Assembly: GCA_903918755.1 (NCBI GenBank)
Contig: CAIXFN010000014.1
Location: 62,001 to 126,000, forward strand
Direction of reading: 5' to 3'
From: an uncultured Pedosphaera sp.
GTDB taxonomy: Bacteria > Verrucomicrobiota > Verrucomicrobiia > Limisphaerales > Pedosphaeraceae
Length of the DNA: 64,000 nt
Shown here: positions 1 through 64,000 of the stretch, piece by piece
Position numbering within the stretch: position 1 is the stretch's first letter
Layout: each line of letters opens with the position of its first letter
The notes under the pieces: generated by a model
The model's input: only the letters and a program-made list of their open reading frames with translations
The model's database searches: none
Told to the model about the DNA's origin: nothing
Translations under genes and position numbers: made by a program

Positions 1-697
1 AGGTGAGCGCGGCGTGCAAACCATCCGCGCTGAGGGCCTGGGTGAGAATTCGCAAGGTGTCGGTTGGGTCGTTGGGATTGGTGCCGGCGACATAGTCCTG
101 GGCGATGGTCATGCCTTTGCCAGTGGGGTCGGCGCTCGGATTGAGGCCCAGATGGCCAAAGTAGGAGAGTTCCCAAGCCACGGGCAGGCCGTTGGTGTCG
201 AGAGCCCCGGGGGAGAGGGAGTCGGTTTGCAGGGTGCCAAACGCGTTGGTGAGGGGAATCCAGCCGCAATTGGCGCTCCACAAATTGCCGCGCAGCACGC
301 CCGTGCGCAGGTCCACGGTGGGATTACCGGTGGCTTCGAAATTGATCCAGCCAATGTTGGGGGAATAAGCGAAGCCGCGGAGATTGCCGAGGCCGTCGTG
401 GTTGATGCCAAAATCGGTGGCGGAATTGTTCTGGTAGCGGATGCCGTTGGCGGGGCTGCCGTTGCCGAGATTGATCCAGCCGACGTTGCCAGCGTAGATA
501 TAACCCGAGCAGATGTAATTGCCGATGACCGCGCCGTGGTTGGTGTCGCCGGTCCAGTCGGTCCAGCCGATATTGGCGCCATAGGCGTAGCGGTTGACGG
601 GGTCGGTGGTCGTACCCGCTGAGAGGCGGGGCGCGAGCGGCAAGCTGGCGAGGAGGAGCAAACCGGCGAGGAGCCGGCGCCTGAGGAGGGGGTTCAT
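1..697 (-). CDS. secreted GWI-repeat protein, 3' part cut by window edge
   Basis: The reading frame starts at the ATG complementary to 695-697 and stays open to base 1, so the C-terminus lies outside the window (about 232 codons visible). The N-terminus is a clear signal peptide (several Arg, then a Leu/Ala-rich core ending near LSAG). It is followed by four spaced Gly-Trp motifs (NIGWTDW, NVGWINLG, NIGWINFEA, NCGWIPL), each preceded by a Tyr/Gly-rich stretch. After these comes a Pro/Asp-rich segment (DTNGLPVAWEL, NPSADPTGKG, GTNPNDPTD) that resembles the calcium-loop linkers common in secreted verrucomicrobial proteins. The function is unknown; surface or extracellular location is inferred from the signal peptide. 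Codon use is like that of its neighbours. Confidence 0.75.
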   Translation of the reverse strand, partial: MNPLLRRRLLAGLLLLASLPLAPRLSAGTTTDPVNRYAYGANIGWTDWTGDTNHGAVIGNYICSGYIYAGNVGWINLGNGSPANGIRYQNNSATDFGINHDGLGNLRGFAYSPNIGWINFEATGNPTVDLRTGVLRGNLWSANCGWIPLTNAFGTLQTDSLSPGALDTNGLPVAWELSYFGHLGLNPSADPTGKGMTIAQDYVAGTNPNDPTDTLRILTQALSADGLHAALT

Positions 698-728
698 AAA
701 TATTTTCCGGGAACGAGACCGGGGCCGC

Positions 729-2093
729 TTAGGGCATGTTGTATTTGTAAACCGCCGAGACCGGGAGGCCCGAGGCGCTGGTGCCCACGCTGCTGTTGGC
801 GATGCGCGTCTGCAGACCGGTGCCGGAGGTGCTGGCACCCACGCAGGTCAGGGCGATGTTGGTGGCGATAATGCCCGTGCCGCTGACGCTGGTGCCGTAG
901 GAATTGTTCGCAATGGAGGCGGCCAGGCCGGCGCCGGCGGCATAGCTTTGGGCATAGCAATTCATGGCCGAAACGCAATTCATGGCGGTGCCGGGGCCGT
1001 GACTGGTGGCGTTGCAGTTGATGGCGGCGTGGGCAATGAGACCGAAGGTGCCCATGTACGCATCACCCGAGCAACCGGTGGCGGTCTCCGCCTGCAGGCC
1101 GATGCCCGTGGAGGTTTCGCCGTTGCAATTCTCGGCGTTATACGCCTGCAAACCAGTGCCGGCGTCACTGCTGCCGTAGGAATTCTGGGCGGTGAAGGCG
1201 AAGACGCCCTGAACGCTGCCGATGCCATACGACGCGGTGACGGTGAATCCGCTGACACCGTAACCGTACTGATGGGACGCCTCGCCGTAGCAATTGATGA
1301 CCTGGTCGCCATAGGTGCCATAGTTCCCCTTGAGGGTGGTACCGTAACTGTTCTGGACGGTCTGGCCATAGATGCCGTAGCCGGCCTGGGCATCGCCCCG
1401 GCTGTCGGAGATTTCATTGGCCTTGATCGCATCCCGGCCGGTGGCGGTCGCCGAGCAACCCCGGACGCTGTCGGCCTGAATGCCGCTGCCGCCGACCGTG
1501 TTGACGGTGCACCGTTCCACCAGACTTCCGGAATTGGGGAGGTTGATGCCGTCGTAAACCAAACCGGTGATGTTGACATCGGAGACCCGGAGATTGACCG
1601 GGGCGGCCTGGGGAGAGCCATCGTTGAGGGGTTGCGGCACGGCGATGCCATAACCGAAACCCGCGCCGACGAAAAAGTTGTTCAGATCATTGGTGACCCC
1701 GCCCTGGATGGCGCCGTTATAAATGGCGATGTTTTTTTGGTCGCGGTTCACCTGGATGGCGGCGTTCGTGTTGGCGGTGTCAGAGCCGCTGTAGAGCAGG
1801 GCGAAACCGTTCAAATCCAAGGTGACGCCACTGGCGGCGATGGTGATACCAGGACCGGCGGGAACGACCAGATTAGCGGTGAGGTAATACGCGCCAGGAT
1901 TGGCGATCACAAAGTTGGGAGTGCTGATGGCCGTGCGGGGCTCGATCTGATCGAGCGATTTCATGGTCGGAGCCGGGGCGCCGGGCGGGGTGAGGCTGCC
2001 TTGGGCGAGGAGCGAGCGCGGGGCCAGGAGGCCGGTGGTGGCGCACAGGGCGACAAGGGTCAAACGGAGGGTTGGTGAGGGTAATGAGGGCAT
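729..2093 (-). CDS. secreted right-handed parallel beta-helix repeat protein
   Basis: 454 residues. A signal peptide (residues about 1-30, ending ...LLAQ) is followed by a Pro-rich linker and a motif, TMKSLDQIEPRT, that I recognise from verrucomicrobial beta-helix proteins. Next comes an N-terminal helix-capping region (ITIAASGVTLDLNGFAL) typical of pectate-lyase-like folds. From about residue 200 to the end the chain is a series of roughly 18-22-residue repeats centred on N-[SC]-Y/x-G (NSYGT, NCYGE, NCNGE, GCSGD, NCYAQ, NSYGT), as expected for rungs of a beta-helix with an Asn ladder. No catalytic residues of a named polysaccharide lyase can be identified, so a surface or adhesive role is as likely as an enzymatic one. 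It sits 31 bp from gene 1-697 on the same strand. Confidence 0.8.
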   Translation of the reverse strand: MPSLPSPTLRLTLVALCATTGLLAPRSLLAQGSLTPPGAPAPTMKSLDQIEPRTAISTPNFVIANPGAYYLTANLVVPAGPGITIAASGVTLDLNGFALLYSGSDTANTNAAIQVNRDQKNIAIYNGAIQGGVTNDLNNFFVGAGFGYGIAVPQPLNDGSPQAAPVNLRVSDVNITGLVYDGINLPNSGSLVERCTVNTVGGSGIQADSVRGCSATATGRDAIKANEISDSRGDAQAGYGIYGQTVQNSYGTTLKGNYGTYGDQVINCYGEASHQYGYGVSGFTVTASYGIGSVQGVFAFTAQNSYGSSDAGTGLQAYNAENCNGETSTGIGLQAETATGCSGDAYMGTFGLIAHAAINCNATSHGPGTAMNCVSAMNCYAQSYAAGAGLAASIANNSYGTSVSGTGIIATNIALTCVGASTSGTGLQTRIANSSVGTSASGLPVSAVYKYNMP

Positions 2094-2150
2094 GGATATT
2101 GCGTGGTTGGTTAATCGGTTGACGAATTTTCGGAGCGAGGCGGCAGCAAC

Positions 2151-2948
2151 CTAACGGCTGGCCGCAAAGTGACTGGGGGCCAACTGCCGATAGTCGGCCG
2201 GCGGGCGAAACAATCCGACTTCCGCTGTGGGCATAGGTCCGGGGGCGATGTCCCGTACTTCCAAGCGATAAGTTTCAGGTCCGGCGATGGAGCGGATCGT
2301 GAGGCGGAGCGGGAACAAATTCCGGGCGGCGAGCAAGGCGGGCCAACGATCCGCGAGGGGCAGGATTTTCATCCGGAGGGGCTCCGAGCGCCGATAAGGC
2401 AGGTAAGGGAGCAATTGGTCCGTGGCCCAGACTTCGAGGAGTTCACCCGATTGATTGGATTCAAAGCGTTCGCAAGCGTAGCCAAACAGATTAGTGCGTT
2501 CGCCGGTGGCGTGAAGTTCGAGGGGTATGTCGGTGGCGCCAGCCAGCGGGCCGGAGGGGACGCGGGGAGACTGGGGGCCAAGGCCGGGCGGAACATTTCG
2601 GACTGGCATCCGGCTACCGGGCGCGCCGGCAAGGGGTTGCCGGGGCGCAGTCACGGCGGAAGCCGTCGGCATGCCGGAATGGTTCGCGGAGGGCGGGAGG
2701 GCGATCCAACTGCGATTGGCGGGAAAGAGGAGCTGCAGTTCCTGGGTCTGCCGATCCCAGAGGTTCACTGGGTGGGGGTAATTCGTCTCCAGCTGTTCCA
2801 CCCGCACCGAGTTGGTGGTGACCCGGTAACGAAGGTTTTGCGTCTGACCGGCGGCCGTGGCCACCAGATCAATCCGCCCCTCGAACGCCGTGCCGATCAG
2901 CGGCGTGCCGGCAAGAAACAGGTAAACAATGGTCAACCAACTTTTCAT
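2151..2948 (-). CDS. secreted DUF4412-like protein
   Basis: The frame is open further upstream, but I take the ATG at 2946-2948 because it opens a good signal peptide (MKSWLTIVYLFLAGTPLIGTA); an in-frame ATG nine bases earlier is possible. About 265 residues. The mature part begins FEGRIDLVATAAGQ, alternates short beta-strand-like segments, has a Pro-rich low-complexity middle (residues about 95-130), and ends in a motif GLFRPPADYRQL. This resembles the terminal 'lF.vP.gY' motif of DUF4412 secreted proteins. The function of that family is unknown. The assignment rests on overall pattern, not on a search. Confidence 0.6.
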   Translation of the reverse strand: MKSWLTIVYLFLAGTPLIGTAFEGRIDLVATAAGQTQNLRYRVTTNSVRVEQLETNYPHPVNLWDRQTQELQLLFPANRSWIALPPSANHSGMPTASAVTAPRQPLAGAPGSRMPVRNVPPGLGPQSPRVPSGPLAGATDIPLELHATGERTNLFGYACERFESNQSGELLEVWATDQLLPYLPYRRSEPLRMKILPLADRWPALLAARNLFPLRLTIRSIAGPETYRLEVRDIAPGPMPTAEVGLFRPPADYRQLAPSHFAASR

Positions 2949-3283
2949 GCAAATCATGTAATCCCGAAATCTTTTTGCACCGAGTTCAACCGGTTGCGGG
3001 AGGATTCGCGGCAAAATGGAAAACCTTTCAAGGTTTTCGCGCGCCGTCAGCCGCAGGGAATCCGCGCGGAATGGAAGAATGAGAGTGACGACAAATAATG
3101 GCGGTGTTTGAATCGTCTGAGGTTCGAGCGACAGCGCCGATGAGGCGCGGCGGGCGGCGGAAAAAGTGGCGTTCCACAAGCTGGTGGATGAGTTCGTGAA
3201 AATCTGGCCGCAGGTCGTGGCGGGGGCCAAGCAGGGGCAGTGAGCACGGAGCGGGAGGCGAGCCGCGGGTTTTTCGCGCGGAA
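2949..3283. other. intergenic region with possible coding remnant
   Basis: This 335-bp gap separates the minus-strand DUF4412-like gene from the plus-strand transporter genes and should hold both promoters; I see no convincing -35/-10 pair. On the plus strand, frame 3121-3243 reads 40 codons of plausible protein (ADEARRAAEKVAFHKLVDE and on to a TGA) directly after an in-frame TGA and without a good start. An ATG at 3098 opens a 33-codon frame in another register. This could be the tail of a decayed gene. Nothing else is recognised. Confidence 0.3.
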
Positions 3284-4258
3284 ATGGCGGATTTGCTGGC
3301 GCGGGCCGGGGACGTTGGCTTAGCATCTGGCCCCGTGTTGTGGCAGTACTCACGGGCTTTGCTGGCCAACCGCTTGTTTACAGCGGGGGCGGCGATGGTG
3401 ATCTTCCTCGCGGTGCTGGCGCTGGTGGCGCCGGTTTTGTCGCGGGCGGGGTGGCTGCGCGACCCGATGCAGCAGGAGGCGGCCGGGTTGGATGAGGACG
3501 GGATTCCGCGACCAGCGGGGGGCGCCTACCGGTTGGGAACGGACAATCTGGGGCGGGATGTGCTGGCACGGGCGGTGCACGGGACCCGGATTTCCCTCAC
3601 GATTGGCACGGCGGCGATGGTGATGGCGACGGTGATCGGGGTGCTGATCGGTTTGCTGGCGGGATTTTATGGGGGCAAGGTGGATCTGGCGTTGATGCGC
3701 TTCACCGAGATGAACATGACCATCCCCGCGATATTGCTGGCGGTGGCGTTTGCGGGGTTGATGGACGGGCGGGTGCTGCACCTGGCGCCGGAGGCCTGGC
3801 ACTGGCGGTGGCTGGATGTGGAATTGAAACGCGGGATGTTCAGCCTGTTTGTGATCATCGGGCTCGTTTGCTGGCCGGGCATGGTGCGGGTGATCCGGGC
3901 GCAAGTGCTGGTCTTGAAGGAGCGGGAATTTGTGCAGGCGGCGCGGGTTTTGGGAGCGTCCGACGCGCGACTGCTGTTGCGCCATTTGCTGCCCAATATT
4001 TTGCCGACGGTAATCGTGCTGGCGGCGATGAGCACGGCGAACACCATTCTGCTGGAGGCCGGACTGGGCTACCTCGGAATCGGCGTGCCGCCGCCCACGC
4101 CCACGTGGGGTTCCATGATTTTCGACGGCCAGTTGCTCTTCACGGTGGCGCCGCATATCGTGGTGGCACCCGGGGTGGCGATCGTGCTGACGGTGCTGGC
4201 GTTCAACCTCATGGGGCAGGGGTTGCAGGAAGTGCTGGATCCCAAACAAAAGAAATGA
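3284..4258 (+). CDS. peptide ABC transporter permease, OppC/DppC type
   Basis: 324 residues with the arrangement of OppC-family inner-membrane permeases. An N-terminal membrane segment (about residues 33-52) is followed by a periplasmic stretch with the family motif LGTDNLGRDVLARAVHGTRISL. Further membrane segments follow, then the cytoplasmic EAA loop (EREFVQAARVLGASDARLLL) that docks to the ATPase, and a final GLGYLGIGVPPPTPTWG motif. The start at 3284 gives a slightly long N-tail; a GTG at 3335 is an alternative. The stop overlaps the ATG of the binding protein by four bases (ATGA), so the two are translationally coupled. Substrate is probably a peptide or similar oligomer; specificity cannot be read from sequence. 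Confidence 0.88.
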   Translation: MADLLARAGDVGLASGPVLWQYSRALLANRLFTAGAAMVIFLAVLALVAPVLSRAGWLRDPMQQEAAGLDEDGIPRPAGGAYRLGTDNLGRDVLARAVHGTRISLTIGTAAMVMATVIGVLIGLLAGFYGGKVDLALMRFTEMNMTIPAILLAVAFAGLMDGRVLHLAPEAWHWRWLDVELKRGMFSLFVIIGLVCWPGMVRVIRAQVLVLKEREFVQAARVLGASDARLLLRHLLPNILPTVIVLAAMSTANTILLEAGLGYLGIGVPPPTPTWGSMIFDGQLLFTVAPHIVVAPGVAIVLTVLAFNLMGQGLQEVLDPKQKK

Positions 4259-5892
4259 ACGCCCCCGCGCAATCCCGCAGGCGGAATCATCCGCCGCGTT
4301 CCGAAGGAGTTGGAAGATGGGGGTGGATTGCCCTGCTGCTGATCATTTTGGCGGCGGACGCGACTGCGGAAGAAGGCGGCGCCGCGCCGCGCCGCGGGGG
4401 GACGCTGCGGTTGGTGAGTCCGACCGATTGGCGTTCGCTGGACCCGGTCATTGCCTTTGACGGGAGTTCCACGCCGTTGCAAAAATTACTCTTCCGGGGA
4501 TTGCTGGATTATGATGGCGGAATCAATTTGATCCCGGATCAGGCGAGTGATTGGGCGGTCTCGCCGGATGGGAAGACCTACACCTTTCATTTGCGGCCCG
4601 GGGTTAAGTTTGCGCATGGGCGGGAGGTGGAGGCGGCGGATTACATCTATTCCTTCGAGCGGGTGTTGAATCCCAAGACGGCCTCGGTGGGGCAGACTTA
4701 CCTGATGGATATTGTGGGGGCGGAAGAATTCAACCTGGGTAAGGCGCCCCACGTGACGGGATTGCGGGCTCCGGATGCGCGGACCCTGATCATTGAATTG
4801 AAGAAGGCGACTTTCGTTTTCCGGTACATCCTGGCGATGAATTTTACCGATGCGCTGCCGCGGGAATTGGTGGAAAAGTATGGCAAGGATTTCCAGTACC
4901 ACATGATTGGCTCGGGGCCGTATGTCATCAAGGAATGGCGGCGGCACATTGGCTACCGGTTCGAACGCAATCCGTTCTATTCCGGGACCGACGGTTACGT
5001 GGACCGGGTGGATTTGATGATCGGCGGGGACCAGGCGTTGCATGCGATGATGGTGGAGCGGGGGGACCTGGATTTTGCCATCGCGAGCGCGGCGGATGCG
5101 GTGCGCTTCACGCACGACGCGCGGTTGCGGCCCTGGTTGTTGCGGGTGCCACTGGCGAGCACCGACTATTTCTTCATGAATACGGAGGTGAAGCCGTTTG
5201 ATGACGTGCGGGTGCGGCGGGCGATCAATCACGCGGTGAATCATGAGCGGATGCTGAAACTGGCGGGCGGGTTTGGGACGGTCGCACACGGGATTGTGCC
5301 GCCCTCAATGCCGTGGACCAATTCCAACGTGCCGGTCTATCCCTACAATCCGGAGCGGGCGCGGGAATTATTGCGGGAAGCCGGGTTCCCGAACGGGTTC
5401 AAAACGCAGCTCTCGTTCATCTCCAGCCGGACCCAGGATTCGCGGATGGCGGGGGGCATTGCGGAGGATTTGCGGGTGGTGGGCATTGAGGTGGAATTGC
5501 AACCGCTGATCTATTCCGCTTTTGAAGTCAAGGTGGCGACCCGGAAGTCGGCTCCCTGCGGGGTGTGGGGGTGGCAGCAGGACTACCCGGATGCGAGCAA
5601 TTTCCTGGATGTCCTGCTGAGCGGGGACCGGATCACCGACACGGAATGCAACAACACGGCGTTTTACAGCAACCCCAAGGTAAATCAACTGCTGGGGCAG
5701 GCGGGGGCCAGCGTGGTGGCGGAGGAGCGGTTGGAATTGTTTCGCGCGGCGGAGCGGCAGATCATGGCGGATGCGCCCTGGGTGCCGACGGTCAATGAGG
5801 TGGTGCCCGTGCTGGTCAATCCACGCGTGCACGGAGCGGTGGCGCATCCGGTATGGATGTATCGGTATGAAAAAATGTGGCTGACCCCGTGA
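4255..5892 (+). CDS. extracellular solute-binding protein, family 5 (OppA/DppA type)
   Basis: 545 residues from the ATG that overlaps the stop of the upstream permease. A long Arg-rich N-region and hydrophobic core (WGWIALLLIILAADATA) form the signal peptide. The mature protein begins RRGGTLRLVSPTDWRSLDP, the usual start of SBP_bac_5 proteins. It also has SPDGKTYTFHLRPGVKFAHG, a hallmark of the family, and the central DVRVRRAINHAVN motif. It captures oligopeptides or similar ligands in the periplasm and delivers them to the two flanking permeases. There is no lipobox Cys, consistent with a soluble periplasmic protein. The gene lies between the two permeases, an unusual order. Confidence 0.88.
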   Translation: MNAPAQSRRRNHPPRSEGVGRWGWIALLLIILAADATAEEGGAAPRRGGTLRLVSPTDWRSLDPVIAFDGSSTPLQKLLFRGLLDYDGGINLIPDQASDWAVSPDGKTYTFHLRPGVKFAHGREVEAADYIYSFERVLNPKTASVGQTYLMDIVGAEEFNLGKAPHVTGLRAPDARTLIIELKKATFVFRYILAMNFTDALPRELVEKYGKDFQYHMIGSGPYVIKEWRRHIGYRFERNPFYSGTDGYVDRVDLMIGGDQALHAMMVERGDLDFAIASAADAVRFTHDARLRPWLLRVPLASTDYFFMNTEVKPFDDVRVRRAINHAVNHERMLKLAGGFGTVAHGIVPPSMPWTNSNVPVYPYNPERARELLREAGFPNGFKTQLSFISSRTQDSRMAGGIAEDLRVVGIEVELQPLIYSAFEVKVATRKSAPCGVWGWQQDYPDASNFLDVLLSGDRITDTECNNTAFYSNPKVNQLLGQAGASVVAEERLELFRAAERQIMADAPWVPTVNEVVPVLVNPRVHGAVAHPVWMYRYEKMWLTP

Positions 5893-5928
5893 GCACGGGG
5901 GGCGCGGCCGGAGACGGGAAACCAAACC

Positions 5929-6852
5929 ATGTTAACACGATTTCTGACCCGGTTGGGATGGTCGGTGGTGACGATGTTCGGCACGTCGCTGCTGGTGTTC
6001 ATCCTGTTGAATGCGGTGCCGGGTGATGTGGCCCGGATCGTGGCCGGGCCCAAGGCTTCCCCGGCGGTCTTGAAACAAGTGCGGGCGCGGTACCACCTGG
6101 ACGAGCCGTGGTGGCGACGGCTGGGATACTATTATGCCGGGCTGGCGCACGGGGATGTGGGGCATTCGTTTGTGACCGACCAACCGGTGGCGCAGGCGAT
6201 TCTGACGCGGCTGCCGACCACGGCAGCGCTAGCCACGGTGGCGGTGGTGATGTGGATGGCGGTGGCCGTGCCGCTGGGAGTGAGCACGGCGCGTTACCGG
6301 GGTTCGATCTTCGACCGGGGGACATTGGTGGTGGCGACGCTCACGCTCTCGCTGCCCGCGTTCTGGCTGGCGCGGATGTTACAGTACTGGCTGGCTTACA
6401 AACTCCGTTGGTTTCCCGTGGCGGGATTCCGGTCGTTCGTGGATCTGCTGCTGCCGGCGGCCACGCTGGCGATCCTGGCGATTGGGTACTATGCGCGCCT
6501 GATCCATGCCAACATGGTCGAGGTGTTGCAGAGTCCCTATGTGACGGCGGCGCGGGCCAAGGGAGTGTCCGAAATGGGGGTATTGTTCCGGCATGGGCTG
6601 CGCAACGCCTTGATTCCGGTGGTGACGATTTTGGGGATGGACGTGGCGGGCCTGCTGGGGGGCGTGATTTTCACGGAGAATGTTTTTGCCCTGCCGGGGA
6701 TCGGGACTTTGGCGGTCCAGAGTGTGTTCAACCTGGATGTGCCCGTGATCATGGGGACGGTGCTCTTCAGCGCATTGATCGTGGTGGGGGCGAACCTGGT
6801 GGTGGATGTGCTTTACCAATGGATTGATCCGCGGATCAAAGAGCGGGTGTGA
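5929..6852 (+). CDS. peptide ABC transporter permease, OppB/DppB type
   Basis: 307 residues. The N-terminus (FLTRLGWSVVTMFGTSLLVFILLNAVPGD) is the canonical first membrane helix and PGD motif of OppB proteins. A periplasmic domain follows, then four to five more helices, the EAA loop (YVTAARAKGVSEMGVLFRHG) and a closing segment LYQWIDPRIK, also a family hallmark. It would form the heteromeric membrane pore with the OppC-like subunit. It starts 36 bp after the binding protein. No OppD/OppF ATPase genes follow; the next gene encodes an unrelated secreted lactonase. Confidence 0.9.
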   Translation: MLTRFLTRLGWSVVTMFGTSLLVFILLNAVPGDVARIVAGPKASPAVLKQVRARYHLDEPWWRRLGYYYAGLAHGDVGHSFVTDQPVAQAILTRLPTTAALATVAVVMWMAVAVPLGVSTARYRGSIFDRGTLVVATLTLSLPAFWLARMLQYWLAYKLRWFPVAGFRSFVDLLLPAATLAILAIGYYARLIHANMVEVLQSPYVTAARAKGVSEMGVLFRHGLRNALIPVVTILGMDVAGLLGGVIFTENVFALPGIGTLAVQSVFNLDVPVIMGTVLFSALIVVGANLVVDVLYQWIDPRIKERV

Positions 6853-6932
6853 GCCAGCCGGGGAGGGGAGAATTTTCCCGCTTTACAGGGGGAACGGGAT
6901 GGGGTTGGCTCAGGGGGTAGATCCCAATCGCC

Positions 6933-7841
6933 ATGAAAACTTTGAATGCATCTTTTGCTTCCTTGATGGTCGCCCTGCTTTGCCAGGTTCCGGTTTCCTT
7001 GCAGGCCGCGGACGGCAAAATTATCGCCCCGGGTGAGACGCTGCAAAAACTGTCCACGGAATTTCAGTTCACCGAGGGACCGGCATGCGATGGCAGCGGC
7101 AACGTGTATTTCACGGACCAGCCGAACGACCGGATCATGAAGTGGAGTGTGGACGGCAAACTCACGACCTTCCTCAAACCGGCGGGCCGGGCGAACGGAC
7201 TATGTTTTGACGGGAAGGGCAATCTTTGGGCCTGTGCCGACGAAAAAAACGAACTCTGGCGGATCGATCCTGCGGGAAAAGCCACGGTGGTGCTGAAGGA
7301 TTATGAGGGCAAACTGTTCAACGGGCCGAACGATGTGTGGGTCCGGCCCGATGGCGGGTTATATTTCACCGACCCTTATTACAAGCGCGATTACTGGCAG
7401 CGCGGGGCGAAAGAGCAGGGGGAATGCGTTTATTTTCTGCCCGCGGGCGGGACCAAGCCGGTGCGGGTGATTGAAGATTTCAAACAACCGAACGGGATCA
7501 TCGGCACGCCGGATGGCAAAGTGCTGTATGTGGCGGATATTGGGGCGAACCGGACGTACCGGTATGACATCCAGCCGGACGGCAGTCTGCAGGGTAAAAA
7601 ATTGTTTTGTCCGCTGGGATCCGATGGGATGACGATTGATAGTGAAGGAAATGTGTATCTGACGGGACGCGGGGTGACGGTCTATGATCCGGCAGGGCAG
7701 AAAATCGAGCACATTGACGTGGCGGAGCCCTGGACGGCAAATGTCTGCTTTGGCGGCAAGGATCGACGGACCCTGTTTATCACGGCCAGCAAGTGTCTTT
7801 ACAGCATTCGGACGACGGTGCACGGGGTGGACAGCCAGTAG
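6933..7841 (+). CDS. secreted SMP-30/gluconolactonase-like protein
   Basis: 302 residues. A signal peptide (residues about 1-26, cleavage after LQA) leads into a six-bladed propeller of the SMP-30/gluconolaconase/LRE family: FTEGPACDGSGNVYFTD, NGLCFDGKGNLWAC, FNGPNDVWVRPDGGLYFTDP and QPNGIIGTPDGKVLYVAD. The Glu in FTEGP, the Asn in GPNDV and the Asp in SDGMTIDSEGNVYLT match the positions that bind the metal in characterised lactonases. It probably hydrolyses a sugar lactone in the periplasm or outside the cell. It stands alone, 80 bp after the transporter genes. Confidence 0.87.
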   Translation: MKTLNASFASLMVALLCQVPVSLQAADGKIIAPGETLQKLSTEFQFTEGPACDGSGNVYFTDQPNDRIMKWSVDGKLTTFLKPAGRANGLCFDGKGNLWACADEKNELWRIDPAGKATVVLKDYEGKLFNGPNDVWVRPDGGLYFTDPYYKRDYWQRGAKEQGECVYFLPAGGTKPVRVIEDFKQPNGIIGTPDGKVLYVADIGANRTYRYDIQPDGSLQGKKLFCPLGSDGMTIDSEGNVYLTGRGVTVYDPAGQKIEHIDVAEPWTANVCFGGKDRRTLFITASKCLYSIRTTVHGVDSQ

Positions 7842-7959
7842 GCGGAGAAGGGCGGCAGGGGGGGTGGTTGGTCAATTCGGCGTTGACGGTGAGCGGGGCG
7901 CGCCGCAGACTGCGGAAAATTCGGCAACTGATAACAACGTATGCAGGAGCAGCAATAAC

Positions 7960-8682
7960 GTGGGTGCGCAATGGAAGCAGGCCGGCCGGGAAGCGAACGC
8001 GCAGAAGCGCGGGCAGGCCGTCGTCAAACTGGTGCGGGAAATCATGGTGGCGGCCAAACTGGGGGGCCCGGACCCGGAATTGAACGCCCGGCTTGCCGCG
8101 GCGATGGAAAAGGCGCGGAAAGGATCCGTGACGCGCGACACGATTGAGCGCGCGGTGAAAAAGGGCGCCGGGTTGACGGATGACAAGATTTCCTTTGAGT
8201 TGGTGACCTACGAAGGCTTCGCGCCGCACAAGGTGCCCGTGGTGGTGGAGTGCCTGACGGACAACCGCAACCGGACTGCGCCGGAAATCCGTTTTCTTTT
8301 CAAGGCCGGGGCCATGGGGGCGCCGGGATCGGTGAATTTTTTCTTCAACCACCTCGGAGTGGTGGAAGCCACGCACACCGACGCCAACCGGGATGCGGAA
8401 GGCGACGCCATCGAAGCCGGGGCGCAGGAATATGAACCGCTGGAAGCGGAGGAAGTGCCCGAGGGCCACAAAGGCGCCCGGTTCATGACGGAAATCAAGG
8501 ATCTGGATCATGTGTCCAAGGCCTTAAAGGCGGCGGGTTGGAACGTGACCGCCTCGGAAATACGGTATGTGGCCAAATCTTTCAACGAACTGAGTGCCGC
8601 AGCCCACAAGGAAGTGGTGGATTTCCTGAATGCACTGGATGATCACGATGATGTCCACCGGGTTTATGCGGCCATGAAGTAG
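7960..8682 (+). CDS. yebC: YebC/PmpR family protein
   Basis: 240 residues from a GTG start at 7960, chosen because an AGGAG at 7945-7949 lies 10 bp upstream and because the product then begins MGAQWKQAGREANAQKRGQ, matching the start of verrucomicrobial YebC proteins. The rest follows the family closely: KLVREIMVAAKLGGPDPELN, SVTRDTIERAVKKGAG, the central EGFAPHKVPVVVECLTDN block and an acidic EAEEVP-type third domain. YebC proteins have been described as DNA-binding regulators and more recently as translation factors that help ribosomes at proline-rich stretches; which applies here cannot be told. No ruvC is adjacent. Confidence 0.9.
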   Translation: MGAQWKQAGREANAQKRGQAVVKLVREIMVAAKLGGPDPELNARLAAAMEKARKGSVTRDTIERAVKKGAGLTDDKISFELVTYEGFAPHKVPVVVECLTDNRNRTAPEIRFLFKAGAMGAPGSVNFFFNHLGVVEATHTDANRDAEGDAIEAGAQEYEPLEAEEVPEGHKGARFMTEIKDLDHVSKALKAAGWNVTASEIRYVAKSFNELSAAAHKEVVDFLNALDDHDDVHRVYAAMK

Positions 8683-8723
8683 CCAGGCCGGCGGGGCGGT
8701 GGACGTCAGAAACCAGTGAGGAA

Positions 8724-9680
8724 ATGAACTGTCGGATCGCCAAACTCCTCGTGTTTCTGCTGGGGTGGTGGTCGGCGGGACCGGCGCTGGCCCAGCAACA
8801 GCCGCCCCCCGTGAAGGATGATCCACTCGCGGCGCTGCAGAGTTGGATGCAGGAGAACCTGGATGACAGCGTGCTGCAGGCCTTGCAGCAGGTGGACCAG
8901 GAGCGGGTCCGGCAATTCTTTACCCTTTTGCAGCAGCGCTTCGCGGACACCAACATCTACGAACTGGGTTCCATCAAGGAAGCGGCCGATCGGGCCCTGC
9001 CGGTGCTTCTGCAATTTGAAGAAACCCGCCCGTACGGGGAATGGCTCCAAACGCACCTGGACTATTTGGAGGCCGCGCGGGAAATGCAGCAGGAGATGAA
9101 ATCGATCCCGCCGGTGAAGCCCGGCCTGCCACCCGCGCCGCTGCTCCGGCCCACACCGCAGGTGCAAAAGAAGGTCTGGACCCGCACATTGTCCGCCCGG
9201 CCGATGCCGCCGCTGGCCCAGCGGTATGTGCCGCAACTCAAGCAGATTTTTGTGGAGGAAAAACTGCCCCCCGAATTGGTGTGGGTGGCGGAAGTGGAAT
9301 CGGCCTTCAATCCGGGGGCGCGGAGTCCGGTGGGGGCGGCGGGGATGTTTCAATTGATGCCGGCAACGGCCAAGTCCCTAAACTTGTCATCATGGCCGAG
9401 TGACGAGCGGCTGGAACCGGACAAGAATGCCCGGGCGGCGGCGAAATATTTGCGGCAATTGCACGGCCATTACCACGATTGGCCACTGGCACTGGCGGCC
9501 TACAACGCCGGGGAAGGCCGGGTGGATAACCTGCTGCGCAAGCAGAAGGCGCACAGTTTCGACGGGATTGCGAGCCGGCTGCCGGCGGAGACGCAAATGT
9601 ATGTACCCAAGATTGATGCCACGATGCGGAAGCGCGAGGGGCATGGCTTGGCGGAACTGATCATGCCAGCGGCCCGTTGA
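8724..9680 (+). CDS. lytic transglycosylase, SLT/GH23 domain
   Basis: 318 residues. Signal peptide (residues 1-23, ending ALAQ), then a helical Gln/Glu-rich region (about 30-130), a Pro-rich linker, and a C-terminal SLT domain from about residue 160. The catalytic Glu is E192 in WVAEVESAFNPGARS, followed by GAAGMFQLMPATA and LALAAYNAGEGRV, the diagnostic GH23 motifs. It cleaves peptidoglycan to 1,6-anhydromuramyl products in the periplasm. No LysM repeats are present, unlike MltD. It starts 41 bp after yebC, so read-through is likely. Confidence 0.9.
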   Translation: MNCRIAKLLVFLLGWWSAGPALAQQQPPPVKDDPLAALQSWMQENLDDSVLQALQQVDQERVRQFFTLLQQRFADTNIYELGSIKEAADRALPVLLQFEETRPYGEWLQTHLDYLEAAREMQQEMKSIPPVKPGLPPAPLLRPTPQVQKKVWTRTLSARPMPPLAQRYVPQLKQIFVEEKLPPELVWVAEVESAFNPGARSPVGAAGMFQLMPATAKSLNLSSWPSDERLEPDKNARAAAKYLRQLHGHYHDWPLALAAYNAGEGRVDNLLRKQKAHSFDGIASRLPAETQMYVPKIDATMRKREGHGLAELIMPAAR

Positions 9681-9705
9681 GCGAGCCGAACACCGATTTG
9701 GGGCC

Positions 9706-9733
9706 TTGACCGCGAATTTCTTTTCACTATTCT
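9706..9733 (+). promoter_or_regulatory. sigma-70 type promoter
   Basis: TTGACC at 9706-9711 and TATTCT at 9728-9733 are separated by 16 bp, and the start codon of the Gfo/Idh/MocA gene follows 37 bp later. The position and both hexamers fit a housekeeping promoter. Confidence 0.45.
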
Positions 9734-9770
9734 TCGTCCAACACTGGGCAACCAAAACGAGTACCATTTT

Positions 9771-11150
9771 ATGCTTAAGCCAAACAGCACTCCGAATTCC
9801 GGTTCCGGCAATCGCCGGGAGTTCATCAAAAAAGCTTCCACCGCCGCGGCGGTTGTCGCCACGGCCAACCTTTTCAAGACGCCGGTTTACGGTCAAAATC
9901 AGGCGCCCTCGCCGGGCCGGGTGATCGGGGCCAATGACCGGATCGTGGTGGGTTTCATCGGGGTGGGCAAGCAGGGCATGGCCCATGTGAACAGCCAGAA
10001 GGAAAACGCCGCGGACAACAATATCGCGATGGCGGCGGTTTGCGACCTCTCGAAGTATCGCGTGGCGGAAGCGCAAAAGACCATCGGCGGGGACTGCAAG
10101 GGTTACGATGATCACCGGAAGTTGCTGGAAAACAAGGACATCGACGCGGTCACGATCGCCACGGTGGACCATTGGCATGCCGGTTGCGGTATCGACGCGG
10201 TGAACGCCGGGAAGCACGTGTACGGCGAGAAGCCGATGACCCGTTATTTGGGCGAAGCCTTCGCCTATGCGGAAGCGGTGAAGAACAACAAACGGATTTT
10301 CCAGATCGGCGCCCAGATTTGCTCAGACGCGAGCTGGCAGAAGGCGGCGGAACTCATCAAGGCGGGAAAAATCGGGCCGGTGATTCTGGCGCAGGACAGC
10401 TATCCCCGCAATGCGCCCAAGGGCGAGTGGAATTACGACATCGAAAAATGGGCCACGGCGGACGATGTGAATTGGGATATGTGGCAAAAGCCCGTCCACC
10501 ACAAGACCGCGTTCGACAAGGATGCCTATTTCCGTTGGCGCAAGTATTACCCGTACTGCGCAGGCACGCTGGGCGACCTCGTGCCGCACCGTCTGCATCC
10601 GCTGATGCTGGCGACGGGCATGCCGGAATTCCCGACACGCGTCGTGGCGCTGGGTAACAACCCCATTCACACGGACAAATTGACGCCCGGAACGCCCGAG
10701 CGCGATGTGCCGGAACAAATCGAGATCATCGCGGAATTCCCGAGCGGCCTGCACATCCTGGTGACGACGAGCACGATCAATTGGAATGGTCTGCCCTCGG
10801 TCATTCGCGGCCACAAAGCCGTGCTTGAAATGGGTGTGGACAGCGTGGATTTGAAACCCCAGAAAGAGTTTTCCGAAGACATTGATCCGGAGAGCTACAC
10901 GCATCTCGTGCCGAGCGGCCAGAAGATTCCCGAGATGGAGAAGAACTGGTTTAGTTGCATCCGTTCGGGTCAGCAGCCCTACGGCAACATCGAACTCGCG
11001 GTGCGCGTGCAAACGGTTATCGCGCTGGCGGAAATGTCCCAACGCCTGAACATCATGTGCTTGTTCGACGAGAAGACGAAGAAGATCACCACGGGCGATG
11101 GCAAAGTCATCGAACCCCTGACCTACGGCAGCATGGGCGAAAAGTCCTGA
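9771..11150 (+). CDS. Tat-exported Gfo/Idh/MocA family oxidoreductase
   Basis: 459 residues. The N-terminus carries a twin-arginine signal (NRREFIKKASTAAAVVATA, residues about 14-34). A Rossmann fold follows, with a slightly altered nucleotide loop (VGFIGVGKQGMAHV), then YDDHRKLLENKDIDAVTIATVDHWHA and the conserved GKHVYGEKPMTR motif whose Lys-Pro pair positions the nicotinamide. The C-terminal half is the substrate-binding beta-sheet domain. Tat-exported members are very common in Verrucomicrobia and Planctomycetes and are thought to act on sugars or inositols in the periplasm with a pre-bound cofactor. The substrate is unknown. Confidence 0.88.
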   Translation: MLKPNSTPNSGSGNRREFIKKASTAAAVVATANLFKTPVYGQNQAPSPGRVIGANDRIVVGFIGVGKQGMAHVNSQKENAADNNIAMAAVCDLSKYRVAEAQKTIGGDCKGYDDHRKLLENKDIDAVTIATVDHWHAGCGIDAVNAGKHVYGEKPMTRYLGEAFAYAEAVKNNKRIFQIGAQICSDASWQKAAELIKAGKIGPVILAQDSYPRNAPKGEWNYDIEKWATADDVNWDMWQKPVHHKTAFDKDAYFRWRKYYPYCAGTLGDLVPHRLHPLMLATGMPEFPTRVVALGNNPIHTDKLTPGTPERDVPEQIEIIAEFPSGLHILVTTSTINWNGLPSVIRGHKAVLEMGVDSVDLKPQKEFSEDIDPESYTHLVPSGQKIPEMEKNWFSCIRSGQQPYGNIELAVRVQTVIALAEMSQRLNIMCLFDEKTKKITTGDGKVIEPLTYGSMGEKS

Positions 11151-11170
11151 GCCGGGTCCGCCGGTAAAGC

Positions 11171-11213
11171 ACGGATTTCGTGGCCCAAGTGGCCGCGAAA
11201 TCCGTTTTGCTTT
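11171..11213 (+). terminator. Rho-independent terminator
   Basis: A 15-bp stem (11171-11185 with 11191-11205, one T-G wobble) closes a 5-nt loop CAAGT, and the downstream arm runs into TTTT at 11205-11208 and then GCTTT. It lies 20 bp after the stop of the Gfo/Idh/MocA gene. Confidence 0.8.
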
Positions 11214-11253
11214 CCCGGGACCGCGCGCCGGACGTAGCCGCCCCCTCCACTGC

Positions 11254-12219
11254 ATGCACATGGTTGCGTTAGCTTGCGAAGCGATGGCCACGCGCTTTGA
11301 AATCGTGCTGCATGGCGAAGATGCCACGCATTTGCGGGCCGCGGGGGAGGAAGCGCTGGAGGAGATCGTCCGGCTGGAGGCCCGCTTGAGCCTGTACCAG
11401 CCGGCCAGCGAAATTGCGCGGGTGAACGCCCGGGCGGCGGATGCGCCAGTGCGCGTGAGCCCGGCCGTGTTTCAGTTGTTAACCGACGCGCAACGATTGA
11501 GCCGGGAGACCGGGGGGGCATTTGACATCACGGTGGCGCCGCTTGTGCGGTGCTGGGGGTTCATGGGGGGAACCGGCCGGATGCCCAGCCCGGAAGCGGT
11601 GGCCGAAGCGCGGGACAAGGTGGGGATGGAGCATTTGGAATTATGCGCCGAGGACCTGACCGTGCGTTTTGCCCGGGCGGGAATGATGATTGATCTGGGC
11701 GCGATCGGCAAAGGTTACGCTTTGGGCTGTGCGGCGGAATTGTTGCGGGAGGCGGGGATCACCAGCGCGTTGCTGCATGGGGGCACCAGTTCGATTTACG
11801 CCATCGGGGGGCCACCGGGGCAGGCGGATTGGCGGATTGCGGTGGAATATCCGGGGGCGGACAAAGTGGCGAAAAAGGAGTTGCTGGCGACCGTCGGGAT
11901 CCGGGATGAAGCTTTGTCCGTCTCCGCGATTTGGGGGCGGGCATTTGAAGCCGAGGGCCGACTGCTGGGCCATGTCTTGGATCCGCGCACCGGGAATCCG
12001 GTGACGGGGGCGCTGCTGGCGGCGGTGGTTTTGCCGTCGGCCATGGAGACGGACGCCCTCTCGACGGGGATGCTGGTGCTCGGGGAAGCGGCGCAGGACC
12101 GGTTGGGAACAAGCCGCCCGGGCAGCCGAAGTTTGCTGCTCCAGACCGAGGGGGAAGATCGCCGCTTCCGGGTCAGCAGCCGGGGAATCCCCATCCAGGC
12201 GCGCCAAAATGCGGTTTGA
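11254..12219 (+). CDS. apbE: FAD:protein FMN transferase, ApbE family
   Basis: 321 residues, no signal peptide or lipobox. ApbE motifs are present: MATRFEIVLHG near the N-terminus, GGAFDITVAPLV at about residue 87, the DLGAIGKGYALG nucleotide/Mg motif at about residue 148, LLHGGTSSIYAIG, and the C-terminal ETDALSTGMLVLG motif whose Asp and Thr/Ser coordinate Mg2+. The enzyme attaches FMN to a Thr/Ser of target flavoproteins such as NqrB/NqrC or RnfG/D. No target flavoprotein is encoded nearby. The lack of an export signal is unusual for the family and suggests cytoplasmic action or a missed upstream start. Confidence 0.88.
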   Translation: MHMVALACEAMATRFEIVLHGEDATHLRAAGEEALEEIVRLEARLSLYQPASEIARVNARAADAPVRVSPAVFQLLTDAQRLSRETGGAFDITVAPLVRCWGFMGGTGRMPSPEAVAEARDKVGMEHLELCAEDLTVRFARAGMMIDLGAIGKGYALGCAAELLREAGITSALLHGGTSSIYAIGGPPGQADWRIAVEYPGADKVAKKELLATVGIRDEALSVSAIWGRAFEAEGRLLGHVLDPRTGNPVTGALLAAVVLPSAMETDALSTGMLVLGEAAQDRLGTSRPGSRSLLLQTEGEDRRFRVSSRGIPIQARQNAV

Positions 12220-12250
12220 AAACCGGTCTGATTATGGTTAAGGTGACGGC

Positions 12251-13156
12251 ATGCTAGAGGATCGAGACTATATGCGCCAGCGTCCCTCGTATGAGGTGCC
12301 CTGGTCTGTGACCCTGGTCCTGATCATTCTCAACGTATTGGTATTTATCGTGGAAAACGCGATCAGCCCGTACGGCTGGACTCCTTTTTATTCCCACCTG
12401 GAGTTGTCGGCGCCGGATCTGCTGCACGGGCATCTCTGGCAACTGCTGACCTTCCAGTTTTTACACGCCCCGCTGCACGATGGGGGAATTTTCCACCTGG
12501 TGGGGAATTGCTTCACTATTTATGTTTTCGGCCACGCGGTGGAAGAAGTCTTCGGCAAATGGAGCTTCCTCCGGTTGTACCTGGCGAGCGGAGTGGTGGG
12601 CGGTCTGGTGCAAGTGGCGGCCGCCCTCGTCTGGCCGCACTATTTTGGCGGGCCGGTGGTGGGGGCTTCGGCGGGGGCATTTGGGCTGGTGGCCGCCTTC
12701 GCAATGCGTTTTCCCGACCAGCTCTTGAAGCTGTTCCTCCTGCCGGTGGAGTTGCGGGCCAAGACTTTGCTTTGGGTAAGTATCGGGTTGAGCGCCTTGG
12801 GCATCGCGTTGCCGGAATCACTGGGCGGCCGGGTGGCTCATTGGGCGCACCTCGGGGGTATTTTCACAGGGATTATTTATGTTCGTTATCTGGCCGATGG
12901 GGCCCGACTACCGGCGACCTGGCGTCCGTTTCGGAAAGCGACCCGGCCGCGGGAATTGGTGAGCGCCCGATTGCGTCCCGCGGCGAACTGGCAACCGCCC
13001 AAACCGGCACCGCCAGCGGACCTGCCGCCGGCAGAGTTTATCAGCCGGGAAGTGGACCCGATCCTCGACAAGATTTCGGCGCATGGCATTCAGAGCCTGA
13101 CGGAACGGGAGCGGCAGATTTTGGAAGCCGCGCGAGCGAAGATTGCGCGACGGTGA
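12251..13156 (+). CDS. rhomboid family intramembrane serine protease
   Basis: 301 residues. Six membrane segments lie between residues about 18 and 215. The catalytic Ser is S140 in GASAG on the fourth segment, and its partner His is H200 in AHLGG on the sixth. The conserved HLVGNCFTIYVFG segment (about 82-94) supplies the oxyanion His/Asn. A cytoplasmic Pro-rich C-terminal tail (about 215-301) ends in a short helical motif ILDKISAHGIQSLTERERQ, as often seen in verrucomicrobial rhomboids. It cleaves membrane-protein substrates within the bilayer; targets are unknown. Confidence 0.9.
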   Translation: MLEDRDYMRQRPSYEVPWSVTLVLIILNVLVFIVENAISPYGWTPFYSHLELSAPDLLHGHLWQLLTFQFLHAPLHDGGIFHLVGNCFTIYVFGHAVEEVFGKWSFLRLYLASGVVGGLVQVAAALVWPHYFGGPVVGASAGAFGLVAAFAMRFPDQLLKLFLLPVELRAKTLLWVSIGLSALGIALPESLGGRVAHWAHLGGIFTGIIYVRYLADGARLPATWRPFRKATRPRELVSARLRPAANWQPPKPAPPADLPPAEFISREVDPILDKISAHGIQSLTERERQILEAARAKIARR

Positions 13157-13232
13157 GTCGGGCAATCGCGAGGGAGCGATGCGACATACCGCTTCCAAAA
13201 CGGCAGGATTTGCGGTAGGCTCAGCGCACCAT

Positions 13233-14018
13233 ATGAAGCCAGCCCTACCAGAATCCGGTTCCTTTCCTCGTCGAAATTTCCTGCAGACCGCCGCGTTCAC
13301 GGCGGGTTGGTTCGCGGCCACCGGTGGGCCGGGGGCAAGCGCCGCCGCGGAAGATAAGGCAACCGCGGGGCGCGGTCGGATCGGCAAGAATGACCGGATT
13401 TTATTTCAAGGGGACTCCATCACGGATGCGGGGCGCAGCCGATCAAAGGCCGATTTGGCGAATGACCAGGCGGCGTTGGGGAGTGGTTATGCGTGGCTGG
13501 CGGGGGCCGGCTTGCTGGTCGGGAAGCCGGAGGATGGGCTGACGGTTTTCAATCGGGGGGTAAGTGGCAACAAGGTTTACCAACTAGCCGAGCGATGGGA
13601 TGTCGATTGTCTGCAACTCAAGCCCGACGTGCTGAGCATCCTGATCGGGGTGAATGACATCTGGCACAAACTAAATGGCAATTACGACGGCACCGTGGAG
13701 AAATATGAAAAAGACTACCGGGCACTGTTGGAGCGGACCCGGCATGAGTTGCCCGGAGTCCGGTTGGTGATTTGCGAGCCGTTTGTGCTGCGCTGCGGGG
13801 CGGTCAATGAAAAGTGGTTTCCGGAGTTCGATACCTACCGGGCGGCGGCGAAGCGGGTGGCAACCTCATTCGAGGCCGTCTTTGTGCCGTTCCAGACGAT
13901 GTTTGATGAGGCGGTCAAATACGCACCGCCCGCGCATTGGGCGGGCGATGGAGTGCATCCGAGCGCGGCTGGCGCGGCGCTCATGGCGCAGACCTGGCTG
14001 AAGCTGGCCGGCGCCTAA
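13233..14018 (+). CDS. Tat-exported SGNH/GDSL hydrolase
   Basis: I start at the ATG at 13233, which gives a twin-arginine signal (FPRRNFLQTAAFTAGW) at the usual distance from the N-terminus; the frame is open further upstream and overlaps the rhomboid gene. About 261 residues. SGNH blocks are visible: GDSITDAGR (block I, nucleophile Ser), the Gly/Asn of GVSGNK (block II), GVNDIW (block III) and WAGDGVHPSAAG (block V, Asp-x-x-His). Such proteins are carbohydrate esterases or lipases acting outside the cytoplasm, most likely removing acetyl groups from polysaccharide. Confidence 0.85.
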   Translation: MKPALPESGSFPRRNFLQTAAFTAGWFAATGGPGASAAAEDKATAGRGRIGKNDRILFQGDSITDAGRSRSKADLANDQAALGSGYAWLAGAGLLVGKPEDGLTVFNRGVSGNKVYQLAERWDVDCLQLKPDVLSILIGVNDIWHKLNGNYDGTVEKYEKDYRALLERTRHELPGVRLVICEPFVLRCGAVNEKWFPEFDTYRAAAKRVATSFEAVFVPFQTMFDEAVKYAPPAHWAGDGVHPSAAGAALMAQTWLKLAGA

Positions 14019-14031
14019 GCCGGACGGAGGG

Positions 14032-14454
14032 TCAACGTTTACCCCGGGCGCGATTGCCGTTCGCCGAGGACTTGGGGCCGCGTTTGCCCGGACCCTGATG
14101 GGAACGGTGTTGCGGGCGGCGTTGCGGGCGGCGCTCCGCCGGTTTGGGTTCCGCGGTGCTGCGGTCCATTTCAAATCCCTGGCCAATCAACCCGGTGGGA
14201 CGCTCCTCAATGGGGCGGGCCATATTGACCGCGAGATGGCGGCCTTCAAAAGAATGGCTTTGCAACGCTTTCAAAGCGGTTTGAGCCAACTCCGGAGTGG
14301 CCATTGTGACGAAAGCCCGGCCGCGGGGACGACCGGTAGCGGGGTCCAGCACCATTTTGATTTCCGTTACTGAACCGCTACGGGAAAAAAGTTCCCGGAT
14401 CGTACTCTCCGTGGCAGTCACGGGGAGATTTTCCACATATAATCTATTGTTCAT
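14032..14454 (-). CDS. RRM-type RNA-binding protein
   Basis: 140 residues from the ATG complementary to 14452-14454 (MNNRLYVENLP). The first 80 residues form one RNA-recognition motif with RNP2 (LYVENL) and RNP1 (RGRAFVTM), followed by an Arg/Pro/His-rich basic tail of about 45 residues (PQRRPQHRSHQ and similar). Single-RRM proteins of this size occur widely in bacteria and in cyanobacteria some are cold-induced. It converges with the SGNH gene, with 13 bp between stops. Confidence 0.88.
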   Translation of the reverse strand: MNNRLYVENLPVTATESTIRELFSRSGSVTEIKMVLDPATGRPRGRAFVTMATPELAQTALKALQSHSFEGRHLAVNMARPIEERPTGLIGQGFEMDRSTAEPKPAERRPQRRPQHRSHQGPGKRGPKSSANGNRARGKR

Positions 14455-14694
14455 TAATTTACGAGGCCAACCCAGCGAGCCTTGAAATCGGGGGAAGCTT
14501 CTTAACTGCTGAAAAAATGGCCGATTTCTGCCGAATTGCAACCTTTATTTCGCAAGCGGCAAGGGGGTGGCGAGACGGGATGGGAAAAATCCAGCCGGAG
14601 GCAAGATTTTGCGCAAGATGGCGGCCGGGATTCCGTAAGGGTGGTGGACATGAATTAAAATGGTCCGCGAACGACCCCAAAAAAGCAAAACCCG

Positions 14695-15441
14695 ATGCAA
14701 ACGCAATGCCAGACAGACCCGATCATGGCCGCTGGAGTTCTTGGCCCGGTGCTCTTTTCCGTGCTCCCCGAAGTGCGCGGGAGCATCCCGGTGGTTTCCG
14801 CCCGACGGCGTCCGGAGGACAAATCCGGCGTTGACTCCACCCACCCGGAGGAAGGGCCGGCGGGCTGGGATGATGAACAATTGGTGGCGGCGGCCCGGCG
14901 CGAGGACACGGCCGCCTTTGAGGAACTGGTGGCGCGGTACCGGGATAAAATTTATGGTCGCGCCTTCAGCATGATGCGCAATGAAGATGAGGCGCTGGAT
15001 TTGGCCCAGGAAGCCTGGGTCAAGGCGTGGCAGCGATTGGATCAATTTCACGGGGAGTCGAGCTTTGGCACCTGGATCACGCGGATCGTGATCAATCTTT
15101 GCCTGGATCAATTGCGCCGCCGCGCCCGGCGGCGGACGGATTCGATTGACGAGATGAGCGCGGACTGGGAGCGGGTGGAAGCGCAGATGCCGGTGGTGGA
15201 AGCGAACCCCGGCGGGAACCTGGAGCGGGAGGAACTTCGCCGGCGCATCAATATCGCCCTGGGCCAACTTTCGCCGGATCACCGCACCACCCTGGTGCTG
15301 CACCAGTTCGAGGACATGAAATACCGGGAAATTGCGCAAACCATGGGCTGTTCCATTGGGACCGTGATGTCGCGGCTGTTCAACGCGCGGCGGAACCTGG
15401 CGGGATTGCTGGCGAACCTGAAGATCGAGGAATGCCGCTAA
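14695..15441 (+). CDS. ECF-family RNA polymerase sigma factor
   Basis: 248 residues; an ATG at 14725 is an alternative start. The first 60 residues are a non-conserved extension. Region 2 follows (DEQLVAAARREDTAAFEELVARY and the DLAQEAWVKAWQRL promoter-melting motif), a linker, and region 4 (LSPDHRTTLVLHQFEDMKYREIA with the helix-turn-helix SIGTVMSRLFNARRNL). No anti-sigma factor gene follows, so its control is unclear. The downstream Nudix gene starts 70 bp later. Confidence 0.9.
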   Translation: MQTQCQTDPIMAAGVLGPVLFSVLPEVRGSIPVVSARRRPEDKSGVDSTHPEEGPAGWDDEQLVAAARREDTAAFEELVARYRDKIYGRAFSMMRNEDEALDLAQEAWVKAWQRLDQFHGESSFGTWITRIVINLCLDQLRRRARRRTDSIDEMSADWERVEAQMPVVEANPGGNLEREELRRRINIALGQLSPDHRTTLVLHQFEDMKYREIAQTMGCSIGTVMSRLFNARRNLAGLLANLKIEECR

Positions 15442-15511
15442 GCGCGCCAACGGATCGCGGAGCGCAAAGAACCGGCTGGCGAAACGACCGGAGGAATGCT
15501 TTGATCAAGAG

Positions 15512-16024
15512 ATGGCGCAACGCGCGGATGAAATTTTTGATGTAGTCAACGAGCAGGATGAAGTGACCGGTTGGAATTACCGCGGTGAGGTTCACCGGCT
15601 GGGGTTGCGGCACCGCGCGGTGCATGTGTTGGTGTTCAACCAGGCCGGGGAGGTTTTTCTCCAGCAACGGTCAATGAAGAAGGACACGCACCCCGGGGCA
15701 TGGGATTCCTCCAGTTCGGGCCATCTGGATCGGGGGGAGGATTATGATACCTGCGCGGTGCGGGAAGTGGGGGAGGAAATCGGCCTGATCTTGCCGCAGC
15801 CCCCGGTGCGGCTCTTTAAAATTGCAGCCTGCGAAGCGACGGGCCAGGAATTTGTCTGGGTGTATCGGGCGGAGTCGGAAGGGCCCTTTGTGCTGCACCC
15901 GGAGGAAATCCAGGCGGGAGGTTGGTTTGCGCGGGAGGCAGTGGGTCGTTGGATGACCGAGAAGCCGGAGGATTTTGCCCCCGCCTTCCGGCTGATCTGG
16001 CACCAGCTCAATTTCCGAGAGTGA
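15512..16024 (+). CDS. Nudix hydrolase
   Basis: 170 residues. The Nudix box is complete: G70, E76, R84-E85, E88-E89, G91-L92 (GHLDRG, then REVGEEIGL). The N-terminus (EIFDVVNEQDEVTG, RGEVHR, LRHRAVHVLVFN) places it with the IPP-isomerase-like Nudix group rather than MutT. It probably hydrolyses a nucleoside diphosphate derivative. It overlaps the convergent VOC gene by 17 bp at the 3' ends. Confidence 0.88.
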   Translation: MAQRADEIFDVVNEQDEVTGWNYRGEVHRLGLRHRAVHVLVFNQAGEVFLQQRSMKKDTHPGAWDSSSSGHLDRGEDYDTCAVREVGEEIGLILPQPPVRLFKIAACEATGQEFVWVYRAESEGPFVLHPEEIQAGGWFAREAVGRWMTEKPEDFAPAFRLIWHQLNFRE

Positions 16025-16415
16025 AGGATGAGCCGGGCGGGCGTTCCACCAAATGCAGGAGATTCTGCTCCGCGTCCCGGAAGAACAGCACGCTACCGCC
16101 ACCCCCGGCGGGTTTGACGGGGTCAAGAAAGACCACGCCCCGGTCGGTCAAAGTGGCGCGGGCGGCGGCGATTGACTCCACCTGGAGGGCCAGGTGACGC
16201 CAGCCGGCCACGGAGTTCACCCCGGTTTCCGGAATGGCGGATTCACCCTGATAAATCTCCAGCAAGGGGCCGTGGGTGCCGAGCGAGATGAAGAAACCGG
16301 GCGGGGACAAGGGGTTCGCATAAACGCAGGTGGCGCCCAGCACGCGCTCGTACCATTCCTTGAGGAGGACCGGATTCCGGGCGGCGAGGCCGATATGTTC
16401 CACGGCTAATTTCAT
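16008..16415 (-). CDS. VOC (glyoxalase/bleomycin resistance) family protein
   Basis: 135 residues covering one VOC unit of two beta-alpha-beta-beta-beta modules. The motif VEHIGLAARNP at the N-terminus provides a His metal ligand, LLEIYQG in the middle a Glu, WRHLALQVES a second His, and the C-terminal NLLHLVE a last Glu. These are the usual metal-binding positions, so a metal-dependent lyase or isomerase is likely; the substrate is unknown. Confidence 0.85.
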   Translation of the reverse strand: MKLAVEHIGLAARNPVLLKEWYERVLGATCVYANPLSPPGFFISLGTHGPLLEIYQGESAIPETGVNSVAGWRHLALQVESIAAARATLTDRGVVFLDPVKPAGGGGSVLFFRDAEQNLLHLVERPPGSSFTLGN

Positions 16416-16544
16416 GCGGGAGGTTTAGGGGGAAGTCCGGCGAAATGCACGCCAATAATGCGGTCGGAAAACCGGGAGGCGGGGAAGGAGCGGGCGATCA
16501 CTGGGTGCTTGCGCCCGGCGTGAATTGCCATAATGTAACCGCCT

Positions 16545-17024
16545 ATGGATCAACTGTTGAAAGTTCTGCAGATGAACGCGCTGGAATCGCGCGAGAACAT
16601 CGCGCGCATGCTCGGCCTGCCGGCCGACGAAGTTGCCCGGCGAATTTCTGACTTTGAAGCCCGCGGGATCATCCGGGGTTACCAGGCGATTCTGAACGAA
16701 GACCAATTGAATTTGGACAAGGTGACGGCAGTCATCGAGGTGAAGGTGACGCCACAGCGGGAGGGTGGGTTTGACACGATCGCGGGGAGAATTGCGCGGT
16801 TTCCCGAAGTGAAGACGGCGTACCTGATGAGCGGCAGTTATGATCTGCTGCTCTTTGTCGAAGGGACGAACCTGCGGGAAGTGGCGGCCTTCGTGAGCGA
16901 ACGGCTTTCCTCGCTGGAAGGAGTGCTGTCCACCGCGACTCATTTTATGCTCAAGACGTACAAACGGCATGGTATTTTGATGCAACAACAAGGCTCCGAT
17001 GAACGACTCACTGTCACTCCGTAA
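16545..17024 (+). CDS. Lrp/AsnC family transcriptional regulator
   Basis: 159 residues. An N-terminal winged helix (ALESRENIARMLGLPADEVARRISDFEARGIIRGYQAIL) is followed by a ligand-binding RAM domain (AVIEVKVTPQREGGFDTIAGRI, VKTAYLMSGSYDLLLFVEG). The 3' end overlaps the aminotransferase start by 26 bp, so the two are an operon and the regulator probably senses an amino acid handled by that enzyme. Confidence 0.9.
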   Translation: MDQLLKVLQMNALESRENIARMLGLPADEVARRISDFEARGIIRGYQAILNEDQLNLDKVTAVIEVKVTPQREGGFDTIAGRIARFPEVKTAYLMSGSYDLLLFVEGTNLREVAAFVSERLSSLEGVLSTATHFMLKTYKRHGILMQQQGSDERLTVTP

Positions 17025-18195
17025 CCGGCTGAACACGGTGGTGCGGGATATTCCGCGCTCCGGGATCCGGGATTTTTTCGACATCGTCACCACGATGAAG
17101 GATGTGCTGAGCCTGGGCATCGGCGAACCGGATTTTGACACCCCCTGGCATGTGCGGGAATCAACGGTGTTCGCGCTGGAACGGGGCGCGACGCATTACA
17201 CCAGCAATCTGGGATACCTGGAATTGCGCCAGGCCCTGTCCAGTTACGTGCGGAAGAATTTCGGGGCCGAGTATAATCCCGACAACGAGGTGCTGGTCAC
17301 CGTGGGAGTCAGCGAGGCGCTGGACCTGGCGTTGCGGGCGATCATCAATCCGGGCGACGAAGTTTTGTATCACGAGCCGTGTTACGTTTCCTATCGGGCC
17401 ACGATCCTGTTTGCGCACGGGGTGCCGCTGGAAGTATCGACGCGGGCGGAGGACGGGTTCCGTTTGACGCGCGCCATGCTCGAAGCCCGGGTAACGCCGC
17501 GAACAAAGGTTTTGATGCTGAATTTTCCGAACAATCCGACCGGAGCGGTGATGAGCCGGGCGGATTTGGAGGATATTGCGGCCTTTGTGAAGGAGCGGGA
17601 CCTGCTGTTGATCACAGATGAAATTTATGCCGAACTGACGCACGATGGCGCGCACACCAGCATCGTGAGCCTGCCCGGATTGCGGGAGCGGACGGTCTTC
17701 CTGCACGGCTTTTCCAAGGCCTGGGCGATGACCGGGTTCCGTTTGGGGTATGCCTGCGGGCCGGCGCCGCTGATCGAGGCGATGATGAAAATCCACCAGT
17801 ACACGATGCTCTGTGCGTCCTCGCTCAGCCAGAAAGCGGCTTTGGAAGCCCTGACGCATCCCGGGCCGGAACTCGGAAATATGCTGGACGAGTACCGCCG
17901 CCGCCGCAATTACCTGGCGGCCGCCTTTGCGGATATGGGGGTCGATTGCATTCGTCCATTGGGGGCGTTTTACGCGTTTCCCAGTGTGGCAAAATACGGA
18001 TTGTCCTCCCGCGACTTCGCACTCCAACTGCTGCAGGAAGAAAAGGTGGCGGTGGTGCCGGGGACGGCATTTGGGGCGTGTGGAGAGGGATTCATCCGTT
18101 GCGCCTATGCGACCAGCATGGACAATGTCAAAGAGGCCATGCGCCGGATGGGGCGGTTTATTGAACGGCGGCAAGCGCATGGCCAAACCCACTGA
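16999..18195 (+). CDS. class I/II pyridoxal-phosphate aminotransferase
   Basis: 398 residues. The PLP Schiff-base Lys is K240 in HGFSKAWAMTGFRLGY; D207 and Y210 in ITDEIY contact the cofactor; N178 in NFPNNPTG and R248 are also at the usual places. The N-terminal MKDVLSLGIGEPDFDTP is typical of aspartate/aromatic aminotransferase subfamily Igamma. It overlaps the Lrp gene upstream and the pseudouridine synthase downstream (17 bp). An amino donor cannot be assigned. Confidence 0.92.
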   Translation: MNDSLSLRNRLNTVVRDIPRSGIRDFFDIVTTMKDVLSLGIGEPDFDTPWHVRESTVFALERGATHYTSNLGYLELRQALSSYVRKNFGAEYNPDNEVLVTVGVSEALDLALRAIINPGDEVLYHEPCYVSYRATILFAHGVPLEVSTRAEDGFRLTRAMLEARVTPRTKVLMLNFPNNPTGAVMSRADLEDIAAFVKERDLLLITDEIYAELTHDGAHTSIVSLPGLRERTVFLHGFSKAWAMTGFRLGYACGPAPLIEAMMKIHQYTMLCASSLSQKAALEALTHPGPELGNMLDEYRRRRNYLAAAFADMGVDCIRPLGAFYAFPSVAKYGLSSRDFALQLLQEEKVAVVPGTAFGACGEGFIRCAYATSMDNVKEAMRRMGRFIERRQAHGQTH

Positions 18196-19039
18196 AATCG
18201 AGTTACCCGAGGCCGGCCTGGCGATTCCCATTCTGTACGAGGATCGCTCGGTAATGGCGCTCGACAAACCGGCGGGCTGGCTGTTGGCCCCGGATAACTG
18301 GGATCGCACGGCGCGGAACCTGCAACTGGCCCTGCATTCGTCGCTGAACGCCGGGGAATTCTGGGCACGATCGCGCAACCTGAAGTTTCTGCGGTACGTC
18401 CACCGGTTGGACGCCGAAACCACCGGGGTGATCCTTTTCGCGCGGAGCCAGGGCGCCCTCGAGTCTTATACCGAGCTCTTCGAGACCCGCCGCGTGGACA
18501 AGTACTATATGGCCGTGGTGCGCGGCCGGCCGCAGTCGGCCACCTGGACATGCCAACTGCCCCTGATGGCTGATCCGGATGGCACCCACCGGATGAGGGT
18601 GGCGCCCTCCGGGACCGCGCCACGACCGGCGCGCCCCGACGACCGTGATGAAATGGGCGGGGAGGACGAAGGCGGAAGCCCGGAGACAACGTTTCTCAAG
18701 GATGCGGAAACGCACTTCAGAGTTATTGCCGAGGCGGCCGACACCACCCTCGTGGAGGCGCATCCGGTGACCGGGCGGACCCACCAAATCCGGGTTCACC
18801 TGGCGGCGGCGGGACATCCGGTGGTGGGCGATCCAATTTATGGCACGGATCCGGCGGCCGCCTCCAAAGGCCGACAGCGGCTGGCGTTGCGGGCCTGGCG
18901 GCTCGGCTACCGGGACCCTTTTCAGCGGCGACCGGTCCGGATTGAGGCGCCGATGGCGGAGTTCCTTCGCGAATATGGCTTTAGTCCCAAATTGGCGACG
19001 GGGGTTCCCGCCCGGCCCCGTCCGGAATTGCCGACGTGA
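18179..19039 (+). CDS. RluA-type pseudouridine synthase
   Basis: 286 residues from the ATG at 18179, inside the end of the aminotransferase gene. The catalytic Asp is D78 in HRLDAETTG; other family motifs are ILYEDRSVMALDKPAGW at the N-terminus and PVTGRTHQIRVHLAAAGHPVVGDPIYG near the C-terminus. There is no S4 RNA-binding domain, so it is of the RluA/RluC-lacking-S4 or TruC kind. An insert of about 30 acidic and Pro residues (around 150-180) is unusual. It modifies rRNA or tRNA uridines. Confidence 0.88.
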   Translation: MAKPTEIELPEAGLAIPILYEDRSVMALDKPAGWLLAPDNWDRTARNLQLALHSSLNAGEFWARSRNLKFLRYVHRLDAETTGVILFARSQGALESYTELFETRRVDKYYMAVVRGRPQSATWTCQLPLMADPDGTHRMRVAPSGTAPRPARPDDRDEMGGEDEGGSPETTFLKDAETHFRVIAEAADTTLVEAHPVTGRTHQIRVHLAAAGHPVVGDPIYGTDPAAASKGRQRLALRAWRLGYRDPFQRRPVRIEAPMAEFLREYGFSPKLATGVPARPRPELPT

Positions 19040-19455
19040 AGCTCTCGGCCAAGAGTGATTACGCGGCCCGGGCCGTGCTGGGTTTGGCGCGGGAGTACCA
19101 TGGCGGGCGATCCCTGCGGGTGGAGGATTTGGCGGCGGGGCAGGGTTTGCCGCCCAACTACCTGATCCAAATACTGATCGAGCTGAAATCGCGGAAAATT
19201 GTGAAGAGCGTACGGGGAAAAGAGGGGGGGTATCTGCTGGCGCGCCCGCCGGCTGAAATCACGCTCGGGGATGTGTTGCGCTGCGTGCATGGCCAGGTTT
19301 TCGATTCCCCCGCTTTGAATGATGAGGCATGTCCGCCGGAGTTGCGAACCGCCTGGTTGAGGCTCCAACAAGCGCTGGACGAAGCCGCCGACGGGATCAC
19401 GTTTCAAAAACTGCTCGAGCAGGGGCTCGACAAAGAGAAGATGTATTACATCTGA
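19036..19455 (+). CDS. Rrf2 family transcriptional regulator
   Basis: 139 residues from a GTG that overlaps the previous stop (GTGA), so it is translationally coupled. The N-terminal winged helix has the family signature KLSAKSDYAARAVLGLA, GLPPNYLIQILIELKSRKIVKSVRGKEGG. The usual three-Cys iron-sulfur cluster site is missing: only one Cys (EACPPEL) is present. It therefore probably senses something other than an Fe-S cluster, or uses other ligands. Confidence 0.87.
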   Translation: MKLSAKSDYAARAVLGLAREYHGGRSLRVEDLAAGQGLPPNYLIQILIELKSRKIVKSVRGKEGGYLLARPPAEITLGDVLRCVHGQVFDSPALNDEACPPELRTAWLRLQQALDEAADGITFQKLLEQGLDKEKMYYI

Positions 19456-19471
19456 CCCCGCGCGGTGGCGA

Positions 19472-21646
<2,175 letters not shown>

Positions 21647-22225
21647 GGAGGGGACCTTAATCGCAGACTCGCACGGGTGCAAAGAAAACTCGTTGGGCGG
21701 GGGCGTCGTTCGTTTTGTGCCGGGGCAGGAGTCGGGGAACATGGCGTCCAGGAGGGTTCACCAGGGGAGCGGGCAGGGAAACTGGCCAAGCCATTCCCGT
21801 GCCGGGAAGTGCCAGCAGGCGCGACTGCAGGGAGTTTGCGGGGGGGGCGGGGAGGTAATCATTGGGGGGGTGAAAAGGCCGGACCCGGACTCTGAACTGT
21901 AACAAAAATGCGCTTGACGCGAGACCGATCCCGAGCGAAGAATACGTGCAAGTTGCTCGGGTCCAAAGGGTCCGGAGAAAGTGTCTCCTGACTCAATTCC
22001 TTGGTTGAGTGAAATGCCAAGGGTGCAAAATATACAGAAAGAATGATGCTGGTTGTAAAATTTAAATCGGTGACATCGACTCTCGGCTGCCTTTTAGTGG
22101 TCTTCCGCGGTTCGAATAATTCCAACAAATGTTCATTACTGGCGCGAAGCGTGGAGTTCGCCGGGCAGGCGGTCACGGCGAAGCTTGGCTGGCGCTGAAA
22201 TCAGTGCGAATTGCTATCCATTGTT
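21647..22225 (+). promoter_or_regulatory. leader/intergenic region before the EPS locus with competing hairpins
   Basis: This 579-bp non-coding stretch separates the exported YyaL gene from the polysaccharide locus and is more AT-rich than its surroundings after 21900. It holds a 5-bp hairpin (GGAGA at 21974-21978, TCTCC at 21984-21988). It also holds two mutually exclusive ones: ACTCAA 21991-21996 with TTGAGT 22005-22010, or CCTTGG 21999-22004 with CCAAGG 22017-22022. No T-run follows, so this is not a simple terminator. The layout suggests a structured leader for the antiterminator gene. A TTGACG at about 21914 lacks a good -10. Confidence 0.35.
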
Positions 22226-22780
22226 ATGGAAAGTGCAAAATTAGCCTGGTATTGTGCCAGGACCAAACCAAAGCATGAGCACATTGCCGCAGCCAATGTT
22301 CGAAAAAATTTGGGTCTGAGTGTATTTCACCCCCGACTGGCGGTGGAAAGGGCCACCCGGCGGGGGCCGGTGCGGTTGGTGGAGCCGCTCTTTCCCGGTT
22401 ATATATTTGTCCGGATGGTCCTCGCCGAGGGTGCGAGCGAGTTGCAGTTCACCAACGGAATCAGCAGTCTGGTGCATTTTGGCAGCCGAATCCCCACGGT
22501 TGCGGATGCGGTGATTGAGGAGTTGCAGGAATGTTTTCAGGACGGTGAGCCGATGGCGGTCAAGGACCGGATTGCGCCGGCGGATGAGGTGAGTGTGGCC
22601 GATGGCGCGTTTGCGGGAATGAACGCGATTGTGCTTCGAGTATTACCAGCGCGGAGAAGGGTACAGATCTTGCTTGATGTTTTAGGCAGACCCACTCCGG
22701 TTGAAGTGGATCGGAGCGCGGTCACCTTGGTGAATGACCGGATTGCGGCCAAGTTGCCGTCTCTGGCTGCGGAGAGATAA
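22226..22780 (+). CDS. NusG/RfaH/UpxY-like transcription antiterminator
   Basis: 184 residues from the ATG at 22226; a TTG upstream is less likely. The N-terminal NGN domain begins WYCARTKPKHEHIAAANVRKNL and contains LFPGYIFVRM, the conserved NusG motif. A C-terminal KOW-like region (IAPADEVSVADGAFAGMNAIV) follows. Specialised NusG paralogues of this kind sit at the head of long polysaccharide operons and let RNA polymerase read through them, which fits its place as first gene of a locus of more than 30 kb. A 257-bp gap with no recognisable gene separates it from the next gene. Confidence 0.88.
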   Translation: MESAKLAWYCARTKPKHEHIAAANVRKNLGLSVFHPRLAVERATRRGPVRLVEPLFPGYIFVRMVLAEGASELQFTNGISSLVHFGSRIPTVADAVIEELQECFQDGEPMAVKDRIAPADEVSVADGAFAGMNAIVLRVLPARRRVQILLDVLGRPTPVEVDRSAVTLVNDRIAAKLPSLAAER

Positions 22781-23037
22781 TTTAGGGTCAGTCGGGGTTT
22801 TTATTAATGCGGATGGCCGGTACAACGTGCCTCGAATGCCTTTGAATCGAGGAAAGAGAGAGAGTGCGGAAATTTCTGCAAGTGCGGAGCCTTGTACGCG
22901 CCTGATGGGTAATTTGCAGCTGTGGTTCCTCATCCGCATGGTCGGGTTACCAAAAGTGATGCGTTTCGCAAGGATGCGAAAATCTGGAGAACTGTGAAGG
23001 TTCCAACAACAACAATGTTCCTCAGTCAATTACTGCC

Positions 23038-23769
23038 ATGCCTCCCTCATCTGAGCTTGGTTTAGAACCGGGCTCCCGTTCGTACCGACCTTATATGGAT
23101 CCAGTATACGATGAAGCATTGGGTGGTTCCGCGACTGCGGGTGCCGGGGTGCCGGTGCCGGTATGGAAGCGGGTTTTGGATATCACCTTGATCATTTGTG
23201 CCCTGCCGATTCTGTTCCCCATCAGTCTGGGGTTGGCGATTCTGATCCGGTGCGTGTCCTCCGGGCCCATTCTGTTCCGGCAGGAACGGGTCGGACTAAA
23301 AGGGCGCACGTTCATGTGTTTCAAATTCCGGACGATGTTCGTGGATGCGGACAAGGGAGTTCACGAGGGCCATCTGGAGAAGTTGATGAACTCCGGCAAG
23401 CCCATGGTGAAGATGGACACCCACGGGGATCCGCGGGTGATTCCGTGCGGCGCGATTGTGCGCTCCTCCGGGCTGGATGAGATTCCCCAATTATTGAATG
23501 TGCTGCGGGGGGAAATGAGCATTGTTGGGCCGCGGCCATGCCTGCCGTTTGAAGCCAAGAAATACCTGCCGTGGCAGCGGGAGCGGTTTGAAACCCTGCC
23601 GGGATTGACCGGGTTGTGGCAGGTGAGCGGCAAGAATCGGACCACGTTTGATGAGATGATCAGCCTGGACATTGCCTACGCACGGAAAAAGAACCCCTGG
23701 CTGGATCTGAAGATCATGCTGAAGACGCCGTTCGCGCTGCTGGCGCAGATGCTGGAAGCGAAACGGTGA
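23038..23769 (+). CDS. polyprenyl-phosphate phosphoglycosyl transferase (sugar transferase)
   Basis: 243 residues. One re-entrant membrane helix (VWKRVLDITLIICALPILFP, about residues 42-61) is followed by the catalytic domain with RQERVGLKGRTFMCFKFRTMF, the acidic and basic residues of SSGLDEIPQLLNVLRGEMS, and VGPRPCLPFE and PGLTGLWQVSG. These are the standard motifs of the monotopic PglC/WcaJ C-terminal fold. It starts glycan assembly by moving a sugar-1-phosphate to undecaprenyl phosphate on the inner face of the membrane. The N-terminal multi-helix region of WcaJ is absent. Confidence 0.92.
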   Translation: MPPSSELGLEPGSRSYRPYMDPVYDEALGGSATAGAGVPVPVWKRVLDITLIICALPILFPISLGLAILIRCVSSGPILFRQERVGLKGRTFMCFKFRTMFVDADKGVHEGHLEKLMNSGKPMVKMDTHGDPRVIPCGAIVRSSGLDEIPQLLNVLRGEMSIVGPRPCLPFEAKKYLPWQRERFETLPGLTGLWQVSGKNRTTFDEMISLDIAYARKKNPWLDLKIMLKTPFALLAQMLEAKR

Positions 23770-23890
23770 ACAGTTGCTCGGAAGGCCCAGGAGTGCGGCC
23801 AACGAGTAAGACCAGCGCGGATTCGTAAAACCGAGGCCGGGCGTAAAAAATAGAATCTGGCCTTCCAAGGCCTTCGAATTAGCAGGAACT

Positions 23891-25033
23891 ATGAACAAGC
23901 AAATCAAAGTTGGCGTAATCGGTTGTGGCTATTGGGGTCCGAATCTGATCCGCAATTTCCGAGCCCTGGCCGATTGCCAACTCAAGGTGATGTGCGATGT
24001 GAGCCAGGAACGCCTGGCCCATCTTAAATCCATTTATCCGGAAGTGGAGGGCTCCACCGACTACCATCGCACTTTGAAGGAAGGTGGGTTGGATGCGGTG
24101 GCGATTGCCACGGCGGTAAAGTATCACTACAACATGGCGAAAGCGTGTCTCCTGGCGGGGAAGCACACGTTCATTGAAAAGCCCATGGCGGCTTCTTCCG
24201 CGGAATGTGAGGAACTCATTGAGATCGCCCGGCAGCAAGGCGTGGTGCTCATGGTGGGACACACTTTCCTCTACTCGCCAGCGGTCCGCCGGATCAAGCA
24301 GATCGTGGATTCCGGCGATATCGGCGAAATCCGCTACATCAGTGCGCGGCGATTGAATTTGGGCTTGTTTCAGAAGGATATCAACGTGGCGTGGGATCTG
24401 GCGCCGCATGACATCTCGATCATTCTGCATATCATGCAGCAGCAGCCGACGACCATCAATTGCCGGGGCAGTGCGCATATCACGCCTGGAATTGAGGATG
24501 TCACGACGATGTGCCTGACCTTCCCGAAAGAACGTTCGGCGATCATTCAGAGCAGCTGGCTGGATCCGCGCAAAGTTCGCGAAATGACGATCGTGGGCAG
24601 CAAGCGCATGATTGTCTATGATGATGTGGCGCCGATTGAAAAGGTGCGGATCTTTGACGCCCGGGTGGAGCGTCCGCCGCATTACGACACGTTTGCCGAA
24701 TTTCATTACGCCTACCATTACGGCGATGTCTATGTGCCTTATATCAAGCAGGAAGAACCACTCAAGACCGAGTGCCAGCATTTCCTGGATTGCATCCGGC
24801 ATGCGGGGACCCCGCTGACGAGCGGCAAGGCGGGTCTGGATTTGGTGCGGATCCTGGAGGCTTCCTCAAAATCCCTCAAGCTCAACGGCGGGGCGGTGGA
24901 TCTGGTAGCTCCCGGAACGGTGCCCCAGACGCAGCCCGCCGCCAACGGCGCGGGATTGGCAACGGCGCCGGTGCCGACGGCCACGATGGCGGCTCCCGAG
25001 ACGCTGGCCGCCAAGACCCCCGCGCGGGCCTGA
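23891..25033 (+). CDS. Gfo/Idh/MocA family sugar dehydrogenase (WbpB/WlbA-like)
   Basis: 380 residues. Rossmann loop GVIGCGYWGPNLIRNF at the N-terminus, then DYHRTLKEGGLDAVAIATA and the GKHTFIEKPMAAS motif with the catalytic Lys. The C-terminal 50 residues are Ala/Pro-rich and probably disordered. The acetyltransferase gene follows 15 bp later. The pair resembles the WbpB/WbpD steps of 2,3-diacetamido-sugar synthesis, but the aminotransferase (WbpE) that works between them is not in the window. The substrate is probably a nucleotide sugar. Confidence 0.82.
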   Translation: MNKQIKVGVIGCGYWGPNLIRNFRALADCQLKVMCDVSQERLAHLKSIYPEVEGSTDYHRTLKEGGLDAVAIATAVKYHYNMAKACLLAGKHTFIEKPMAASSAECEELIEIARQQGVVLMVGHTFLYSPAVRRIKQIVDSGDIGEIRYISARRLNLGLFQKDINVAWDLAPHDISIILHIMQQQPTTINCRGSAHITPGIEDVTTMCLTFPKERSAIIQSSWLDPRKVREMTIVGSKRMIVYDDVAPIEKVRIFDARVERPPHYDTFAEFHYAYHYGDVYVPYIKQEEPLKTECQHFLDCIRHAGTPLTSGKAGLDLVRILEASSKSLKLNGGAVDLVAPGTVPQTQPAANGAGLATAPVPTATMAAPETLAAKTPARA

Positions 25034-25047
25034 TTTCAGCCACTCAT

Positions 25048-25536
25048 ATGAGTTCCACCCCTCCGCCATTCCGGCAAATCGCCCCGGACGTCAAACTGGG
25101 CAATAATGTCAAAATCTTCAGCTTCACTAATCTCTATGGCTGTGAAATCGGGGACGATGTGAAGATCGGCACCTTCGTGGAAATTCAAAAAGGAGCCCGC
25201 ATTGGTAATCGCTGCAAGGTATCCAGCCATACGTTTATCTGTGAAGGGGTGACACTGGAAGATGAGGTTTTCATCGGCCACAATGTGACCTTCATCAACG
25301 ACCGTTTTCCGCGGGCGACCAGCGCCGGGGGCGGTCTGCAGACGGAAGCGGATTGGGTCTGCGTCCCCACGGTGGTCAAGCGGGGGGCCTCCATCGGGTC
25401 CGGCGCCACGATATTGTGCGGCATCACGATTGGCGAGAAGGCATTGGTGGGAGCGGGCAGCCTGGTGACCAAGGATGTGCCGGCCGGGGCGGTGGTGGCC
25501 GGCAACCCGGCCCGGTTGATGAAACAGGGGAAGTGA
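25048..25536 (+). CDS. hexapeptide-repeat acetyltransferase (WbpD/WlbB-like)
   Basis: 162 residues, almost entirely left-handed beta-helix hexapeptide repeats (LGNNVKI, IGDDVKIG, IGNRCKV, LEDEVFIGHN, GASIGSGATILCGITIGEKALVGAGSL). It ends in VVAGNPARLMK, the usual closing motif. The short N-terminal segment and FINDRFPRA loop match sugar 3-N-acetyltransferases of the WbpD group. It probably acetylates an amino sugar nucleotide made by the adjacent pathway, using acetyl-CoA. Confidence 0.88.
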   Translation: MSSTPPPFRQIAPDVKLGNNVKIFSFTNLYGCEIGDDVKIGTFVEIQKGARIGNRCKVSSHTFICEGVTLEDEVFIGHNVTFINDRFPRATSAGGGLQTEADWVCVPTVVKRGASIGSGATILCGITIGEKALVGAGSLVTKDVPAGAVVAGNPARLMKQGK

Positions 25537-25602
25537 AAATCCGGCCGGGCGACCGGCAGTCGCACTCGGGCGGGCCGGTCAAACACTTTGAGCCGACCGA
25601 CC

Positions 25603-26652
25603 ATGGCGCCGGATGAAGGACCGGTGGAGCGCTGGAATCCGGTGACGGCACCGGGTTGGGACGCGCTGGTGCGGCAGCACCTGCAACACACGTTTTTCCA
25701 CGGGGCCGCGTGGGGGCGGGTACTGCTGGGGGCGTATGGGTATGAACCGGCCTACTTCGTGGCCCCCGAGGGCAGCGGGGCTCCGGCGGTTTTGCCGCTG
25801 ATGGAAGTCAACAGTTGGTTGACGGGACGGCGGGGAGTGGGGTTGCCGTTTACGGATTTCTCGGGGCCATTGTGCAACAGCCGGAAAGGCTGGGAGAAAG
25901 TGTGGCAGGCGGCGGTGGCATGGGGACGGGAACGGCAGTGGAAATATCTGGAGTGCCGGGGGGGGCGGGAATGGTTGCCGGAGGCCCCCGTGGCCGTGAG
26001 CTTCTGGGGGCACGATCTGGAGCTCGCACGCAGCGAAGCCGGTTTGTTTGAAGATTTGGAAAGCTCCACGCGGCGGGCTATTCGCAAGGGCGAAAAGTCC
26101 GGAGTGGAGGTGCGGGTAACGCAGCGCACCGAGGATTTGCGCGAGTTTTATCGATTGCTCTGCCGGACGCGGAAAAGGCATGGGTTGCCACCACAACCAT
26201 GGAGCTTTTTCCAACGAATCCAGGATGAGATAATCGCCCGCGATGAAGGTGTGATTGTAACCGCCCGGCGGGCACAGCGCGTGATCGCCGGCGCGGTTTA
26301 TTTTCACGGGGCGGGCAAGGTCATTTACAAATACGGGGCCGCCGACGAGCGCTGGCAACAATTCCGGGGGGCAAACCTGGTGATGTGGGAGGCGATCAAG
26401 TGGTATCGGGCCACCGGCGCCAAAAACCTGCACTTCGGGCGCACGTCAAAGTGGAACGAGGGACTCCGGCGTTTCAAGCTCGGCTGGGGCACGCGGGAGG
26501 AGTTAATTGAATATTTTCGCTTTGCCCCGGGCGAAAACCGCTTTCTGGTGGGCGGGGATGAGGCGCAGGGCTGGCACAACCGGGTCTTCCGCGGGTTGCC
26601 CATACCAGTATTGCGGATCATCGGGAAGCTGCTTTACCGTCATTCGGCTTGA
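25603..26652 (+). CDS. FemAB-like GNAT-fold transferase, exosortase-locus type
   Basis: 349 residues from the ATG at 25603. Two GNAT-like halves are visible. The second contains LESSTRRAIRKGEKSGVEV, FYRLLCRTRKRHGLPPQPW, and the C-terminal KNLHFGRTSKWNEGLRRFKL, which is characteristic of the FemAB family proteins found with exosortase/PEP-CTERM polysaccharide loci. Classical FemAB/MurM enzymes transfer amino acids from aminoacyl-tRNA to cell-wall precursors; the substrate of the exosortase-linked group is not known. A tRNA-like array lies about 8 kb downstream in the same locus. Confidence 0.82.
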   Translation: MAPDEGPVERWNPVTAPGWDALVRQHLQHTFFHGAAWGRVLLGAYGYEPAYFVAPEGSGAPAVLPLMEVNSWLTGRRGVGLPFTDFSGPLCNSRKGWEKVWQAAVAWGRERQWKYLECRGGREWLPEAPVAVSFWGHDLELARSEAGLFEDLESSTRRAIRKGEKSGVEVRVTQRTEDLREFYRLLCRTRKRHGLPPQPWSFFQRIQDEIIARDEGVIVTARRAQRVIAGAVYFHGAGKVIYKYGAADERWQQFRGANLVMWEAIKWYRATGAKNLHFGRTSKWNEGLRRFKLGWGTREELIEYFRFAPGENRFLVGGDEAQGWHNRVFRGLPIPVLRIIGKLLYRHSA

Positions 26653-26727
26653 ATAAGCAATTGCCCCGAAGGTGATGGAAGGATATAATTTTGAGTAAAT
26701 CGGGCGTTAATTCTCCCGCAGGGAAAT

Positions 26728-29088
26728 ATGAATAACAATTTGAATGATCGTCCGGCATCCGGAATGAGTCTGCCGGATGTTTACTTCGTACTGTTCCGCC
26801 ACAAGTGGAAGATCCTGCTGTGCTGCGCCATCGGCGTGGCGGGGGCCGCGGCGCATGCAATTTTTCTGCCCGCCCCATACCAGTCGTCGGCGATCCTCAG
26901 CGTGGATTACGGCTTGGGCTCAAAAAGTTCGCGCGTGCCCGGGGAACAGCAGCAGCGATCCCAAATGTCCATAACCGCGGGGGAGATGTTGCTCAACACG
27001 GAAATCGAGATCCTGCGGAGCTATGATGTCTGCCGCCGGGCGGTGACCAATTTTGGGGCGAGCAAAATTCTGGCCAAGTTGGGGGGCGGTTCAGATCCCA
27101 ATGCCGCGGCAATGGCAATTCGGAAGCGGTTGGTGGTGGAGCACCCGAAAACGAGCAGTCTGATCACCATTTCGGTGACCCATCCGGACCCTTTTGTGGT
27201 GCAACCGGTCCTGCAAGCGTTGATAGACGAATATCACAAGCGCAATCTCGAAATTCACAATGATCTGCCCCAACTCGATGCCGTCATGCAGGAGCGGGTG
27301 GCGGAATTGGGCAACCGGGTCTCCGTGGCGCAGGACGCGTTAAAGCGCAAGCGGAGTGAAACCGGAGTAATTTCCCCCGACGATGAGGCCCGGGAATTGT
27401 CCGGGCTGATTGGAGCAACGCGGAAGGAACTTAACACCGCGCAGGCGGATCTGGCGGAGCGGGTCGCCATTTTCCATCAAATTGTGGGCATAAACCTGCT
27501 GACGCAGACCAATAATCCGCCCGTGGGCCCGGAGTTGCCGGCAAATTCGCCCGACAAATCCACGACGGTGGCGCCCCTGACCAGCTCCAACAGTGCGCCC
27601 AGCCCCGCCGTGCCGGAACCGGCCACGGCGCTGGCGGATCCGCCGGAAGCAAAGTTAAATGAGTTCCGGACCATCACCAACCTCTATATGAGCACTTTTC
27701 TGGAGCGGGAAAAGGCGATGGGGATTTTCACGCCGGAGAGCAGTGAAGTCAAAAAGCGCACGATGTTCCTGGAGGACTTGGACAAGAAGCGAGCCGCTCT
27801 GGTGAAGGAATATCCCAAGCTGGATCAGCCCGCGCCGGCAGCGCCCGGGCGGGTGCAGGTCGCATCCAGCTATTCATCGCCCAGTTATATCTCCACAGGC
27901 CCGCTGTTTGACACCAACCGGGAGGCTGGCATCATCGAAGGCTTGCGCATGCGGATCGGGGAGTTGCGGAATCAAATGGTCAATTACAATTCGACCAGCA
28001 CCAACCTCAACAATGTGGCGGGCGAGATGCGGCATTTGGAGAAGGAATTGGCGACGGCGGAGGAAGTATACAAGAGTTACCTGCTGGAGTTGCAAACGAT
28101 TCACACCATCCAGCAGATTGACAACCGGGATCTTTCAAAAATACCCACGACGGAACCCCCTACGCCCCCCTTGCGAAATTTGAGCAAGACGATCAAGGTG
28201 GCAACGGCAATCTTGATTGTGTGGGTGGTGGTGGGATTTGTCTGGGCGTTCCTGATCGAGTTGGTCTTTGATCACTCGGTGAAGCGGGTCAAGGATATCG
28301 AAGGCCAGTTGGGCCTGCAAGTGCTGCTGTCCCTGCCGCAGGTAAAAGCGGCCGCGGCCCGGGAATTGACGGAGCGGGAGCGGCTGCTCATCGGCCAGTG
28401 GGAGAAGGCCCCCCCGGCAAACCCGGACGAGACGGCTGAGGTGGCGCCAAGGCCGCAGCAAAATACCGGTCTGCTAACCTATCACGAGGCCCTGCGTGAC
28501 CGCCTGATCTCCTATTTTGACGTGCGCAATCTGACGCACAAGCCGAAATTGGTAGCGGTGACCGGGGCCGGGGCCGGGGTGGGAACCTCCACGATTGCGG
28601 CGGGGTTGGCGGCGTCACTCTCCGAGACGGGCGAAGGCAATGTGCTCCTGGTGGATATGAATCCCGAGAACGGGGCGGCGCACCATTTCTTCAAAGGCAA
28701 ATTGGCCGTGGAACTGACGGATGCCCTGGAGGATGGGACCCGGGAGAACGGCTTTATCCAGAAGAATCTGTACGTGGCCACCGGAAATGGGAACGGTGAT
28801 AAACTGCCGCGAATCCTGCCCAAGCGCTTTGCCAATCTGCTCCCCAAGCTGAAAGCCAGCGACTACGACTATATTATTTTTGACATGCCCGCGATCAGCC
28901 AGACCAGCATCACGCCGCGATTGGCGGGATTCATGGACATCGTGTTGATGGTGGTGGAATCCGAAAAGACGGACCGGGATGTGGCGCAACGGGCCAATGC
29001 CATGCTGGCGGAATCGAAAGCCAACGTGAAAGTGGTGATGAACAAGACCAAGCGGTATGTGCCGGTCAGTCTGCTGCCCGAATCCTGA
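26728..29088 (+). CDS. Wzz/BY-kinase-like polysaccharide co-polymerase with altered P-loop
   Basis: 786 residues. An N-terminal Wzz domain (first membrane helix about residues 27-50, MSLPDVYFVLFRHKWKIL before it) is followed by a long coiled-coil periplasmic part. A second helix lies at about 490-515 (IKVATAILIVWVVVGFVWAF). The C-terminal domain resembles CpsD/BY-kinase: Walker A' VLLVDMNPE, Walker B YDYIIFDMPA. The Walker A reads TGAGAGVGTST at about 612-622, with Thr620 where the invariant Lys should be. The C-terminus has no Tyr cluster. It probably sets chain length or export through ATP-domain contacts, but autokinase activity is doubtful. Confidence 0.87.
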   Translation: MNNNLNDRPASGMSLPDVYFVLFRHKWKILLCCAIGVAGAAAHAIFLPAPYQSSAILSVDYGLGSKSSRVPGEQQQRSQMSITAGEMLLNTEIEILRSYDVCRRAVTNFGASKILAKLGGGSDPNAAAMAIRKRLVVEHPKTSSLITISVTHPDPFVVQPVLQALIDEYHKRNLEIHNDLPQLDAVMQERVAELGNRVSVAQDALKRKRSETGVISPDDEARELSGLIGATRKELNTAQADLAERVAIFHQIVGINLLTQTNNPPVGPELPANSPDKSTTVAPLTSSNSAPSPAVPEPATALADPPEAKLNEFRTITNLYMSTFLEREKAMGIFTPESSEVKKRTMFLEDLDKKRAALVKEYPKLDQPAPAAPGRVQVASSYSSPSYISTGPLFDTNREAGIIEGLRMRIGELRNQMVNYNSTSTNLNNVAGEMRHLEKELATAEEVYKSYLLELQTIHTIQQIDNRDLSKIPTTEPPTPPLRNLSKTIKVATAILIVWVVVGFVWAFLIELVFDHSVKRVKDIEGQLGLQVLLSLPQVKAAAARELTERERLLIGQWEKAPPANPDETAEVAPRPQQNTGLLTYHEALRDRLISYFDVRNLTHKPKLVAVTGAGAGVGTSTIAAGLAASLSETGEGNVLLVDMNPENGAAHHFFKGKLAVELTDALEDGTRENGFIQKNLYVATGNGNGDKLPRILPKRFANLLPKLKASDYDYIIFDMPAISQTSITPRLAGFMDIVLMVVESEKTDRDVAQRANAMLAESKANVKVVMNKTKRYVPVSLLPES

Positions 29089-29164
29089 TTGAGATTCCAG
29101 TCTACCGGTCCCTCCCTGTTGGGAGCTTCCGCCAGGGTTGGTGGAGCCCTGCAGTTCTGAGCTG

Positions 29165-31303
29165 ATGAGCCGCTTATACTACTTGGTCAAACCGTTCCTG
29201 CCCCGAGCCGTCCGCGTGGTGATGCGGCGGCGCATTGTCCAACGGCAACGCAAAAAGGTGACGGGAATCTGGCCGATTGCCGAGCAGAGTGGGAATCCTC
29301 CGGCGGGCTGGCCCGGGTGGCCGGAGGGGAAGAAATTCGGCTTCGTCCTGACGCATGATGTGGAAGGGCCGGACGGCCTGGCCAAGTGCTTGGAGCTGGC
29401 CAAATTGGAACGAGAGGCCGGTTTTCGCTCGGCGTTTAATTTCATCCCCGAAGGCGACTACCGGGTAACCCGGGAAATGCGCGAGGCATTAACCGGGCAA
29501 GGTTTTGAGGTGGGGGTGCACGATTTGCACCATGACGGACACCTTTATCGCAGTCGCACTGATTTCGCAGCTCATGCCCGACGGATCAATGATTACTTGA
29601 AGGAATGGGGGGCGGTGGGTTTTCGGTCGGCCTTCATGATGCACCGGTTGGACTGGATCGGGGATTTGAATGTGGCCTACGACCTGTCGACCTTCGATAC
29701 CGACCCTTTTGAACCGCAACCCGACGGCGTCGGCACCATCTTCCCGTTCTGGCAAACGCGGCCCAATGGCGAGTCGTTCCTGGAATTACCTTACACGCTG
29801 CCCCAGGACTCGACGCTTTTTGTATACATGCAGGAAACCACGATCGAGGTATGGAAGCGGAAACTTGACTGGGTGGCGGCGCGGGGTGGAATGGCATTGT
29901 TGAATGTCCATCCGGATTATATGAGTTTTGCCGGGCAACCGCCCCATTCGTTTCAATTTCCCGTGCGGTATTACCAGGAATTGCTCGATTATATGAAAGA
30001 GAAGTATGCCGGTCAATATTGGCACGGGACGCCCCGTGAGTTGGCCTTCTGGCACCGGCAGGTGGCCCCGCCGGCCTCGGACACCGCGACCCGGTTGGCG
30101 AGTGCGGAGCGGGTGCTCACCGGCAAGTCGGCGCTGGTGCTCCTTTATTCCTATTATCCATCCGACCCCCGCCCGCGCCGGGAAGCGGAAGCCCTCGTCA
30201 ATGCCGGGATGGATGTGGAACTCATTTGCCTGCGGCAAGGTGCGGAGGAACCGGTTCACGAGATCATCAATGGGGTGAAGGTCCGACGGGTCTCGTTGCG
30301 GCGGCGACGAAATTCAGCGGTGACCTACGTGTTGCAGTACGGCTATTTCATATCCTGGTGCGCGCTGGCGGTGGCGGGTCGGACCCTGCGGCGGCGGTAT
30401 GACTTGGTGCATGTGCACAATATGCCCGACATTCTGGCCTTCGGCTCGGCGGCGGCGAAATTGCGCGGCGCGCGCGTGATTCTGGACCTGCACGATCCCA
30501 TGCCCGAACTCATGCGGGCGATGTTTGGGTTCGGCGAGCAAAGCAAGGGAGTGCGCCTGCTGAAGTTTTTGGAAAAGCTCAGCATCGGATTTGCCGACCA
30601 GGTAGTTACACCGAATGTCTCGTTCAAACACATTTTCGGTTCGCGGAGTTGTCCCGAGGAGAAGATTCAGGTGGTGATGAATTCCCCGGACGAAAAAATC
30701 TTCCGGTTTCGCGCCAGTCCGCCGGTGACCCGGGTGCCGGGAAAACCCTTCGTGATCATGTACCACGGCGCGATCGTGGAGCGGCATGGTCTGGATTTGG
30801 CGGTGCGGGCGGTGCAGGCGGTGCGGGAGAAAATCCCCGGGGTGGAATTACGGATTTACGGGACGCGAACCCCGTTCCTGGATACCACGATGGAACTGGT
30901 CCGTAAGGAAGGGTTGGAGTCGGTGGTGAAGTATCTGGGGCCGAAATCGCTGGATCAGATCGCCGAGGCGATCGATGAATGTGATTTGGGCGTCGTACCC
31001 AACCGGCGTAGTATTTTCACCGAGTTGAACATGCCCACCCGGATATTTGAATATCTTTCGCGGGGGATTCCGGTGATCGCGCCGCGAGGCACCGGAATCA
31101 CCGACTATTTCGGCGACAGCGAGCTGTTGTTTTTTGAATTGGGGGATACCGCGGATCTGACCCGTCAGATTGAGTATGCCTATGCCCACCCAGAAGAGGT
31201 CCGGGCCATCACGGTGCGGGGTCAGTCGGTTTATTCCAAGCATTGCTGGAGCCGGGAAAAGGTCGCCTTTATTAACCGGGTGACCGAGCTTTTGGCCAAG
31301 TGA
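29165..31303 (+). CDS. polysaccharide deacetylase-glycosyltransferase family 4 fusion
   Basis: 712 residues from the ATG at 29165. Residues about 55-310 are a NodB-type deacetylase: LTHDVEGPDG holds the catalytic Asp pair region, GVHDLHHDGHLY the metal-binding His motif, and LNVHPDYM the late His. Residues about 330-710 are a GT-B glycosyltransferase of family 4: YSYYPSDPRPRREAEALV, YDLVHVHNMPD, DLHDPMPE, and the nucleotide-sugar site FTELNMPTRIFEYLSRGIPVIA. The two enzymes presumably act one after the other on a lipid-linked sugar. No frameshift separates them. Confidence 0.87.
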   Translation: MSRLYYLVKPFLPRAVRVVMRRRIVQRQRKKVTGIWPIAEQSGNPPAGWPGWPEGKKFGFVLTHDVEGPDGLAKCLELAKLEREAGFRSAFNFIPEGDYRVTREMREALTGQGFEVGVHDLHHDGHLYRSRTDFAAHARRINDYLKEWGAVGFRSAFMMHRLDWIGDLNVAYDLSTFDTDPFEPQPDGVGTIFPFWQTRPNGESFLELPYTLPQDSTLFVYMQETTIEVWKRKLDWVAARGGMALLNVHPDYMSFAGQPPHSFQFPVRYYQELLDYMKEKYAGQYWHGTPRELAFWHRQVAPPASDTATRLASAERVLTGKSALVLLYSYYPSDPRPRREAEALVNAGMDVELICLRQGAEEPVHEIINGVKVRRVSLRRRRNSAVTYVLQYGYFISWCALAVAGRTLRRRYDLVHVHNMPDILAFGSAAAKLRGARVILDLHDPMPELMRAMFGFGEQSKGVRLLKFLEKLSIGFADQVVTPNVSFKHIFGSRSCPEEKIQVVMNSPDEKIFRFRASPPVTRVPGKPFVIMYHGAIVERHGLDLAVRAVQAVREKIPGVELRIYGTRTPFLDTTMELVRKEGLESVVKYLGPKSLDQIAEAIDECDLGVVPNRRSIFTELNMPTRIFEYLSRGIPVIAPRGTGITDYFGDSELLFFELGDTADLTRQIEYAYAHPEEVRAITVRGQSVYSKHCWSREKVAFINRVTELLAK

Positions 31304-31608
31304 TGTCCGGGGAGCACGGGCGAGGTTGAATCTTGGGCGAAGCCGGGCGGCAGGGCGCAAGGAGCGCATGACCATCGTATTGGCCAAGCGGGCTTAGGAG
31401 CCATCATCGCGGAGCTTTATCAGCGGTTCTAAATGGAGCGGGAGCTTGCCCGGAAGGAACGGGCCCATAGTATCCTGATGTGTGACGGGGTGGCTGTCGT
31501 GACGAGATCGGTGGTCACCAGGGATTGCAGCGTGCCTTGGATCTACGCCAGCAATCCGACCCGTCACCTCCGCAAGTTGTAATTTATTTGTTCAAATCCA
31601 AAAGCATC
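31304..31608. other. 305-bp intergenic region
   Basis: No gene is supported here. A weak sigma-54-like element (TTGG at 31537-31540, GC at 31551-31552, 10 bp between) lies about 58 bp before the next gene, but the match to consensus is partial. The first half could be degraded coding sequence, since it is GC-rich with short open frames, but nothing is recognisable. Confidence 0.25.
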
Positions 31609-32841
31609 ATGAATTCAGATACCTTGACAACCCCGAATTTGCCCGGCATCCAGGAGATCAAGCGCAGCGTGGATGCGGTGCAAAAATGGGTCGAGGACCG
31701 CAACTACTGCGGTTACGAACCATTTGACGGGCTTTCCTCGGTGTTCCGGCCCCTGACGTTTCACAACCTGTTCGCGGAACGATTGCTGATGCAATTGATC
31801 CGGCAGAGTCCGATCAATTTGCGGCCGCTGTTCGGGGTGACGAAGAAGGAATCGACCAAGGGGCGGGGCTACATGGCGTGGGGTTACCTCGCAATGTACC
31901 ATGCCACGCGGCAGAAGGATTATCTGAATAAGGCGACCGCCTGCCTGGATTGGTTGGACCATCACAAGGCGCCGAAGTATGCGAAGCACAGTTGGAGCAA
32001 CCATTTCGATTTCTCCAGCCGGGGGGGTGGCTACACCAAGGATGATCCGATCATTGTGTGGACCTCGCTTATTTGTCAGGCCTATCTGGAGGCTTATGAG
32101 CAGACGCAGGAGCCGCGCTGGCTGAAGATTGCGGAGAGCGCGTGCGGTTGGATCATGGATTTGCCCCGGGAGCAGACGGAGAAGGGGGCGTGCCTTAGTT
32201 ACCTGGCGCATGTGCAAAGTTCCATCCACAACTCCAACATGCTGGGAGCGGCGGTGCTGGCGCGGACGGCCAAGCACAATGGCAACCAGGAATATCTGAA
32301 AGTGGCGCGTTCGGGCATGGAGTATAGCTGCTCACGGCAGCGCCCGGATGGTTCCTGGCCATACGGGGAGCATCCCAAGTACAGTTGGATCGACAATTTT
32401 CACACGGGTTACAACCTCAACAGCTTGAAGTGCTACATGGATTATTCCGGGGACGAGACCTGGCGGCACCAGTTCCGGCACGGGCTGGAATATTACAAAC
32501 AGAATTTCTTCGAAGCCGACGGGTGTCCGAAATACTATCATAACCGGAAGTTCCCAGTGGACATCCAGTGTGCGGCCCAGTCGATTGAATCGCTGGCGGA
32601 ATTTTCCGATGAGGATCCCGAATGCCTGGAGTTGGCCCGGCGGGTGGCGGGCTGGACGATCGCGAACATGCAGGATCCGAAGGGGTATTTTTATTACCGG
32701 CAATATCCGGGCATCACGGCCCGCATTCCGATGCTGCATTGGGGGCAGGCGACCACCTTCCGGGGAATGGCCTTGCTGTATGACAAACTTGCCCTGCGCG
32801 GAGGGCCGGCAGCGATCAACGCCAAAGGGACAAAGAAATAA
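31609..32841 (+). CDS. predicted alpha/alpha-toroid protein of the EPS locus
   Basis: 410 residues from the ATG at 31609, cytoplasmic by lack of a signal. The chain is a series of helix pairs with aromatic and Gly turns (GRGYMAWGYLAMYHAT, YLNKATACLDWLDHH, WTSLICQAYLEAYEQT, QRPDGSWPYGEHPKYSWIDN, FHTGYNLNSLKCYMDY). These suggest an (alpha/alpha)6 barrel like those of glycoside hydrolases, uronyl epimerases or lyases. The QRPDGSWPY motif recalls terpene-cyclase-type toroid QW motifs too. No catalytic set can be assigned. Its place among glycosyltransferases suggests action on the polymer or its lipid carrier. Confidence 0.7.
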   Translation: MNSDTLTTPNLPGIQEIKRSVDAVQKWVEDRNYCGYEPFDGLSSVFRPLTFHNLFAERLLMQLIRQSPINLRPLFGVTKKESTKGRGYMAWGYLAMYHATRQKDYLNKATACLDWLDHHKAPKYAKHSWSNHFDFSSRGGGYTKDDPIIVWTSLICQAYLEAYEQTQEPRWLKIAESACGWIMDLPREQTEKGACLSYLAHVQSSIHNSNMLGAAVLARTAKHNGNQEYLKVARSGMEYSCSRQRPDGSWPYGEHPKYSWIDNFHTGYNLNSLKCYMDYSGDETWRHQFRHGLEYYKQNFFEADGCPKYYHNRKFPVDIQCAAQSIESLAEFSDEDPECLELARRVAGWTIANMQDPKGYFYYRQYPGITARIPMLHWGQATTFRGMALLYDKLALRGGPAAINAKGTKK

Positions 32842-32907
32842 GGGCGTGGCAGACCTGAGAGCGGACACTCCGGACAGGGAGATCTTTCGGGCGGTGAGAC
32901 CAACTCA

Positions 32908-33801
32908 ATGAAAACCCCAAACTTGACCTATGTGCTGGTATCGCCGGCACGCAATGAAGAAGACTACATTGAATTGACGATTCAGTCCGTGGTGAAACAG
33001 ACCCTCCGGCCAAAAAAATATGTGATTGTCAGCGACGGTTCCACGGACCGGACGGACGAGATCGCCCGCAAATATGCGGCCCAACACGACTGGATAGAGT
33101 TCGTGCGCATGGGGGAGCGGACGGAACGGGATTTTGCCGGCAAGGTGGGCTGTTTCAACGCCGGTTATGCGCGGCTGAAGGGGTTGGAGTATGATATTGT
33201 CGGCAGCCTGGATGCGGATTTGTCGTTTGATGAGGATTACTTCAAGTATTTGTTGGAAAAGTTTGAAGCCGATTCACGCCTGGGCCTGGCCGGCACGCCG
33301 TTCAGTGAGGAGGGCAGGACGTATGATTTCCGCTTCAGCAGTACGGATCATGTGTCTGGAGCCTGCCAACTCTTCCGGCGCAATTGCTATGAAGAAATCG
33401 GTGGTTACAAGCCGGTCAAGGGCGGGGGCATTGACACGATTGCCGTGTTGAGTGCGCGGGTGAAGGGGTGGCGCACGCAGACTTTCACGGAGAAGAGCTG
33501 TCTGCATCACCGCCCCATGGGCAGCGCGGGTCGGCGCGGCAAGTTGATCGTAAACTTCAAGTTGGGGCAGAAAGGGTATACGCTGGGTGTTTCGCCCGTG
33601 TGGCACGTTTTTCGTTCCATTTATCAAATGAGTCGCCCGCCTTATGTGCTGGCCGGGGGAGCGCTGCTGCTGGGTTATTTTGCGGCCATGATCAAGCGGG
33701 TGCCGCGGGCGGTCAGCCAGGAAGTAATAGACTTTCAACGGAAGGAGCAGATGAAACGGCTCCGGCAATTTTTCAAACTGGCGCCCAAGGATCCGGCCTA
33801 G
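32908..33801 (+). CDS. glycosyltransferase family 2
   Basis: 297 residues. The GT-A fold is clear: VSPARNEEDYIELTIQSVVKQT at the N-terminus, VSDGSTDRTDEIA, and SLDADLSF with the DxD-like metal site at about residue 100. The C-terminal part has an amphipathic or membrane-associated stretch (PPYVLAGGALLLGYFAAMIKRVP, about 246-268). It adds a sugar to the lipid-linked repeat unit on the cytoplasmic face. Confidence 0.9.
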   Translation: MKTPNLTYVLVSPARNEEDYIELTIQSVVKQTLRPKKYVIVSDGSTDRTDEIARKYAAQHDWIEFVRMGERTERDFAGKVGCFNAGYARLKGLEYDIVGSLDADLSFDEDYFKYLLEKFEADSRLGLAGTPFSEEGRTYDFRFSSTDHVSGACQLFRRNCYEEIGGYKPVKGGGIDTIAVLSARVKGWRTQTFTEKSCLHHRPMGSAGRRGKLIVNFKLGQKGYTLGVSPVWHVFRSIYQMSRPPYVLAGGALLLGYFAAMIKRVPRAVSQEVIDFQRKEQMKRLRQFFKLAPKDPA

Positions 33802-33900
33802 TGCGGCCGGCCAGTGCCAAGCGCTTTTGCTGACTTGAAGCAATAAAGCGAAGCGCGCGAGTACGGCGGAGACCCGGGAACCGCCGCCAAATGGTAGTAT

Positions 33901-34779
33901 ATGAATTTTGCCCAAACTGAATTAATCACCAAAGGCCGTTGGCTGAAAACCCTGCGGCTGCGGAATGAATGGTATGATTTTGTCACCCAGCCGGAGCAGT
34001 TTGTCCGAGAATTGAAGGAGTCAAAGCCACGCGCCGACCTATTCACGTTCCTGGGGGAAATTCCGGATCGGGACACGGCGAAATACCCCTTTTTTCACGA
34101 ATGGGAGACCATCGCGGTTTTGCCCATCACCACCTATGAACATTGGTGGAAGAACCAGATCAACGACAAAACCCGGAACATGGCCCGCAAGCCGGGCAAG
34201 AAGGGCGTGGAGATCCGGTTGGTGGAATTCAGCGACGATTTGGTGCGCGGCATCATGGGGATCAACAACGACTGTCCCATGCGCCAGGGGCGGCCTTTCT
34301 GGCATTACGGAGCGGATTTCGAGACCACGAAGCGGGTCAATATCAGTTATCTGGAAACGAGCCAATTTGTGGGGGCTTACCTGGGGGACGAATTGATCGG
34401 ATACATCAAGCTGGTTTTCGGCGATCGAAAGGCGAGCCTGATGCAGATTCTGGCGAAAATTTCCCAACGGGACAAAGCGCCGACGAATGGGTTGATGGCG
34501 AAAGCAGTGGAGATCTGCGCGGCCCGGAATATCCCGCACTTGCATTACGCGTTATTTAGCCGCCGCGGGTTGGGTGAATTCAAAATGAACCACGCCATGG
34601 AACCGTGGCGGGTGGCACGGTATTTCCTTCCATTGAATGCCAAGGGCAGCATCGCGCTCAAGCTCAACTTGCAGCACAAATGGTCCGACTATCTCCCCGG
34701 GGAATGGGTGGACAAATTGGTGGACTTGCGGGTAAAGTGGTATGGTAACCGCGTGAAAGACAAGGCGCCGCCGGAGTAA
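33901..34779 (+). CDS. uncharacterised protein, possible FemAB/GNAT-like acyltransferase
   Basis: 292 residues, soluble. I do not recognise it with certainty. The middle and C-terminal parts are laid out like a GNAT/FemAB fold: QFVGAYLGDELIGYIKLVFGD reads as the central strand pair, and a helix TNGLMAKAVEICAARNI and the segment LHYALFSRRGLGEFKMNHAM follow. The last segment resembles the motif HFGRTS-x-NEGLRRFK of the FemAB-like protein at 25603-26652. The stop is 19 bp before the first tRNA-like unit of the array, so gene and array are probably co-transcribed. If it is FemAB-like, an aminoacyl-tRNA donor would be natural. Confidence 0.55.
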   Translation: MNFAQTELITKGRWLKTLRLRNEWYDFVTQPEQFVRELKESKPRADLFTFLGEIPDRDTAKYPFFHEWETIAVLPITTYEHWWKNQINDKTRNMARKPGKKGVEIRLVEFSDDLVRGIMGINNDCPMRQGRPFWHYGADFETTKRVNISYLETSQFVGAYLGDELIGYIKLVFGDRKASLMQILAKISQRDKAPTNGLMAKAVEICAARNIPHLHYALFSRRGLGEFKMNHAMEPWRVARYFLPLNAKGSIALKLNLQHKWSDYLPGEWVDKLVDLRVKWYGNRVKDKAPPE

Positions 34780-34798
34780 CGGGGGCGGGTGAGTTTTC

Positions 34799-34873
34799 GG
34801 GGTCGTAGTTTAATGGGCAAAACGTCCCGCGCAAGCGGGGAGACGAAGCGTTTGAATCCTTCCGACTCCACCA
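34799..34873 (+). ncRNA. tRNA-Ala-like non-decoding RNA, unit 1
   Basis: Acceptor stem GGGGTCG (34799-34805) pairs with CGACTCC (34863-34869), with one G-T wobble at position 3-70; A73 and an encoded CCA follow. T8 and A9 are present. The D-arm GTTTAATGGGCAAAAC (34808-34823) has a 4-bp stem and keeps A14, G18, G19 and A21. The anticodon arm (34825-34841) lacks U33 and folds best as CCCGC-GCAA-GCGGG, a GNRA-capped hairpin. The T-arm stem GAAG-G/C-CTTC carries a bulged C and its loop is TTTGAAT, with U in place of C56. G3-U70 with A73 is the recognition set of alanyl-tRNA synthetase, which ignores the anticodon. Decoding seems impossible; charging with alanine seems possible. Confidence 0.65.
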
Positions 34874-34897
34874 GTTCGCATTAGTAGATTCAATTTC

Positions 34898-34972
34898 GGG
34901 GTCGTAGTTTAATGGGCAAAACGTCCCGCGCAAGCGGGGAGACGAAGCGTTTGAATCCTTCCGACTCCACCA
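34898..34972 (+). ncRNA. tRNA-Ala-like non-decoding RNA, unit 2
   Basis: Identical in sequence to unit 1. The 24-nt spacer before it differs from the others by a T at spacer position 12. Confidence 0.65.
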
Positions 34973-34996
34973 ATTCGCATTAGCAGATTCAATTTC

Positions 34997-35071
34997 GGGG
35001 TCGTAGTTTAATGGGCAAAACGTCCCGCGCAAGCGGGGAGACGAAGCGTTTGAATCCTTCCGACTCCACCA
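34997..35071 (+). ncRNA. tRNA-Ala-like non-decoding RNA, unit 3
   Basis: Identical in sequence to unit 1. The spacer before it begins with A rather than G. Confidence 0.65.
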
Positions 35072-35095
35072 ATTCGGATTAGCAGATTCAATTTC

Positions 35096-35170
35096 GGGGT
35101 CGTAGTTTAATGGGCAAAACGTCCCGCGCAAGCGGGGAGACGAAGCGTTTGAATCCTTCCGACTCCACCA
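35096..35170 (+). ncRNA. tRNA-Ala-like non-decoding RNA, unit 4
   Basis: Identical in sequence to unit 1. The spacer before it begins with A and has G at spacer position 6. Confidence 0.65.
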
Positions 35171-35194
35171 GTTCGCATTAGCAGATTCAATTTC

Positions 35195-35269
35195 GGGGTC
35201 GTAGTTTAATGGGCAAAACGTCCCGCGCAAGCGGGGAGACGAAGCGTTTGAATCCTTCCGACTCCACCA
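35195..35269 (+). ncRNA. tRNA-Ala-like non-decoding RNA, unit 5
   Basis: Identical in sequence to unit 1. It is the last unit; the spacer-like sequence stops within three bases after its CCA, and the epimerase gene starts 70 bp later. Confidence 0.65.
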
Positions 35270-35339
35270 GTTTTAAATGACGGAGCAGCGGTCCGGCCGG
35301 CCGAAGGGCAGGCCGGAAGCGCAAGTTTAAAAGCTTAAA

Positions 35340-36407
35340 ATGTCCGCCGTAATTAAAGAGAAAATCGCCGGCCCCGAAGAGGTGATGTTGATCACGGGGG
35401 CAGCCGGATTCATTGGGGTGAACGTGGTGCAAAGCATGATCAACCAAGGATACCGGAACTTGCGTTGTCTGGTCCGGCCCTCGGGTAACCCGGCCGCATT
35501 AGAACGGTTGGGCCGAAACGCCCCCGCCGGGACGCGAGTGGAAATATTGCGGGGAAATCTGCTTTCGCCGACGGATTGTGACGCCGCGGTGCGGGGAGTG
35601 GCGGTCATCTACCATCTGGCGGCGGGAACCGGGGAGAAATCCTATCCGGATGCGTTCATGAATTCGGTGGTGACCACGCGCAACCTGCTGGAGGCGGCGG
35701 TCCGCGACGGGAAGGTCAAGCGTATTGCCAGCATCAGTTCTTTCGCGGTGTATTCGAACCGGAATAAGTTGAAAAGCGGGTTGCTGGATGAAACCAGTCC
35801 CGTGGAGGAGGATCCCAAACTGCGGGGGGAGGCTTATTGCTACGCCAAGCTGAAACAGGATGAGATCATTCAAGAATACGGTGTCCGGCATGGGCTGAAG
35901 TATGTAATCCTGCGTCCCGGCGTGGTTTTCGGACCGGGGAAGGCTTCGGTGTCCGGCCGAGTCGGGCGGGATCTGGGGATTTTCCTGCATATGGGGGGAG
36001 GCAATCCCATTCCGTTTACTTTTGTGGAAAACTGTGCCGATGCCATCGTGCTGGCCGGTTTGGTCAAGGGAGTGGAGGGGGAGGTTTTTAACATTGTGGA
36101 TGATGATTTGCCTTCCAGCCGCACCTTCCTGCGGAATTACAAACGGGAGGTTCGGCGCTTCCGGTCAGTTTATGTACCGAAGTTTGCCAGCTATCTGCTT
36201 TGCTATTATTGGGAGAAGTACTCCACCTGGTCCCGGGGACAATTGCCGCCGGTGTTCAACCGGCTGGCCTGGCATGCGTATTACAAAGGCAGCCGTTACT
36301 CCAACCAAAAGCTGAAGGACCGGCTGGGCTGGGAACCGAAGGTGAGCATGGCCGCGGGAATGAAACAATTTTTTGATGCCTGCCGGCAACGGAGGTCAAA
36401 TGCTTAA
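35340..36407 (+). CDS. NAD-dependent epimerase/dehydratase (extended SDR)
   Basis: 355 residues. The nucleotide motif GAAGFIG is at about residue 20, the serine of SISSFAVYS and the YCYAKLK catalytic Tyr-Lys pair are in the middle, and FTFVENCADAIVLA is in the C-terminal half. It most likely acts on a nucleotide sugar, or on a lipid-linked sugar, in the surface-polymer pathway. The start follows the tRNA-like array by 70 bp, and the stop overlaps the next gene by 8 bp. Confidence 0.87.
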   Translation: MSAVIKEKIAGPEEVMLITGAAGFIGVNVVQSMINQGYRNLRCLVRPSGNPAALERLGRNAPAGTRVEILRGNLLSPTDCDAAVRGVAVIYHLAAGTGEKSYPDAFMNSVVTTRNLLEAAVRDGKVKRIASISSFAVYSNRNKLKSGLLDETSPVEEDPKLRGEAYCYAKLKQDEIIQEYGVRHGLKYVILRPGVVFGPGKASVSGRVGRDLGIFLHMGGGNPIPFTFVENCADAIVLAGLVKGVEGEVFNIVDDDLPSSRTFLRNYKREVRRFRSVYVPKFASYLLCYYWEKYSTWSRGQLPPVFNRLAWHAYYKGSRYSNQKLKDRLGWEPKVSMAAGMKQFFDACRQRRSNA

Positions 36408-37533
36408 GGTTGCGATTGTCGGATGCGGCAAGATCGCCGACGCCCATGCGGAAATGCTGACGCAGGTGGCGGGGTGTGAAATGGTGGCCGTGTGCGACCG
36501 GGAGCCGCTGATGGCGCGGCAGCTGTATGACCGGTTTCCGATCAAGTCCTGGTATAGTGATTTGGGCAAGCTCCTGGACAAAGCCCGGCCCGATGTGGTG
36601 CACATCACCACCCCGCCGCAGACGCATTATGAGCTGGGCCGGTTGTGCCTGGAACACGGCTGCCATGTTTATCTGGAAAAGCCGTTCACCATCGACGCGA
36701 TCGAAGCGGAGAAAATAGTCCGGCTGGCGACGGAGAAGAAACTCAAGGTGACCGTGGGAAATGATGCCCACTTCACGCATGCCGCCCGGCGGTTTCACGA
36801 GATCGTGCAGGCGGGGTATCTCGGGGGGGCCCCGGTGCACATGGAGAGCTATTACTGCTCCGAGCTGCGGGGCAGCTACGCGAAGGCCTTGCTGGGCGAC
36901 CGGCATCATTGGGTGCGGCGCCTGCCGGGAAAACTGTTGCACAACATCATCAGCCACGGGGTGGTGCGGATTGCCGAATTCATGCCCGACAATGACCCGC
37001 AGGTGGTGGCGCACGGGGCGATCAGCCCGCTGCTGCAAAGTTTCGGGGAGACGGAGATCATTGATGAATTGCGGGTGATCGTGGCCGGGCGGAGCGGGGT
37101 GAGCGCGTATTTCACCTTTTCCTCGCAGATGCGACCCTCGCTGCACCAGTTCCGCGTTTATGGCCCCACCAACGGCCTGGTGCTGGATGACGATGAGCAG
37201 TCCGTGATCAAATTGCGGGGAGCCCGTTTCAAGAGCTACGCGGGCAAATTCCTGCCGCCGGTATTTTACGCCCGGCAGTACTGGCAAAATCTGACGCGCA
37301 ATGTCAACTTGTTCCGGCGCCGCGACTTCCACTTGAAGGGGGGCATGAAGCACCTGATCGAGGCGTTTTACCGTTCGATCACCGAGGACGCCCCTTTGCC
37401 GATTTCACACCGGGAGATTGTCCTCACCTGCCGGATCATGGACGCCATTTTCGCCCAAATCCAGACTCCGGCGGCGGTGGCGGCGCGCAACGCCGCGGCC
37501 GCGGCGGGTGCCCCGGTGCCGGCACAGTCGTAG
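36400..37533 (+). CDS. Gfo/Idh/MocA family oxidoreductase
   Basis: 377 residues from the ATG at 36400, preceded by a strong GGAGG at 36391-36395. Rossmann loop VAIVGCGKIADAHAEML, then DVVHITTPPQTHYELG and CHVYLEKPFTIDAIEAEKI with the catalytic Lys-Pro. The C-terminal third departs from the family norm (a region around FYARQYWQNLTRNVNLFRR) and ends Ala-rich. It overlaps the epimerase by 8 bp and probably works on the same sugar. Confidence 0.87.
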   Translation: MLKVAIVGCGKIADAHAEMLTQVAGCEMVAVCDREPLMARQLYDRFPIKSWYSDLGKLLDKARPDVVHITTPPQTHYELGRLCLEHGCHVYLEKPFTIDAIEAEKIVRLATEKKLKVTVGNDAHFTHAARRFHEIVQAGYLGGAPVHMESYYCSELRGSYAKALLGDRHHWVRRLPGKLLHNIISHGVVRIAEFMPDNDPQVVAHGAISPLLQSFGETEIIDELRVIVAGRSGVSAYFTFSSQMRPSLHQFRVYGPTNGLVLDDDEQSVIKLRGARFKSYAGKFLPPVFYARQYWQNLTRNVNLFRRRDFHLKGGMKHLIEAFYRSITEDAPLPISHREIVLTCRIMDAIFAQIQTPAAVAARNAAAAAGAPVPAQS

Positions 37534-37680
37534 TTCCTCGGCAAGGAAACCTTAAACCGCCTCCAAGCTGCGGCCCCAAGCTGAGGGCAGAAGGGGGGCG
37601 GGTAAGAATGGCAAGCGGTGCTCACTCGCGGGCATTTTCCGAAGCGGAATTAGCGGGCGGAGAAATTCATCAAAGAGTCC

Positions 37681-38526
37681 ATGAAGGCAAAGATCCAAAA
37701 TCTATTAAAAAGCTTAGGCTTGTATCACCGCGTCCAGGCATCCGTTTTGTACGATTGGTATTGGAACGTGGCGGACCGGCGCCAAATCCAGAAGCGGGTC
37801 GGAGAAATGGATTTCTACCGGACGTTACTCGAGGGCTTCCGACCGGGCGATGTCATTTTTGACGTGGGGGCGAATCACGGCCAGAAGACTGATATTTTCC
37901 TGCGGCTTGGGGCCCGGGTGGTTTCGGTTGAACCCGATGAGAGCAATCAGGCGATTCTGCGGCAGAAATTCCTCTGGCTCCGCTTGAACAAGCGGCCCAT
38001 GGTGGTGGTGGAGAAGGCGGCAGGCGAGGAATGTGTCACCAAAACCATGTATATCGACGCGCCCGGTTCGGCCAAGAACAGCCTGAGCCAAAAGTGGGTG
38101 GATACCCTGCGCACGGACGACAAGCGGTTCGGAAAAGCCCTGGAGTTTGCCTCCAAAAAGACGGTTGAAACCACCACACTGGAGCATTTGATTGCGGCGC
38201 ACGGCCTGCCTTACTTCATCAAGATCGATGTGGAGGGGTATGAGCCCAATGCGATCAGTGGTTTGAAATCGCCAGTTCCCTACCTCTCTTTCGAAGCAAA
38301 TCTGCCCGAATTCAAGCCGGAGACCATTGAATGCGTGGACCTCCTGGCCAAGCTGGACCCCGCGGGATTGTTCAATTTTGCCGTGGAAACGCCCGCCCGA
38401 TTGGCGCTGCCTCGCTGGGTGGATCGCAAGGAATTCTTGCGGCTGTTTGAAACCTGCCGGGAGTCCAGCATTGAGGTGCTGTTCAAGTCCGCCGCGGGCC
38501 AAAGGGCGCACGCGAAGAAGAATTGA
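37681..38526 (+). CDS. FkbM family methyltransferase
   Basis: 281 residues. The SAM-binding start FDVGANHGQKTDIFLRLGARVVSVEPD is at about residue 60 and the C-terminal FIKIDVEGYEPNAISGL motif at about residue 180; both are hallmarks of FkbM. It probably O-methylates a sugar of the polymer. A 147-bp gap precedes it. Confidence 0.9.
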   Translation: MKAKIQNLLKSLGLYHRVQASVLYDWYWNVADRRQIQKRVGEMDFYRTLLEGFRPGDVIFDVGANHGQKTDIFLRLGARVVSVEPDESNQAILRQKFLWLRLNKRPMVVVEKAAGEECVTKTMYIDAPGSAKNSLSQKWVDTLRTDDKRFGKALEFASKKTVETTTLEHLIAAHGLPYFIKIDVEGYEPNAISGLKSPVPYLSFEANLPEFKPETIECVDLLAKLDPAGLFNFAVETPARLALPRWVDRKEFLRLFETCRESSIEVLFKSAAGQRAHAKKN

Positions 38527-38586
38527 ACGCCCAAGGCTGGGGCGCGTCCAAGAACCACTCCGTCGCCGGGCGGCGCGGAAAATTTG

Positions 38587-39828
38587 ATGCAGAATAGCGA
38601 ACCAGTCGGGAGCAGGCGGACGGAGGCGGACGGCGCCCCACAACGGGTGGCGTTGTTGACGGGCGGCGGGGACAAGGCATATTCCCTGGCCCTCGCCGTG
38701 GCGCTGAGCGCGGCGGGTAATGAGGTGGACTACATTGGTAGTGATGAGCAGGACGACGCCCGCCTGCGCAACGACCCGCGAATCCGATTCCTCAACCTGC
38801 GCGGATCCCAAAGCGCCAAGGGCGGGGCGGCGGGCAAGCTGGTGCGGGTGCTGATCTATTACGGCAAGTTGATCCGCTACGCCGCCACCGCCCGGGCGCG
38901 GGTCTTTCACATTTTATGGAACAACAAGTTCCAGGCCTTTGACCGCACCGGGTTGATGCTGTATTACCGGCTGTTGGGGAAAAAGGTGGTGATGACCGCC
39001 CACAATGTTAATGCCGGCAAGCGGGATGGCAAAGATTCGTGGTGGAATCGATTCACGTTGCGGATGCAGTACCGCCTGACCCAGCAGCTCTTTGTCCATA
39101 CCGAGCGGATGAAGCAGGAACTGGTGGCGGAATTCCAAGTGCCGAGGGGCAAGGTGACCGTGATTCCCCACGGGATCCACAATTCGGTGCCCGCCACCGC
39201 AATGACCCAGGCCGAAGCCCGGCAGCGGTTGGGCCTGCCGCCGCGCGACAAGACGTTGCTTTTTTTCGGAAACGTGGCTCCGTACAAGGGCGTGGAGTAT
39301 CTGGTGGCGGCATTTAATCAATTGGCGGTGCCGGGAACGGACTACCGGTTGATCATTGCCGGGCGCTGCAAGGATTGCCCGGATTACCGCCGGCAGATTG
39401 AACAGGCGGTGCGGGAGGGGGGCGCGGCGGACCGGGTAAGTATGCGGATCGAATTCATTCCCGACGCGGAAACCGAAGTTTATTTCAAAGCCGCAGATGT
39501 GATGGTCCTGCCCTACACCTTCATCTTCCAGAGTGGCGTGCTCTTCCTTGCGTACAATTTCGGACTGCCGGTGATCGCTTCGGATTTGGAAGCATTGCGG
39601 GATGAGATCGTGGCCGGTGAGACCGGGTTGGTATTTCGGACGCTGGATGCCGCGGATTTGGCGCGGGCGATTCGGCAATATTTCGGGAGCGAGCTCTACC
39701 GGGATTTGGAAGTCCGGCGATTACGCATTCAGGAGCATGCCAATGAACATTATTCGTGGGCCAAGGTGGCGGCGATGACCACGCAGGTTTATGCGGCGGC
39801 AGCCGGGGGCCGGGCCGCCAAAGTCTAA
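38587..39828 (+). CDS. glycosyltransferase family 4
   Basis: 413 residues from the ATG at 38587 (a TTG directly before it is possible). GT-B fold: N-terminal VALLTGGGDKAYSLALAVALSAAG, then VVMTAHNVNAGKR, KVTVIPHGIH, the domain-swap LLFFGNVAPYKGVEYLVAAF, and the donor site YTFIFQSGVLFLAYNFGLPVIA. It adds a sugar to the lipid-linked intermediate. Only 12 bp separate it from the flippase gene. Confidence 0.92.
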   Translation: MQNSEPVGSRRTEADGAPQRVALLTGGGDKAYSLALAVALSAAGNEVDYIGSDEQDDARLRNDPRIRFLNLRGSQSAKGGAAGKLVRVLIYYGKLIRYAATARARVFHILWNNKFQAFDRTGLMLYYRLLGKKVVMTAHNVNAGKRDGKDSWWNRFTLRMQYRLTQQLFVHTERMKQELVAEFQVPRGKVTVIPHGIHNSVPATAMTQAEARQRLGLPPRDKTLLFFGNVAPYKGVEYLVAAFNQLAVPGTDYRLIIAGRCKDCPDYRRQIEQAVREGGAADRVSMRIEFIPDAETEVYFKAADVMVLPYTFIFQSGVLFLAYNFGLPVIASDLEALRDEIVAGETGLVFRTLDAADLARAIRQYFGSELYRDLEVRRLRIQEHANEHYSWAKVAAMTTQVYAAAAGGRAAKV

Positions 39829-39840
39829 TTTTCGAGTCCC

Positions 39841-41361
39841 ATGATGCAAAATAAGAACCAACAGGCAGCCGCCGGCGGGGCACTTGCCACCGGGCATTTG
39901 CTGGCGGGAATCAAGGGGCGGACGATCAGCAGTTCGGTGGTGACTTTTGCGGCGCAAGGAGGCCAGGCGGTACTGCAGGTCGGTTCCATCGTAGTGTTGG
40001 CGCGCCTGCTCACACCGGTGGATTTCGGGTTGCTGGGGATGGTGCTTTACATCACCGGATTCTTGCGCGTTTTCAATGATGCGGGGCTCTCGACGGCCAC
40101 AGTGCAGCGGGAAGGCATCACCCAGGCGCAAGTGTCCAATCTTTTCTGGACCAATGTCGCGCTGGGAGGGTTGGCCACGGGGTTGCTGGCGGCCGCGGCG
40201 CCACTGGTGGCGTGGTTTTACAAGGAGCCGCGGCTCGTGGGGGTGACGCTGGCGGTTTCGATCACCTTCCTGCTGACGGGGTCCACGGTCCAGCACCTGG
40301 CATTGCTCAAGCGGCAAATGCGGTTTGGGGCGATTGCGGCGATCCAGACGATCGCGATGGCGATGGGGGTGGTGGTGGCCACAGTGATGGCCTGGCTGGG
40401 CTGCGGCTATTGGTCACTCGTGGGGATGCAGGTGGCGCCGCCGCTGCTCGCGTTTGTGCTGACTTGGACGACTTCGCGCTGGCGACCGCACCTGCCGCAG
40501 CGGGGGCATGGCATGCGGGAACTTTTGGGCTTTGGCGCCAATCTGACTGCGAGCAGTTTTCTCTGGTCGCTGGCCAAGGGGAGCGATGCGATGCTGATCG
40601 GCAAGGTTTACGGAGCCGCCTCCCTGGGGCTTTACACCCGGGCGGCCTCGCTCTTCCAGCGGCCGGTGGAATTGTTCATCGATCCGTTGAACTACGTGAT
40701 TGTGCCGACGCTCTCGCGCCTGCAAACCCAACCGGAGCGGTATCACCGGACTTATATGCGGGTGTTTGAATTAGTGGCCGTCGTCAGCTTTCTATTTAGC
40801 GGTCTGCTGCTGGCGCTGGCCAAGCCGATGACGCTGGTATTGCTGGGGGCCAAATGGGGCGAGGCTGCCCCGATTTCAGCCAGTTTGACCCTGGTGGCGC
40901 TGTATCATCCGATCGCCTGCGCCAATGGCTGGTTGCTGACCAGCCAATGTCGCGGGCGGGAGGCGCTCATCTTGAGCATCATTTCGTCGGTGGCGGCGGT
41001 GATCTCTTTTCTCCTTGGGCTCCGCTTCGGCCCGGTTGGAGTGGCGCTTTGCTACTCAATTTCCTGCCTGTTGGTCCGTTTGCCAGTGGCCTTTTATATC
41101 ACCGGGCGGCAAGGCCCAGTGGGGACGCAGGAACAGTGGAGCCGGTTTTTGACGCATTTGCCGGTTTGGATAATCGTCTGCGGTTCCACGGTCGTGGTCC
41201 AGAAACTGGTGGCGGAGATGAAACCGATGGCGCAGCTCTTGATTTGTGTGCCGGCCGGATTGACAATAGGGACAGCGTTTATCTTTGCCTACGCCCCGGC
41301 GCGGCGTTCGATCATGGGATTGGTGGAGGCGTTGCGGGAGTTCAAGAAGGGACGGGCTTGA
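39841..41361 (+). CDS. Wzx/WzxC-type lipopolysaccharide flippase
   Basis: 506 residues with about 14 membrane segments, of the MOP exporter superfamily. The N-terminal FAAQGGQAVLQVGSIVVLARLLTPVDFGLLGMV motif is typical of WzxC-like flippases, as is GLYTRAASLFQRPVELFIDP in the middle. It moves the completed lipid-linked repeat unit across the inner membrane. Confidence 0.92.
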   Translation: MMQNKNQQAAAGGALATGHLLAGIKGRTISSSVVTFAAQGGQAVLQVGSIVVLARLLTPVDFGLLGMVLYITGFLRVFNDAGLSTATVQREGITQAQVSNLFWTNVALGGLATGLLAAAAPLVAWFYKEPRLVGVTLAVSITFLLTGSTVQHLALLKRQMRFGAIAAIQTIAMAMGVVVATVMAWLGCGYWSLVGMQVAPPLLAFVLTWTTSRWRPHLPQRGHGMRELLGFGANLTASSFLWSLAKGSDAMLIGKVYGAASLGLYTRAASLFQRPVELFIDPLNYVIVPTLSRLQTQPERYHRTYMRVFELVAVVSFLFSGLLLALAKPMTLVLLGAKWGEAAPISASLTLVALYHPIACANGWLLTSQCRGREALILSIISSVAAVISFLLGLRFGPVGVALCYSISCLLVRLPVAFYITGRQGPVGTQEQWSRFLTHLPVWIIVCGSTVVVQKLVAEMKPMAQLLICVPAGLTIGTAFIFAYAPARRSIMGLVEALREFKKGRA

Positions 41362-41461
41362 GGGCGTTCACAATCCTGGTGGGGCAGTGCCCTGCCTGCC
41401 TGACTTGAGTGCGAAACTGCCATCGCCCGGCCAGTTGCCGGCTGGGGAGTCGCCGGATTGC

Positions 41462-42151
41462 GTGAAGCAGTATCGGGCCGGGGGATTGTTGGTCCGGAAA
41501 GTGCGGTGGGGACTCTCCTGGCGGGGGCGCCTGCTGGTTTTGGGGTTCGTTCTGCTGGCCGGCGGGGGGCTATTTTTCGGGAGTTACCCGTTTCTCGCGG
41601 TGACCGAGCGGGAGGAGACGGATTTCCTGGTGGTGGAAGGGTGGGTGCATCAGTACGGCGCGCGTGGGGCGGCGGCGGAATTCATTCGTGGGCACTACCG
41701 GCAGGTTTTCACCACGGGCGGCCCGGTGATGGGAAGCGGACCCTACAGCAATGACGCCAACACGGGCGCGTGGGTGGGGGCGGAGGTGGTCAAACGGGCG
41801 GGAATTCCGGAAGCGGTTGTGCAAATGGTCCCCTCCCGGGTCCAGGGGCGGGATCGGACCTACAACTCGGCACTGGCGCTGCGCCGGTGGTTGCGGGAAC
41901 ATCAAATAAAGCCGCGCAGCCTCAATGTGCTGACCGAGGATGCGCACGCGCGGCGCACGCGGTTTTTGTTCCAGATGGCGTTCGGGGATGAACTGAAGAT
42001 CGGCATCATTTCGGTGCCGAGTCCGGACTATGAGCCCCGGCGGTGGTGGAGTTGCAGCGAAGGGGTGCGGGAGGTGATCGGCGAAAGTATTGCCTACGGT
42101 TATGCCCGTTTTTTCTTTCATCCCGAAGGGCGGGGGGAAGCGGAACCGTGA
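41462..42151 (+). CDS. DUF218 (SanA/YdcF/ElyC-like) membrane protein
   Basis: About 229 residues from a GTG at 41462; the frame is open upstream and a TTG at 41405 is possible. One N-terminal membrane anchor (LLVLGFVLLAGGGLFFGSYPF) precedes a DUF218 domain: DFLVVEGWVHQYG, FTTGGPVMGSGPYSN, RVQGRDRTYNSALALRRW and LNVLTEDAHARRTRFLF. The family is linked to envelope polymer metabolism (ElyC, SanA) without a fixed reaction. It lies within the locus between the flippase and heptose genes. Confidence 0.75.
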   Translation: MKQYRAGGLLVRKVRWGLSWRGRLLVLGFVLLAGGGLFFGSYPFLAVTEREETDFLVVEGWVHQYGARGAAAEFIRGHYRQVFTTGGPVMGSGPYSNDANTGAWVGAEVVKRAGIPEAVVQMVPSRVQGRDRTYNSALALRRWLREHQIKPRSLNVLTEDAHARRTRFLFQMAFGDELKIGIISVPSPDYEPRRWWSCSEGVREVIGESIAYGYARFFFHPEGRGEAEP

Positions 42152-42178
42152 GGGCGGCGGGGTCGCGGTGAATTTTAG

Positions 42179-42793
42179 ATGGCGAGAGAAATAATTAATA
42201 CTATGGATCCAAAAGCAGCATTAAATCACGTGGCGGCCTCATTGAAAGAGGGCGCCGAATTGCGGTTGAAAGTGGGCGAGGATTGCGGCCCGGCGATCGT
42301 GGCGGCGGCGGTGCTCATTGAGGAATGCCTGCGGGCGGGCGGCAAACTGCTTTTCTGCGGAAATGGGGGCAGCGCGGCGGACTCCCAGCATCTCGTGGCG
42401 GAATTCGTCGGGCGTTTCATGCTGGAGCGCCGGGCGCTGCCGGCCATCGCGCTGACGGCCAACACCTCCATCCTGACGGCGATCGGCAATGACTACAGTT
42501 TTGACATTGTGTTCTCCCGGCAGGTCGAGGCCCTGGGCCGACCCGGCGACGTGGTGGTGGGCATCAGCACGAGCGGGAATTCCCCGAACGTGATTGCGGC
42601 CATGAAAAAAGCGACGGAACTCGGGATGAAGACCATTTGCCTGGCGGGCAAGGACGGCGGGGCGCTGGCAAAATGCGTGGACATTCCGCTGGTGGTGGCC
42701 TCCAAGAGCACGGCGCGCATCCAGGAGTGCCACATCGCGATCGGCCACGTCATTTGCGAGTTGGTGGAGACAAGCCTGTTTGCGCAACCGTAA
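42179..42793 (+). CDS. gmhA: sedoheptulose-7-phosphate isomerase
   Basis: 204 residues, one SIS domain. [61 protein letters not shown] and the C-terminal [18 protein letters not shown] are all close to GmhA. The enzyme turns sedoheptulose 7-phosphate into glycero-manno-heptose 7-phosphate. The kinase gene follows 7 bp after its stop, so the pair forms an operon. DiaA-type proteins are the nearest alternative. Confidence 0.9.
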
Positions 42794-42800
42794 TCCGGCC

Positions 42801-43829
42801 ATGACCGGCCCCACACGCGAACCCGCCAGCCTCCCCCGGGAGCGACTGGAGGAGTTGCTGGCCGCCGCCCGGGGACTCCGGATCCTGGTGGTCGGCGACC
42901 TCATGCTGGACCAATTCGTCTGGGGCCAGGTGCGGCGGATTTCGCCCGAGGCGCCAGTCCCGGTGGTCGAATACGAGCGGGAGAGTTTCATGCCCGGTGG
43001 GGCGGCGAACGTGGCGCGCAACCTGACTTCCTTGCAGGTGCCCACCGAGTTGTTCGGACTGGTGGGACGGGATGAATCCGGGCGAAAGCTGCGGGGATTG
43101 CTGGAAGAACAGAGGGTCGATTGCCGGGGCATTTACACGGATTCGCACCGCCCCACGAGCCGGAAGACCCGCATCATCGCCGGCCAGCAGCAGATTGTGC
43201 GGTTGGACCGGGAGGACACCACCGCGGTGGGGGAACGGACGCGCAAGCGTTTGTTGGCGGCGATCAGCGAGCGGTTGGACGGTGCCGGGGCGGTGATTGT
43301 GGGTGACTACGGCAAAGGATTGATCTCCCAGTCGCTGCTGGATGATTTGAAGGCCCGTTGCCGGGAGCGGGGCATCTGGCTCAGTCTGGATCCCAAACCC
43401 GTCCACAACTTGAATCTGGCGGGGCTTTCGCTCATCACGCCCAATCGCAAGGAGGCCTTTGAATTGGCGGGGTTGGTCGAAGGGCCGCGCCCGAGCGATT
43501 GCGGCCGGGATCCGCAACTGCTGCGCGTGGGGGAACAATTGCTGGCCCGGTTGCACCCGGCCCTGCTCCTCATCACGTTAGGCGAACAGGGGATGTTGCT
43601 CTGCCGCAAAGGGGGGAGCCCGTTCCATATCCCCACCGTGGCCCGCGAGGTCTTCGATGTTTCCGGAGCGGGTGATACGGTCATCGCAACTTTCAGCCTG
43701 GCCATTGCGGCGGGGGCTTCCCCGCTCGAAGCGGCCCTGATTTCGAATCATGCGGCGGGAGTGGTGGTGGGCAAACGGGGGACCGCGACCCTGACGCCGG
43801 CGGAGTTAATGGCCAGCATGGTGACATAG
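42801..43829 (+). CDS. heptose-7-phosphate kinase, HldE N-terminal (PfkB) type
   Basis: 342 residues from the ATG at 42801. PfkB fold: ILVVGDLMLDQFVWGQVRRISPEAPVPVVE at the N-terminus, GGAANVARNLTSL, and the C-terminal DVSGAGDTVIATF with the catalytic Asp. This equals the kinase half of HldE (RfaE); the C-terminal nucleotidyltransferase half is missing and no separate one is seen. It would make heptose 1,7-bisphosphate (beta route). Confidence 0.9.
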   Translation: MTGPTREPASLPRERLEELLAAARGLRILVVGDLMLDQFVWGQVRRISPEAPVPVVEYERESFMPGGAANVARNLTSLQVPTELFGLVGRDESGRKLRGLLEEQRVDCRGIYTDSHRPTSRKTRIIAGQQQIVRLDREDTTAVGERTRKRLLAAISERLDGAGAVIVGDYGKGLISQSLLDDLKARCRERGIWLSLDPKPVHNLNLAGLSLITPNRKEAFELAGLVEGPRPSDCGRDPQLLRVGEQLLARLHPALLLITLGEQGMLLCRKGGSPFHIPTVAREVFDVSGAGDTVIATFSLAIAAGASPLEAALISNHAAGVVVGKRGTATLTPAELMASMVT

Positions 43830-43880
43830 GCACGGCGGGGCAAGGCCGGGGCTGAGCGCCTGTGCCAGAGTGCTTTAGCC

Positions 43881-43910
43881 TTGACACGGCGACGAGGGGA
43901 AACGATAGAT
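43881..43910 (+). promoter_or_regulatory. sigma-70 type promoter
   Basis: A perfect TTGACA at 43881-43886 is followed, after 18 bp, by ATAGAT at 43905-43910 (or GATAGA after 17 bp). The heptose kinase gene starts 41 bp downstream. It would give the second half of the locus its own start of transcription. Confidence 0.45.
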
Positions 43911-43951
43911 TGGCAACTTCATTGGCAGCGAAAAGCTTAATATTCTGACGT

Positions 43952-45019
43952 ATGGTTATCAGCCGGACACCTTATCGGATTTCATTTTTTGGCGGCGGGA
44001 CCGATTATCCCGCCTGGTATCGTCAACATGGCGGCTGCGTGCTGGCGGCGACAATTGATAAGTATTGCTACCTGAGCTGCCGCTACCTGCCACCGTTCTT
44101 TGAGCACCGCATCCGGGTGGTGTATTCGAAAAACGAAACCTGCAAGACGGTGGATGAAATCCAGCACCCGGCGGTGCGGGAAACCCTGCGGTACCTGAAA
44201 ATGGACCGGGGCCTTGAAATTCATCATGACGGCGACCTGCCCGGACGGAGCGGGATGGGGTCAAGTTCCTCCTTTACGGTGGGCCTGTACAACGGCTTGC
44301 GAGCGTTGCAGGGCCACATCACGGGCAAACACCAACTGGCGATGGACAGCATCCACATCGAACAGGAGATCCTGAAGGAAACCGTGGGTTCCCAGGACCA
44401 GGTTTGCGCGGCCTACGGCGGGGTAAATCACATTGAATTCCATACGAGCGGCGAGGTGGTGGTGCAACCGGTGACCCTTTCGCGGGAGCGGTTGCGGGAT
44501 CTCAGTTCGAACCTGATGCTGTTTTACACGGGTATCATGCGGACGGCTTCCGACGTGGCCTCAAGTTATGTGACGGGATTGGACGCGCGCATCGCCCAAC
44601 TCAAGCGGTTGACGGCGCTCGTCAAAGAAACCCGGGCCATCCTGGACAGCCGGGAGGATCTGACGAGTTTCGGGGTCCTGTTACATGAAGCCTGGGCCAC
44701 AAAGCGCAGCATGAGCGCCAAGATCTCCAACCCGGAGGTGGACCGGGTTTACGACGCGGCGCGGGCCGCCGGGGCCGTGGGTGGAAAATTATTGGGAGCC
44801 GGCGGAGGTGGTTTCCTGGTGCTGTTCGTTCCGCCGGCCAAGCAGGCGGCGGTCAAGCTGGAATTGAATCATTTGATTCATGTGCCCTTTGAATTCGATT
44901 TCTCGGGCAGCCAGATCATTTTCTTTGATCCTGAAACGGATTATTCTGAGCAGGAGGAAAGCCGCAAGGCGCAGGCGATCAAATCTTTCCGCGAGATGGA
45001 AGGCAGCACCGCTCCCTGA
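43952..45019 (+). CDS. GHMP-family heptose-7-phosphate kinase (HddA-like)
   Basis: 355 residues. The N-terminus ISRTPYRISFFGGGTDYPAWY is typical of HddA/WcbL-like heptose kinases. The ATP loop is PGRSGMGSSSSFTVGL, and GAVGGKLLGAGGGGFLVLF is the third GHMP motif. These kinases phosphorylate D-glycero-alpha-D-manno-heptose 7-phosphate at C1, the first step of the GDP-heptose route. It probably has its own promoter. Nearby gmhA can supply its substrate. Confidence 0.87.
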   Translation: MVISRTPYRISFFGGGTDYPAWYRQHGGCVLAATIDKYCYLSCRYLPPFFEHRIRVVYSKNETCKTVDEIQHPAVRETLRYLKMDRGLEIHHDGDLPGRSGMGSSSSFTVGLYNGLRALQGHITGKHQLAMDSIHIEQEILKETVGSQDQVCAAYGGVNHIEFHTSGEVVVQPVTLSRERLRDLSSNLMLFYTGIMRTASDVASSYVTGLDARIAQLKRLTALVKETRAILDSREDLTSFGVLLHEAWATKRSMSAKISNPEVDRVYDAARAAGAVGGKLLGAGGGGFLVLFVPPAKQAAVKLELNHLIHVPFEFDFSGSQIIFFDPETDYSEQEESRKAQAIKSFREMEGSTAP

Positions 45020-45051
45020 TCTCGCGGGCGGGGTGATCTGCGCTCAACCAC

Positions 45052-46035
45052 ATGACCTGGCTCGTTACCGGTGCGGCAGGATTTATCGGCTCGAATCTGC
45101 TCGAGCGACTACTCCAGACGGACCATGAGGTGGTGGGGTTGGACAGCTTTGTGGCGGGACACCGGGCAAATTTGACGGCTGTCCAGGCGGCCGTCACGGC
45201 GCAGCAATGGTCCCGGTTCCGGCTGGTGGAGGGAGACATCCGGGATCCCGAGACCTGCCGGCGGGCCTGCACCGGAGTGGGGGTGGTGCTGCACCAGGCC
45301 GCGCTGGGTTCGGTCCCGGCCTCGCTCAATGACCCGATCGGCTACCATGCGGTGAATGCCACCGGCAGTCTGAACATGTTGGTGGCGGCCCGGGATGCGG
45401 GGGTGCGTCGCTTCGTGTATGCCTCCAGCAGCGCGGTGTATGGGGATGACGAGCGGCTGCCGAAACTGGAGTCGCAGGTGGGGCGTCCGCTCTCGCCCTA
45501 TTCCGCCAGCAAGGCGGTGAATGAACTGCACGCGGCGATGTTCGGCCGGTGCTTTGGAATGGAGACGGTCGGCCTGCGCTATTTCAACGTTTTCGGTCCG
45601 CGCCAGGACCCGCGGGGAGCCTATGCGGCGGTGATCCCGGCCTGGATTTCCGCGATGCTGCAGGGGAGCCCGGTTTACATCAACGGGGACGGGGCCACGA
45701 GCCGGGATTTCTGTTTTGTAGCGGACGTGGTGCAGGCGAATCTGGCCGCGGCAACCACCACGCGGGCGGAGGCGCTGAACCAGGTGTATAACGTGGCTGC
45801 CGGGCGGCGGACGACACTCCTGGAGCTTTTTGGCCTCCTGCGCGAAAAGCTCGCCCCCTACCGGCCGGGATTGTCCCAGGCGCAGCCGCGGTTTCGTGCG
45901 GCCCGGGTCGCCGACATCCGGCACTCGCTGGCGGATATCAGCCTGGCCCGGCGGTTGCTTGATTATGAGCCGCAGTTCGATGTGGAACGCGGCCTGACGG
46001 CGGCCCTGGGTTGGTACCTGGCCCAGCCCACCTGA
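45052..46035 (+). CDS. NAD-dependent nucleotide-sugar epimerase (WbpP-like)
   Basis: 327 residues. [15 protein letters not shown] at the N-terminus, [15 protein letters not shown] (typical of UDP-GlcNAc C4-epimerases WbpP/TviC), [11 protein letters not shown], the YSASKAVNE Tyr-Lys pair and [19 protein letters not shown]. It interconverts UDP-GlcNAc/GalNAc or the matching uronic acids. Confidence 0.87.
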
Positions 46036-46058
46036 AAGCGGAGATCTATTCATATCAT

Positions 46059-47093
46059 ATGCGACTATTGGTCACCGGGGGGGCCGGATTCATTGGTTCA
46101 AACCTGATCAACCAGCTGATCGGCGGGGCGGGGATCGAGCGGTTGGTGAATCTGGACTGCCTCACCTACGCCGGGTACCTGGGCAACCTCGAGGCGGTGG
46201 CCGGGCGACCCGACTACGCATTTGAGCGGGTGGATTTGCGGGACAAGGCGGCGGTGCTGGAGGTGGTACGCCGGCACGGGATCACGCATGTGCTGCACCT
46301 GGCGGCGGAATCGCATGTGGACCGTTCCATCACCGGGCCGGCGGATTTCATCCAGACCAACATTGTCGGCACATTTAATCTTCTGGAAGCCTGCCGCGCC
46401 GTGTGGGGGCCGACCGCCGCAACCGAGGGGCGGCGGTTCCACCATGTTTCGACGGACGAGGTTTATGGCAGCCTGGGGCCGACCGGATATTTCACCGAAA
46501 CCACCGCATATGCGCCGAACTCGCCTTATTCGGCAAGCAAGGCGTCCAGCGACCTGCTGGTGCGCGCGTACCACCACACCTACGGCCTGCCGGTGGTGAT
46601 CACGAACTGTTCGAACAACTACGGTCCACGGCAATTTCCGGAAAAACTGATCCCGGTGGTCATCCAGCGCGTGCTGGCGCGGCAACCAATCCCGGTTTAC
46701 GGGGACGGCATGAACGTGCGCGACTGGCTCTATGTGGGGGACCACGTGGCCGCGCTTTGGGAGGTCCTGAACCGGGGCGCCAACGGGGCGACGTACAACA
46801 TCGGTGGAAACAATGAGTGCGCCAACCTGCGCATCGTGGAACTCATCTGTGACCTGATCGATGAACTGGCGCCGGAGCGGGGCGGCAACTCCCGCCGCTT
46901 GATTACATTTGTAGCGGACCGGCCCGGTCATGACCGGCGGTACGCCATCGACGCGACGAAAATTGCCCGGGAATTGGGCTGGCAGCCGGCGCATACCTTT
47001 GAGCAGGGCATCCGGGCGACCGTGCAATGGTACTTGGAGCATCAGGATTGGGTGGCGAAGGTGCAGCAGACGACCAAGAGCGCGGGACGGTGA
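46059..47093 (+). CDS. rmlB: dTDP-glucose 4,6-dehydratase
   Basis: 344 residues from the ATG at 46059. All RmlB hallmarks are present: [47 protein letters not shown] with the catalytic Asp-Glu, YSASKASSD with Tyr-Lys, [17 protein letters not shown]. It makes dTDP-4-keto-6-deoxyglucose for deoxysugars. RmlA and RmlC are not in the window. Confidence 0.93.
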
Positions 47094-47178
47094 CCGGGCG
47101 GACGTCCGCCCGAAGCGGGGTGGATTGACTGGATGGGGGCGGGGTGGGCGGCGAAGTAAACTTCTTCAACCTGCGGTT

Positions 47179-48183
47179 ATGATTCTTTTGTTGGGGGCGG
47201 GCGGCCAACTCGGTCAGGCGTTTGCGGGAGAATTGCGCCGACGCGGGGCGAGTTTCATCCCGTTGACGCGGAACGCCCTCGATTACACCCAATTCGACCT
47301 GCTGTTCGACTACGTCCGGAAGATGAGTCCGGAGTTTGTGATCAACGCGGTGGGGTATCCGGGGCGGCCGAATGTGGACGGGTGTGAGCAGGCCCGGGAA
47401 CTGACACTGCACCTGAACACCCTCCTGCCGCAGACCATCGCGCGGGTGTGCCTGATCACGAACACCCCGTGGGGGCACGTGTCATCGGCCTGTGTTTACG
47501 CGGGCGCAAAGGTGATGACGGGCGGGGAGACGCGCATCGAGCGGGACCTGAACCGCCCGGAGATCCGGCGCCTGTTGGCGCAACACCCGGACTGGGTGCG
47601 GGGATTCACCGAGCTGGATGAACCGAATTTCTCCTTTCGTTGCGCCCCCTGCAGTTTCTACAGCGGCACCAAGGTGCTGGCGGAAGACGCCATCCGGGGG
47701 GTGGGTTGGAGTTACATCTGGCGTCCCGGAATGTTGTTCCACGAGCGGGAAGAGCCCCGGAACCTGCTCTGCCGGCTCCAACGTTATCCCAAGGTTTATG
47801 ACAGCGTGAATTGCCTTTCCCACCGGGATGAGTTTGTCCGGGCCTGCCTGGATCTGTGGCAGCGGCGGGCTCCCTTCGGGATTTACAACATGACCAATCC
47901 CGGAGCGGTGACAAACCGGCAGATCGTGGAGACGATCGAACGCATTTTAAAACCCAACCGGCGGTGGGAATTCTGGGGGAGTGACGAGGAATTCTACCGA
48001 ATGGCCGCCAAATCCCTCCGCTCGAGCGCCGTCCTTGACGGCAGCAAATTGCTCGCGGCCGGAATCCGGCTCCGGCCAGTCATGGAAAGTCTGGAACATT
48101 GTCTCCGCCACTGGCGACCAGCCCTGGATCCCACGGACCATCCGGGATCGCCCACCTTCGCGGCCGCCATGGGAACACCCTGA
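47179..48183 (+). CDS. RmlD-like sugar-nucleotide reductase/dehydrogenase
   Basis: 334 residues from the ATG at 47179. N-terminal ILLLGAGGQLGQAFAGELR, NAVGYPGRPNVDGCE and HVSSACVYAG place it with RmlD-like SDRs. The catalytic region differs from standard RmlD: the usual Tyr-x-x-x-Lys is FYSGTKVLAED. It may reduce the product of RmlB or a related keto sugar; the sequence is divergent enough that another substrate is possible. Confidence 0.78.
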   Translation: MILLLGAGGQLGQAFAGELRRRGASFIPLTRNALDYTQFDLLFDYVRKMSPEFVINAVGYPGRPNVDGCEQARELTLHLNTLLPQTIARVCLITNTPWGHVSSACVYAGAKVMTGGETRIERDLNRPEIRRLLAQHPDWVRGFTELDEPNFSFRCAPCSFYSGTKVLAEDAIRGVGWSYIWRPGMLFHEREEPRNLLCRLQRYPKVYDSVNCLSHRDEFVRACLDLWQRRAPFGIYNMTNPGAVTNRQIVETIERILKPNRRWEFWGSDEEFYRMAAKSLRSSAVLDGSKLLAAGIRLRPVMESLEHCLRHWRPALDPTDHPGSPTFAAAMGTP

Positions 48184-48345
48184 GGTGTCCGGGGGGCCAG
48201 GCTTGCACCCGAGGCCCACGTGGGAAAGGTTAGTTGGCGGGGGCGCGGATTCGCCGCGGTTGGTTGGATCGACGTTGGTGTGGGAAGGGGCACGGGAAAG
48301 GGCCTTGCTTCAGCGGCGAGATTCTGCCACGGTACTGTCAGCAGC

Positions 48346-49656
48346 ATGAGAAATATCCCGCAGCGAAAAAATTCGCCCGCATTCCGGGAACGGCGTGTGC
48401 TTGGCCGGACGGGGGCCGTCTGGTTGGGATTTCTGGGGGTGGTGGCAGCGCAAGGACAGGATTTCATGACCCAGCCTTCCGGAGGGGCGGGATCTTCGGC
48501 CTTTCCCGACGGGGGGATCTTGCAGAAGAACGGCATTTACCAGGCCCCGCCGGCGGAGCCAAACAGTCTGCCGCCCTTCATGCATTGGGGGGAACTCACT
48601 CTACGTCCCGAGTTGGTCTACCGTTTCATCGCGGGGGATGGCATCCCCGTCAGCACGAATCGCAGCTATAGCACGGTGATCCAGGAATTCTCCCCGGGAC
48701 TGATTCTGGGATTCGGGCCATCCTGGGATTTGCAGTACACGCCGACCGAGCGGCTGTATTCGAACCACAACTTCGTGGATGGTTTGGACCACTACGTGGA
48801 TTTGCGGGGCAATGTGACCAATCAGGCCACCACCCTGAGTCTTAGTCAAAAGTACACCCACAGCCTGTCGCCACTCCTGGAAACGGGTGCCCAAACCGAG
48901 ACCGATACCTACGACACGGAATTGGGCGCCGTCCACCTGCTCAATGGCGAATGGAGTTTGGAAGCCGGCCTGTCCCAAAATTTCCGGTACCCGGCGCGCT
49001 ACCAGGGGTATCGGGACTGGTCCACCCTGGATTGGCTCGCCTACCAGGTGACGCCCCGCCTGAATCTGGCCATGGGATTGGGCGTGGGCTATACCGCGGT
49101 CATCGACAGTGTGGATTCGATCTACGAGCAGGCGCAGGGGCGGATGAATTTGCGGTTGACCGAACGCTTAAGCCTGGGGTTGAACGGGGGAGCGCAGGAG
49201 CGGCAATTGCTTTCCAACGGCGGGGGCAATTTGTTCAATCCAATTTATGGTGCCTCCATCCTATTCGCTCCCGGGCACGATACGGTCATCTCTCTGGGAG
49301 TCTCGCAGGTCACGACGGTTTCCTATGTCCCGGGCAACCTGACCGAAACCACTTCCCTGGAATTGTCGCTGAAGCAGCAGATTTTTGAGCGCGTTTCGCT
49401 GCTTTTGGAAGGCGGGTATCGCCAGAATTCCTATGTGAACGAACTCCGTTTTGCGATTGCGGGAGGGGGGATCGTGGATTTCGGTTCCGTGGTGCGCAAG
49501 GACGATACTTATTCCATCAGCACCCGGCTGGTTTATTCCTTTTCGACGCGGGGGACGCTGGCCTTTCTGTATCGATATCGCATGAATGACTCGTCGCAAC
49601 AGGGATATGCGGTGACCAGCAATCAGGTGGGCATCGAGTTGGGCTACCACTATTGA
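48346..49656 (+). CDS. outer-membrane beta-barrel protein of the exosortase/EPS locus
   Basis: 436 residues from the ATG at 48346. The signal region reads VLGRTGAVWLGFLGVVAAQGQ. After a Pro/Gly-rich linker the chain is made of alternating amphipathic strands (ELTLRPELVYRF, SWDLQYTPTERLYS, TTLSLSQKYTHSL, WSLEAGLSQNFRYP, LNLAMGLGVGYTAV, LRLTERLSLGLNGGAQE and so on) and ends with an aromatic strand GIELGYHY, as outer-membrane barrels do. Such proteins occur beside exosortase genes and may export polysaccharide, in the absence of a Wza gene. Confidence 0.78.
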   Translation: MRNIPQRKNSPAFRERRVLGRTGAVWLGFLGVVAAQGQDFMTQPSGGAGSSAFPDGGILQKNGIYQAPPAEPNSLPPFMHWGELTLRPELVYRFIAGDGIPVSTNRSYSTVIQEFSPGLILGFGPSWDLQYTPTERLYSNHNFVDGLDHYVDLRGNVTNQATTLSLSQKYTHSLSPLLETGAQTETDTYDTELGAVHLLNGEWSLEAGLSQNFRYPARYQGYRDWSTLDWLAYQVTPRLNLAMGLGVGYTAVIDSVDSIYEQAQGRMNLRLTERLSLGLNGGAQERQLLSNGGGNLFNPIYGASILFAPGHDTVISLGVSQVTTVSYVPGNLTETTSLELSLKQQIFERVSLLLEGGYRQNSYVNELRFAIAGGGIVDFGSVVRKDDTYSISTRLVYSFSTRGTLAFLYRYRMNDSSQQGYAVTSNQVGIELGYHY

Positions 49657-49793
49657 CCCCCGGGGATTTGCGGGCAGTGGCGGGCAGCAGCCGGCCGGCG
49701 GGATTAAGGAAGGACGGGCAACGCATTGGCCAGTGAGGCGGTTGGCGCCGGGGGCCAAATCAGGCAGGCGATTCATCAGCCCGTACCATAAAT

Positions 49794-50696
49794 ATGGCGG
49801 AGGCAATCATTAACAAAATGGAAAATCCGGTAGGTTCGCTCCGCCGGGTGATTCTGGCCTTGGTGGCGCTCCTGGGGCTTTTCGCCCTGCCGCTCTACAA
49901 ATGGGCGAGTTTCTCGCTTCATGACGAGCTGTACGGCCATGCGGTGCTGGTGCCGCTGATCAGTCTGTATTTGATCTGGACCAACCGGGAAAACGTGCCA
50001 TTACGCGGCGAGCCGGCGCCGGCGCTGGGGGCTGCCCTGTTCGGTGTCGGAGGATTGTTTTTGGCGATGTATTGGGCGCGGAGTGCGGGGGGAGCGTTGG
50101 GGCGGGAGGAGGCGGTGACCTGGACCATGCTGGCCTTTTTCAGCTGTTTGGCCGGGGTTCTGGCCGGGGTTTTGGGAAAAAAATTCCTGCGGGGAAATCT
50201 TTTTGCCCTGGGATTTCTGCTCTGCGCCGTGCCGCTGCCGATCTTCGTGCGCGCCTGGATAGAAGGCCGGTTGCAATACGGGTCGGCCGCGATGGCGTAC
50301 GCCATGTTCCGTACTTGTGGCACCCTGGCAGAGTGGAAAAATCTCGATATCGATCTCTCCACGATCACCCTCACCATCGCTCCGGAATGCAGTGGCATCC
50401 ACTCCAGCCTGGTGTTGCTGGTGACCGCCTTGCTGGCCGGCCACCTTTTCCTCCGATCGCCGGTTCACCGGCTGGTGCTGGCCCTGGTAATCATTCCGCT
50501 GGCGGTGGTGCGGAACGGATTTCGCATTTTTACGATCGGAGAATTGTGCGTCCACATCGGGCCGCACATGATCGACCACTGGATCCATCATCGGGGTGGG
50601 CCGGTCTTCTTCAGCCTGGCGCTGGTGCCTTTTCTGCTGCTGCTGTATGTTTTGGTGCGGCGGGAGCGGCGGCGCCAGCCATTGGAAAAGGAATAA
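49794..50696 (+). CDS. exosortase
   Basis: 300 residues with about eight membrane segments. The catalytic triad of the family is in place: C199 in APECSGIHSSL, R244 in RNGFRIF, and His at 265/266 in IHHRGG. There is no EpsI/DUF3485 domain at the C-terminus and no separate epsI. The enzyme cleaves C-terminal sorting signals of exported proteins during transfer to the surface; the substrate at 54264 has a VPDGG-type signal, which suggests the XrtC-type subfamily. Its stop is 1 bp before the TPR gene. Confidence 0.92.
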   Translation: MAEAIINKMENPVGSLRRVILALVALLGLFALPLYKWASFSLHDELYGHAVLVPLISLYLIWTNRENVPLRGEPAPALGAALFGVGGLFLAMYWARSAGGALGREEAVTWTMLAFFSCLAGVLAGVLGKKFLRGNLFALGFLLCAVPLPIFVRAWIEGRLQYGSAAMAYAMFRTCGTLAEWKNLDIDLSTITLTIAPECSGIHSSLVLLVTALLAGHLFLRSPVHRLVLALVIIPLAVVRNGFRIFTIGELCVHIGPHMIDHWIHHRGGPVFFSLALVPFLLLLYVLVRRERRRQPLEKE

Positions 50697-50697
50697 T

Positions 50698-53600
50698 ATG
50701 CAACGCGAAATAATCTGCCGGATGGCCCTCCTGGTCCTGACTTTGGGACTAATGGGGGGCGGAGTGGGGTGTTCACCCAAACCGCAACTCGGCCAGCGGC
50801 TCGCCCGGGCGGAGCGCTTTTTTGCGGCCGGGGATTACGAGAAGGCGATGCCGGAATATCTGGAGGTATTTGCCGCCGATTTGAACAGCGTGCCGTCCAT
50901 CAAGGCGTTGGGTCAGATCTACCTGGCTCAAAGTCGGCTGGACAAGGCCGGCCCATTTCTGATCACGGCCCGGAACATGGCCACCAATGATATGGGAATC
51001 CGGGATTCCCTGGCCACGTTTTTCCTGGCCACGGGCCAATACAAGGAAGCGCGCGCGGAGGCCAGCTATGTGCTGGACCACAGCCCCGGGGATGAAGAAG
51101 CCCCCATGATACTGGTGGAGAGCTCCCGGACACGGCCGGAATTGGATGCGACTTTGGCGCTCATGGAAAAGCTGTCCCCGCCGACCGCGCGGAAGGCGGC
51201 CTGCGAGGCGGCGCGCGCCGCGGTGGCCCTGCGGCAGGAGCCGCCCGATGTGGCACGGGCAAATGAGGCCGTTGGCCGGGCAATTACGCTGAATCCCAAG
51301 TTGGCCGGCGCCTTTTCCGTGCTGGGCGCGCTCTGCCAAATGACCAATGGCGTCCCCGCCGCGGACGTGGCTTTGCGGACCGCGGCCGAACTGTCTTCCA
51401 CGCACTCACCCCGCTGGCTGCGGTACGCCCAGTTCAAGTTGGCGGCCGGGGAGGTGGAAGGAACCAAAAAATTGTTGAACGAAATGGTCAAGCGAACCCC
51501 GGACTATACGCTGGCATGGTTGGAACTGGCGCGCGTGGCGGCGGCGGAAAGGAAGTTTGAGGAAGCGGGGGGGTACCTGAAGGAAGTAGAGGCTCGCGAT
51601 CCGGATAATTTTGACGGGCTGATGCTGGACGCGGGGCTGAGATTGTCCCGGGGGGACAATATCGGCGCCCTGGTGGAGTTGGAGGGGCTGGCGAAGCGCT
51701 ATCCGCACTCCATCAAGCTGAGTTTTGATCTGGCCCGGGCTTATGTGGCCACGGGGGACGCCGTCAAAGCGGCGACGCTGCTGCGCCGGGTATTACAGCA
51801 GGATCCCAAGAATGTCACGGCGATCGTTTCGCTGGCGCAACTGGACCTGGCGCGGGGAGACGCGAGCAGCGCGATTTATTCGCTCAAACAGTTGGTGGCG
51901 CAACAGCCCACGCTGGAGGGGGCCTGGCAACTTTTGGCCCGCGCGTATTACAGCCAGGGAGAGGTGGACAACACCTTGCAAATCTACCGGCAGTTGGCGG
52001 GGCGTTACCCGAAGGAACCGGGCTTTCCCCTGGCAATGGGGCAGATCTTGATTGAGAGGGGGAAGCGGGCGGAAGCGCGCGCAGCGTTTGACCGCGCCCT
52101 GGAGCTAGCCCCCAATTACCCGGCGGCCCTGACGCCGCTGCAACAATTGGTCCGGTTGGACCTGCTGGACCAGGAAAATGCCCGGGCCATGCAGCGGGTG
52201 ACCAAACTGATCAAGGAGGTGCCACAGGCGCCCGAACCCCGGCTGCTGGAGGCGGAGGTGCTGCTGGCGGCCCACACCGCCCAGAGCACAAACCAAGCCG
52301 AAACCTCCCTCTTGAAGGCGACGGAATTGAAGCCGGATTATTGGGCGGCGTACCTGGCCCTGGCGCGGCTGTACAAGGACGCGAAACAAAATGCGAAGGC
52401 ACTTTCCGACTTGCAGGGGATCGTGGCGAAGAACCCCAAGGATTCCGTGGCCCAAATGCTCATCGGAGTATTGCTGACCGAGGAGAAGGATTACGAGGGG
52501 GCGCGGACGGCGTATGAGGCAATCCTGAAAGTCAACCCCAAGTTTGTGCCGGCGTTGAACAACGCGGCGTATTTGTATTCCGAACGGCTCGGGGATCTGG
52601 AGCGCGCCTACAAATATGCGAGCTTGGCGCACGATCTGGAGTCCTCTGACCCCGCCACCGCGGATACCTTCGGCTGGGTGCTTTATCACCGCCGGGAATA
52701 TCGCTGGGCGGCCAACTTGCTGGCGGAGAGCGCGGGCAAACTGCCGGACGAGGCGGACGTGCACCATCATTTGGGCATGGCGTACTATCAGATGGGGCAG
52801 GAGGACGCCGCCGGGCGCGAGTTGAAACGGGCCCTGGCATTGAGCGGCAATTTTGACGGCCGGACCGAGGTGGAGCGGCGGTTGGCGGTGCTGGCGCTGC
52901 CGGCCGTCGCCACCAATGCGGCGGCCATCGCTGCTTTGGAGAAGAGGACAACGGAGCAACCGGAGGATGTGGTCGCCTGGAGCCGGCTGGGAAAGGCTTA
53001 TCAGGCCACCGGAAAGAGTGAGCAGGCGGCCACGGCGTGGCAGAACGCCCTGCGGGCCAACCCGGAATGCGTGCCCGCGTTGCTGGATCTGGCCAGCCTT
53101 TATGCCGGGTCACTGCAGCAGGCCCGGAAGGGGTTGGAGTTGGTCAAGACCGCGAACAAGCTCGAGCCGGAAAATTTTCAGGCGACGCGGTTGAACGGGT
53201 GGCTGTCTTTCCAAACCGGAAACTACCCACTGGCCCTGGAACTTTTGCGGCAAGCGGCGCAGAAGCAGCCGAACGACCGGGAAATCCAGCTCGAACTGGC
53301 GGAAGCAGCCTATTACCAGGGTGCCCTCACCGAGGCATTGGGAGCGGGGCGGATCGCTGCGCAGGCCGGGCCGGGCTTCGCCCGGCTCGAGGAAGCGCGC
53401 CAGTTCCTGGCCCTGATCGATCCCGCCGCGCCCAAACCCGCCCCCGCCGTGGTGAACCAGATACTGGCGGCCCGTCCCGATTACCTGCCGGCTTTAATGG
53501 CGCAGGCGGCGGTGGCCGAAGCCAAACCGGCGGTGGCGGTGGCAGAGCAGATTTACGAGCGGGGCCTTACGATCAGTCCCAACTTCTTGCCCGCCGTCAA

Positions 53601-53952
53601 GCGCCTCGCCGTGCTTTACGGTGCTGAGCCGGACAACGCTAAAAAGGCCTTTAAGCTAGGAATGCAGGCGCTGGTGGCATATCCAGGTGATCCGGAACTC
53701 GTCCGGACCCTGGGATTTTTGAGTTACGCCCAAGGCGACTGGCAACGAACTGCGCAATTCCTCCAACAACTTTCCGGGGGAAATCAGGAGGATGCACAAT
53801 CCTTGTTTTACCTGGGCATGGCGCAAAAACAACTCAAGCGTCGGGTGGAGAGTCTGGGCTCGCTGCAGCGGGCGATCAGTCGCGGCCTCAGCGGAAAAGA
53901 CGCCGAGGAAGCCAATCGGGTGCTGGCGGAACTCAAGTCGGCCACGCCTTGA
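50698..53952 (+). CDS. PrsT-like giant TPR-repeat lipoprotein
   Basis: 1084 residues from the ATG at 50698. The N-terminus is a lipoprotein signal with C25 in GVGCSPKPQ. The rest is a long chain of tetratricopeptide repeats (FFAAGDYEKAMPEYLEVFAAD, AYVATGDAVKAATLLRRVL, AYYSQGEVDNTLQIYRQLA and many more; about 25-28 by eye). It matches in size and layout the PEP-CTERM/exosortase-system lipoprotein PrsT. It probably scaffolds assembly or export of the polymer and sorted proteins in the periplasm. Confidence 0.88.
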   Translation: MQREIICRMALLVLTLGLMGGGVGCSPKPQLGQRLARAERFFAAGDYEKAMPEYLEVFAADLNSVPSIKALGQIYLAQSRLDKAGPFLITARNMATNDMGIRDSLATFFLATGQYKEARAEASYVLDHSPGDEEAPMILVESSRTRPELDATLALMEKLSPPTARKAACEAARAAVALRQEPPDVARANEAVGRAITLNPKLAGAFSVLGALCQMTNGVPAADVALRTAAELSSTHSPRWLRYAQFKLAAGEVEGTKKLLNEMVKRTPDYTLAWLELARVAAAERKFEEAGGYLKEVEARDPDNFDGLMLDAGLRLSRGDNIGALVELEGLAKRYPHSIKLSFDLARAYVATGDAVKAATLLRRVLQQDPKNVTAIVSLAQLDLARGDASSAIYSLKQLVAQQPTLEGAWQLLARAYYSQGEVDNTLQIYRQLAGRYPKEPGFPLAMGQILIERGKRAEARAAFDRALELAPNYPAALTPLQQLVRLDLLDQENARAMQRVTKLIKEVPQAPEPRLLEAEVLLAAHTAQSTNQAETSLLKATELKPDYWAAYLALARLYKDAKQNAKALSDLQGIVAKNPKDSVAQMLIGVLLTEEKDYEGARTAYEAILKVNPKFVPALNNAAYLYSERLGDLERAYKYASLAHDLESSDPATADTFGWVLYHRREYRWAANLLAESAGKLPDEADVHHHLGMAYYQMGQEDAAGRELKRALALSGNFDGRTEVERRLAVLALPAVATNAAAIAALEKRTTEQPEDVVAWSRLGKAYQATGKSEQAATAWQNALRANPECVPALLDLASLYAGSLQQARKGLELVKTANKLEPENFQATRLNGWLSFQTGNYPLALELLRQAAQKQPNDREIQLELAEAAYYQGALTEALGAGRIAAQAGPGFARLEEARQFLALIDPAAPKPAPAVVNQILAARPDYLPALMAQAAVAEAKPAVAVAEQIYERGLTISPNFLPAVKRLAVLYGAEPDNAKKAFKLGMQALVAYPGDPELVRTLGFLSYAQGDWQRTAQFLQQLSGGNQEDAQSLFYLGMAQKQLKRRVESLGSLQRAISRGLSGKDAEEANRVLAELKSATP

Positions 53953-54263
53953 GCCGGGAAAATGCCGGTTGTCGGAATATTTGACACTCGATAAAACCAC
54001 TTTAAGACGTTGATGCACAGAGATTTAGCTCAATTGTATCAAGGCTGGTTAAAGGGAGAGGGTTGGAGTGTCGGTTTTCTTTACGAAATGAAGACTTTTC
54101 AAACTCGGAACGTATTTGGGAAGATCTTCGCAAGTAGTTGGTAGTAATGTATTTACGATCAATGCAATTTGACTTGATTCGCTTGGCATGCCAGTAGCTT
54201 AGACACCTTACGTAGATAAAAAACAGAACCGAAAACAGGTCAGAAACAAAAAATACGCAAGAT
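53953..54263 (+). promoter_or_regulatory. regulatory region of the exosortase substrate with sigma-54 promoter
   Basis: This 311-bp AT-rich gap has a good sigma-54 element: TTGG at 54183-54186 and GC at 54197-54198, giving GG-N10-GC, with flanking TTGGCATG and TAGCTT close to consensus (TGGCACG, TTGCT). About 60 bp upstream lies the perfect palindrome GAAGATCTTC (54120-54129), at a distance suited to an enhancer-binding activator. In other exosortase bacteria the PrsK/PrsR system and sigma-54 control such genes. A TTGACA at 53981 has no good -10. Confidence 0.55.
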
Positions 54264-55106
54264 ATGAACAAAAAAACATTATTCGCCGGTCTGGCTGCCG
54301 GAGTCGGCATCTTGGGAGTTCAACAAGCTCAAGCATTAACTCTCAATTGGGCTTCCGTAGGGAATGCTCAGTTGGTTTTCAACGGAAAGACTGGTGCCGC
54401 GGCTGCCAATTTCACGTTCGCGCACAGCACCACGACTGGTGCCGGCTTTGATTTCCAAATCAATGGTTCGACGCTGGGTGCGAACCCAAACACCACGGCG
54501 AATCCGATGAGCTCGGTCGGTGATTACGGTTTGTTTACGGGAGTTTTTACTCTCAGCAACATCTCCGAAACCCCTACCGCGGCCGTCCCCCAAGCCAATG
54601 GTATTTACTTTGACACCGCGACCATCACCGCTTCGGTGGGCGCCCAAGTCATCATCGTGGACAAGGGTTACAATGCGGCGCTCGGTTTGGCCGATGCTTC
54701 GAACCTCTCGCACGAATTCAAAGGTGATGTGACCTTTGACACCATCTTCCTGGCCTACACAAAGTCTACCCCGACGGGTCCGAATCCGACCGGCTTGACC
54801 TTGCTCGGTGATGGTATCAGCTCGACGATCCAAAACGTGACGGGGTCGGGAGTGACCGGTGGATCCTACTCCGGTACTCAGTTGGACCTGCTGGCCTTGG
54901 CCTCCACCCCCTCCAGCCTTTCGGGCACCTGGTCGTTTAACCAAAAGAGCTTGGTCACGCTGACCAAGCTGGGCGCCGGCGCGAACAAAGTCAGCGCCGC
55001 CGGTAACTTCCAAACTCTCGCCACCGTTCCGGACGGCGGGATGACCTTGGTGCTGCTGGGCTTCGCGCTCTCCGGCATGGTGTTGATGAAGCGCCAGTTG
55101 GTGTAA
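54264..55106 (+). CDS. exosortase substrate with VPDGG (VPDSG-CTERM type) sorting signal
   Basis: 280 residues. An N-terminal signal peptide (residues 1-25, cleavage near QALT) leads to a beta-rich, Thr/Gly/Asn-rich secreted domain. The C-terminus has the three-part sorting tag: VPDGG at 255-259, a hydrophobic helix MTLVLLGFALSGMVLM and basic residues KRQLV. It has its own likely sigma-54 promoter upstream and a strong terminator downstream, so it is a separate, regulated unit. It is the only protein with such a tag in the window and is most likely anchored or released in the extracellular matrix. Confidence 0.9.
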   Translation: MNKKTLFAGLAAGVGILGVQQAQALTLNWASVGNAQLVFNGKTGAAAANFTFAHSTTTGAGFDFQINGSTLGANPNTTANPMSSVGDYGLFTGVFTLSNISETPTAAVPQANGIYFDTATITASVGAQVIIVDKGYNAALGLADASNLSHEFKGDVTFDTIFLAYTKSTPTGPNPTGLTLLGDGISSTIQNVTGSGVTGGSYSGTQLDLLALASTPSSLSGTWSFNQKSLVTLTKLGAGANKVSAAGNFQTLATVPDGGMTLVLLGFALSGMVLMKRQLV

Positions 55107-55142
55107 GCAGTTAAAAATCGACCGGTTGACGGTCTCTGTTTT

Positions 55143-55172
55143 GGGCCGGGATTTTATCCCGGCCCTTTTTTT
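55143..55172 (+). terminator. Rho-independent terminator
   Basis: A perfect 10-bp stem GGGCCGGGAT/ATCCCGGCCC with a TTT loop (55143-55165) is followed by seven T (55166-55172). It lies 37 bp after the stop of the sorted protein. Confidence 0.92.
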
Positions 55173-55314
55173 GTACTGGTTTGATCCTGCTGAAATCGAT
55201 GGCGGGACGACGGCCAGCGGATTCGGGGCGGCCCGGGGAATTTTAACGGGATTCTAATGGGCCGGGCCGGTGATTTAATTAGCCGGATTGCCCCGGGAAA
55301 GGGAGAATTCCCGG

Positions 55315-56361
55315 ATGATTTTGGGTGCACATCCGGTGGTGGAAACCGGCGATCAGGTCGGTGAACGGGTGTCACCCGGGGCGGAACCCCGACCAGGGCA
55401 ACGGCTGGATGATCGCTTCCTGATCCGCGAACTGATCAGTCGCGGCGGCATGGCCACGGTGTATCAGGCACAAGATCTCGAGCACCCCGGACAAATCGTG
55501 GCAGTGAAGATTCCGCACCGGGAGTATGAGTTCAGTCCGGCATACTTCGCACGGTTTCAACGGGAGGAGGAAATTGGCATCACGCTGCGGCACCCGGCGG
55601 TTTTGCGGTTCGTCGCGGTGAACCGCCCCAAAAGCCGGCCGTACCTGGTTACCGAATTCCTGCGGGGGACCACGCTGCTGGAGCTGATGCACACCCTGCG
55701 GATATTCCCGGAAAAGGACGTGCTGGCGATTGGCAGCCTGATCTGCAGTGGGGTGCAGTACCTGCATGAGCAGGGGATTCTGCACCGGGATTTGAAACCG
55801 GAGAACATCATGGTTTGTTTTGATGGCACGATCCGGTTGATGGACTTTGGCATTGCGCACGCCGAGGAGTCGCGGCGGATTACGTTTATTGGTGCGGCCC
55901 CGGGCACGCCGGAGTACATGGCACCGGAGCGGGTTCACGGGAAGCGCGGCGATGACCGGACGGATATCTACAGCCTGGGGGTCATTCTTTATGAAATGCT
56001 CACCGGGAAGCTCCCGTTTCCGGCGGAAGATCCTTGGGAAAGCTTGAATGCGAGGGTGACCGGCGATCCGCTCGCGCTCCGCCAATGGAATGCAAAGATC
56101 TCGCCCGCCGTGGAGGAGTTGGTGTTGCACGCCCTGGAGCGGGATCCTGCGGCAAGGCATCCCTCCGTGGCGGCGTTGCGGGCGGAGTTGGAGCAACCAG
56201 GAAGGGTGGCCCTCACGGGCCGGTGTCATCGGTTGCAAGCCAGCACGCCCTGGAAGCGGCGCTGGCGGCAGGTGAAGGTGGCGGCGCTATGGTGTCTCGT
56301 GCCGATTCTGGTGCAAGTACTGCTATTTTTGCTGATGTGGCAACGGCTGGCGAAGAAGTGA
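55315..56361 (+). CDS. tail-anchored Ser/Thr protein kinase
   Basis: 348 residues from the ATG at 55315, which has GGGAG at 55301-55305. Kinase motifs: glycine loop SRGGMATVY (41-50), K65 in VAVK, HRDLKPEN with D159 and N164, D177 in DFG, and the APE motif at 203-205. All catalytic residues are present. The only membrane segment is at the very C-terminus (LWCLVPILVQVLLFLLMW), with no sensor domain beyond it, so it is tail-anchored with the kinase in the cytoplasm. A phosphatase is not encoded nearby. Position next to the exosortase region does not prove a link. Confidence 0.9.
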   Translation: MILGAHPVVETGDQVGERVSPGAEPRPGQRLDDRFLIRELISRGGMATVYQAQDLEHPGQIVAVKIPHREYEFSPAYFARFQREEEIGITLRHPAVLRFVAVNRPKSRPYLVTEFLRGTTLLELMHTLRIFPEKDVLAIGSLICSGVQYLHEQGILHRDLKPENIMVCFDGTIRLMDFGIAHAEESRRITFIGAAPGTPEYMAPERVHGKRGDDRTDIYSLGVILYEMLTGKLPFPAEDPWESLNARVTGDPLALRQWNAKISPAVEELVLHALERDPAARHPSVAALRAELEQPGRVALTGRCHRLQASTPWKRRWRQVKVAALWCLVPILVQVLLFLLMWQRLAKK

Positions 56362-56411
56362 TTACGAATAAGTGATTTGATATTCCCAGGGTCCGCTGCG
56401 ATAATTGTTGC

Positions 56412-57482
56412 ATGCGTGATGCCTCCGTCGAATTCCTCAAAACCCTGGTCAATACCCCCAGCCCCAGCGGCAACGAATCCCGCGGCCAGAGGGTGTGGCT
56501 GGATTACGCCGCCCAATATGCGGACACCACCTATTCGGACGCTTACGGCAACTGCGTGGCGGTATTAAATAAGGGCGGATCGCCCCGGCTCATGCTGGCG
56601 GCGCACGCGGATGAGATTGCCATGGCGGTGAATTACGTGGATGCCGATGGTTATTTATATGTGCGCCGGGTGGGGGGCATTGATGCCGCCATCACCAAGG
56701 CGCAACGGGTGAATATTCACACTCGCGAGGGGACCGTGCGCGGAGTGGTAGGGAATGTGGCTCCCCATCTGACCAAGCAGGACAAGGAGCGCCGGGTGCC
56801 GGAAATTCATGATCTCTTTATCGATATCGGCGTTGCCAACGCCAAGGAAGCACTGAAATTGGTGCAAATTGGTGATCCGGTGACTTTGGTGGATGAATTT
56901 GAATTGCTGCGGAATGATCTGGCGGTGGCGCGGGCATTCGACAACCGGATTGGTACTTTTGCGGTCGCTGAAACCCTGCGTTTGCTGCAGCCGTTGCGCG
57001 GCAAGTTGCAGGCGGAGATCTGCGCCGTGGCGAACATCCAGGAAGAAGTGGGCTTGCTCGGGGCGCGGCAGATTGCGTATTCGCTGGAACCGGATGTGGC
57101 GCTGGTGGTGGATGTGACGCATGCCACGGATTACCCCACGGTCAACAAGTGCCAGCATGGCGATGTGAAGCTGGGTGGTGGACCGGCCATCACGCATGGC
57201 GGATGCAATCACCGGGAAGTTGTGGCCCGGTTGGAGCAGATCGCCAAGAGCCGGAAGATTCCCTTGCAGCACGAAGCCATGTCCGCTTCCAGCGGCACGG
57301 ACACGGATGTCATTTTTTGGACGCGGGGCGGCATCCCCAGCGCGCTCATCAGCCTGCCGAACCGTTACATGCATTCTCCCGTGGAAATCGTGAACCTCAA
57401 GGATTTGGAGCAAATTCCCGAGTTGCTGGCCGGGTTCGCCCTTTCGCTGAAAAAGGGCGAGGCCTTCAAAATCAAGATTTAG
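56412..57482 (+). CDS. M42 family metallopeptidase
   Basis: 356 residues, cytoplasmic. Metal ligands and catalytic residues of M42 aminopeptidases: H in LAAHADEIA, D in ARAFDNRIG, E-E in NIQEEVGLLG, D in VVDVTHATD, and H in RYMHSPVE. A short insert domain lies at about residues 80-150. It removes amino acids from peptide N-termini in large dodecameric complexes. The 3' end overlaps the convergent gene by 11 bp. Confidence 0.9.
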   Translation: MRDASVEFLKTLVNTPSPSGNESRGQRVWLDYAAQYADTTYSDAYGNCVAVLNKGGSPRLMLAAHADEIAMAVNYVDADGYLYVRRVGGIDAAITKAQRVNIHTREGTVRGVVGNVAPHLTKQDKERRVPEIHDLFIDIGVANAKEALKLVQIGDPVTLVDEFELLRNDLAVARAFDNRIGTFAVAETLRLLQPLRGKLQAEICAVANIQEEVGLLGARQIAYSLEPDVALVVDVTHATDYPTVNKCQHGDVKLGGGPAITHGGCNHREVVARLEQIAKSRKIPLQHEAMSASSGTDTDVIFWTRGGIPSALISLPNRYMHSPVEIVNLKDLEQIPELLAGFALSLKKGEAFKIKI

Positions 57483-58116
57483 CCAGGAATTCGAAGAGGC
57501 TGATACCGCCGTTTTGCTCGAGCACGACCACCCCGAGTTGGAACCATAGATCCTCCTCGCTGGCGATACCGGTGAGGATGCGGTGGCGCAGCCGGGCGTT
57601 GAGTTCCCGGACGGTTTTGGGGTCCCGCATCCGCAAAGCGGTGATCCGGCCCAGGGAGAGGTTCAGGGTGTCAATGCCGAGAAAGCGCAGGCCGGCAATT
57701 TTGCGGGGCGCGCGCGGCGGGAGCGGTGGAGAGCCCCCGGCGGGCAGGGCCAGATTCATCCGGCCGGGCTGGCTCACGACGAGGTTCAGCTCCCGCAAAT
57801 CCACGCGGACCAAGCGGCACCGGAGCCGCCCCGCCCAGAGTTCCTGCCGGTCATATTCGAGGTGAAATTCCCCCACTTCCAGCAACGGGGAACCGCCAAA
57901 TTCCGGGGAGTTGTAAATCCGGAGATTTTCAATCGTGAGGGTGGGTGAGAGCAACCCCAAGGACAGGCTGCCGATCCGGGCTTCCAAGCCGGTTTCGGCC
58001 CGAATCCGCCGTTCCGCCACGGCGCGCGCTATGCTGTCCAAGGACAGCAACAGCGCCACGACCAGCACGATCAGCAGCAGTAAACCGCGAAAGGCCCAGC
58101 GGAACAAGCGTCGCAT
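57472..58116 (-). CDS. short AsmA-like/DUF748-type membrane-anchored protein
   Basis: 214 residues. An N-terminal membrane anchor (FRGLLLLIVLVVALLLSLD) precedes a segment typical of the AsmA/DUF748 N-terminus: AVAERRIRAETGLEARIGSLSLGLLSPTLTIENLRIYNSPEFGGSPLLEVGEFHLEYD style strands (several short motifs seen). AsmA-like proteins are usually much longer (600 residues or more), so this is a minimal version. It probably sits in the periplasm and may help in lipid or envelope homeostasis. Confidence 0.75.
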   Translation of the reverse strand: MRRLFRWAFRGLLLLIVLVVALLLSLDSIARAVAERRIRAETGLEARIGSLSLGLLSPTLTIENLRIYNSPEFGGSPLLEVGEFHLEYDRQELWAGRLRCRLVRVDLRELNLVVSQPGRMNLALPAGGSPPLPPRAPRKIAGLRFLGIDTLNLSLGRITALRMRDPKTVRELNARLRHRILTGIASEEDLWFQLGVVVLEQNGGISLFEFLAKS

Positions 58117-58131
58117 GCGTGCCTCCCACGA

Positions 58132-58743
58132 TTACCGGAGGCCGAAATCCTCCGGCTGCACGGCCAGACATTCGTCCTGGTCCTCCCAAACGACGGCCGG
58201 GTAATGCTCGAGTAACAGTGGAGCGATCCGGTGACCCAGGCGTTCGAGCAATTGCTCGGCGACTTCGGCCGCATCTTCAAAGTCCTCGTCGTAATCCTCC
58301 GCCGCGCGTTTTTGCGCCTCATCCCAATGGGCCACGGCGTGGATCGGTTCATATTCCGAGGCCCAGTCCCCCAATTCCTGCCGGGCCGGCTCGGGGATTT
58401 CGTCGAAAGGAAGCAGGGTTTCATTGCAATGTTGGCAGATCAAACCGGCTTCTTTTACGTCCCGGGTGAGGAGCGGCAGGAAAGGGGCCCGGCAGCATGG
58501 GGCCTCCAGATAGGCCGGGGGCGGATTGGCCAGGCGTTTCAACCAGACCTGACGTTGATGCGCCAGTTGGGCCGCCAACCGATAGGAGCCCAAGAGCGGG
58601 TGCGAAAGCCGCCAACTCCGCCCTTGCAACTGGCCCAACGTTTGGGCCATCCAGCGTGCCAGGGTCAAATCGTCGAAATCCCGGAATACCAAGCCGTATT
58701 CCTTCCACAATTTGTCGAGGGCGGAATCGGAATTATTTGCCAT
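58132..58743 (-). CDS. small uncharacterised protein with CC/CxxC pairs
   Basis: About 203 residues from the ATG complementary to 58741-58743; an ATG 12 bases upstream is an alternative. No signal or membrane segment. Two Cys pairs, EAPCCRAP and ICQHC, lie 30 residues apart and may form a zinc site. The C-terminal third is very acidic (EDYDEDFEDAAEVAEQ). Not recognised; possibly a metal-binding or adaptor protein. It lies 15 bp from the AsmA-like gene on the same strand. Confidence 0.65.
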   Translation of the reverse strand: MANNSDSALDKLWKEYGLVFRDFDDLTLARWMAQTLGQLQGRSWRLSHPLLGSYRLAAQLAHQRQVWLKRLANPPPAYLEAPCCRAPFLPLLTRDVKEAGLICQHCNETLLPFDEIPEPARQELGDWASEYEPIHAVAHWDEAQKRAAEDYDEDFEDAAEVAEQLLERLGHRIAPLLLEHYPAVVWEDQDECLAVQPEDFGLR

Positions 58744-59027
58744 TGCGGATAACATGACCTGTGCCAGTGGCTTTGTCGAGCCGTGAGGCGGATTCCCTGG
58801 GCCCCGGAGCCGGGCGCAGCGGGGCCGGGCGGGAGATGATCCACGGCTGGCAAACGCCTCGCAGCTGTTGGCCGGGACGGCGATGCCGCCGAGCCGGTTC
58901 GCGGCGCAGCCGTACCAGGGCACCACGGGATCCATGAACCGCGCGCTATACCTAGGATGGGTGCGGCTGGGGCGGTCATATATAATTATCGAGAACCCCT
59001 TTGCCGGTTGTCGTCCGCCCGAGTCGA

Positions 59028-62000
59028 TTATGGCCGGGGAGCCAGGGCATGCACGGCGCGTTCCAAATTCTGGAGCCGCTGTTCCAGCGCTTGATTTTGG
59101 GCGGCCAGGCGGGCATTTTCCGCGTCGCGAACTTGCAAGGCCCGATTCAGGCCTTCGACTTTCAGGTTCAAGCCCTGGATGGCGGCGAGGGCGACGCCAT
59201 CCTCATCCACCGCGCCGATGGCGCGGTCACTGTCGCCGAGGCCAAACGCGGCATGGAAATCCTGGGCCACCGGGCCAAGGTGTTTCACCCCGTTGCGCTC
59301 GACCTTGTATTTCCATTCCGTGATGGGCAAGGCCGCCAACTTGGCCAGCACTGCGGCGGGGTCAACGGCGGCAAAGCCTTCCTTGGCGGCCCGGTCAGAG
59401 ACACTCATCCAGACGCCTGCGCTGGAGAGGTAGGCCCCGGAGGCGGTGTCGATGGCATGGCCCGCCGTGGTACTGGTTCCCAGCCCCAGACTGCCGCTGG
59501 TGTCGATCAGCAACCGGGCACCGGGGGTGCCGCTATCCGAGATCTGCAAGCTGCCGGCCAGGCCCGGGGTGTTGGTGCCGCTGCTGGTAAGGGACCAGGT
59601 GTGGCCGCCTTGGGTGCTGCCCAGGGTCAGGGTGGTATCGCCGACTCCGTGCACATTCAGGACGGTGCCTAGGGTGAGGTTGGCGGCACCATTGGTCACG
59701 ACCGTTGGCGGGATAACCCCGAGGGGGATGAGGCCATTCGTCAGTTGGGCGGGATTGAGCTTGAGGAGTTTGCTACCGTCGTTGTTGCTCAACGTGGCCA
59801 GCGCGGGGCGCAGCACGGAGTTTGGCAAAAATCCGCCGGTGAGTTGCGTGGCATTGAGATTGGTCAGGTAGTGGCCATTGTTCGTACTCAGTAGCTGCAA
59901 AAACAAGGGCAGAACCGAGGTGGGAATGATCCCGCCGGTAAGGGTGCCGGCAAGCGCCGGAGGTTGAATGACCGATTGCCACTGGTTATTGCCGATGTAT
60001 TGGACCGAGCCCGCCGTCCCAGAGTTGCCCCACGCGGCCGGGATGAGAATAGCGGTATAAATGGGAGCCGGATCATTGGCGACGGCGACCACCTTGGTGC
60101 CATCCGCCGAGCAGGCCACCGAGGTCCAGTTGCCCGTAGGCGCGGTGGATTCCGCGGTCCAGCTAATGCCCGCGTCCGTGGAAGCCCAGATCTGGACGCC
60201 CCTCACGGCAGCGACAATATTGGTGCCATCCGCCGAGCAGGCGACCGCGGACCAAAAATCACCAGGAGCGCCGAATTGGGGGGTCCAAGTATAACCCGCA
60301 TCGGAGGAGGTGTAGAGCTGTCCCGGACTGGAAACTGCCACCAGGCGGTTGCCAGTCGCGGATGAAGCCACACTCGTCCAATTGTAATTCGGGGCGTTGG
60401 TTTGCGTGATCCAGGTGACGCCAAAATCCGGGGAGGTATAGATGTAATCCGGATAGGCGGCGGCGACCAGGTGACTGCCGTCCGAGGATGAAGCGACGCA
60501 CGTCCAATTGGCCACGGGAGCACCGGTTTGCGGAGTCCAAGTCACGCCGCCGTCCAGGGAGGTGTAAATCATGTCGCCATGAGCGACCGCCGCCAAGGTC
60601 GCGCCATCCGAGGAGCAGGTCAAACCGGTCCAGGCATTCGCTGGCGCGGCGGTTTGGGCGACCCAGGTCACACCGGAATTGACGGAAGTGTAAATAAAGC
60701 CACCGGATATCGCCGCGACGAGATGCGTGCCATCCGCGGAGGAGGCCAGGCACTGCCAGTTGGCAAGGGGAGCGCTTTTTTGGGCTTTCCAGGTGATACC
60801 GAAATCCGCGGAGGTATAGATGTAAGTGTGGTTGCCGGCGGCGACCAAATGACTGCCATCCGCGGAGGAGGCGGTGCATTGCCAGGTGGTGGTGGGGGAC
60901 GAGGACTGGGCGGTCCAGGGCGGCGGGGCGAACCCATTGACGACCTGCGCGCCCTGCGCCGCGAGGGTCCAACCCCCGCTGCCGATGGCGGCGATGGTGA
61001 CAACATCGCCCACGTTGGCGTTGACGGGCAGGTTGATCAGCGTGTTGTTGGTGCTGTTGGCGAGGTAGGAGCGGTTGAGCGCGGCTGATTGCCCATTGAC
61101 GGGCGTCAGCCAGGCCACATTGTTTGGCAAATTGGTCAAGCCCGCGCCGCTGCCGGCGAAGTTGACCGCCGAGACGGTGCCATTCACGGTCAAGGGGAAA
61201 GTGCCGGGCTGCGTGCCGATCCCGACCCGGCTGGAGAAGGCATTGAGGCCGGAAAAAGTCTGGTTCGAGCTCAGCAACGCTACATTTGCGGAAAGCCGCG
61301 CGTCGGGCAGTCTGCCGCTGGCGATTTGGGCGGCATTCAAGTTGGTCAAGCCGGAACCGTTATTGGTCAAGATCGTGGCCAGGGTGGCCGGCAGGGCGCT
61401 GGCCGGGAGCACGCCGGTGGTGAGGCGCGCCGCGTTTAAGTTGGTGAGGTTGACCCCGTTGTTCGTGGCCAGAGTTTGGAGGGCAGCCGTAAGCGCGGCA
61501 GCCGGGACGGTGCCGGTCAATTGCGCGGCCGATAGATTGGTCAAACTCAGCGCGTTGTTCGTGCTCAGGCTTAGCAAGGTGGTGGGCAGGACGGCCGACG
61601 GGAGGATGCCGCCGGTCAGGCGGGTGGCGTTGAGGTTGCTGAGGTTGATGCCGTTGTTGGTGCCCAAGGCGGGCAGACCGGCCGGCAGGGTCGCAGTGGG
61701 TAGAATGCCGGTGAGTTGGGCCGCCGCCAGGTTGGTAAGACCGGCGCCATTGTTGGTGCTCAGTGCCTGGACATTGGCGGGCAGCGTGGCGGCGGGCAGG
61801 ACGCCGGTTAGTTGCGCGGCGCTCAAATTGGTGAGGCTGCCGCCGTTATTGGTGCTCAAGCTGATCAGGGGCACGGGGAGCACCGCCGTGGGCACGACCC
61901 CCCCGGTCAGGCGGGTGGCATTCAAATTGGAGAGGTTGACGGCGTTGTTGGTGCCGAGCGGGGCCATGACGGCCGGTAACTGGCCCACGAGGTTGGTCAG

Positions 62001-64000
62001 GAAGAAGCCGTTGTTCTGGCTGAGGGCCAGGAGGTTGGGTGACAGCACATTGGTGGGGATGGTGCCGGTGGTGAGGCGGGAGGCGTTGAGGTTGGTCAAA
62101 TTAACCGCGTTATTAGTGGTGAGCGGTTGCAGGGCGACCGGAACCTGGCTGATGACATTCGTAAGCAAGCCGCCATCGTTCTGGCTGAGCGCCAGCAAGC
62201 TGGCCGGCAGGTTGGCTGCCGGAATGACCCCGGTCAGGAGGGTGGCGTTCAGGTTGGTGAGGTAAGCGCCGTTATTGGTGCTCAGGGCCTGCAGCGCCGT
62301 CGGGAGGGCGGCCGCGGGGATGTTCAACAAACCGCTGCCGTCGTTGGAGCCCAGGGCCTGCAAGGTGACGGGGAGCACGGTAGCCGGGAGTTGGCCGGTG
62401 AGTTGGGCGGCGTTCAAGTTGCCCAAATTGCTGCCGTCATTGGCGGAAAGGGCGAGGAGGTTCGCGGGCAGGGTGACAGCTGGGATGACGCCGGTCAATT
62501 GGGCGGCATTCAGGTTGGTGAGATTGACGGCATCGTTGGTGGCCAGGGTCAGCAAATTTGTGGCCAGGCTGGCGGGGGGAACCAGGCCGGTCAACTGGGC
62601 GGCGGGGAGGTTGCTCAAGTTGCCCCCGTTCCCGGCGTTGAGCCCTTGCAAGCCGGGCGGGAGTGCCGCCACCGAGAGGTTGAGCAGTCCGCTGCCATCG
62701 TTCACTGCGAGGGCCTGCAGGCTGGTCGGGAGGTTGGCAGCGGGAACCTGACCGTTCAGTTGCCCCGCATTGAGGTTGGTCAGGTTGCCGCCATTATTGG
62801 CGTTCAAGGTCTGGAGATTGGCGGGCAGGGCGCCGGGTTGGAGATTAAGCAAGGCGCTCCCGTCGTTGGCTTGGAGGGCGAGCAGGTTGACCGGGAGCGT
62901 GGTAGTAGGCAGCACGCCGGTGAGTTGGGCGGCATTCAAGTTGGTGAGATCGAGACCATTGTTGGTGGCCAGGATTTGCAGGGGCAGGGGTAGGGGGACA
63001 GAAACGTTGGTCAAGCCGGCGCCGTTATTCGTGCTGAGGGCCAGGAGGCTGGCCGGGAGGACCTCCGCCGGAATGATGCCGCCGCTCAAGCGGCTGGCAT
63101 TCAAATTCGTTATATTGGCCCCATTGTTGGTAGTGAGCGTGAGGAGGTTGGAATTCAGGCTGGCGGACGGGAGCAGGCCAATCAATTCGGCGGCGTTCAA
63201 ATTGGTGAGATTCACCCCGTTGTTAGTGCTGAGGATCAGGAGGTTGGGGTTGAGGTTGGCGTCCGGAATCAGACCCGTCAATTGGGCCGCGTTGAGATTT
63301 GCCAGATTGCTCCCGTTGCCGATATTGAGGATCTGCAAAGCGGGGGGAAGGGCACCCGGTTGGATATTCACCAGATTGCTGCCGTCATTGACCGCCAAAA
63401 CTTGCAGATTCAGGGGGAGGTTGGCGGGCGGCAGCGGTCCGATCAGTTGGCTGGCGTTGAGGTTGGTCAGGTTGGCACCGTTATTGTCATTCAAAAACTG
63501 GAGCGCGGGCGGGAGGGCGCCGGGTTGGAGGTTCACCAAGCCGCTACCGTCATTGGCGTTCAGGGTCGCCAAATTTGCCGGAAGGGCGGATGCCGGAATC
63601 ACGCCGATCAATTGCGTTGCCGAGAGATTGGTCAAGTAGCCCGCATTATTGGTGCTGAGCGAGAGAAGGCCGGCGGGGAGTGTCGCGGCCGGGACCTGGC
63701 CGGTTAACTGACTGGCGGGAAGGAGGCCCAGCAAGTTGCTCGCGCTCCCCGCCATGATGGCATAGGGCACCGGCATGAGTTGGCCCCGCGGTGACAAGGT
63801 GGTGAAGCTGCTGTCGCCGTTGGTTTGTACGGCGATTTCCAGCCACAAGTTGCTCCCCGTAAACACGTTGGGACCGAAATCCAAAATAACGGAGCCCGCG
63901 CCGTTGCTGACGACCACGGCGAGATTGGTGAGCGGGCCGGCGACGGGGTTACCGCCGGCGAGAGTGTTGTAGAGCCCAAACTTAAAATCAAAAAAACCGT
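59028..64000 (-). CDS. giant repeat fibre with Asp-box propeller and S74 chaperone domain (5' end beyond window)
   Basis: The frame is open to base 64000, so the true N-terminus lies outside; 1657 complete codons are visible. Order: an N-terminal domain (FDFKFGLYN, SVILDFGPNVFTG, LSPRGQLMPVPYA); about 27 repeats of 25-35 residues of type LSTNNGANLTNLNAAQLTG with LPA turns; a seven-bladed propeller (60000-60950) with Asp-boxes such as SADFGITW and SLDGGVTW; two more repeats; then a C-terminal S74 domain. There the Ser of SVSDRAAKEGF (Ser codon at 59399-59401, Lys at 59382-59384) is the self-cleavage Ser-Lys pair, followed by HLGPVAQDFHAAFG and a final coiled coil. S74 domains help trimeric fibres fold and then cut themselves off. 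Confidence 0.87.
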   Translation of the reverse strand, partial: GFFDFKFGLYNTLAGGNPVAGPLTNLAVVVSNGAGSVILDFGPNVFTGSNLWLEIAVQTNGDSSFTTLSPRGQLMPVPYAIMAGSASNLLGLLPASQLTGQVPAATLPAGLLSLSTNNAGYLTNLSATQLIGVIPASALPANLATLNANDGSGLVNLQPGALPPALQFLNDNNGANLTNLNASQLIGPLPPANLPLNLQVLAVNDGSNLVNIQPGALPPALQILNIGNGSNLANLNAAQLTGLIPDANLNPNLLILSTNNGVNLTNLNAAELIGLLPSASLNSNLLTLTTNNGANITNLNASRLSGGIIPAEVLPASLLALSTNNGAGLTNVSVPLPLPLQILATNNGLDLTNLNAAQLTGVLPTTTLPVNLLALQANDGSALLNLQPGALPANLQTLNANNGGNLTNLNAGQLNGQVPAANLPTSLQALAVNDGSGLLNLSVAALPPGLQGLNAGNGGNLSNLPAAQLTGLVPPASLATNLLTLATNDAVNLTNLNAAQLTGVIPAVTLPANLLALSANDGSNLGNLNAAQLTGQLPATVLPVTLQALGSNDGSGLLNIPAAALPTALQALSTNNGAYLTNLNATLLTGVIPAANLPASLLALSQNDGGLLTNVISQVPVALQPLTTNNAVNLTNLNASRLTTGTIPTNVLSPNLLALSQNNGFFLTNLVGQLPAVMAPLGTNNAVNLSNLNATRLTGGVVPTAVLPVPLISLSTNNGGSLTNLSAAQLTGVLPAATLPANVQALSTNNGAGLTNLAAAQLTGILPTATLPAGLPALGTNNGINLSNLNATRLTGGILPSAVLPTTLLSLSTNNALSLTNLSAAQLTGTVPAAALTAALQTLATNNGVNLTNLNAARLTTGVLPASALPATLATILTNNGSGLTNLNAAQIASGRLPDARLSANVALLSSNQTFSGLNAFSSRVGIGTQPGTFPLTVNGTVSAVNFAGSGAGLTNLPNNVAWLTPVNGQSAALNRSYLANSTNNTLINLPVNANVGDVVTIAAIGSGGWTLAAQGAQVVNGFAPPPWTAQSSSPTTTWQCTASSADGSHLVAAGNHTYIYTSADFGITWKAQKSAPLANWQCLASSADGTHLVAAISGGFIYTSVNSGVTWVAQTAAPANAWTGLTCSSDGATLAAVAHGDMIYTSLDGGVTWTPQTGAPVANWTCVASSSDGSHLVAAAYPDYIYTSPDFGVTWITQTNAPNYNWTSVASSATGNRLVAVSSPGQLYTSSDAGYTWTPQFGAPGDFWSAVACSADGTNIVAAVRGVQIWASTDAGISWTAESTAPTGNWTSVACSADGTKVVAVANDPAPIYTAILIPAAWGNSGTAGSVQYIGNNQWQSVIQPPALAGTLTGGIIPTSVLPLFLQLLSTNNGHYLTNLNATQLTGGFLPNSVLRPALATLSNNDGSKLLKLNPAQLTNGLIPLGVIPPTVVTNGAANLTLGTVLNVHGVGDTTLTLGSTQGGHTWSLTSSGTNTPGLAGSLQISDSGTPGARLLIDTSGSLGLGTSTTAGHAIDTASGAYLSSAGVWMSVSDRAAKEGFAAVDPAAVLAKLAALPITEWKYKVERNGVKHLGPVAQDFHAAFGLGDSDRAIGAVDEDGVALAAIQGLNLKVEGLNRALQVRDAENARLAAQNQALEQRLQNLERAVHALAPRP

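What the first reader, a model, noticed from the sequence alone, without database searches (positions are those of the whole stretch)
34799..35269. Five identical tRNA-like units with encoded CCA in an exact 99-bp tandem array
Seen directly: 75-nt units at 34799, 34898, 34997, 35096, 35195, all identical. Each has a full 7-bp acceptor stem, T8/A9, a D-arm with A14, G18, G19 and A21, a T-arm, discriminator A73 and CCA, yet the anticodon arm reads CCCGC-GCAA-GCGGG with no U33. The T-stem has a bulged C and C56 is replaced by U. A tRNA body that has kept its tertiary elements and lost a decoding loop, in five identical tandem copies inside a polysaccharide locus, is not something I can match to a described RNA family.
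Basis: seen in the sequence. Interest (0 to 1): 0.95.

Follow-up and report, generated by a model that had tools for sequence, protein, structure and literature searches.

The report
Non-decoding tRNA array beside amino-acid transferase
Five identical copies of an alanine tRNA that has lost its codon-reading loop sit next to a gene for an enzyme of the type that takes amino acids from tRNAs to build cell-surface molecules; relatives in many bacteria pair the same kind of enzyme with their own modified tRNA, which suggests that tRNAs can be taken out of protein synthesis and inherited as part of a biosynthetic pathway.

Summary
In detail: five identical 75-nt units, 99-bp period, with a GCAA tetraloop where the anticodon loop should be. 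They are tRNAs (Rfam 40.9 bits, cut-off 29) and carry every bacterial alanine determinant of a published table (A73, G2-C71, G3.U70, G4-C69, G20). The gene ending 19 bp upstream encodes a Fem-type, aminoacyl-tRNA-dependent transferase by fold. A tRNA gene lies beside its homologue in 28 of 79 distinct loci. The type varies: Ala, Ser, Thr, Gly, Asn, perhaps Cys. All 11 Ala and Ser units lack a normal anticodon loop; all 20 Thr, Gly and Asn units keep anticodon letters 35-36 that their synthetases read. 23 of 32 linked units have a T-stem bulge against 0 of 94 other tRNAs. Best reading: dedicated amino-acid carriers, charged but kept out of translation, feeding a surface-polysaccharide transferase. 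Charging, EF-Tu escape and the acceptor are inferred. Closest precedent: the S. aureus non-proteinogenic tRNA-Gly. Nine searches of an open-paper library listed no description of this system.

The parts
33901..34779 (+). 292-aa transferase with the double-GNAT (Fem/MprF type) fold; predicted aminoacyl-tRNA-dependent transferase
   Evidence: No Pfam hit alone; 41 of 76 family members hit Pfam FemAB and 47 of 76 Pfam Acetyltransf_1 (GNAT) at E<=1; AlphaFold2 mean pLDDT 95.5; structural alignment rows 1-11 are FemX, FemA and Sba18/Sbb17
34799..34873 (+). anticodon-less alanine-type tRNA, unit 1
34898..34972 (+). anticodon-less alanine-type tRNA, unit 2
34997..35071 (+). anticodon-less alanine-type tRNA, unit 3
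35096..35170 (+). anticodon-less alanine-type tRNA, unit 4
35195..35269 (+). anticodon-less alanine-type tRNA, unit 5
32908..33801 (+). glycosyltransferase family 2, directly upstream of the transferase
   Evidence: Pfam PF00535 E 2.9e-20; Glycos_transf_2 also in 17 of the 67 upstream neighbours scanned
35340..36407 (+). NAD-dependent sugar epimerase/dehydratase downstream of the array
   Evidence: Pfam PF01370 E 1.5e-27
36373..37533 (+). GFO/IDH/MocA sugar oxidoreductase
   Evidence: Pfam PF01408 E 3.1e-26
22211..50696 (+). surrounding surface-polysaccharide locus (outer limits are my estimate): NusG-like gene, FemAB-type gene, Wzz/tyrosine kinase, glycosyltransferases, flippase, heptose and dTDP-sugar genes, exosortase
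   Evidence: the exosortase is over Pfam's cut-off but under NCBIfam's for XrtC (253.4 against 300 bits)

Best explanation
The array makes five identical doses of a dedicated alanine carrier. The transcript is cut into 75-nt RNAs that already end in CCA. The cell's alanyl-tRNA synthetase charges them because it reads the acceptor stem (G3.U70, A73) and does not need the anticodon. With no anticodon they cannot decode, and the bulged T-stem should weaken EF-Tu binding, so the Ala-RNA stays out of translation. The neighbouring Fem-type transferase then moves alanine from the RNA onto an acceptor made by this exopolysaccharide locus, most likely the amino group of an amino sugar. In relatives the same enzyme family is paired with Ser, Thr, Gly or Asn carriers, so the linked tRNA sets which amino acid is used. 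Shown: sequence anatomy, identity elements, linkage, fold, covariation and conservation. Inferred: transcription and processing, charging, EF-Tu escape, use by this enzyme, and the acceptor. The confidence given covers the dedicated carrier and its use by this transferase; for the polysaccharide as acceptor I would give about 0.6.
For: Alanine determinants all present, and the 5' acceptor strand GGGGTCG is the same as in the host's tRNA-Ala CGC and GGC. Six Ala-type units at six loci keep G3.U70 in 6 of 6, and the stems covary: 98.1% of cells paired, 9 of 18 pairs changed on both sides; 0 of 500 shuffles as high on four measures, 2 of 500 on the fifth. Linked tRNA in 28 of 79 distinct loci (27 same strand); the 25 genes that ARAGORN finds all lie within 1,173 nt of the transferase match in loci of up to 12.9 kb. 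Anticodon arm abnormal in 11 of 11 Ala and Ser units; anticodon letters 35-36 kept in 20 of 20 Thr, Gly and Asn units (and my reading of the sequences printed). T-stem bulge in 23 of 32 linked units against 0 of 94 other tRNAs. tRNA type follows the transferase tree: 15 changes against 29.7 shuffled, 0 of 200 as low. Structural alignment rows 1-11 are all aminoacyl-tRNA-dependent transferases, FemX Z 19.0 and Sba18 (with an amino-sugar antibiotic precursor) Z 17.7. Three linked tRNAs (L106, L110, L118) are identical where the transferases are 70-73% identical. The three Asn-linked genomes each have a further, different tRNA-Asn.
Against: No RNA or biochemical data. The unit alone does not fold into a cloverleaf by minimum free energy. 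51 of 79 homologous loci have no linked tRNA, and a rescan of their surroundings found none hidden, so the enzyme does not always need a dedicated one. T-stems are regular in 9 of 32 linked units, including four of six Ala-type. G20 is present in only 3 of 6 Ala units, and the Thr units have U, C or A where the table lists G34. The top Foldseek row by E-value is VipF, a CoA-dependent acetyltransferase. No starred branch of the tree holds the window. Many units are related to each other, so shuffle and Fisher values overstate independent support. Of the 94 control tRNAs, 47 come from the top of a capped list in three genomes and are thus the better-scoring ones. The acceptor is not identified.
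Confidence: 0.84

Rival explanations
1. The donor side is right, but the acceptor is not a polysaccharide sugar: the enzyme aminoacylates a peptidoglycan precursor, a lipid or a small peptide made nearby. (This shares the dedicated-carrier part with the best explanation, so its odds are not additional to that.)
For: The nearest folds include FemX/FemA (peptidoglycan) and MprF (lipid) as well as Sba18/Sbb17 (amino sugar). An asparagine-synthase-like amidotransferase is a frequent neighbour (43 of 65 downstream and 14 of 67 upstream neighbours scanned), which could mean a peptide-like product.
Against: Glycosyltransferase, O-antigen-ligase-type and flippase genes surround it, and the window lies in an exosortase-type EPS locus.
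Confidence: 0.3
2. The units are charge-sensing or regulatory RNAs (for example a leader that reports alanine status), not amino-acid donors.
For: They sit between co-directional genes of one locus.
Against: Encoded CCA, intact synthetase identity and a partner enzyme of the aa-tRNA-using fold are not needed for a leader. The type switches between amino acids along the transferase tree. The linked gene lies upstream of the transferase in some loci and downstream in most.
Confidence: 0.06
3. A dying tRNA-derived tandem repeat without function.
For: ARAGORN does not call it, C56 and the anticodon are lost, copies are tandem, and no blastn match exists in 57 other relatives.
Against: 0 of 75 unit columns vary against 3 of 24 spacer columns (P 0.013). 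Changes on both sides at 9 of 18 pairs across six loci. The same partner gene has linked tRNAs in several phyla.
Confidence: 0.03
4. An integration-site or phage tRNA that happens to lie here.
For: tRNA genes are common integration sites (recalled).
Against: The same gene family is adjacent in 31 loci, nearly always same strand and close. No integrase family among the neighbour families shown (25 of 28 and 25 of 48 families were shown).
Confidence: 0.02

Closest known systems
Staphylococcus aureus non-proteinogenic tRNA-Gly isoacceptors used by FemXAB (PMC4052509, passages; PMC9976931, passage)
   Same: A tRNA kept out of translation by changes in the T-stem and at positions 18-19, which supplies a Fem-type transferase. 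Linked Thr and Gly units here likewise lose the GG (10 of the 29 linked units whose D-loop the script could read, all 10 of Thr or Gly type).
   Different: As cited, they differ from ordinary tRNA-Gly in T-stem pairs and positions 18-19. Here the anticodon is gone in Ala and Ser types, the T-stem carries a bulged nucleotide, the tRNA gene is linked to its own transferase, and five amino-acid types (perhaps six) occur.
FemX / FemA transferases (PDB 6snr, 7z5y, 1lrz)
   Same: Double-GNAT fold, Z 17.0-19.0 over 228-244 residues.
   Different: 12-14% identity; below Pfam FemAB detection for the window protein; locus is polysaccharide, not peptidoglycan.
Sba18 / Sbb17 (PDB 9wqy, 9wqw, 9wqx) and Orf11 of streptothricin-type pathways (PMC12945691, passages)
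   Same: Aminoacyl-tRNA-dependent, amino-sugar-containing acceptor, same fold for Sba18/Sbb17 (Z 17.1-17.7).
   Different: Natural-product pathways; the review has no occurrence of 'tRNA gene', 'dedicated' or 'anticodon'.
Canonical bacterial tRNA-Ala (host L020, L025)
   Same: Acceptor stem with GGGGTCG, G3.U70, A73, CCA.
   Different: No anticodon loop, altered D-arm, bulged T-stem, U56.
tmRNA
   Same: An alanine-charged tRNA-like end (start of the abstract of PMC3985003 in the listing).
   Different: The unit is 75 nt and has no room for a tag frame; no tmRNA match.

Membership tests
tRNA (Rfam RF00005) | score above gathering cut-off | tested here: met
   40.9 against 29 bits
decoding tRNA | 7-nt anticodon loop with U33 and an anticodon | tested here: not met
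   GCAA tetraloop on a 6-bp stem; ARAGORN silent
tRNA-Ala (charging identity) | A73, G2-C71, G3.U70, G4-C69, G20 | tested here: met
   sequence (G20 by my own numbering of the D-loop) against Table 1 of PMC9976931
tRNA-Ala (charging identity) | is alanylated by AlaRS | not testable with these tools
   needs an aminoacylation assay
non-proteinogenic tRNA | weak EF-Tu binding | not testable with these tools
   T-stem bulge is suggestive only
Fem/MprF-type aminoacyl-tRNA-dependent transferases | double-GNAT fold | tested here: met
   Z 19.0 to FemX over 241 residues, 3.6 A
Fem/MprF-type aminoacyl-tRNA-dependent transferases | Pfam FemAB match | tested here: inconclusive
   window protein none; 41 of 76 members of the alignment at E<=1, best 8.9e-6
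Fem/MprF-type aminoacyl-tRNA-dependent transferases | catalytic lysine equivalent to FemX K305 | not tested
   no residue-level superposition was made
tmRNA | tag ORF and tmRNA core | tested here: not met
   no tmRNA in the window by ARAGORN or Rfam

The most novel reading that the evidence does not exclude
There is a class of biosynthetic tRNAs, released from decoding and inherited as cassettes with one family of Fem-type transferases across several bacterial phyla. The anticodon is discarded exactly where the synthetase does not read it (Ala, Ser) and kept where it does (Thr, Gly, Asn), and swapping the linked tRNA re-programs which amino acid decorates a surface polysaccharide.
Probability: 0.72. 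Interest if true: 0.95.

Novelty: new variant of a known kind. Interest (0 to 1): 0.92.

Why it matters
How amino acids on tRNA are diverted from ribosomes to other pathways is stated as unclear for most such cell-wall enzymes (PMC4052509, passage) and framed as a competition with EF-Tu (PMC4810233, passages). Here the cell seems to have solved it with separate tRNAs. The set is a natural experiment on tRNA identity: it shows which parts survive when only charging, not decoding, is selected. It also gives a way to predict which amino acid a surface polysaccharide carries, and ready-made amino-acid carriers that stand apart from translation.

Tried and rejected
Dead repeat, integration site and regulatory leader: see rivals. 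Blastn with the unit in 58 genomes (own and 57 relatives) matched only the own genome, so I went through the neighbouring protein instead. Hidden tRNAs in loci without one: a descriptor scan of whole loci and a looser one of 500 nt each side gave nothing new at or above 23.5, where 1 of 222 control stretches scores. One search begins 20 nt inside the reading frame and so missed the known units of L056 and L057, which overlap the frame by 32 nt; a deeper overlap elsewhere could be missed in the same way. The protein in 386 other genomes drawn from the phylum: none. One more protein match in the same-order search, L046 (a fragment near the end of the contig of L045), has no tRNA of its own.

Calls that gave nothing usable: I set the E-value threshold to 1e-30, so its empty answer means nothing; structure string off by one column, replaced; part looked for a transferase homologue on the contig of a second Asn tRNA (L202) and found none. 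In one search the automatic anticodon-loop length is unreliable for several units and for ordinary tRNAs (only 53 of 94 gave 7), so I read the loops from the printed sequences.

Literature (PMC open-licence library only, no preprints): nine searches. Among the titles and abstract starts listed I saw none on tRNA genes linked to Fem-type transferases in polysaccharide loci or on anticodon-less carriers; several listings were cut at 15-25 papers. I read passages of four papers (PMC9976931, with one section in full; PMC4052509; PMC4810233; PMC12945691). Subscription papers and preprints were not seen. PMC4959175 is not held.

Full report
What is there. Five units of 75 nt, period 99, begin at 34799, 34898, 34997, 35096 and 35195. 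All 75 columns are identical in the five copies, whereas 3 of 24 spacer columns vary among the four spacers; if the three variable columns fell at random over 99 columns, all three would fall in the spacer with P 0.013. Rfam tRNA scores each 40.9 bits (gathering 29). ARAGORN is silent. These are the only blastn matches in the own assembly, 7.19 Mb in 118 contigs. Folded alone, the unit keeps the acceptor stem and the hairpin but not the D and T arms.

It is an alanine tRNA without an anticodon. The stem pairs GGGGTCG with CGACTCC: G2-C71, G3.U70, G4-C69, followed by A73 and an encoded CCA; the D-loop AATGGGCA gives G20 by my numbering. These are all the bacterial alanine determinants in Table 1 of PMC9976931 (section 6 read). 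The host's own tRNA-Ala genes with anticodons CGC and GGC have the same 5' acceptor strand, GGGGTCG. In place of the anticodon loop is a GCAA tetraloop on TCCCGC/GCGGGG. That AlaRS ignores the anticodon, and that GNRA and UUCG tetraloops are unusually stable, is recalled knowledge; the table lists no anticodon determinant for alanine. The genome search lists 47 other tRNA matches (150 of 190 candidates were scored), and ARAGORN types all 47.

The partner. The gene at 33901-34779, same strand, ends 19 bp before the array. Alone it matches no Pfam, NCBIfam or PDB sequence. Its AlphaFold2 model has mean pLDDT 95.5 and pTM 0.91. By structural alignment of Foldseek's top chains, rows 1-11 are all aminoacyl-tRNA-dependent transferases: FemX 6snr (Z 19.0, 241 residues, 3.6 A), Sba18/Sbb17 with or without streptothrisamine (Z 17.1-17.7), Weissella FemX and S. 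aureus FemA (16.7-17.2). Row 12 is a tandem GNAT of another kind (16.0), and MprF entries follow at 13.2-15.4. Foldseek's first row by E-value is VipF, an acetyltransferase, at TM 0.38. Of 76 family members, 41 match Pfam FemAB and 47 Pfam Acetyltransf_1 (GNAT) at E<=1.

The association. In 245 genomes of the order, 9 besides the own one hold the protein; 7 of the 9 have a tRNA or tRNA-like gene nearby and 2 (L050, L052) do not. A scan of one genome per species in GTDB gave 92 relatives, of which the best 80 were kept; two are the same contig under two bins, so 79 are distinct. By record title they come from Verrucomicrobiota, Acidobacteriota, Nitrospirota, several proteobacterial groups, Bathyarchaeota and a few others. 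Seven of them are the same contigs as seven of the nine above. ARAGORN finds 25 tRNA genes at 24 of the loci, every one within 1,173 nt of the transferase match although most loci extend 6 kb each side, and 24 of 25 are on the same strand. The covariance model and the descriptor add L058, L067, L069 and L070 (L067 is weak in the model, E 3.5, and rests on its likeness to L069 and L070). The model was built partly from these units, so only the Ser-type and a few other hits are independent of it. Total: 28 of 79, of which 27 same strand; the odd one is a tRNA-Cys at L120. The linked cases are titled Verrucomicrobia, Acidobacteria, Nitrospirae/Nitrospira, Syntrophobacteraceae, Beijerinckiaceae, Nitrosospira and beta proteobacterium. 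The other 51 have none. With the window, G088 (L047) and G003 (L049) this makes 31 loci and 32 units (two at L099; the window counted once).

The types. Six Ala, five Ser, fifteen Thr, two Gly, three Asn, one Cys. All six Ala units have G3.U70 and A73 (G20 only in three), and all end their arm in a tetraloop: GCAA three times, UUCG three times. The five Ser units have a long variable arm, G73 and GGAGAGG; three end in tetraloops (GCAA, ACAA, CUUG) and two in an 8-nt loop without U33. PMC9976931 says serine identity is independent of the anticodon. By contrast all 15 Thr units keep G35 U36 (with U, C or A at 34, where Table 1 lists G34), both Gly units keep UCC (table: C35, C36) and all three Asn units keep GUU (table: G34, U35, U36). 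Two Thr units are otherwise odd: L089 has A at 33, L128 an 8-nt loop. So the anticodon loop is abnormal in 11 of 11 units whose synthetase does not read it, and the letters at 35-36 are kept in 20 of 20 whose synthetase does. The units are related within types, so this is not 31 independent events; on the tree Ala needs 2 changes and Ser 3.

Signs of escape from translation. A one-nucleotide bulge in the T-stem fits best in 23 of 32 linked units: 17 between positions 52 and 53 of the 5' strand (16 of the 17 Thr and Gly units, and the window's Ala unit), 6 in the 3' strand (all five Ser units and L058). None of 94 other tRNAs shows it: 47 from the own genome, and 47 from three genomes with Asn-type loci, these last taken from the top of a capped list. 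Nine linked units are regular: L047 (with one mismatch), L056, L057, L066, L089, the three Asn and the Cys. The GG of the D-loop is missing in 10 of the 29 linked units whose D-loop the script could read, against 5 of 94 other tRNAs, one of which had no readable loop. S. aureus tRNA-Gly used for peptidoglycan is described as having weakened T-stem pairs and GG at 18-19 replaced (PMC4052509, passages). That EF-Tu holds the T-stem is recalled, and weaker binding here is inference.

Selection. Among the six Ala units 98.1% of cells pair and 9 of 18 pairs have changes on both sides; 0 of 500 shuffles reach this on four of five measures and 2 of 500 on the fifth, and sliding the partner breaks it (acceptor, D and anticodon-arm stems only, structure drawn by me from these sequences). 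The 14 distinct bulged Thr and Gly units plus the window unit, with the bulge drawn in, give 98.7% and 11 of 21 pairs, 0 of 500 on all five. At L106, L110 and L118 the tRNAs are identical while the transferases are 70-73% identical; for L106 and L110 the gap between gene and tRNA is 60% identical. The three genomes with linked tRNA-Asn each hold a further, different tRNA-Asn among the tRNAs I fetched (16, 19 and 14 of 39, 50 and 38 matches; L161, L176, L196), so the linked one is extra.

Enzyme and tRNA travel together. On the transferase tree (80 rows, quick search, 36 of 77 inner branches drawn open) the tRNA labels need 15 changes against 29.7 when shuffled, 0 of 200 as low; among tRNA-bearing rows only, 7. 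The window, L047, L058, L056, L057 and L066 fall together (support 93, not starred), with L059 (no tRNA) and L049 (Ser) among them. Near-copies help such clustering.

Setting. The window locus runs from a NusG-like gene through a FemAB-type gene near the XrtA/PEP-CTERM model, Wzz/kinase, glycosyltransferases, a flippase and sugar-nucleotide genes to an exosortase. In the relatives I called 153 direct neighbours and scanned 132; the 21 left out are 19 on the opposite strand and 2 on the same strand. An asparagine-synthase-type amidotransferase is present in 43 of 65 downstream and 14 of 67 upstream neighbours, and a family-2 glycosyltransferase in 17 of 67 upstream ones. I saw no such amidotransferase among the 28 different window proteins that I scanned with Pfam, which are not all of its genes.

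How it most likely works. Charged by AlaRS through the acceptor stem, barred from ribosomes by lack of an anticodon and probably by poor EF-Tu binding, the RNA hands alanine to the Fem-type enzyme, which puts it on an acceptor of the polysaccharide pathway. An amino sugar is the most likely acceptor, because Fem-type enzymes join the amino acid's carboxyl to an amine (recalled) and the nearest solved relatives include enzymes of an amino-sugar antibiotic (PMC12945691, passages). Five copies would give dose. The acceptor step is the weakest link.

Novelty. Dedicated non-proteinogenic tRNAs for a Fem enzyme are known from S. aureus. What I found no mention of in nine searches of the open library is a family of such tRNAs linked to the enzyme gene, spanning five or six amino acids, with the anticodon lost in two of them. 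I file it as a new variant of a known kind.

Noticed in passing
own genome contig C19 (L139, L147, L151, L152): A 6.9-kb contig carries four odd tRNAs (Asn, Thr, Arg, His; 35-60 bits); three have the T-arm letters GTGCGA instead of GTTCGA, the Arg one GTGGGA. Perhaps phage or plasmid tRNAs.
   Followed up: no
L120:7184-7257: A tRNA-Cys on the opposite strand, 317 nt from the transferase match, has G instead of U at position 33; it could be a dedicated cysteine carrier or the ordinary gene.
   Followed up: partly
L128:7005-7080 and L089:2184-2259: Thr-type units with an 8-nt anticodon loop (L128) and with A33 (L089): decoding damaged but G35 U36 kept.
   Followed up: partly
L126, L127, L130-L135 (and L124, titled Crenarchaeota): Archaeal homologues of the transferase, a separate clade on the tree, none with a linked tRNA found.
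   Followed up: no
L056:3869-3900, L057:6854-6885, L058:6855-6864: The tRNA gene overlaps the 3' end of the transferase reading frame in these loci.
   Followed up: no
L098, just downstream of position 6879: By eye, a second reading frame resembling the start of the transferase follows directly: possible tandem paralogues.
   Followed up: no
window 25588-26652: A second Fem-type gene in the same locus, over Pfam's FemAB cut-off and related to NCBIfam TIGR03019 (FemAB, XrtA/PEP-CTERM associated) but under that model's cut-off (137.7 against 260.35 bits).
   Followed up: no
window 61680-61858 and 63091-63293: Degenerate 96-bp tandem repeats inside a long minus-strand reading frame (59028-63917, 1629 aa).
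   Followed up: no
G247:C368 (L193, L202): A second tRNA-Asn resembling the linked one of L107 lies on a short contig without a detectable transferase homologue.
   Followed up: partly
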